Shown: piece after piece, positions 1 to 26,000 of the stretch
How positions within the stretch are numbered: position 1 is the first letter of the stretch
How the letters are laid out: the number at the start of each line of letters is the position of its first letter
IMG/VR virus record: IMGVR_UViG_3300030085_001621
Coordinates: 11,274 to 37,273 of that record
Source of the DNA: a virus
DNA: 26,000 bases
Reading direction: 5' to 3' (one strand)
Made by a program: the position numbers and the translations under genes
Notes under the pieces: generated by a model
Databases searched by the model: none
Seen by the model: only the letters and a program-made list of their open reading frames with translations
Told to the model about the DNA's origin: nothing

Positions 1-1444
1 CCGAAACCGCCTGAATGAAGGAATCATTAGAACACTTAATGTGCTCATGTCCCCATCCTTTACGATACTCAGCGAAACCATCTAAGTGAGCACCATCGCC
101 AGCAGTTGCAACATCATAGTTACCAGTAGAAGCGTTATATCTTACGAACGCTCTATCATCTTTTTGCAGAGATAGACCAGTGAACTGTGCAACAACCATC
201 GATTTGAAACCAGTTGCTTTGCTACCATCAGCATGCATACCGTTCATACCCCACACTGATCTCAGTGATAGGTTAAACGCATATGGTGATGCAGAGTCAA
301 CTGTATCAATCTCAGTTTTAACTGTAATGTTTGAACCTACAGCGTTTCCTGTTGGTTCTCCTTGCATTTGGTAAGTAAAGACGTTACCAGATGCGGATGT
401 GACTGTAAAAGACCCGTTGTAAATTCCTGCATCAAGTTCGGATTGCGGTCCAGTTGATCCAGTAACACCACTAACGTTGATGTTAACACCAACGGAAAAT
501 CCGTGGTCTCTGGGGTTATCAAACTCATCAACAGTGACTGCCGTTGCTGTCTGACCATTTCTTGTGATCTGAAGGACTCTGTATTCATCGGAAATAGGAC
601 CAACGATTCTGTTTTCTTCAACCCTTAACTGAATTTGGTCAGTTGCAGGATCACCAGATGTATCAGGAATTGTAGCGAATGCTTTAGATACTTTTTGGTA
701 GTAAATCTCTAGATCAGTTCTTTCTAGGATATTAGGTACAGCAGAGTAATCTGCATTAGGAACTGTACCACCAGAGATTAAAGTTGAAAGACTATTAACA
801 CCATCAGCAAACTCGAAACAAGTTAATCTATGGTGTGAAAATTTAGGTGATAAGGTATCTGTGCTGTCTGGTTTGTAATATACACCTTCCTCAGCACCAT
901 CGAAGAAGGAGAACTGCCAGAAGTATGTTCCACCAGTAACTTTGAAGATTGCGGTGCGGGGAGGTACTTGAGATTCGTTATTGATACCCTTAGATGCAAG
1001 CACCGTAGGATATGGAACGTACTTAGGAATAATCTTTGTACGGCGAAGATCGGTGCCAACCAATGAACAACCTCTGGGAACAATGATTCCTCCTTCGATT
1101 GAATTGTACTTGTACAAAACATTATTAGGAGAAGTCAAATCGAGGTTTGAGTTCTCATCAAGGGGAGCAACGTTTGTATAAAGAACATCGCCAGGTCTGT
1201 TATCAACAACATACTCTGCTGGATACAGCATGATAGAGAATGCGTCGAATTCGTCATTACTCAGACCAACTCGATACGAGAATCTTGCTACTTCAAGAAA
1301 CGCTCTTTGAATAGACTTAAACGGACGCAATGCAGAGTTACCCCTGTTGTCAATAGCATCAGAGGCATCAAAGTCGTCTGGATTAACATAGATGATACGT
1401 CCAGTTCTGGACGTAATAATATTCTTAAGTCTAGTAAGGGACAT
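1..1444 (-). CDS. Virion structural protein, beta-helix tail fibre-like (3' end outside window)
   Basis: A reading frame is open from an ATG at 1444 down to the left edge, giving at least 481 residues with no stop, so the C-terminus lies outside the window. The N-terminus has VNPDDFDASDA (about 20-30) followed by a Gly/Asn turn and RPFKSIQRAF (about 40-49). This resembles the start of pectate-lyase-like right-handed beta-helix tailspikes. The rest is rich in Gly, Thr, Val and Asn, as in beta-structured fibres. It is the last of three large structural genes in a row, and an AATAAATA late box lies about 23 bp upstream. Proteins of this kind are usually called tail fibre-like or virion structural in T4-like cyanophages. 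The exact role (short fibre, baseplate pin or wedge-associated) cannot be decided from sequence alone. Confidence 0.75.
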   Translation of the reverse strand, partial: MSLTRLKNIITSRTGRIIYVNPDDFDASDAIDNRGNSALRPFKSIQRAFLEVARFSYRVGLSNDEFDAFSIMLYPAEYVVDNRPGDVLYTNVAPLDENSNLDLTSPNNVLYKYNSIEGGIIVPRGCSLVGTDLRRTKIIPKYVPYPTVLASKGINNESQVPPRTAIFKVTGGTYFWQFSFFDGAEEGVYYKPDSTDTLSPKFSHHRLTCFEFADGVNSLSTLISGGTVPNADYSAVPNILERTDLEIYYQKVSKAFATIPDTSGDPATDQIQLRVEENRIVGPISDEYRVLQITRNGQTATAVTVDEFDNPRDHGFSVGVNINVSGVTGSTGPQSELDAGIYNGSFTVTSASGNVFTYQMQGEPTGNAVGSNITVKTEIDTVDSASPYAFNLSLRSVWGMNGMHADGSKATGFKSMVVAQFTGLSLQKDDRAFVRYNASTGNYDVATAGDGAHLDGFAEYRKGWGHEHIKCSNDSFIQAVS

Positions 1445-1466
1445 TGCTTACGCTGCTTTTTTGATT

Positions 1467-1474
1467 ATTTATTA
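1467..1474 (-). promoter_or_regulatory. Late promoter box AATAAATA
   Basis: The minus strand reads AATAAATA, matching the T4-type late box NATAAATA that T4-like phages use with their own sigma factor. It overlaps the stop codon of the 480-aa gene and lies about 23 bp upstream of the ATG at 1444, a distance also seen at the other late boxes here. It probably drives the beta-helix structural gene. No -35 element is expected for this class. Confidence 0.5.
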
Positions 1475-2914
1475 GGAACCGAAAACTCTAGTTGGCAATG
1501 CTGTTGAAGCATCTTGGAATCCAACCAGACTAAAAATGTTATTTTGAGTTGCACTTTCAACAACTAATCTTTCGCCAGGTCCAACGACGAGAGATGTAAT
1601 CCTGTCAACATTGTTGTTGCCATTTGTCTTATCTTTTGTCAGATAATTCTGATCTTCAAGTGCAGTAGATGCAACGGTGACACTACTGACTGTTGCCAAT
1701 GTTCTAGATTGTTCATTATCTGCGGGAACATCACGGAAAGTATCACTTCCAGCAAAGTCAGCGGATCCAATACCTTTAATCACATAAAGTGTCGTTCCAG
1801 AATAAGAACGAACAACACCGAAAGGACCAGCAGTTTGTGAAGTTACGGTATAAGTGATACCAGCATTCAGGAAACCATCGCTGCTGTTTGTCCAAGTGCC
1901 TTCAATGTCATAGACATAGATTTCACTATAGTTAACAGTCTCAGTGGTTTGAATATAACGATCACTTCCACCATAGTTTGCATTACCAGCAGTACCAGTG
2001 CCACCATCATAGAAATACAAGGTGGTAGGAGTGTTATCGTTTGCACCAAAGTCAAACTGGATGTATGCACCACCAGAACCTGCTGTGCCATTGGTAGTTT
2101 TACCAGTGGTAAATTCTGTACCATCGTCAGAGTTACCAGCAGTATTGTCAGGACCCCATTCACCATTAACAGTAGTAGAAAGACTAAAATCTCTACCACT
2201 CATAGAAGAATCAGAGGTATCAAAACGATATACTCTATCAGAGAAAAGTGTAACACCACCATCAAGTGCTAAATCGTATGTTCCACCTGCTGTTGTAACT
2301 GAGAATACAAACTCATTAGTAGCAGATCCAACACCACCAGAAGAAACTGTTCCAGTTGCAGTGCCAGAGGTAATACTATCACCATCTGCAAATTCAGATC
2401 CAGATCCGTTTATTGTAGAAGGACCCACATAAAGAATATTATTCTTAAATGCATATACAGTAGCAGTTGTTGTGTTACCACCAGAACCTTTAGTTAAAGT
2501 GTTACCAACTGCAGGAGTGCCAGAAACAGATTCGATAGTAATCTGTCTGATAGCAACATCTTTTACGAAGACAGATGTAGTCTCTGGGATATAAAATGAT
2601 TCAAATTTAAATTTCTTTTCACCATCAGTGCTAGTGAATTGTTGTCCTGGTTGGAAACCTGCACCACTACTAATTGGAGTGCCTACCCCAAATCTGTAAC
2701 CACTGATAATATCACCTTCGTGAAGTTTATATGTGGATGCATCTAAAGTAAGTTTCTGATCAAAATCTTTGATCGCAACATCGTATGCTGCACCAGTACC
2801 ATCATTAGCGACGGTTAATACTGCCGAAGCAGATTGATCCACAGGAGCACTATACAGGACTGTATTAGTTGTTCCCGCTGGTTTTGCTTGTCCTAAAAGT
2901 CCTTGGTCTGCCAT
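1472..2914 (-). CDS. Virion structural protein, Gly/Thr-rich beta-structured
   Basis: This encodes 480 residues, ATG at 2914, only 6 bp after the upstream fibre gene. Composition is strongly Gly, Thr, Ser, Val and Asp with few Cys, typical of extracellular phage fibre or baseplate-decorating proteins. It seems to hold repeated beta modules: one around 130-170 with a TATVYAFKNNILYVG-type strand pair, and a similar one around 360-385 with VVRSYSGTTLYVI. It has no enzyme motif, signal peptide or membrane segment. The neighbours on both sides are also fibre-like, so a peripheral tail or baseplate role is likely, perhaps host recognition. I recognise it only as a cyanophage-type structural protein and cannot assign a T4 equivalent. 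Confidence 0.7.
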   Translation of the reverse strand: MADQGLLGQAKPAGTTNTVLYSAPVDQSASAVLTVANDGTGAAYDVAIKDFDQKLTLDASTYKLHEGDIISGYRFGVGTPISSGAGFQPGQQFTSTDGEKKFKFESFYIPETTSVFVKDVAIRQITIESVSGTPAVGNTLTKGSGGNTTTATVYAFKNNILYVGPSTINGSGSEFADGDSITSGTATGTVSSGGVGSATNEFVFSVTTAGGTYDLALDGGVTLFSDRVYRFDTSDSSMSGRDFSLSTTVNGEWGPDNTAGNSDDGTEFTTGKTTNGTAGSGGAYIQFDFGANDNTPTTLYFYDGGTGTAGNANYGGSDRYIQTTETVNYSEIYVYDIEGTWTNSSDGFLNAGITYTVTSQTAGPFGVVRSYSGTTLYVIKGIGSADFAGSDTFRDVPADNEQSRTLATVSSVTVASTALEDQNYLTKDKTNGNNNVDRITSLVVGPGERLVVESATQNNIFSLVGFQDASTALPTRVFGS

Positions 2915-2920
2915 TGTTAA

Positions 2921-4243
2921 TTAGAATCCTGCGTAAAAGAATTGTTGTAGTCTAGTTTGCCCTGATAGGTTGTTTGCGCCAATACCACCACCGAAGTTAA
3001 CATCATCTAAAGTCACGTTATCGGTAGAAAGAAGTGTCGCGTTAGCATTTGGGAATCGGATTGTTCTATTTCCCGAAATATTATCAAGACTAAATTGGAC
3101 GCTACCCGTGTTATTACCGAGTTGTTTGATTGTAGGAACATAAAGAGACTTATTCTTCAGATCCTGAGTCGCTTCCTCACTAACAATAACGTTAGGTGAG
3201 TTACCAGTATTTAGTAAATTAGTCGGAGGGAATTTGAATACTTGGTTAGAAAGTGTATTTTGATTAGAAATATCAAACGTAACCTTCTTAGTATTGTCAG
3301 TTGAATCCGCAAGAATCAAACTGAGAATAGTTTTGTTAGATAAAATTTGTGTAGCATCTGTACCAACCAACGTAATGTTGGTGTCAGGCATAGTGATTGT
3401 TCTGTTTGCTGTGATTGCATCAGTGTTAAACTGTGCCCAGTTTGTAGCATCTTCAGCATCAGTAGCAAGTTTCAAATCAACCAGCGTCTTATTCAACGCG
3501 GTTTGTTCTGCCTTCGTGTCAAGGAGTGTGGATGATGTAGCAGTAGGTTCGTTAGTTGTAGTTACTGTACCTGCATCAGGTAAGAAGTAAGAACGTCTTG
3601 CACCAACAGTATCTGTCCAGTTAATCTGGAAGATTGCTTCTTCAGTTCCATCAACAATAACAAAATTATCCTCATCAATAAGAAGAGTTTTATTAGTTAA
3701 TGTCTGAGTAGTGTTATCACCAACAACGGTAGTTCCGTTACCAGATGTAATAGCGGGAAGGGTGAAGATACGAGTATTAGTACCAGTACCAATATTACTA
3801 ACTTCAAATCTCGCTTTAGGTCCCTGAGCATCTTCAAGAATAAAAGTTTGGTCGGAGATAACAAAGTTACCTGTAACTTTTACAGCACCTGTACCCTTTG
3901 GAGCAAATACAATATCAGCATTGTTAGCAACATCATCAGTAGCAGTAATGAATAGCGAAGTGCTACTATTACCATTATCAATTCTAGTCATGTAAACACC
4001 GCCGTCACCAAACGCAATACCAATTTGATCGTATGCGTTTTGATACAGTCCAGTGTCTCGATCCAAGTCGAAACATAATCCAGGTGATGCTTTGGTGCCT
4101 GCTGTGACCCCTTTGAACAACTGATTAACTTTTGCTTTTCGGTTAGGAATCAAAGGATCAGAGACAACAACTGGGAGAATTGCTTCGCCCGAGAGGTTAG
4201 CATCTGAGATTGTCTCTAACTGAGAAATTTTACGAGTTCCCAC
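2921..4243 (-). CDS. Tail fibre-like structural protein with repeated NKT modules
   Basis: This encodes 440 residues, ATG at 4243. The N-terminus (MGTRKISQLE) resembles tail-fibre attachment ends. Residues about 57-90 hold a FDLDRDTGLYQ segment followed by YDQIGIAFGDGG, the familiar phage-fibre pattern of an Asp-Thr-Gly turn followed by short strands. The C-terminal half carries four copies of a T-Q-x-L-x-N-K-T/S-L motif near 179, 247, 298 and 359. Each is followed by a strand pair such as NRTITMPDTNITL or NRTIRFPNANATL, giving a 50-70 residue repeat. This looks like a trimeric fibre shaft. A TATAAATA late box lies 28 bp upstream. It ends 6 bp before the next structural gene, so the three are likely co-transcribed. 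Confidence 0.75.
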   Translation of the reverse strand: MGTRKISQLETISDANLSGEAILPVVVSDPLIPNRKAKVNQLFKGVTAGTKASPGLCFDLDRDTGLYQNAYDQIGIAFGDGGVYMTRIDNGNSSTSLFITATDDVANNADIVFAPKGTGAVKVTGNFVISDQTFILEDAQGPKARFEVSNIGTGTNTRIFTLPAITSGNGTTVVGDNTTQTLTNKTLLIDEDNFVIVDGTEEAIFQINWTDTVGARRSYFLPDAGTVTTTNEPTATSSTLLDTKAEQTALNKTLVDLKLATDAEDATNWAQFNTDAITANRTITMPDTNITLVGTDATQILSNKTILSLILADSTDNTKKVTFDISNQNTLSNQVFKFPPTNLLNTGNSPNVIVSEEATQDLKNKSLYVPTIKQLGNNTGSVQFSLDNISGNRTIRFPNANATLLSTDNVTLDDVNFGGGIGANNLSGQTRLQQFFYAGF

Positions 4244-4270
4244 AGATAATCACACTATTTGCTACAGGTC

Positions 4271-4278
4271 TATTTATA
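4271..4278 (-). promoter_or_regulatory. Late promoter box TATAAATA
   Basis: This is a perfect T4-type late box on the minus strand, immediately after the stop codon of the oxygenase gene (4279-4902) and 28 bp upstream of the ATG at 4243. It marks the return from cargo genes to structural genes and should drive the three fibre-like genes at 4243-1. Confidence 0.65.
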
Positions 4279-4902
4279 TCATTTCTCATTGCCTATCCAA
4301 GACAAAAAGAACGTGAGACAGAATCTACCGTCCATGGGATCATCGCTGTCCATGATAACAGTATCCACTTCATGCTTCATAAGTCCAGGGAATATAACCA
4401 TTGAGTTATTCTTACCCTCCACTTCTAAATTGTATTGAGTGAACTTAAAGTTTCCGCCCGTGAATTTTTTTGGTTCTTTGTATAACCAGAGGCAACATGT
4501 CCCTAAAGAAAGATCTCTATGGGGTTGATAGTTGTCACCATTTTTATAATGAGAAAGCAATACACTAACTTTATTGTATTGGAATTCCTCAAAGTATTTG
4601 TTCTCTTTCACCCAGTCAGCATTAGGAAATGCTTGCAATATAGGAGAAATGTATTTGTTGCATGCAGAATATCTTGCCGAGGTCCATACCTCGTGTAGAA
4701 ACAATCCAGAGTTTTGTTTGATGTATTGTCCATTCTTATATGCACCACCCGTATCCTCAGGAGTCAACAGGAGATCATTAGAACAGTAATACTCAATCTC
4801 TTTCCAAATTACTTCTAGTTGTTCGTCGGAAAAAACATTTTCAAGTAGCAGTAGGGGAAATGGTTCATTGAAACTATATCCCCTGAGAGCAGGATTAATC
4901 AT
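4279..4902 (-). CDS. 2-oxoglutarate/Fe(II)-dependent oxygenase
   Basis: This encodes 207 residues, ATG at 4902, overlapping the stop of the upstream 48-aa gene by 8 bp. The double-stranded beta-helix signature is visible: an iron-binding HxD (H128, D130), GGNF (149-152), the distal histidine in PGLMKHEV (H177), and R193 in GRFCLTFFL as the likely 2-oxoglutarate carboxylate contact. Length is normal for stand-alone phage enzymes of the prolyl-4-hydroxylase-like superfamily. The general reaction is hydroxylation coupled to decarboxylation of 2-oxoglutarate; the substrate here is unknown. It is the last gene of a cargo cassette and ends just before a late promoter box. It is one of several such enzymes in the window but is not a close copy of the others. 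Confidence 0.85.
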   Translation of the reverse strand: MINPALRGYSFNEPFPLLLLENVFSDEQLEVIWKEIEYYCSNDLLLTPEDTGGAYKNGQYIKQNSGLFLHEVWTSARYSACNKYISPILQAFPNADWVKENKYFEEFQYNKVSVLLSHYKNGDNYQPHRDLSLGTCCLWLYKEPKKFTGGNFKFTQYNLEVEGKNNSMVIFPGLMKHEVDTVIMDSDDPMDGRFCLTFFLSWIGNEK

Positions 4903-5041
4903 TTTCTAAGGGGAAGAGTTCATTATATCGGAGGAATCTCCTTAAAGAGGGTTCTATATCAAAAGATTCACACACGGCAAGATAAGATTCCCATTCGCTG
5001 ATCAGATGTTCAGGCACAGGATGTTCATTTTCCAACGCCAT
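4895..5041 (-). CDS. Small acidic protein of unknown function (48 aa)
   Basis: This short frame has an ATG at 5041 and a TAA at 4895. It starts MALENEHPVPEHL and ends RYNELFPLEND. It is acidic and probably helical, with no recognisable domain. Its start overlaps the end of the upstream 47-aa gene by 17 bp, and its stop overlaps the start of the oxygenase by 8 bp. This chained overlap, filling an otherwise empty gap, is the main support for it being real and translationally coupled. Confidence 0.6.
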   Translation of the reverse strand: MALENEHPVPEHLISEWESYLAVCESFDIEPSLRRFLRYNELFPLEND

Positions 5042-5168
5042 AATCAGATGCCTCAGATTCTAATTTGCGAATGTCTTCATGCAGTCTAGCAATTGCTTCC
5101 TGTGCTTCTTTTGAGAGTTCGTAACTCCACTCTTCACCCTTTTTATTCTTGAATGTCTTTTTGCTCAT
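5025..5168 (-). CDS. Small charged helical protein of unknown function (47 aa)
   Basis: ATG at 5168, TGA at 5025. The sequence starts MSKKTFKNKKGEEWSYEL, followed by a helical stretch rich in Glu, Ala and Arg (EAQEAIARLHEDIRKLESEA). A purine-rich AGGAGAAAG lies just upstream of the ATG and would serve as a ribosome binding site. It overlaps the upstream 223-aa gene by 26 bp and the downstream 48-aa gene by 17 bp. No known family is recognised. The ribosome site and gene chain make it likely to be translated. Confidence 0.6.
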   Translation of the reverse strand: MSKKTFKNKKGEEWSYELSKEAQEAIARLHEDIRKLESEASDYGVGK

Positions 5169-5814
5169 GGTCTTTCTCCTCTAAGGTTTTGTACTGCCAT
5201 TCATCAGTATGTCCGACTGTCCACCATTTGGATTCAGTCTCCACAGCATAATTCTGTGTGCATACTTTGAAGTCAGGTTTTTTGAGATCTCCTGGGATTA
5301 AGGAGTTGTCATGCCAGATTATTCTATTGTTTGGTTGAGCAGCAAATTGTCCATTATCAAGGGCGATGATGTTGAACGATTTGTGCTCGGGATCCAACTC
5401 AGAAAAATTAGTGTCGATAATAGAATGATCTGGATGAGCAGAGTCAATTGTAAATTCATATTCTCCTGGGTGCATTTTTTTGTCTTTGCCAAAGAACTCA
5501 CAACGTCCCAGAAGAGGTTTGCGAACTACAGTAATATTATAGTCGAAAGAATCCCAAAGTTCAAGGACATCCAGAGGAAGTTGATCTTCTGGATTAAAGT
5601 CCTTTTTCCAAACAAATGCACTTAAGGGTAGTTTGTCAAACAATGCACCATATTCAGTGAGAAGTGTCTCAAAATATAATGCTTTGGTCTGAACGCTTTT
5701 AACAGAAACCCAAATGCCAGGTGTTAACTCTCCATGACCTTTTTCTAGATCATAGAGATATTCTTTCTTGACGAATACTGGATTGGGCGGAATCGGATGT
5801 ACTAAGAATGCCAT
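5143..5814 (-). CDS. Conserved-looking cyanophage protein of unknown function (223 aa)
   Basis: ATG at 5814, joined to the upstream gene through a 1-bp TAATG overlap. The protein is soluble-looking with no signal peptide or membrane segment. It is rich in Trp, Phe, Pro and Asp and ends with a charged tail (EEKDHEQKDIQE). Scattered features include IPPNPVFVKKEY near residue 8, a run of aromatic residues, and KWWTVGHTDEWQY near 195-207. I see no catalytic motif and do not recognise a family with confidence. It sits in the cargo cassette between an oxygenase-associated small gene and two very short genes. Confidence 0.7.
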   Translation of the reverse strand: MAFLVHPIPPNPVFVKKEYLYDLEKGHGELTPGIWVSVKSVQTKALYFETLLTEYGALFDKLPLSAFVWKKDFNPEDQLPLDVLELWDSFDYNITVVRKPLLGRCEFFGKDKKMHPGEYEFTIDSAHPDHSIIDTNFSELDPEHKSFNIIALDNGQFAAQPNNRIIWHDNSLIPGDLKKPDFKVCTQNYAVETESKWWTVGHTDEWQYKTLEEKDHEQKDIQE

Positions 5815-6158
5815 TAATTACAAGATGCAAATAATACGTTTTCAACAATACCTTCAACAAAGGTTACCATGGCACTTGGAGTAGGTGCATAATGCACTGT
5901 CCAATGTGCAGGATAAAGTTCTAATTGTTTTGTTAAGAGATATGGCGTAACTCTACCATGATTTATACTCTTTACGACCCTGAACTTTCCACTTTCTTCA
6001 AAGGAATAAGTTCCGCTGTGATCCACTGACCATAAATGACCCTTCGGATCAATCCAGTTATATGACATGAATCCATCAAGATCTTTAGTCCTTAGTTCTC
6101 TGTTCCAAAAACCAGGACCAAGATCAAATGATGAGTGAATGGTGTCGTAAATACCCAT
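5814..6158 (-). CDS. Protein of unknown function (114 aa)
   Basis: ATG at 6158 with GGGAG about 5 bp upstream, a good ribosome site. The protein has many aromatic residues and short beta-like stretches: FDLGPGFWNRELRTKDLDGF near 11-30, then SYNWIDPKGHLWSVDHSGTY and a VTPYLLTKQLELYPAHW segment. It has no obvious catalytic residues or membrane segment. It starts 19 bp after the stop of the upstream oxygenase and overlaps the next gene by 1 bp (TAATG), so it belongs to the same operon. Function not recognised. Confidence 0.7.
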   Translation of the reverse strand: MGIYDTIHSSFDLGPGFWNRELRTKDLDGFMSYNWIDPKGHLWSVDHSGTYSFEESGKFRVVKSINHGRVTPYLLTKQLELYPAHWTVHYAPTPSAMVTFVEGIVENVLFASCN

Positions 6159-6177
6159 GTTTTCTCCCGTATTGCTA

Positions 6178-6741
6178 CTATTTAAACATCGGACCCATCA
6201 TCCATGCAACCAAAGATATACGTCTTCCTTTAGTTACTGGTTTGACTCTATGTGGAACCCAAGCAGGAAAAACAATACAGTCACCCTTATTGGGTTTGAT
6301 GCTTTTATTCAAGTTGGGTTGATAATCAATTTCAAATTCACCACCATCATACTCATCAGGACCACTCAATAACAAAGAACAAGAGAGTTTCCTTTCCATA
6401 TCTCCACAGATACTTGCGTCATCATTATCTACATGCCAACTGTAATGATCTTGTTTCTCACCATAGTAAATGGTAGATTGAATTTTAGATTGAAAATAAT
6501 TCAGATCATAGTTGAAATGTGTTTTGTTGGCACAAGTCATCATATTGTGAATGATACCAGGAATCCATTCATCCCAAGGTATCCAAGATACACTAGTAGA
6601 TCTGACATCTAGATCTTCTACTTCATTGGCAATAGAAGCAGTTTGGTAATGCAATGATTCAACATAAGTTACCATGTTGCTTATAAGCAAGTCTGGAAAC
6701 TTACTAGGAATATTGTATAGTAGGTTGGTTGTAAAAGACAC
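6178..6741 (-). CDS. 2-oxoglutarate/Fe(II)-dependent oxygenase (prolyl 4-hydroxylase/PiuC-like)
   Basis: From a GTG at 6741 this encodes 187 residues. The signature is clear: HVD (H103, D105), DGGEFEI (132-138), FPAWVPHRV with H164, and GRRISLVAW with R173 or R174 contacting 2-oxoglutarate. The frame stays open further upstream to an ATG at 6786, but that ATG lies inside tRNA-Asn and its 15 extra residues are translated tRNA. I therefore chose the GTG, whose first base is the tRNA discriminator position. The next in-frame ATG is residue 23 (NMVTYVESL) and would cut off what looks like the family N-terminus. An AGGAAGGGGA stretch in the tRNA 3' acceptor arm could act as ribosome binding site. 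Substrate unknown. Confidence 0.8.
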   Translation of the reverse strand: MSFTTNLLYNIPSKFPDLLISNMVTYVESLHYQTASIANEVEDLDVRSTSVSWIPWDEWIPGIIHNMMTCANKTHFNYDLNYFQSKIQSTIYYGEKQDHYSWHVDNDDASICGDMERKLSCSLLLSGPDEYDGGEFEIDYQPNLNKSIKPNKGDCIVFPAWVPHRVKPVTKGRRISLVAWMMGPMFK

Positions 6742-6812
6742 TCCCCTTCCTGGGATCGAACCAGGGACCAATTGATTAACAGTCAATCGCTCTACCGCTG
6801 AGCTAAAGAGGA
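6741..6812 (-). tRNA. trnN: tRNA-Asn (GTT)
   Basis: A 72-nt cloverleaf on the minus strand. The acceptor TCCTCTT pairs with AAGGGGA (one G-T pair), with TA at positions 8-9 and a GCTC/GAGC D stem. The anticodon stem ATTGA/TCAAT carries the loop CTGTTAA (anticodon GTT), and the T arm is CCTGG/CCAGG with TTCGATC. The discriminator is G. CCA is not encoded. It is the last of three tRNAs and abuts an oxygenase start. Confidence 0.93.
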
Positions 6813-6857
6813 TTGAAGGGGGCGCTCTTTCTATACAGAGTCTTTAATACTCCCCCA

Positions 6858-6930
6858 TGGAGAATAGCGGACTCGAACCGCTGACATCCTGCTTGCAAAG
6901 CAGGCGCTCTACCAACTGAGCTAATTCCCC
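6858..6930 (-). tRNA. trnA: tRNA-Ala (TGC)
   Basis: A 73-nt cloverleaf on the minus strand. The acceptor GGGGAAT pairs with ATTCTCC, with a GCTC/GAGC D stem. The anticodon stem CCTGC/GCAGG carries the loop TTTGCAA (anticodon TGC), and the T arm is AGCGG/CCGCT with TTCGAGT. Discriminator A; CCA not encoded. It lies 3 bp from tRNA-Thr and 45 bp from tRNA-Asn, so all three likely come from one transcript. Confidence 0.95.
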
Positions 6931-6933
6931 GAG

Positions 6934-7007
6934 AGCCACACATCGGACTTGAACCGATGACCTACGGTTTACAAAACCGTTGCTCTATCCATCTGAGCTA
7001 GAGTGGC
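6934..7007 (-). tRNA. trnT: tRNA-Thr (TGT)
   Basis: A 74-nt cloverleaf on the minus strand. The acceptor GCCACTC faces GTGTGGC with one T-T mismatch at the sixth pair. The D stem is GCTC/GAGC, the anticodon stem ACGGT/ACCGT carries loop TTTGTAA (anticodon TGT), and the T arm is ATCGG/CCGAT. Discriminator T; CCA not encoded. Its first 23 bases are also the end of the upstream small reading frame. A sigma70-like promoter sits just upstream. Confidence 0.92.
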
Positions 7008-7197
7008 GTTCTTCCTTTTTCTTCTTGAAGTACATACTATAGTACGTCTTCTTCATTTTGTCAATGGTCTCCATATCTTCTTTGAATCCCATGTATTTGA
7101 GATTTTGATATGTGCCTTCCATATCAGATATGAGTAGAAGAAGATTGGTGGGCGTTACTTTACGACCACCAAATTCATATTCATTCAGTGTAAACAT
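6985..7197 (-). CDS. Small lysine-rich protein of unknown function, 3' end inside tRNA-Thr
   Basis: From the ATG at 7197 this gives 70 residues, beginning MFTLNEYEFGGRKVTPTN. A helical region follows (LLLLISDMEGTYQNLKYMGF), then a Lys-rich end (MYFKKKKEER). The final residues HSSSDG and the TAG stop are read from the first 23 bases of tRNA-Thr. A GTG at 7239 would add 14 residues but would increase the overlap with the upstream oxygenase from 17 to 59 bp, so I prefer the ATG. No family is recognised. A consensus-like promoter for the downstream tRNAs lies inside this gene. Confidence 0.6.
   Translation of the reverse strand: MFTLNEYEFGGRKVTPTNLLLLISDMEGTYQNLKYMGFKEDMETIDKMKKTYYSMYFKKKKEERHSSSDG
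7036..7064 (-). promoter_or_regulatory. Sigma70-like promoter upstream of the tRNA-Thr/Ala/Asn cluster
   Basis: The minus strand has TTGACA at 7064-7059, exactly 17 bp, then TATAGT at 7041-7036. This is a perfect -35 and a 5/6 -10 at optimal spacing. Transcription would start near 7029, about 22 bp before the 5' end of tRNA-Thr. It lies within a coding gene, so constraint from the protein cannot be excluded, but its position immediately ahead of three tRNAs supports function. Confidence 0.5.
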
Positions 7198-7744
7198 CGA
7201 GTTTAAAATTGCAAGCGAATGTTTGTCTAACTGTATCACTCTTGTGTTGAGTTACTTGGTGCAGGCATGTTCCTGGGAAGAAGATTATATCTCCAGGTGC
7301 ATATCTGATACCCCATACATTATGGTAATCAATTAGTTTCTTTGCTTGAGATGATAGGGTTGCATTGTATCTATCCATAAAAGTAAAGTCTGAAAACCCT
7401 TCACCGTAGTTTGCAAAGAATACGCATGCTAGATCTTGTTCAATGTGATCATGCACTTCTTGATACGCCCCTCGTTTGTAGTAATTAATCCAAGGATCAT
7501 ACATCCAGAATTGAAATTGTTTGCCGAGTTGTTTTCCTAGGAGTTTAATACTAGGTTCGACGAGGGGTAACCAATCCTCCCATTTTAGAGGAATACGATC
7601 AATGACACATTCCTTTCCCCATGAAAACTGAGAGTTATCAATGTTTTCTTCTATGGCAGTAGCACTGATTTTGTCAATAAATTCTTGTGCGTTTGGTGCT
7701 CTGAATTGCCAATAGAATGTATTAGGAAAAATAAAATTGGTCAT
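7181..7744 (-). CDS. Putative 2-oxoglutarate/Fe(II) oxygenase (TIGR02466-like)
   Basis: This encodes 187 residues, ATG at 7744, directly abutting the stop of the upstream gene. The C-terminal half has the pattern NYYKRGAYQEVHDH (H98, H100), then a strand pair (ACVFFANY), GDIIFFPGTCLHQV with distal H162, and R173 in SDTVRQTFACNF. This matches the group of phage and marine bacterial oxygenases with an HxH rather than an HxD first motif. D99 lies between the two histidines, so which residue binds iron is uncertain. The N-terminal 80 residues look family-specific. It is probably a hydroxylase of unknown substrate. It is distinct from the HxD enzymes at 4279 and 6178. Confidence 0.7.
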   Translation of the reverse strand: MTNFIFPNTFYWQFRAPNAQEFIDKISATAIEENIDNSQFSWGKECVIDRIPLKWEDWLPLVEPSIKLLGKQLGKQFQFWMYDPWINYYKRGAYQEVHDHIEQDLACVFFANYGEGFSDFTFMDRYNATLSSQAKKLIDYHNVWGIRYAPGDIIFFPGTCLHQVTQHKSDTVRQTFACNFKLDVYTE

Positions 7745-7975
7745 TTATTTCCACCATTGTTTTGCAGGTAAGACACCACGACGATCAGTTTTGTATCCTT
7801 CGTCTCTCAAGGGCCAGGGTCCTTGATATTCTTCCTGTAATTCCAAAAGTTGCATAACTGCAATGTGTAGATACCAATAACGAAGATACCAATCAGCAAT
7901 CAATCCGTATTGAGGAAGACACCAATAATCATCTTCGTTTTGAATGAGCATTTCGACTAGTTTTTCTTTGTCCAT
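7745..7975 (-). CDS. Small Trp/Tyr-rich protein of unknown function (76 aa)
   Basis: ATG at 7975, only 4 bp after the 3' end of tRNA-Leu, so its mRNA leader must be tRNA sequence. The upstream bases show no purine-rich ribosome site. The protein starts MDKEKLVEMLIQNEDDYW, has an aromatic helix (LIADWYLRYWYLHIAVMQLLEL), and ends GVLPAKQWWK. The WYLRYWYLH stretch might be amphipathic or peripheral to membrane. It directly abuts the next oxygenase. No family recognised. Confidence 0.65.
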   Translation of the reverse strand: MDKEKLVEMLIQNEDDYWCLPQYGLIADWYLRYWYLHIAVMQLLELQEEYQGPWPLRDEGYKTDRRGVLPAKQWWK

Positions 7976-7979
7976 AATA

Positions 7980-8064
7980 TAGGAGTGGGGGGACTTGAAC
8001 CCCCACGAGATTAATTCTCAACAGATTTTAAGTCTGGTGCGTCTACCGATTCCGCCACACTCCC
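7980..8064 (-). tRNA. trnL: tRNA-Leu (TAA)
   Basis: An 85-nt class II tRNA on the minus strand. The acceptor GGGAGTG pairs with CACTCCT (first pair G-T). The anticodon loop is CTTAAAA (anticodon TAA), there is a long variable arm containing TTGAGAATTAATCTCGT, and the T arm is GGGGG/CCCCC with TTCAAGT. Discriminator A; CCA not encoded. Its first 54 bases are also read as the end of the upstream small protein. Confidence 0.95.
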
Positions 8065-8217
8065 GTTAATGTCCCAAGTCGGAGGATGAAAATGACAATA
8101 CTCATTAAAAGTAATTTTCATTTCCTTCGTAGTCAGATTAGCATGTTTTGCTGCTTTAGGCAAGTTCCACTTTGCTGACCACAACTGTTCCATTGCTTCG
8201 CGTGTTTCAGGTCTCAT
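8011..8217 (-). CDS. Small protein of unknown function whose C-terminus is read from tRNA-Leu
   Basis: The ATG at 8217 has AGGTG about 6 bp upstream. A GTG at 8226 in the same frame is less likely. The protein (68 aa) begins MRPETREAMEQLWSAKWNLP, followed by KAAKHANLTTKEMKITFNEY, which has a helix-turn-helix-like feel but is too short to call. After PPTWDIN the last 17 residues and the stop come entirely from tRNA-Leu. The start overlaps the upstream gene by 11 bp. The N-terminal 50 residues look like a real protein; the tail may be an accident of the missing stop codon. Confidence 0.6.
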   Translation of the reverse strand: MRPETREAMEQLWSAKWNLPKAAKHANLTTKEMKITFNEYCHFHPPTWDINGSVAESVDAPDLKSVEN

Positions 8218-8437
8218 CAGAAGCACCTACATTTTCTAAAAATTTCCTACGAAAATCTTCAACCTCATCTTGAATTTCTTCAGGAACAGGAGGAATTTCG
8301 TTAACAGGAACCATCATTACAGATTTACCATCTGGACGAGTAATCTTCCAGCATACATGTGATCTGTCAGTAAGATCGACGAGGAAGTCAAAATGATCTT
8401 CTGCCTCTCGCAGAGTAATTCCAATAGGTCCAATCAT
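8207..8437 (-). CDS. Small protein with weak Phd/YefM antitoxin-like pattern
   Basis: This encodes 76 residues, ATG at 8437, joined to the upstream gene by a 4-bp ATGA overlap. Residues about 8-48 (TLREAEDHFDFLVDLTD, then VCWKITRPDGKSVMMVPVNE) follow the layout of Phd/YefM antitoxins: a short helix, then two strands with an R-x-G-K turn and a hydrophobic V-P end. The C-terminal 25 residues are acidic (PPVPEEIQDEVEDF). No toxin-like gene is beside it, so if the fold is right it may act alone, for example as a DNA-binding or anti-toxin decoy protein. This identification is tentative; it could be an unrelated small cyanophage protein. Confidence 0.65.
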   Translation of the reverse strand: MIGPIGITLREAEDHFDFLVDLTDRSHVCWKITRPDGKSVMMVPVNEIPPVPEEIQDEVEDFRRKFLENVGASDET

Positions 8438-8631
8438 GCTTGTGAAAAACAGTAGGTTACAATTTCGGGATCAACGATTTCTTGAATCTGAGAAACAGTT
8501 TCAGAGAATCCCTCTGATCCTTCTTCATCCCACTTCCAAGTTACAGTCTTGTCATTGCCCTCATTATCTAGAAGTTTTATAGAACGCTTGGAAAAATTAA
8601 TCCAAACCTGTTCTAACATCGTTTCGGGCAT
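8434..8631 (-). CDS. Small protein of unknown function, first gene of cargo cassette A
   Basis: This encodes 65 residues, ATG at 8631, and is the first gene downstream of a consensus sigma70-type promoter. The sequence runs MPETMLEQVWINFSKRSIKL, then a turn (DNEGNDKTVTWKWDEEG) and a Gln/Glu-rich helix (SETVSQIQEIVDPE). It is acidic, with no known motif. A second in-frame ATG lies four codons downstream. It overlaps the next gene by 4 bp (ATGA), so translation is likely coupled. Being the first gene after an early-type promoter suggests expression soon after infection. Confidence 0.65.
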   Translation of the reverse strand: MPETMLEQVWINFSKRSIKLLDNEGNDKTVTWKWDEEGSEGFSETVSQIQEIVDPEIVTYCFSQA

Positions 8632-8656
8632 AGGATCGTTTTTTGATTACCCATAT

Positions 8657-8685
8657 AGTATAGCAGGATGCCATACCCCTGTCAA
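8657..8685 (-). promoter_or_regulatory. Sigma70-type promoter of cargo cassette A
   Basis: The minus strand has TTGACA (8685-8680), exactly 17 bp, then TATACT (8662-8657). This is a perfect -35 and a 5/6 -10. It begins 1 bp after the gp5 stop codon and would start transcription near 8650, about 20 bp before the ATG at 8631. The bases CTTGACAGGG around the -35 are identical to those in the cassette B promoter. Confidence 0.75.
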
Positions 8686-8686
8686 G

Positions 8687-11236
8687 TCAGTTCAAGAAGA
8701 TAGATGCAGCAGTAATTTTGCATGTGAGTTCTGCAGAGAGCAGTAGTGCTCCACCCGCCTTGATCGTTGCAGCAGCAGATGAAGTCATGAAGATCAGACC
8801 AGCAGCAACATTGACGTTGTATGCACCCGTAGTGACGTTACAGTTGTATCCTGTAGCACCAAATGTTCCAGAGTAAGGACCAGCAGGATTAGCAATCGTA
8901 TAACGAGGAATTGTATCAGCACCAATACTAGCAGGTTTCATAACAGTTTCTACAGAACCACCAACAAATCTACGAATACCTGACACACCAAGAGAGAGTT
9001 TTGATGGCGGGAAGTTAATCATCTCAATTAGGTGAGGTGTAACAATTTCAATAGAGTTATCACCACTAATAATGGTTTCACCTGCAGACATTGATATAGA
9101 ACCACCACTTGATTCAAAGACATTACTAGTAAACTTAGTAGAAACAGATCCTACGCTAAGTTCAGAACCTTGAATTTCTAACTTTGAACCAGCAGTAGTA
9201 ACATCGAGATCAGAACCAAATCTAATAGTGTGTTTTTGAATTTTTGAACCTGATACCTTTTCACCTTTATTATCAACTAACTTGGGTGCGCCTTCTGCAC
9301 CTAAGAAGAATCCACCACCAACTTCAATGTGACAATCACCAGTAACTTTTAGGAAGTAATCACCTTCAATACTTCGTGCATAATCACCATCAATGGTTGC
9401 ACAGTTATCACCATGTGTTTCTTCTGTATAGTTACCTGCATATGATGTATGGTCGGCAATCAGATTACCATCATCACCCTTACCTTTAGATCCTTTGTTT
9501 TGTGATTTAGTATATGATGCAACCTTCTCTTCAATCTCTTCTGGAGTTGCATCAGGATAATCTTCAGCAATCTTTTTCCTAGCAACATATTCTGCAAATT
9601 GATTCTGATTAAGATTGTAGGAATGTCGCGTTGTACCACTACTTTCTTTCTTTACACTTGCAGTTCTACCAGGTGTTCCAATCAATAACTCATACGAACC
9701 ATCAATGAATGTTTTGGCAGCAGTTAAATATGGATCAGTTTCTCTGAAAACGCTATCTAAGATACTACCTGGTCCATCACCACCACAATCACCCCTATTC
9801 TTTCCTCGGATACTATTAATCTTTTCAAGTTCTTCGGGAGTACAGTGTGTGATACCAAATAAAGGATACCAACCCACAGTATCTTTACCACCATCAGGTG
9901 TTCTATTACAACCACCAGTAGCGAACTTGATAAACATTGCAATCAATCCAGTGATACTGGTAATACCTTTCTTAAGAAGATCAGTTCCGTCTTCAAAGAT
10001 ACCACTACCTGCTTTCCATGCGTCAATAATTTCTTGTGCACCTTCAACTGCTTCAACAGCTTTTGATACCTGATCAACAACATTAAGAAGACTGTCAAGC
10101 ATACCTTGTACTTGACATACAATGCTATCGATAGCAGATTGAACACCCTGCAGGACGAAAGTTGCCTTATCAATTAAACTATCTAAAACACCATCAAGAA
10201 GACTCAAGATTGTTTCTGTAGGTGCGGTGACATATTGGAACAACTTGGAGTCTTCCATGCAGAGTGCCTTAAGAAGAGTTGCTACTGCTCCCTGAATGAT
10301 AGTAAAAATGAATAGTGGCGCACCAGTTGCTTGAGCAAGTAGTCCCAATAGATCCAATTCTTCAGCGAGAGCACTGATTTGTGCCCTAACAGCAGAAATA
10401 ACCTGAGTAAATACTGCACTCAAAAAGTTTTGTAGTTTTGCAGTTAATGCTTTTGCAGTGTGAAGTTTACCTGAAACAATGTCTAAGTAGTCACCATCTT
10501 CTGCTTTGATCAGATTTCCAGCAGTATCAGCAAGATCTTCCAGTAGATACGATAACTTATACTCTAGTGTCTTCCAAGGTCCGCCAACACCATTAGCAGC
10601 AGGAATAGGTTTTTCTGGTTGTCTAGGTTTGCCAGGATTGCCTGAACTACCAGCAACTTTTTGAGATACATTAACAGGTGATGCTTTACCACCAACGTCT
10701 GCTTTAGGATTGTTTGGTAATGCAACCGTATTATTATCTGATGGTCTTCTGAATCCCGCTTCCTTTGTAGTTGCCATAGTGGCATTAGGATTCATTGGGT
10801 GTGTAGTTGCAGGATTAGGTGCAACACCAGGTTCAATTGCCTTACCAGTAAAAGCAAAGGTCTTTTCATCTCTTGTCTCAGAAGATTTCTGAACACGCAA
10901 AACACCGATAACAATTGGCATCTGAGCATTCTCACCATCCATGAAGAATCCCATGACAATAGCACCTGCTTGCAATTGTCCAGAACTTTCACCTTGATTA
11001 TCATTACCTGGTTGACATGTGTGTTGTAACACAGTCGCCCAAGGAAGATCATCCGTAGGCAGATTAGAGGTAGTTTCTCCTCTTACATTAGTGTAATACC
11101 CCAGAACTCGGACTTTAACTCGTCCTAATTGCATAGGGTCTTTATTACTTTCTACCTCACCAACCCACCAGAAAAATCCATCTTTACCGACGAAATTTAC
11201 GGTTGGTTCATTAATAATGCCGTCAATGGTGCTCAT
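8687..11236 (-). CDS. gp5: Baseplate hub spike protein, gp5-like, without visible lysozyme domain
   Basis: This encodes 849 residues, ATG at 11236. The N-terminal 1-115 form a gp5-type OB fold, with WWVGEVESNKDPMQLGRVKV (24-43) and AGAIVMGFFMDGENAQMPIV (90-109). A linker follows to about 220, then a long helical, hydrophobic region (about 225-440) in place of the T4 lysozyme. From about 600, short repeats such as DGDYARSIEGDYFLKVTGD look like the triple beta-helix spike shared with VgrG. In T4, gp5 trimers sit on gp27 and pierce the outer membrane. Here the gene follows cargo cassette B and has its own GATAAATA late box. Confidence 0.85.
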   Translation of the reverse strand: MSTIDGIINEPTVNFVGKDGFFWWVGEVESNKDPMQLGRVKVRVLGYYTNVRGETTSNLPTDDLPWATVLQHTCQPGNDNQGESSGQLQAGAIVMGFFMDGENAQMPIVIGVLRVQKSSETRDEKTFAFTGKAIEPGVAPNPATTHPMNPNATMATTKEAGFRRPSDNNTVALPNNPKADVGGKASPVNVSQKVAGSSGNPGKPRQPEKPIPAANGVGGPWKTLEYKLSYLLEDLADTAGNLIKAEDGDYLDIVSGKLHTAKALTAKLQNFLSAVFTQVISAVRAQISALAEELDLLGLLAQATGAPLFIFTIIQGAVATLLKALCMEDSKLFQYVTAPTETILSLLDGVLDSLIDKATFVLQGVQSAIDSIVCQVQGMLDSLLNVVDQVSKAVEAVEGAQEIIDAWKAGSGIFEDGTDLLKKGITSITGLIAMFIKFATGGCNRTPDGGKDTVGWYPLFGITHCTPEELEKINSIRGKNRGDCGGDGPGSILDSVFRETDPYLTAAKTFIDGSYELLIGTPGRTASVKKESSGTTRHSYNLNQNQFAEYVARKKIAEDYPDATPEEIEEKVASYTKSQNKGSKGKGDDGNLIADHTSYAGNYTEETHGDNCATIDGDYARSIEGDYFLKVTGDCHIEVGGGFFLGAEGAPKLVDNKGEKVSGSKIQKHTIRFGSDLDVTTAGSKLEIQGSELSVGSVSTKFTSNVFESSGGSISMSAGETIISGDNSIEIVTPHLIEMINFPPSKLSLGVSGIRRFVGGSVETVMKPASIGADTIPRYTIANPAGPYSGTFGATGYNCNVTTGAYNVNVAAGLIFMTSSAAATIKAGGALLLSAELTCKITAASIFLN

Positions 11237-11254
11237 TTAATTCTGAGTTTTTCT

Positions 11255-11863
11255 TTATTTATCGTATTTTGGGGTGTGATCATACACTCGATCCGCAATC
11301 TTTTTGACTAATTGATCTGCATAATCACCAAACAATTCGTGCTTTTTAGCGAACAGTAGTTGGGTATCAAACATGTTGAAAGAAACAATAGTTCTGGTCT
11401 CATCAGATTCATTAGGTCGTGCTTCATGCAAAAATGATGATGGGAAAAATATAATATCACCTTCCTTTACATTAGGTGCATATGACATCAAAGCACCAGT
11501 AAAAGGATTGTTATATGGACTATAGAGCACTGTAGATCTATGAACTTCAGGATTAAATTCAACATACATCACTGCAGAAAATCCTGCTCCCCCATGGTTA
11601 TGAACAGGATGACAATGTGATCTTTTAGATCTCTCATACCACATTGCCATGATAACTAGAGGAAAGTCTAGATATCCACTAAAGTCCATCAATTCATCTT
11701 TGATAGATTCAGTGACTACTCTCTCATATGGTGGCAGTTCATAGTCACCATAATCAGTAAACTTGTCATCTAACTGACTAAGAATCTTAGATTTTTTTTC
11801 TTCCCAATTATCAATACTGTAATGAGAATAAGGAATCTCAAAGATTTTTCTATTGTTTAGCAT
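11255..11863 (-). CDS. 2-oxoglutarate/Fe(II) oxygenase-like protein (tandem copy 2)
   Basis: From the ATG at 11863 this encodes 202 residues. A longer open frame reaches 11962, but its 33 extra residues only shadow the upstream gene, so they were dropped. Key positions are H88 and H90 in VHNHGGAGFSA, EGDIIFFPSSFLHEA with H146, and R157 in ETRTIVSFNMF. It is clearly paralogous to the next upstream gene: both share W-Y-E-R-S-K, H-N-H-G, Y-V-E, F-P-S, L-H-E-A and R-T-I-V-S-F-N. The HxH first motif resembles TIGR02466-type phage oxygenases. The 14-bp overlap with its copy suggests tandem duplication and coupled translation. Substrate unknown. Confidence 0.75.
   Translation of the reverse strand: MLNNRKIFEIPYSHYSIDNWEEKKSKILSQLDDKFTDYGDYELPPYERVVTESIKDELMDFSGYLDFPLVIMAMWYERSKRSHCHPVHNHGGAGFSAVMYVEFNPEVHRSTVLYSPYNNPFTGALMSYAPNVKEGDIIFFPSSFLHEARPNESDETRTIVSFNMFDTQLLFAKKHELFGDYADQLVKKIADRVYDHTPKYDK
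11256..11263 (-). promoter_or_regulatory. Late promoter box GATAAATA for gp5
   Basis: The minus strand reads GATAAATA, 19 bp upstream of the gp5 ATG and overlapping the stop codon of the last cassette B gene. It matches the T4-like late box and restarts structural transcription after the cargo genes. Confidence 0.6.
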
Positions 11864-12413
11864 TACTAAATCCAGATTTCCATGCTCTAGCAACATCTTC
11901 ACCCATGATGTTGAATGACACGATAGTTCTATCAACATCACTATTGTTGATAGGTGCTTCATGCAAAATATATGAAGGGAATACTAATAGATCACCTTCT
12001 CTAACAATAGGTTGAAACTTCATGTTCTCACCTGTTGCAGCATCTAAGAATGGTGCATGAAATTTAGTTGGTTCATGTATTGCACCATCATACTCAACAT
12101 ATAGTATAGCAGAGAATCCTGTTGCTCCATGGTTATGTGGCCCGTGATAATCTCCTTTCTTGGATCTTTCATACCACATAGAAGTAATCATTACTCCTGG
12201 TGGGTAGATATTTTTGAAGTCTAACATCGCTTCATCAATTGCCTGTCCAACTACATCAATGTAATGTGGAATACCCTTCTTCTTATTCTCATAAAAATCA
12301 GTGTAAGAATTGATTGGCAGAGTGTCAAGAATTTTCTTTTTATTTTCTTCCCAGTTTGGAATTGAATACTGTCTAAAAGGAACTTTAAACAGATAGTCTC
12401 TTGCGTTACTCAT
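11850..12413 (-). CDS. 2-oxoglutarate/Fe(II) oxygenase-like protein (tandem copy 1)
   Basis: This encodes 187 residues, ATG at 12413, fused to the upstream cupin gene by a TAATG overlap. Features are an N-terminal YSIPNWEENKKKILDTL, matched by YSIDNWEEKKSKILSQL in its paralogue, then GPHNHGATGFSAILYVEY (H93, H95), REGDLLVFPSYILHEA (H151), and R162 in DRTIVSFNIM. The triad and arginine fit a 2-oxoglutarate/Fe(II) enzyme with an HxH motif. No membrane segment or signal peptide is seen. With the cupin upstream and its copy downstream, three beta-barrel proteins are encoded in a row, which suggests one small pathway on an unknown substrate. Confidence 0.75.
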   Translation of the reverse strand: MSNARDYLFKVPFRQYSIPNWEENKKKILDTLPINSYTDFYENKKKGIPHYIDVVGQAIDEAMLDFKNIYPPGVMITSMWYERSKKGDYHGPHNHGATGFSAILYVEYDGAIHEPTKFHAPFLDAATGENMKFQPIVREGDLLVFPSYILHEAPINNSDVDRTIVSFNIMGEDVARAWKSGFSNAKQ

Positions 12414-12871
12414 TATATTTTGAATTTGGGTGATTGTGGTGTAGAAATACTCAACGTTGCTCTAGCAGAATGAACTATTGGGTCATGATATTCTCCTGCA
12501 GAAATGTATAAACTATCACCAGGTTCTACAAGATATGTAGATCCATCATCAAACTTATACGAGACTTGTCCGATAGCGCCGACAATTAGAACGTTAACTT
12601 TATCATTATGCCTTCCGAAAGTAAGAGCAGATTTAGCAAACGAGGTATATACATGACAACTATTCGTTATCCAATCTTTCTCGATTTCTTGCACTGCTTC
12701 ATAGATAGTCTTCGGTTGGTTTTCATTATGTAAGATGATTGTTGGTGCGCTACCAGGATTAACATAGGATACACAAGTTTCAAGTTCAAACTCATTTTCC
12801 ATCTTTTTGATGATGTCATCCCATGTTATTTGCTTTACCAACTGATAAGCATTTTTAGTGAAGATAACCAT
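12413..12871 (-). CDS. Cupin-fold protein
   Basis: From the ATG at 12871 this gives 152 residues. A GTG at 12889 in the same frame would add six residues and lengthen the overlap with the upstream gene from 17 to 35 bp. The C-terminal half has a cupin pattern: LTFGRHNDKVNVLIVGAIGQ (83-102, with H88 and D90), a strand, VEPGDSLYISAGEYHDP (115-131, with H129), then VHSARATLSIS. These are the two halves of a metal-binding beta-barrel, though the first motif lacks the full His-rich set. It may be a JmjC- or oxygenase-like cupin, or a sugar-binding or isomerase cupin. It is translationally coupled to two oxygenase-like genes downstream. Confidence 0.7.
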   Translation of the reverse strand: MVIFTKNAYQLVKQITWDDIIKKMENEFELETCVSYVNPGSAPTIILHNENQPKTIYEAVQEIEKDWITNSCHVYTSFAKSALTFGRHNDKVNVLIVGAIGQVSYKFDDGSTYLVEPGDSLYISAGEYHDPIVHSARATLSISTPQSPKFKI

Positions 12872-13529
12872 TCTTTTGTAACCACTCACGAGTTAATGGT
12901 GTGGGTTCATAGACATCCCACATATTGCCAGCAGCGCATGCCTCAAGTGCTGCCTGAGTCATACCCTCAGTGCGACCTGCCCACTGTGCTTCTGCCTCCC
13001 AAGGGACAGCAGACTCGGGATAGGTACGCTCTGCCATAACACGCCACAGCATAGGCACTTCATCTTCAGGTTTGATGATGGCGATCATACTATTATCTAT
13101 AGTGCCTGCCATACAGTCCTGTGCAGCATGCCAACCTTCATGACGCATTAGTTGCATCAATACATCAGGACGACCCATCCAATCTCTATTCAAGTAGAAA
13201 TTATTACTGACAGTGTGATAGACACCACGGTGTCCCTTCGGGAAATACTTTTCATCAGCAAGATATACTTTGACACCGATTTGATTCAGTATTACCAGCA
13301 AATAATTAAACTCGGTTGCTACTGGTGTGAAGTCTTCAGTGTTAGGATACTCACTAGAGATATCTAAAAGAGAAAATACCTCATCAATATCTTCTTTGCA
13401 TTCACGGAGCATCATACATCCCATTGCATGATTAGTCCGATACTCACTATCCTTTAGGTAAAGGGGGTCTGAAAGGGCAGGTAGGGCAACCGCCGCCGCA
13501 GCAACCAGTGAGGCGATGATCTTTTTCAT
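12855..13529 (-). CDS. Secreted putative zinc metallopeptidase-like protein (HEGWH)
   Basis: This encodes 224 residues, ATG at 13529. The first 20 residues form a signal peptide (MKKIIASLVAAAAVALPALS) with a likely cut before Asp21. The mature part has an HExxH zinc motif at 130-134 (HEGWH) followed by AAQD. Glu178 or Glu180 in PWEAEAQW, about 45 residues later, is a plausible third ligand of the gluzincin type. Cys38, Cys44, Cys139 and Cys198 could form disulfides outside the cytoplasm. To my eye the gene is richer in G+C than its neighbours, hinting at a separate origin. It follows tRNA-Val and overlaps the cupin gene. A non-catalytic role for the HExxH cannot be excluded. Confidence 0.7.
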   Translation of the reverse strand: MKKIIASLVAAAAVALPALSDPLYLKDSEYRTNHAMGCMMLRECKEDIDEVFSLLDISSEYPNTEDFTPVATEFNYLLVILNQIGVKVYLADEKYFPKGHRGVYHTVSNNFYLNRDWMGRPDVLMQLMRHEGWHAAQDCMAGTIDNSMIAIIKPEDEVPMLWRVMAERTYPESAVPWEAEAQWAGRTEGMTQAALEACAAGNMWDVYEPTPLTREWLQKNGYLH

Positions 13530-13552
13530 TGTGTTTCATAGCAATTTTACAA

Positions 13553-13624
13553 TGGGAGAAGAGGGGATCGAACCCCCGACAAACTCGGTGTAAACGAGCC
13601 ACTCTACCTCTGAGTTATTCTCCC
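13553..13624 (-). tRNA. trnV: tRNA-Val (TAC)
   Basis: A 72-nt cloverleaf on the minus strand. The acceptor GGGAGAA pairs with TTCTCCC, the D stem is ACTC/GAGT, and the anticodon stem GCTCG/CGAGT carries loop TTTACAC (anticodon TAC). The T arm is GGGGG/CCCTC with TTCGATC. Discriminator A; CCA not encoded. Its first 10 bases are also the end of cpeT. Confidence 0.93.
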
Positions 13625-14067
13625 AATCGGGTGAATTTGTAGAGAGATTCTGAACCCCATACCATTTCACCCTCTGAATTGTATCCTTGATCTTTACTAT
13701 GTAGTTTTTCACCATAGAGATGAATTTCAGATACAACTCGGTGTCCTTTAACGCCTGTACATAGATTGCCAATCAATTTTCCATGCCAAGCGTTGTCGTC
13801 GAACTTAAATATCATATCACAGTTCTCACATCTTGTCCAGTCTAGATTATAATTCTCAAAGACAATCTCCGTCTCTGATACAGTGATGGTTTTGTGATAC
13901 CTTTCTCGGTATGGTTTATCAGGACCATCAGTCCTAAAATAATTTTTTGAATGATAACCATCCCCCACCTTCTCCCACAATATTTGTACAGTGGAATAAT
14001 GATGAGGGGCAGATTGTGCTTGAAATTTATTTGACCAGTGACCTAGTAGATAATTATCAATCGTCAT
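13615..14067 (-). CDS. cpeT: CpeT-like phycobiliprotein lyase family protein
   Basis: This encodes 150 residues, ATG at 14067. It matches the CpeT/CpcT family (PF06206) as carried by cyanophages: LLGHWSNKFQAQSAP (7-21), YHSKNYFRTDGP (38-49), PYRERYHK (52-59), LDWTRCENCDMIF (75-87) and SKDQGYNSEGEMVWGSE (124-140). CpeT/CpcT proteins are beta-barrel chaperones or lyases that attach bilins to phycobiliproteins; phage versions may bind bilin without acting as a lyase. Length is slightly short for the family. It overlaps CP12 by 11 bp and ends inside tRNA-Val (GE and stop come from the first 10 tRNA bases). Its place in the early-type cassette suggests it changes light harvesting during infection. 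Confidence 0.88.
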   Translation of the reverse strand: MTIDNYLLGHWSNKFQAQSAPHHYSTVQILWEKVGDGYHSKNYFRTDGPDKPYRERYHKTITVSETEIVFENYNLDWTRCENCDMIFKFDDNAWHGKLIGNLCTGVKGHRVVSEIHLYGEKLHSKDQGYNSEGEMVWGSESLYKFTRLGE

Positions 14068-14284
14068 ACACTAGACACTCAGGTTCAGAAGGATTCTGAT
14101 CGCAATAGAGTTCTAGGTAAGTTGGGTCATGATGATCACCTGCTTCAATCTCTCTCTTATGATGCTCAGCATATTCTTCCAATTCATGAAGTTCGCCTTC
14201 AACGTGGCGTCTCATCTGAGGAGATGTTGTCGGATTCTCCAAAATTTCCTTATCCTTTTGGATATGCTTTTCGATTGATTCCAT
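14057..14284 (-). CDS. cp12: CP12-like Calvin cycle regulator
   Basis: This encodes 75 residues, ATG at 14284. The C-terminus LELYCDQNPSEPECLVYDD (57-75) is the hallmark GAPDH-binding end of CP12, with the cysteine pair C61 and C70. The N-terminal half is a charged helix (MESIEKHIQKDKEILENP, then MRRHVEGELHELEEYAEHHK) without the PRK-side cysteine pair found in many host CP12 proteins. CP12 links GAPDH and PRK and turns down the Calvin cycle. Cyanophage copies are thought to divert reducing power and carbon to nucleotide synthesis through the pentose phosphate pathway. It is the first gene after both a sigma70-type and a late promoter and is coupled to cpeT. Confidence 0.93.
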   Translation of the reverse strand: MESIEKHIQKDKEILENPTTSPQMRRHVEGELHELEEYAEHHKREIEAGDHHDPTYLELYCDQNPSEPECLVYDD

Positions 14285-14311
14285 ATTGGTGTATACAAAA
14301 TGATACAGAGT

Positions 14312-14319
14312 TATTTATC
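14312..14319 (-). promoter_or_regulatory. Late promoter box GATAAATA upstream of cp12
   Basis: The minus strand reads GATAAATA, about 28 bp upstream of the cp12 ATG and roughly 28 bp downstream of the -10 of a sigma70-type promoter. It suggests cp12/cpeT can be transcribed both early and late. Confidence 0.5.
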
Positions 14320-14346
14320 AGAGGTCCCTTGAACCCTGACAGTGTT

Positions 14347-14375
14347 ATTCTACAGTAAATCCTCTACCCTGTCAA
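14347..14375 (-). promoter_or_regulatory. Sigma70-type promoter of cargo cassette B
   Basis: The minus strand has TTGACA (14375-14370), exactly 17 bp, then TAGAAT (14352-14347). This is a perfect -35 and a 5/6 -10. It begins 3 bp after the stop of the gp27-like gene and lies about 60 bp upstream of cp12. CTTGACAGGG around the -35 is shared exactly with the cassette A promoter at 8680. Confidence 0.72.
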
Positions 14376-14378
14376 GGA

Positions 14379-15752
14379 TCAAATAACGGCGTCTCTCAGT
14401 AACAAAAGTTCTGTTGTCAGTCTGTTATCGACCATATCATGCTTTACAGAAGCAATCAGGTAGCGCCCGCTGTACCTCTTATCTACAGGTGTTTTGTCAC
14501 CATCTCTATAGGTAGCAGGAATAGTGATCTCAATTCCAGAACCAGCATACAAATCAAAGTTACCAGGGATTTTGATAATCAATTTGATATTCTTTAGTGA
14601 CGCGATACGCATCCACTGATATGCTTGAAGTTCTACGAGTTCTGAGTAATTTGCTTGCGGATTATCTTTGTTTTCAGGGTCAAAATTTTGAGCAGGCATC
14701 ATGGTATAACGAACTCTCTTCGGATAGTCAATCATTGCCTGAATGCCAGTATCCATCGCCTGTAGAGGATTCTTGGTCTTCTTACCATTCAAGTGTTCCA
14801 TCTTCTTCCAAGACTCTTTGATGCTGTATCGATACGCATCAATCGCAAGGTCTTTACTACCACCCACAACTGAGTTTGCTATAGTTACAGGATCGAAACC
14901 AATACTATATCCAGACCAGTCACCATGTCTTAGACCCATCAAAAAGTTTCTTTCGTCTGGGAATACCAAACTTTGGATCTTGAAGAAGTCCATACCACCT
15001 TCATCACCACTCTTAGGTGCATAAAAATACTGATATAGTTCAGGGGTATTTTTGACGTAACTTGTTTTAGATCCTTTCTTCTGATTATTGACATCACTAA
15101 TCATAGTGTCAATAGATCTAAAGTGAAATCCTAGAGCGTTTTCCCAGAAACAAAAACCATTCTGTAAACTACCACCCTTTCTAGATTTTCTAACTGATCT
15201 CTGTGCTATCCAATAGATAGCGTCAAATGGTCTCCAATTTGGTGCAATAAATTGTTGTTTGTTTATAGTTTTCTCACCAAAAAATTTCTTCTTAGACTTC
15301 AGATATCTTCTGTCCGTAAGAATTTGTTTGATAATTGCTGATGCTTCACCTTCTCCACTGAAGATAGTATTGCTGTTTCCAAATATATTTGTCACCTCAT
15401 TCTTAATGAATTCATCAGAACATGCTCTGACAATAAAGATGTCTTCCTGCTGCTTTGCTCTGGATCTTGCCTCCATAGCATATGCACGAACAAAATAAGT
15501 TCTATCAATATTCGTAGCAATACACTGAATCTTAAACAATTCAGATCCTGTCATTGCACCCAAGAAACCAGCAGTATCTTGAACGATTAAAGTTGCTTCA
15601 ATTGATGCAGTGGTGATACTCTCTAAGATCTCAACACCTCTAATGAATTCTGCAATATCAGATTCACCATCAGAGTTAGTAAGTAGTTTACCATCTCGGA
15701 AGACCGAGATCTTATATACGACTTCTCCTAATTGTTCTTGTTTTAATGTCAT
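14379..15752 (-). CDS. gp27: Baseplate hub protein, gp27-like
   Basis: This encodes 457 residues, ATG at 15752, overlapping the upstream gene stop by 4 bp (ATGA). Residues about 35-80 (AEFIRGVEILESITTASIEA, then LIVQDTAGFLGAMTGSELFK) match the first tail-tube-like domain of T4 gp27-type hubs, where a strand leads into LxxQDxxGLL. A further domain with FIVRACSDEFIKNEV (about 104-118) is also hub-like. The C-terminus ends with beta strands (GRYLIASVKHDMVDNRLTTEL). In T4, gp27 is a trimer adapting the tail tube to the gp5 spike; gp5 follows here after the cargo cassette. T4 gp27 is 391 residues, so this is somewhat longer. Confidence 0.72.
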   Translation of the reverse strand: MTLKQEQLGEVVYKISVFRDGKLLTNSDGESDIAEFIRGVEILESITTASIEATLIVQDTAGFLGAMTGSELFKIQCIATNIDRTYFVRAYAMEARSRAKQQEDIFIVRACSDEFIKNEVTNIFGNSNTIFSGEGEASAIIKQILTDRRYLKSKKKFFGEKTINKQQFIAPNWRPFDAIYWIAQRSVRKSRKGGSLQNGFCFWENALGFHFRSIDTMISDVNNQKKGSKTSYVKNTPELYQYFYAPKSGDEGGMDFFKIQSLVFPDERNFLMGLRHGDWSGYSIGFDPVTIANSVVGGSKDLAIDAYRYSIKESWKKMEHLNGKKTKNPLQAMDTGIQAMIDYPKRVRYTMMPAQNFDPENKDNPQANYSELVELQAYQWMRIASLKNIKLIIKIPGNFDLYAGSGIEITIPATYRDGDKTPVDKRYSGRYLIASVKHDMVDNRLTTELLLLRDAVI

Positions 15753-18697
15753 GAGAAAATCCTACCCACTGCATTGATCGCAGATCCCAGTTTTGCTGCT
15801 GTAGATCTATTACTATTACCATTAGATCCACCACCAGATCCACCACTGAAACCACCAAATCCGCCACCACCAGAGGATGACTGAGGCACCATGACTGGTT
15901 TTGGTTGCGCTGCTCTTGCTTGCATCATCATTTGCATTACACTCTGTTGTGCTGCTCTAACTCTTTGTTCATTATTACCATTTGATTGCATAACTGCTTC
16001 AATTGCGGTTTGAACCATTGCCTGTGACCTATCATTTATATCAGTACGAGCAGCGTTTCTTTGCTGAGTTTGCTTCAATAGATCTCTCTGTCCTGCACTA
16101 GACATCAACTGCGGTGTAAACCCACTTTGTTCCTCATTTCTGCCCTGTCGTTTTCTGATAGATTTAGAAGAGGATGCTGGAGTCTGGAATGCTGACACAT
16201 ATGGTTGTGTATCTGAACCATCGCCACCACTACCACCACTGCCACGAGTACCATCACCACCCGTACCACTATCACGACCGTCATTACCACCTGTAGATCC
16301 AGGGGGCGATCCAGTTGAAATACCTGTCATATCAGGAACTCCTGCTGGTGAAGGATTTGTGTCCCCATACGCTCTTGATCCAGGTCCAACAAACCAACCA
16401 AAGAAGTTATTAGGAGCATTTTCCTTTCTTCTTACATCACGATCAGCAAAGTTTGGTCTTTCATTACCACCCATGAAGTCAGTTCTACCACCAACAAACT
16501 TAGCAGCGTTTTTCTGTAGTGTCTTATTCTCTAGTGCTTTAGCAACACGCTCCATATATGCAACAGATGTTCCTGTTGCAGCGGCAGCAGACTTAGCATC
16601 AATAATATTATGCCACTCTTTATTAGGAATATTCTTTCTTCCTGCTTTTGGATATTTCCATGTAGGTTCATACTGACCCTTTGCCAATATGAGTTTTCTA
16701 ATATCTCTTTCACCACCAGCATACTTACCAGACTTTGATCTATTGTAGATAGATTGTGCAACGTCTGCCCATGCTTGAGGATCACTATCTTCCGTTCCAG
16801 CAACAGCAGCAAGAGTCCAGAAAGGTGATCCCCTGGTTCCCTTTCTTTCTACTTTAGACTCTGAAGTCGATCTGCCAGTTTTATTAGGATCACTCGAACT
16901 AGTTGGTGGTGGAGAACTCTTGCCAGCACCATCAAAGTCAAATCTATTTCCAGTTATAGCATCCAATAATCCCAATCCAGGATTCCATGGTGCGCTATTT
17001 CTTTTATCGGATCCATCTCTAGTCTCATCACCAGCACCACCATCTTTACCTTGTCCAGATTTGAAGTTACCCATCTGCTGCTTGATCATAGCACGGATCT
17101 TATTAGGACCACTATTCTTTGGATCAGTTGCATACAACCTATTCAAGTCCCAACGGTAATGAGATGATTTATCTCTATGATACCAGTTTGGATAATCTCT
17201 ATAATCTTCGTAGTGAGTTCTTACTCTCGATTCAGTAATATCTGATGGTTTCCATCCCCAATTGGTAGCAATTGCTGCTGCTTCTTTTGCCATCCCTTGA
17301 TATTGGTTTGGCGTAATTGCATTAGAACCCCAGTTATTAGAATTCTCACTGCCATAACCATGCATACCAGAAACGCCAATAGCAGCGGACGTTGCTTGAT
17401 TTTGACCGTAAGTATGATAGGGTCTTCCTCTTGTTCCAAACTTTGCTCTACGAACTGGTTGACCAGATCCAGGAATAAAGGTGTGATATCCGTTACCATT
17501 ATAAAAATTAGTATTGCTTCTAGCACCACCACTCCAATGTAAGAAGATTTTCTTATTTGCGTTATCACCTGACGTGTTGTCATTTTCTTTGACTTTTTGC
17601 AGGTATTCACCACCGTTAGCAAAGCCAGGCATTTTATATCCCATTCTCTTTGCTTCACCCATCCTCTTAGAGGTTAAATGAGGTTGAGTCTTTGTTCCAG
17701 GAGTATTGAAAGGAACTACAAAGGCACCACCATTTGATTTTCTAGCAACATATTCTTTTCCATGTCCAATAAACGAAGTTGATCTTCCACCATCCAGTGA
17801 TACTGGGTATCCAGACATAGGACCGTTGATCCAACCACCTTGAGAGAATTCTGGAATATTTGTAACTTTACCACCCAGAGACTTAAATTCACCCTTAGGA
17901 GGACCAGTCTCTTCTTTTTCTCCATCACCTGCACCAACACGCGATCCCGAAGTCATCAGGGCGATGCTACCGACGACGAGACTTGCCTTCAGTCCCCTTC
18001 TCAGCATCATTCTGGTGCGAGCAGCTTTTAGGTTGGTCGCAAGGAACTTCAGAACGTTACCAAAGTCAGTAACGAGTTTTAGTGGATTAGATAACCAACG
18101 AATACCAAGTAATAATGTTCCGAGTCCTGCCGCGGCCTGTACTAATCCGCCAAGTTTTTCCCACCAACTCGTCTCATCAGAGAATAAAGTATATAAACCT
18201 TCAATGGTGTTAACTACACCAAATTTTGCAACATCAAATATAAATTTGGCAATAGTGACCAGTGTGTCAAGAATTTTCTTGACCTTCTTTTGATTCTTTG
18301 GATCACCTAACCACTTTAATGCTGGGATAACAATGAATAACTTAAATAATCCACCTAATATCTTTAATATACTTTCTAAGAAACCAGGGATTTTAGCTGC
18401 ACGGAAAGATTTTACAAATCCCGAAGGAGAGTTTTTATTTGTTGTATATTTTGCCTTGAATGTTACAGCTTTCTTCTGCTCTGCTGTAAGTCTAGCAAGT
18501 TGAATCTTTTTGATATCAACCAGAACTTTCGCAATAGAATTTACTGTCTTTCCCATGCGATTGGTCGCTTCTACTTGGGAATTGACAGCAGCAACAGTCT
18601 CCTGCTGCCCTGGTGACATTTGTGCTTCTGAGCTTGGCGGGGCTACCGCAACAAACTTGTAGAAGTTGATTTTCGCACCTTTCTTTACTTTTGCCAT
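15749..18697 (-). CDS. Tail-associated cell-wall hydrolase: amidase plus SleB-like domains
   Basis: This encodes 982 residues, ATG at 18697. The N-terminal 1-255 is helical and hydrophobic (about 106-131, 182-202, 236-251) and is paralogous to the next gene upstream. Residues about 383-540 look like an N-acetylmuramoyl-L-alanine amidase (Amidase_2/PGRP): KIFLHWSGG with H387, YHTFIPGSG with H405, and RTHYEDY with H495; a later Asp (near 517) may complete the zinc site. Residues about 625-770 look like a SleB-type wall hydrolase: WTLAAVAGTED with E636, AQSIYNRSKSG, and GQYEPTW. The ends of the domains are Gly/Ser-rich linkers. It would digest peptidoglycan at DNA entry, replacing the lysozyme of T4 gp5. 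Confidence 0.8.
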   Translation of the reverse strand: MAKVKKGAKINFYKFVAVAPPSSEAQMSPGQQETVAAVNSQVEATNRMGKTVNSIAKVLVDIKKIQLARLTAEQKKAVTFKAKYTTNKNSPSGFVKSFRAAKIPGFLESILKILGGLFKLFIVIPALKWLGDPKNQKKVKKILDTLVTIAKFIFDVAKFGVVNTIEGLYTLFSDETSWWEKLGGLVQAAAGLGTLLLGIRWLSNPLKLVTDFGNVLKFLATNLKAARTRMMLRRGLKASLVVGSIALMTSGSRVGAGDGEKEETGPPKGEFKSLGGKVTNIPEFSQGGWINGPMSGYPVSLDGGRSTSFIGHGKEYVARKSNGGAFVVPFNTPGTKTQPHLTSKRMGEAKRMGYKMPGFANGGEYLQKVKENDNTSGDNANKKIFLHWSGGARSNTNFYNGNGYHTFIPGSGQPVRRAKFGTRGRPYHTYGQNQATSAAIGVSGMHGYGSENSNNWGSNAITPNQYQGMAKEAAAIATNWGWKPSDITESRVRTHYEDYRDYPNWYHRDKSSHYRWDLNRLYATDPKNSGPNKIRAMIKQQMGNFKSGQGKDGGAGDETRDGSDKRNSAPWNPGLGLLDAITGNRFDFDGAGKSSPPPTSSSDPNKTGRSTSESKVERKGTRGSPFWTLAAVAGTEDSDPQAWADVAQSIYNRSKSGKYAGGERDIRKLILAKGQYEPTWKYPKAGRKNIPNKEWHNIIDAKSAAAATGTSVAYMERVAKALENKTLQKNAAKFVGGRTDFMGGNERPNFADRDVRRKENAPNNFFGWFVGPGSRAYGDTNPSPAGVPDMTGISTGSPPGSTGGNDGRDSGTGGDGTRGSGGSGGDGSDTQPYVSAFQTPASSSKSIRKRQGRNEEQSGFTPQLMSSAGQRDLLKQTQQRNAARTDINDRSQAMVQTAIEAVMQSNGNNEQRVRAAQQSVMQMMMQARAAQPKPVMVPQSSSGGGGFGGFSGGSGGGSNGNSNRSTAAKLGSAINAVGRIFS

Positions 18698-18701
18698 TTA
18701 T

Positions 18702-21683
18702 TTAGAAAGTCCCTAAAGTGGATTCGACCGCTTGTACAATCTGTTGTCCGCCACCTGTATTTATCGGAACTGCAGTCATGATTGGAACCAGTTTTTCGAG
18801 AACCATAGGTATCGGTACAAACTCCAATGCTTGTTCCATTGCAAACTTAGCAGATATACCTTTTTCACCCAATGCTTTAGTAGAAGCTTTATCAACTGCT
18901 CCGAGAATTTTTGGATCTATTCCAAGTTCGCCACCAATTTGTTTGATTGCTGCAGATGGATCACCCCCTATAGCACCAGTGACTGCACTCATAACACCAC
19001 CAAGACCAAAATGATCTGCTACATTTGTCATGATGTTCATTGGATTAAACCCACCAGAGAGCACACTACCTGCCAGTTGTCCAAGTGCAGGATTAACCAT
19101 TCCCAATCCTGTTGAGATAGCACCACCCAAATTACCACCTAATATCGACGAACCAATATTACCCAATGGTCCTCCGATCATACCTAATCCTATATTTGCA
19201 GCACCCAGGAAGTTACCCTGAAGTAAACTTGTTCCCATTTGTCCTAATGGACTGTTGATAAACCCACCAACTTTATCCATGACTCCACCAAGACCACTCA
19301 TCATGCCACCCATTCCAGGAATCATGCTCACACCCTGCATGATCGCTCCCATGGGGTTGCCAGAAGCTAATCCAGAGATCGCTCCAATACCCGCCATGAT
19401 AGGTGCTGCACCAGGTATAAATGATGCTGCTGTCTGAACAAGAGGATTGGAAACTACCTTACTAACAGTTTTACCAATACCACTGACTGCCTTACCGATA
19501 CCTTTAACTATACCACCAAGGAAGAACTCTTGGTTTGGATCAGCTGATACAAATGGTACTACACCACCAAGTGCCTTACCAGCATTTACATCATTTTCAT
19601 CCCCAGATGCTTCAGCATCTCTTGCAGGTGTCTTACCGTCATTTGGTTGAGTTTTCAACCATGCTTGTTTCGCCTCTTCATAATCTTTATCACCAACGTC
19701 ACCCTCTTCAAAGTCTTCTCTCTTGGGTCCTTCTTTCTTTGCTTGACCAAAGATTGCACCGAGAGCACTTAACTTCGGTAATTTCGATCCAACACTCTTT
19801 ATAAAATTCTGTACGCCACCCAGACCTAAATTAGCAATGAGTTTATCTTCTTCTGTTCTCGGATCAAATTCTGGGAAGAATACACCTGCTAAGTCTCTAC
19901 CTAGCATTGCAATATCAAGGAACGTTGAAATACCGCTACCAGGAACAAAAGCAAGACCAACAGGAGGAGGTGCTACAGATAATTCAAAAAGACCTGATAC
20001 CGCATCAATAAGAGCACCAGTTGGATCTTGGTTTGTTAAACGATCATAACTAGAAACTAAACTGAATATACTACCAATAATTGGCCAAGCATAAGGACCA
20101 ATCTCCTTAAGAGCACCCTTAATATCAGTTAGACCCTTAATATTCTTTTTGGCTAACGCTTTGGTAATAGTCTCTACGAAGGGCAGAGCCATGAAAGACT
20201 TCTGTATTTTGCCACCAATACCCTTTACGGTATTCATGACAGGTTCTACAGCACTCATGATAGGTCTTAAGATCCTATTCATGATGGCATTCTTCGCCTT
20301 CTCAGGAAGACCGCTTGCCCAGTCGTCAAACCTCTTATATTGAGTATTAACAGCGTTAAGGAATCTCTGTCCCTGTCTTCCTAAAAAGTCGCCAGTTATT
20401 GTTGCAGCTCTTCTAGTGTTAGAACCCTCGGCAAAAGTAACTTCCTGTCCGAGAATAGTCGCACCTTTTCTAAAAGCGGATCCTTCTTGGAAGGTAAGAT
20501 TCCTTTGAAGTGTTTGTAAACCACCAAAGAGACTATTTTTTAATTTACTTCCTTTGTTCCTTAATTTTGTTAACTTCTCTTCTGCTCCTGCTTTGATCGC
20601 TGCGCGTCTTTCTTTATCAAGACCAATACCATCAAGAGTGCTATCAACAGTTTCTGAAAAGATCTCAGTTACTGGTTTCCCCTTAATCTGAGTTTTTGAT
20701 AACCGACTACTGATTTCATCACCAATTGCTTGTCCAGCATTAACGGTGTTAGTTCTAAGATTATCGAGTGCAGTAGGTTTAATTCCTAGTGCATCATCAT
20801 AATATCTGTCTAAGCGAGATCTACGATCAGCAAAAGGATTAAATTTTGAAGTTTTAAACCTTTCACCTATGTTAGCTGCACGATCCCTTGCACTATCAAG
20901 AGCACCTAATAAACCTGTTCGTTTTTGTCTGGGTGTCGCACCCTTCGGTTTTCCGTCTGGTGTGCCACCTTTAGGTTTTGGGTCTGGTATGTCTGGTTTA
21001 TCTCTCTCAAACAGATCTAAAAGACCTAATATGTCTGTAATTAGAGCAAATGGATTCATCAGGTATCTCAACCCAATGATACCCTTCATCATATCACCTA
21101 GACCTCTCAGTCTAGTACCAAAGTCTCCATCTTCGGCAAACATTGCCGACCAACCATCGATGATATTGGTGGTAAATCCTGATACCCAACCAAATATCTT
21201 ATCAAAGACAAATAATGCCTTGTCTAGAAATGTTTGTAACTTTTCAGCATTTTCTGGATCTCCAATCCACTTCATTATCTCTGAAGTGATGGCGAATGCA
21301 CCAATGTTTGCTAAAAAACTTCCAATCGGTGCTAATAGTTGCGATATGAAACCAAATGCACCTGCAAATCCTTTTTTAGCGGTCTTTTTTAAAGCAGATG
21401 TAATTCCTTTCTTACCTTCTGCTTTAGTTGCGCGTGCTTCTATCTTATCTTCTGCCGCCTGATCTGCCGCTCTACGTTTATTTCGTCTATCCGCTCGTTC
21501 CTGGTCTTTTTCTACTTTTACAAACCCAAGTTCGATCTTGTATAGATCATTTACTATGCTTGATACACCCTTCAGGGTGATGTTTAAATTATTTGTCGCT
21601 AAAACATTTTTCTTGACAGCAGAAGCAACGGGTGACTTTTTTGACCCAGCACCAATAAATTTATCTGTTTGGATTTTAGCCAC
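18702..21683 (-). CDS. Tape-measure-like tail protein (993 aa)
   Basis: This encodes 993 residues from a GTG at 21683 (MAKIQTDKF); no ATG is available near the start. A basic coiled-coil-like segment (about 58-90, Arg/Lys/Glu-rich) precedes a hydrophobic helical module (about 110-225, with KWIGDPENAEKL) that also occurs in the next gene downstream. From about 720 to 930 it is extremely rich in Gly, Met, Ala and Ile (GMGGMMSGLGGVMDKVGG and similar), with membrane-like stretches. This is typical of tail tape measures, which sit inside the tube and are ejected. It follows gp26/gp51 as gp29 follows hub genes in T4, though it is much longer than T4 gp29. Direct homology to gp29 was not checked. 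Confidence 0.65.
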   Translation of the reverse strand: MAKIQTDKFIGAGSKKSPVASAVKKNVLATNNLNITLKGVSSIVNDLYKIELGFVKVEKDQERADRRNKRRAADQAAEDKIEARATKAEGKKGITSALKKTAKKGFAGAFGFISQLLAPIGSFLANIGAFAITSEIMKWIGDPENAEKLQTFLDKALFVFDKIFGWVSGFTTNIIDGWSAMFAEDGDFGTRLRGLGDMMKGIIGLRYLMNPFALITDILGLLDLFERDKPDIPDPKPKGGTPDGKPKGATPRQKRTGLLGALDSARDRAANIGERFKTSKFNPFADRRSRLDRYYDDALGIKPTALDNLRTNTVNAGQAIGDEISSRLSKTQIKGKPVTEIFSETVDSTLDGIGLDKERRAAIKAGAEEKLTKLRNKGSKLKNSLFGGLQTLQRNLTFQEGSAFRKGATILGQEVTFAEGSNTRRAATITGDFLGRQGQRFLNAVNTQYKRFDDWASGLPEKAKNAIMNRILRPIMSAVEPVMNTVKGIGGKIQKSFMALPFVETITKALAKKNIKGLTDIKGALKEIGPYAWPIIGSIFSLVSSYDRLTNQDPTGALIDAVSGLFELSVAPPPVGLAFVPGSGISTFLDIAMLGRDLAGVFFPEFDPRTEEDKLIANLGLGGVQNFIKSVGSKLPKLSALGAIFGQAKKEGPKREDFEEGDVGDKDYEEAKQAWLKTQPNDGKTPARDAEASGDENDVNAGKALGGVVPFVSADPNQEFFLGGIVKGIGKAVSGIGKTVSKVVSNPLVQTAASFIPGAAPIMAGIGAISGLASGNPMGAIMQGVSMIPGMGGMMSGLGGVMDKVGGFINSPLGQMGTSLLQGNFLGAANIGLGMIGGPLGNIGSSILGGNLGGAISTGLGMVNPALGQLAGSVLSGGFNPMNIMTNVADHFGLGGVMSAVTGAIGGDPSAAIKQIGGELGIDPKILGAVDKASTKALGEKGISAKFAMEQALEFVPIPMVLEKLVPIMTAVPINTGGGQQIVQAVESTLGTF

Positions 21684-21813
21684 TCGCTGCTTTTCTCTCC
21701 TTCATTCGGTTTTCTTCTTCTTTTAGGAAATTAATCAATAGATTGACATAGATCTCCTTTTCCCATGGCATAAGATGGTCAATATATTCAATATTCCATT
21801 TATGATGGTGCAT
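21676..21813 (-). CDS. gp51: gp51-like baseplate hub assembly protein (stand-alone start)
   Basis: From the only ATG (21813) this gives 45 residues: MHHHKWNIEYIDHLMPWEKE, then IYVNLLINFLKEEENRMKER. The M-P-W-E-K/R-x-I-Y core is typical of the short protein after gp26 in cyanophages. But the frame remains open and protein-like upstream (LRSYYEGNFAL directly before the ATG), back to a point inside the gp26 end, and no start codon lies in that part. The full domain of 64 residues from 21870 is therefore probably made by a -1 frameshift from gp26. Its stop overlaps the GTG of the tape-measure-like gene by 8 bp. Confidence 0.65.
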   Translation of the reverse strand: MHHHKWNIEYIDHLMPWEKEIYVNLLINFLKEEENRMKERKAASG

Positions 21814-21825
21814 TAAGGCAAAATT

Positions 21826-21876
21826 GCCCTCGTAGTATGACCGAAGATTAGTGTGCAGGAGGGCTATGCGAAAAAA
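21826..21876 (-). promoter_or_regulatory. Candidate -1 ribosomal frameshift signal (gp26/gp51)
   Basis: The minus strand has the heptamer T TTT TTC (21876-21870) in the gp26 frame, two codons before its TAG stop. After a 5-nt spacer comes the stem GCCCTC (21864-21859), a 27-nt loop, and GAGGGC (21831-21826). A -1 slip on TTC enters the gp51 frame exactly at CGC ATA GCC and continues without a stop for 64 residues. Confidence 0.6.
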
Positions 21877-22577
21877 CTCGCTAATCCCTCAAGGGTAACA
21901 TCACTCTCAACACCAGTGTTGGGATTGGTTACACTAATCGTATGTGACAACTTCGGCATAGTTTCAAAGAAGTCTTGGAACATACCAAACTGTTTACTGT
22001 TTAGGTTATCCAGGAATTCTAATTTTTCTGCTGTTGTCGAATCGGCACAATCATATACTTGTTCAGTATCGGCAATAGTTACCATACATTCTGCTGCCAT
22101 TGCAAAAACATCATCAACACCAGGACCCTCATCACCAAAATTCATTTTGACAAATGTCGCCATTTTGGGGTAGTCAAGAGTTACAATAATCTCATCAGAC
22201 AATTTCAACTCTTTTTTATGTTTCTTGTCTCTCACGACTTTAATTTCATCGAGAGGGATTTGAATTTGGACCTGTGTCTCACCATCATCAGGGCAGGTAA
22301 CTTGGACATCAACACTCTCACCAACTGATTTTGTGCGAATCTGTAAGAACAGATATTCAACATCAAAAGTTGATAATTTATCAACATCTTTAAGATCTGT
22401 ACAATCTTTAATGATTTTTGTGATCGTGTCCAAAAGTTGTTCTTGATCACCCGTCTCAGTTGCAACCAAAAGTAATTTTTCTTCTTTCACCAGGAAAGGT
22501 CTAAAATTGACAATGGTTTTACCGTCAGACGGTAGTTTCAATTTGTACCTAGGTACATTTAATTTAGGTAATGCCAT
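21864..22577 (-). CDS. gp26: Baseplate hub subunit, gp26-like (T4 baseplate family)
   Basis: This encodes 237 residues, ATG at 22577. The N-terminus MALPKLNVPRYKLKLPSDGK and the following FRPFLVKEEKLLLVATETGD (27-46) match the T4_baseplate family (PF12322). So do the SVDVQVTCPDDGETQVQIQI strands and the acidic C-terminal half with SKQFGMFQDFFETMP (193-207). T4 gp26 is 208 residues. These proteins act with gp51 in assembling the central hub. The last codons contain a slippery T TTT TTC, and the gp51 frame continues in -1. A CTAAATA box lies about 22 bp upstream of its ATG. It follows gp54. Confidence 0.88.
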   Translation of the reverse strand: MALPKLNVPRYKLKLPSDGKTIVNFRPFLVKEEKLLLVATETGDQEQLLDTITKIIKDCTDLKDVDKLSTFDVEYLFLQIRTKSVGESVDVQVTCPDDGETQVQIQIPLDEIKVVRDKKHKKELKLSDEIIVTLDYPKMATFVKMNFGDEGPGVDDVFAMAAECMVTIADTEQVYDCADSTTAEKLEFLDNLNSKQFGMFQDFFETMPKLSHTISVTNPNTGVESDVTLEGLASFFA

Positions 22578-22598
22578 AGAAATTCAATTCAGTAATTT

Positions 22599-22605
22599 TA
22601 TTTAG
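22599..22605 (-). promoter_or_regulatory. Possible late box CTAAATA upstream of gp26
   Basis: The minus strand reads CTAAATA, 22 bp upstream of the gp26 ATG. It differs from NATAAATA by one base pattern but has the same spacing as the CTAAATA upstream of gp4, so it may be a variant late promoter. Confidence 0.35.
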
Positions 22606-22610
22606 GTAGA

Positions 22611-23471
22611 TTAACCAATGTTGTTTAACGAAGGGACGAATCCAGAGAATAATGTTGAAGCAGTATCGTTCAAAAGTCCTGAACCTGTCGTTGGGAAGAC
22701 AAATTCATCATTTCTGGAAGTAGATTCATCAGTGTTGCTATCTGTAGTAGAGGGAACTGTCGAACTACGTTTGCGACCAGCGTCATCAAACTTATTTGCC
22801 GTATAATAGCGATATCTCTCATAATAAAATCCAATCTGTTGAGATGTAATCTTTGACGCGGTGTTATCAAGTCTAATCGATCCAATATTATATGGGAATA
22901 CATTCTCTAATTTGTAACATGCCGTCAGTTTATATTTTCTAGCAAACAAGTTGTTTCCTCCTTCCCTCAATGCTCGTAGCATCTTAGGATCACTGATTGC
23001 CAAACCTCCATCACCTCTCTCCCACTTATAAATCTTCAACTCTGGGCAGACATAATCACCATAATACTGGGTATATTGCTCTGAGTCTGATGCCATCAGT
23101 TGTGTCCATCTTTCAAAGAAAGTCCTCGTATATCCCGATCTCGGCATCTTAAAGGTGATATTGATCTGACTGAATGCTGTATTTGTAGCATACTTAAACG
23201 GAGATCCCACTACTTGTGCTTGACCTGTAGTAATTTGTTTACTTGGTAATTGCACAGAATCTGCATAATAATCTAAAAGTAGATCTAAGTCACCTTGAAC
23301 GGTGAGTTTATCACTACTGACTTCACCAAATGTTTGGGTAAGACATCTAGGAGTGCCAAATCTGACTGAAAATAGGTTTGGGGTGCTTACATGGTTATCA
23401 TCTCTTCTAGAGAATGCCATGAACTCTTGAAAAGAGTTATATCTCGCACCTTCTGGTTGATAGATTGCCAT
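22611..23471 (-). CDS. gp54: Baseplate tail tube initiator, gp54-like
   Basis: From the ATG at 23471 this gives 286 residues. The ATG overlaps the gp4 stop (TAATG); a longer frame to 23528 needs a TTG and 58 bp of overlap. Tail-tube-like patterns include STPNLFSVRFGTPRCLTQTF near 29-48, PSKQITTGQAQVVGSPFKYA near 76-95, NITFKMPRSGYTRTFFERW near 104-122, and LTACYKLENVFPYNIGSIRL near 181-200. These follow the gp19/gp54 tube fold, where a beta-sandwich ends in a P-x-x-I. T4 gp54 is 320 residues and starts tail tube growth on the hub with gp48, which lies just across the divergent promoter here. The C-terminal 50 residues are Ser/Thr-rich. Confidence 0.78.
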   Translation of the reverse strand: MAIYQPEGARYNSFQEFMAFSRRDDNHVSTPNLFSVRFGTPRCLTQTFGEVSSDKLTVQGDLDLLLDYYADSVQLPSKQITTGQAQVVGSPFKYATNTAFSQINITFKMPRSGYTRTFFERWTQLMASDSEQYTQYYGDYVCPELKIYKWERGDGGLAISDPKMLRALREGGNNLFARKYKLTACYKLENVFPYNIGSIRLDNTASKITSQQIGFYYERYRYYTANKFDDAGRKRSSTVPSTTDSNTDESTSRNDEFVFPTTGSGLLNDTASTLFSGFVPSLNNIG

Positions 23472-23893
23472 TAGACTTTGAGTTCCTTTTCGGTAATGAT
23501 TTTGAATTCCCATTGCCTGTCCAAACAAAACTCAGTGGCAGCTTTCCACTTTGCTTGATTGACACTCCAGGTCACAACCTCATTAATGTATCTTTTGGTC
23601 ATTCGTTTTTGTGTTTTGGGTTCCCTTGTTTGCTTAAAGGGTTTAACCTCCACTAAATACTTCTTGTTATCGATTTTCATGTAGAAATCGACGAAGTACC
23701 GATGGTATTTATTATCAACAGGTGATTTATATGGTATTACGCATTCCTCGCTACTCCATTCCTGTATGCTCGGTGTTGTATCACACCAAAGCATGAACTT
23801 ATACTCCCATGACGAACGGTAAGTTATGTTATGGGGATTGCCTTTGTATTTACGAGGAAATTTGGGTTGGTAAGTACCTTGGTAATATCGCAT
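23471..23893 (-). CDS. gp4: Head completion protein, gp4-like nuclease fold
   Basis: This encodes 140 residues, ATG at 23893, near the length of T4 gp4 (150). The start MRYYQGTYQPKFPRKYKGNP and SSWEYKFMLWCD (27-38) are characteristic of gp4/gp50 proteins. A TnsA-like PD-(D/E)xK core is visible: FVDFYMKIDNKKYLVEVK with D69, E82 and K84, preceded by E30. In T4 this protein is added to filled heads before tail joining and has been linked to trimming DNA ends. It leads the leftward structural block and overlaps gp54 by 1 bp. A CTAAATA box lies about 23 bp upstream. Confidence 0.88.
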   Translation of the reverse strand: MRYYQGTYQPKFPRKYKGNPHNITYRSSWEYKFMLWCDTTPSIQEWSSEECVIPYKSPVDNKYHRYFVDFYMKIDNKKYLVEVKPFKQTREPKTQKRMTKRYINEVVTWSVNQAKWKAATEFCLDRQWEFKIITEKELKV

Positions 23894-23898
23894 AAATA
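23891..23898 (+). promoter_or_regulatory. Late promoter box CATAAATA for gp48/gp53
   Basis: The plus strand reads CATAAATA, 33 bp upstream of the gp48 TTG. Its first three bases are the reverse complement of the gp4 start codon. It is the only late box seen for the rightward pair gp48-gp53. Confidence 0.6.
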
Positions 23899-23915
23899 TA
23901 TAAAGACCACTCTAT

Positions 23916-23922
23916 TATTTAG
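23916..23922 (-). promoter_or_regulatory. Possible late box CTAAATA for gp4
   Basis: The minus strand reads CTAAATA, 22-23 bp upstream of the gp4 ATG, in the same short intergenic segment as the rightward CATAAATA. The same variant at the same spacing lies upstream of gp26. Confidence 0.4.
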
Positions 23923-23930
23923 GTGTTACC

Positions 23931-24878
23931 TTGGCGTCAACCTTACGATATCCACTAAGAGCTCCTTCTAGTACGGGAAACAAATTAGTCGATGGACGAA
24001 CTGAAACCGTCGATTATGTTAGATTTGTACGAAAGAGGGTGGATTATAATGCTAAAAGGAACGATAGTAATTATTACGGACTAAATCTTCCGAATAATAA
24101 TGTGGCGTTTGAGTTCAATGACCAGATGGTCTATCTGGCAATGCCACAGAACTTACAGACTTCATATAATCCAGGTTATTCATCGAAAGATCTGGGTGTT
24201 GGTGGTATGCTCGCAGCAGGAATCGTATCAGAGCAAGATCTAGGAACCCCAGAAGGTGCTAACACCACAAAACTCGTCGCTGATCTCCAAAATGCAGCAA
24301 GATCTGCTCTCCCTGAATTCGCAAATGCTGCAGTTGCTCAAATTGCTAACGGTGCTAGTGGTGCGTTAGGTCTTGCAGGGCAGATTGATTCAAATTCATT
24401 AATGCAACTTAGTAAAGGAAAGGTGTTTAATCCATATACTGAACAATTATTCAGTAATATGACATTTAGATCTCACCAGTTCCAATTTAAAATGTTTGCA
24501 AGGGATAAAAGAGAAGCAGAAGAGATATCAAAGATTATTAGATATTTCAAAGAAGGTGCCACTCCTATTTTAGGAGCAGATGCAAACAAGTTCATGGAAA
24601 TTCCTGATAAATTTGATGTTAAGTTCTGTCGATTGGATCCCAATTCTTCAAAACTAGAAGCTTCTAATGATATGCACTTTAAAATGCATACCTCTGTATG
24701 TAATGGTGTAAGTGTTAACTATACTCCCGATGGGCAGTATAATGCATTCAAGTATGCCAATTTCTCTAAGGATACAGATTCGGAGGGAATACCCTTACAA
24801 GTTCCAGCAGTAACACTTAGTCTTTCTTTCTTAGAAAGCAGATTTGTTGGTCAAGAAGACATCATCAAAGGATTTTAA
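23931..24878 (+). CDS. gp48: Baseplate tail tube cap, gp48-like
   Basis: This encodes 315 residues starting at a TTG (23931), with AGGTG about 6 bp upstream as ribosome site; no ATG or GTG fits the frame nearby. The tail-tube-like end is clear: TFRSHQFQFKMFARDKREAE near 178-197, EEISKIIRYFKEG, and PAVTLSLSFLESRFVGQEDI near 293-312. These resemble T4 gp48 (364 residues), which caps the hub and nucleates the tail tube with gp54. The middle (about 90-170) is Ala/Gly-rich. It lies 2 bp before gp53 and is transcribed to the right from a CATAAATA late box, away from gp4/gp54. Confidence 0.82.
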   Translation: MASTLRYPLRAPSSTGNKLVDGRTETVDYVRFVRKRVDYNAKRNDSNYYGLNLPNNNVAFEFNDQMVYLAMPQNLQTSYNPGYSSKDLGVGGMLAAGIVSEQDLGTPEGANTTKLVADLQNAARSALPEFANAAVAQIANGASGALGLAGQIDSNSLMQLSKGKVFNPYTEQLFSNMTFRSHQFQFKMFARDKREAEEISKIIRYFKEGATPILGADANKFMEIPDKFDVKFCRLDPNSSKLEASNDMHFKMHTSVCNGVSVNYTPDGQYNAFKYANFSKDTDSEGIPLQVPAVTLSLSFLESRFVGQEDIIKGF

Positions 24879-24880
24879 AC

Positions 24881-25813
24881 ATGGCAGGATATTTTTCATA
24901 CTTACCAAATGTATATGTTGGAAAGGGTGTCAGTGATGATGAAACCTTTAAGTATCAACTGGTTAAAAATATATTCCGTAAAGTTAGATCTAGAGATGAT
25001 CTAGATCAGTATATCACGCTATTTGAAGCATATGAGGTCTCACCTGGTGATACTCCTGCTTCAGTGGCATACAAATATTTTTCTGATCCGAGAATGGATT
25101 GGGTCGTTCTTATCATCAACAATATAACTGATGTATATGAACAGTGGCCGAAAGAACAAGATGACCTACTTTCTTACATCTACAAAAAGTATGAAGATGC
25201 TGATAGTGTCCATCATTACGAAACTGTCGAAACAATCCTTGATGATGGTACAGTTTATATCAAGGAAGGTATTGAAGTAACAGTAGATTTTCGTGCTGTA
25301 TTACCAGATGGAACTACAAAGACACAGGAAGAGAGTATTTACCCTGTAACTAACTATGAGCATGAATATGCAGTAAATGAGTTAAAACGTCAAATTCGTA
25401 TTCCTACAGGTCAATTGGTAAATCTAATTGTTGAAGAATTTGAAGAATTGGTTGGTTATGAACCTAGTGCTGAACTGGATGAAGAAGGTAATAAGAAGAC
25501 ACCTCTAAGTCTTGCTTCCAGGTTCCTATCAAATACTGGTTCAGTTAACTATAACACTGGTATTGGTGTTGCTGTTGCTTCTGCAACTGGTGCTGTGACT
25601 TATGATGATGGTCCTAGTCTTTCTGCCTCCGCTGGTGTAGCAACCGCAGTTACTGCGACAAGTTCTACAGGAGTTGTTGGCACTACCACAGTTACTACTA
25701 CTGTATCGTCCCCATCACCGTCTCCATCCCCTTCACCCTCACCTTCACCCTCACCTTCGCCTTCTCCCTCCCCATCTCCATCGCCTTCACCTGGTTATGG
25801 TGGCGGATACTAA
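24881..25813 (+). CDS. gp53: Baseplate wedge protein gp53-like with Ser-Pro repeat tail
   Basis: This encodes 310 residues, ATG at 24881, against 196 in T4 gp53. Residues 1-105 match the wedge protein: YFSYLPNVYV (4-13), a helix, then a LysM-like YEVSPGDTPASVAYKYFSDP (51-70) with MDWVVLIINNITD (72-84). Up to about 190 it still resembles gp53 (YAVNELKRQIRIPTG). Residues about 215-276 are low-complexity Ala/Val/Thr/Ser. Residues 277-304 are exactly 14 Ser-Pro pairs followed by GYGGGY. The Ser-Pro codons vary among all TCN and CCN forms, so the repeat is kept at protein level. gp53 joins the wedges around the hub in T4; the tail is an addition of unknown role. Confidence 0.85.
   Translation: MAGYFSYLPNVYVGKGVSDDETFKYQLVKNIFRKVRSRDDLDQYITLFEAYEVSPGDTPASVAYKYFSDPRMDWVVLIINNITDVYEQWPKEQDDLLSYIYKKYEDADSVHHYETVETILDDGTVYIKEGIEVTVDFRAVLPDGTTKTQEESIYPVTNYEHEYAVNELKRQIRIPTGQLVNLIVEEFEELVGYEPSAELDEEGNKKTPLSLASRFLSNTGSVNYNTGIGVAVASATGAVTYDDGPSLSASAGVATAVTATSSTGVVGTTTVTTTVSSPSPSPSPSPSPSPSPSPSPSPSPSPSPGYGGGY
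25709..25792 (+). repeat. (Ser-Pro)14 coding repeat in gp53
   Basis: 84 bp coding for 14 consecutive Ser-Pro pairs at gp53 residues 277-304. Serine uses TCC, TCA, TCT and TCG and proline uses CCA, CCG, CCT and CCC, so the DNA is not a pure hexamer repeat. Confidence 0.95.
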
Positions 25814-25874
25814 AAAACCTTAGAAACCCATTTTTTGCCGCGATTTTTTTTGCGACTTTTTGGGAATCTAAGGT
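25811..25874 (-). terminator. Intrinsic terminator between convergent genes
   Basis: ACCTTAGA (25817-25824) pairs with TCTAAGGT (25867-25874). After a 2-nt internal loop, CCCA (25827-25830) pairs with TGGG (25861-25864). Read leftward, the stem is followed at once by six U residues, the classic form, so it should stop transcripts from the gene at 25899 onward. It could also stop rightward gp53 transcripts, though the T run there is weaker. Confidence 0.75.
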
Positions 25875-25898
25875 CGATTTTCGTTTTGGGGTGTCTAA

Positions 25899-26000
25899 TC
25901 AACCCCCATCGATTTGGCATCCTGCTACAGCACCACCGACAATACCTAGAGGGATTGCCCAGAGGCGTCCGTCTCCACGGGACAGAGCAGCACCTAAACC
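25899..26000 (-). CDS. C-terminal end of a Gly-rich protein (5' end outside window)
   Basis: A minus-strand frame runs in from the right edge and stops with TGA at 25899, giving 33 residues (GLGAALSRGDGRLWAIPLG, then IVGGAVAGCQIDGG). The repeated small residues (G-x-x-G, AVAG) resemble glycine-zipper or short membrane-associated segments. It ends 25 bp before a strong leftward terminator. Too little is visible to assign a function. Confidence 0.5.
   Translation of the reverse strand, partial: GLGAALSRGDGRLWAIPLGIVGGAVAGCQIDGG

Follow-up and report, generated by a model that had tools for sequence, protein, structure and literature searches.

How is gp51 translated in T4-like cyanophages, where it looks like a truncated gene without a start? 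Cyanophage and marine vibriophage gp51 was described in 2010 as shorter than its T4 counterpart, about 200 N-terminal residues being absent (Sullivan 2010, PMC3037559). An earlier note on the DNA considered here, a window of 26,000 nucleotides (positions 11,274 to 37,273 of the IMG/VR virus record IMGVR_UViG_3300030085_001621), proposed that gp51 is reached by a programmed -1 frameshift near the end of gp26. Based on the data below, we consider it very probable that gp26 and gp51 are two parts of a single tail assembly chaperone (TAC) gene with a programmed -1 ribosomal frameshift. The missing N-terminal residues are then explained, since gp51 would be the frameshifted extension of gp26. The locus comprises the following features.

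22611–23528, minus strand: tail tube protein gene, immediately 5' of gp26 (phrog_45, 3.2e-58).
21864–22577, minus strand: gp26 open reading frame, 237 amino acids, predicted short form TAC-N (Pfam T4_baseplate, 8.4e-72; phrog_150, 6.1e-83).
21885–21890, minus strand: SD-like GAGGGA, putative upstream stimulator, 8 nt 5' of the slip site.
21870–21876, minus strand: slippery heptamer T TTT TTC, recognised by conservation and synonymous constraint.
21864–21866, minus strand: gp26 stop codon TAG, one codon past the heptamer.
21826–21864, minus strand: hairpin GCCCTC/GAGGGC with arms at 21864–21859 and 21831–21826, putative stimulator, clade-specific.
21676–21888, minus strand: gp51 as the -1 frame, a stop-to-stop open reading frame of 70 codons, predicted C-terminal extension of TAC-NC (phrog_634, 1.4e-30).
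21676–22577, minus strand: predicted gp26-gp51 frameshift product, 300 amino acids (virtual fusion compared with T4 gp51 by hhalign).
18702–21683, minus strand: 993-amino-acid open reading frame in the tape-measure position, PHROG label 'endolysin' (phrog_790, 1.1e-197).

Read on the minus strand, gp26 ends CTT GAG GGA TTA GCG AGT TTT TTC GCA TAG, and the heptamer, its coordinates and the entry of a -1 slip into the gp51 frame are as originally reported. No stop interrupts the -1 frame between 21888 and 21679, its own lying at 21678–21676, and the claim that it continues for 64 codons beyond the slip is borne out. The upstream part of gp51 was also said to contain no start codon, which holds for ATG, GTG and TTG: none occurs in the first 19 codons, and the first of them is the ATG at 21813, inside the conserved domain. 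The rarer codons ATA and CTG are present 5' of this ATG, which had been taken for the only one of gp51; it is the first, with a second in-frame ATG further along. The locus has the layout of a G/GT pair, with two open reading frames in the 0 and -1 frames and a slippery site shortly before the first one stops.

The comparison across phages that had been suggested as a check shows that the heptamer and the open -1 frame are conserved in cyanophages and well beyond. All 79 IMG/VR cyanophage-type loci with a readable stop (gp26 identity 49–99%) end in xxT TTT TTC NNN stop, and in all of them the -1 frame remains open through gp51 to the end of the locus; the loss of either feature in close relatives, named beforehand as evidence that would count against frameshifting, is not seen in any of the 79. 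T TTT TTN is also found in the phages Caulobacter Cr30, Cronobacter LPCS28, Vibrio ValKK3, Stenotrophomonas YB07, Rhizobium RHph_I34, Methylophilales Melnitz-3, Ochrobactrum OC, Aeromonas AS-yj and Pseudoalteromonas XG4, among others, and in S-CREM2 the heptamer is present with the gp26 stop directly after it. Few loci were added by scans for more distant relatives that started from Cr30 and ValKK3. When loci at ≥90% nucleotide identity are removed, 63 of the 65 remaining gp26 loci keep T TTT TTN, and 58 have exactly TTTTTTC; a stricter set (<70% nucleotide identity) retains the heptamer in 29 of 31. Of 70 further Phe-Phe pairs within gp26, not one lies in a T TTT TT context, and conservation of this order rules out chance.

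Selection acts on the heptamer itself. Across 27 disjoint pairs of loci, synonymous constraint is confined to its three codons (z 3.9, 3.6 and 3.2), with z ≤ 1.7 at every other position of the last 25 gp26 codons, and the heptamer codons are unchanged in 73 of 75 comparisons against 48.5 expected. The final base is C in 58 of 63 loci, though TTC accounts for only 253 of 700 Phe codons (36%) in the remainder of gp26; these codon-usage and pair statistics take loci as independent beyond the stated identity filters. A conserved X_XXY_YYZ heptamer under synonymous constraint is what a programmed -1 frameshift calls for, and U_UU.U_UU.C counts among the motifs that give efficient -1 shifts in E. 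coli, where IS elements too make use of it (PMC4066793). The same observations bear on the objection that the arrangement is a sequencing error, a pseudogene or a chance overlap. The window does derive from a 37,273-base metagenomic virus contig, and the overlap itself is all that would speak for an artefact; the same arrangement recurs in >100 loci, many of them in isolate genomes, with selection in both frames, and this explanation, to which we give a negligible probability, is already refuted by conservation.

The gp51 part provides a second line of evidence. Of 63 non-redundant loci, 33 have no ATG from the slip site up to the internal Met, and 23 of these 33, the window included, also lack GTG and TTG, whereas the remaining 30 of 63 carry an ATG in that stretch. 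The earlier note had listed a start codon upstream of the YYE.NFAL region as an argument against its own proposal; an ATG in that position is missing from the 33 and present in the 30. In the ATG-less loci, purifying selection on the stretch is confined to the -1 frame, where pN/pS is 0.25; the remaining two frames have 1.77 and 0.98 (13 disjoint pairs of loci without ATG). Hence it is translated, despite having no ordinary start in the 23, and the downstream frame codes without an ATG of its own in the 33. In the 30 loci with an ATG, gp51 could be made separately as well.

Those 30 loci also speak for a different explanation, namely that gp51 is a separate small gene with its own start, possibly non-canonical or coupled to termination, next to which the heptamer is incidental. 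GenBank annotation treats gp51 in this way, and several of the ATGs just past the slip site overlap the gp26 stop (TGATG, TAATG). The two exceptions lacking the heptamer, the Vibrio ackermannvirus-like phages L118 and L119, have TCA CTT TTT in its place at the end of gp26 and a TAATG overlap start for gp51; there, recoding may have been lost or reduced to a tetramer. A separate gene nevertheless fails to account for the 33 loci without ATG, or the 23 without ATG, GTG or TTG, ahead of a large, selected part of the conserved domain, and it leaves the exact synonymous constraint on the heptamer unexplained. The SD-like motif lies >20 nt from any such ATG, and in one clade the ATG sits within a hairpin arm. 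Database annotation begins gp51 at the internal Met in Syn33 and S-RIM8, cutting conserved residues, and overlooks it in S-MbCM100 and S-CAM4. We thus regard a separate gp51 gene as very unlikely and retain the frameshift.

Upstream of the slip site lies an element absent from the earlier note, the SD-like GAGGGA at 21890–21885. Most loci carry an SD-like GAGG 8–12 nt 5' of the heptamer, the element taking the forms GAGG, GGAGG or AAGGA. At positions -20 to -6, an SD match of ≥4 nt is found in 94% of loci compared with 16% of control windows. The Glu codon within the element is GAG rather than GAA in a ratio of 32:13, as opposed to 438:1110 elsewhere (28% GAG) and 8:22 in other Glu-Gly pairs (p = 3e-4). 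The loci behind both sets of counts are not phylogenetically independent, and pairwise comparison of this codon revealed no synonymous constraint.

Downstream, compared with codon-preserving randomisations, the 50 nt 3' of the heptamer fold more stably (mean z -2.1 ± 0.24; p < 0.05 in 48% of loci), with hairpins that occupy the same interval and differ between clades. In one clade an 11-bp stem starts 5 nt after the heptamer; its pairing exceeds that of slid controls, and the alignment shows changes on both sides at four pairs. The window's own stem, GCCCTC/GAGGGC (6 bp, 27-nt loop, 5 nt past the heptamer), is real, as had been noticed, and marginal when the window alone is set against randomisations that preserve its codons (p 0.087). 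Its only other occurrences in the loci examined are in the near relatives L002, L005 and S-RIM8, and we rejected this exact stem as a conserved element; it is better viewed as a local variant, as the recurring downstream hairpins are clade-specific. Putative stimulators of the kind expected at a frameshift site are in place on both sides, an SD-like motif upstream and structure downstream, the latter clade-specific and marginal in the window.

Slippage of RNA polymerase on the T run, a transcriptional realignment in which the ribosome takes no part, would likewise join the two frames. A six-T run precedes the stop in nearly all loci, and three non-redundant loci have seven T. Six T is, however, a short run for polymerase slippage, and selection favours TTTTTTC over a longer run, the heptamer ending in C in far more loci than Phe codon usage would give. 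Its phase is likewise fixed, as X_XXY_YYZ, and a ribosomal event agrees with the SD-like motif and the hairpins. We rate polymerase slippage a shade below even a separate gp51 gene, and a slip of the ribosome remains our preferred explanation.

In the mechanism that we propose, most ribosomes would stop at the gp26 TAG and release the 237-amino-acid short form. In a minority, with TTT in the P site and TTC in the A site, the two Phe-tRNAs would move back onto TTT TTT a single codon ahead of the stop, and the ribosome would continue in the gp51 frame to yield the 300-amino-acid long form. We infer that such slips take place in infected cells, with an efficiency that leaves them the lesser course, and that the SD-like element 8 nt upstream and the downstream hairpin probably promote them. 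Both forms, made in a fixed ratio, would act on, and presumably bind, the tape-measure protein encoded directly downstream, like gpG/gpGT of lambda.

The neighbourhood of the locus supports this assignment. The gene order of tail tube, gp26, gp51 and large open reading frame is that of tail tube, TAC and tape measure, and the pair lies between the tail tube and tape-measure positions as G/GT does, the tape measure of the window being assigned by position and a weak match (phrog_2276, 0.0079). In Cr30 the large gene two genes 3' of the locus, past a small open reading frame, is annotated as tail tape measure. Taken together, these data make the 993-amino-acid product the likely tape measure of these cyanophages, and a pair placed just ahead of it a T4-like version of the lambda G/GT frameshift. 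The window gene itself opens with GTG and overlaps the end of gp51 by 8 nt. In S-CREM2 (L122, OR473000; positions 2984–12055), two giant 'endolysin' genes of 1565 and 1456 amino acids directly follow the TAC pair; the tail of this phage measures 418 nm (PMC10665884), and the two genes are a candidate tape measure, perhaps split. BLASTP found no similarity between the first of these giant proteins and the 993-amino-acid product.

Position, homology to T4 gp51 and the literature point to gp26 and gp51 as the short and long chaperones TAC-N and TAC-NC, a pair of forms found in most phages with long tails. The highest-probability PDB match of the gp26 AlphaFold model (pLDDT 86) is the HK97 tail assembly chaperone 2ob9, which is not significant (probability 0.60, E 0.68–0.96), nor is the match to yqbN 3klu (probability 0.21); a search of the gp26 profile against sequences of solved structures gave nothing significant. 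The parallel with G/GT drawn in the earlier note agrees with locus position, T4 gp51 homology and published work, whereas its 'hub assembly' role is wording derived from T4, the evidence favouring tail assembly chaperones.

As in lambda, a short and a frameshifted long protein would be made by a slip near the end of the short reading frame. The lambda heptamer is G GGA AAG, whereas that of the window is T TTT TTC; the two systems are likened by gene arrangement, with a weak structural match to a known TAC. Programmed -1 frameshifting of the chaperones gpG/gpGT is classical (PMC5009743), and for gp26/gp51 of T4-like cyanophages the idea has more precedent than the earlier note supposed: according to papers that cite it, the 2022 Virology study of Vladimirov, Gautam and Davidson identified the T4-like TACs (PMC10885494, PMC12846349). 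The title of that study emphasises a non-frameshift mechanism, and PRFect cites it for some T4-like phages that do without frameshifting and carry a short gene together with a long, fused one (PMC10885494). The Adele paper cites it for poly-T slip signals in T4-like TAC-N genes (PMC12846349). The TAC locus of Vandenendeviridae/Andersonviridae, among them phage Adele (PMC12846349), resembles ours in that TAC-N ends with a conserved poly-T slip motif and the -1 frame stays open through an unannotated downstream reading frame; it differs in phage family and motif (GTTTTT), and the apparent likeness is one of arrangement. Bacterial -1 cassettes (dnaX and the IS3/IS1 family; PMC4066793) share the heptamer, an SD-like element 6–17 nt upstream and a downstream hairpin, but concern other genes, and in the gp26/gp51 loci the hairpin varies by clade and the slip lengthens the product, as in IS elements and unlike dnaX. 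The frameshifted type of TAC is thus already known, and the present locus is a further well-supported case, to which we add the measured constraint, the test for start-less coding, the SD-like element, hairpin turnover, and the finding that readable gp26 ends have no slip site where gene 51 is separate.

This last finding concerns T4 itself. Pfam T4_baseplate matches residues 1–201 of T4 gp51 (3.9e-52), and T4 gp51 matches phrog_150 over residues 3–248 and phrog_634 over 147–246, giving a gp26-like N-domain followed by a ~50-amino-acid C-terminal extension. BLASTP of T4 gp51 against the window gp51 alone gave no signal, and profiles were required: with them, the alignment of the virtual gp26-gp51 fusion and the T4 gp51 family spans the junction, covering residues 12–282 (hhalign 98.6%, E 1.2e-15). 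From the family matches and this end-to-end alignment, T4 gp51 is the one-gene form of the long product, as T4 gp26 is homologous to the short one. The window gp51 frame also matches the C-terminal end of phrog_150 (positions 227–276, E 0.002), which is expected if some members of phrog_150 are long forms. In T4, by contrast, the two are separate and divergent genes and the gp26 end reads TTC TTT, without a slippery site. Among T4 and its relatives with a separate gene 51, none of the gp26 ends that could be read is slippery, Phe-Phe being coded TTC TTT or absent.

We lean towards a history in which recoding is ancestral. In the T4 lineage, a duplication would have given the separate genes 26 and 51, after which the slippery codons disappeared; elsewhere the heptamer and SD-like element would have stayed fixed while one hairpin gave way to another. 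The direction of these changes is the part that we infer. Under this history gp51 of T4-like cyanophages and many relatives would be no gene of its own but the tail of a frameshifted chaperone, which accounts for its start-less, truncated appearance. The annotation of gp26/gp51 would be corrected in hundreds of marine phage genomes (502 records of the phage collection match this gp51 region), and a mechanism is suggested for T4 gp51, an essential factor for hub assembly whose function is listed as unknown (PMC3004832). The two lineages also offer a natural comparison, short and long chaperones being made by recoding in one and from two genes in the other.

Two further observations concern the T4-like gene set. 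In L132, near 1840–1870, a T4-like gene 51 has a frame break near codon 120 with no T TTT TTN, probably a sequencing error or a broken gene. In L081 (7803–8090, minus strand), the T4 annotation gives an internal product 26' inside gene 26; it may be one more form of this chaperone.
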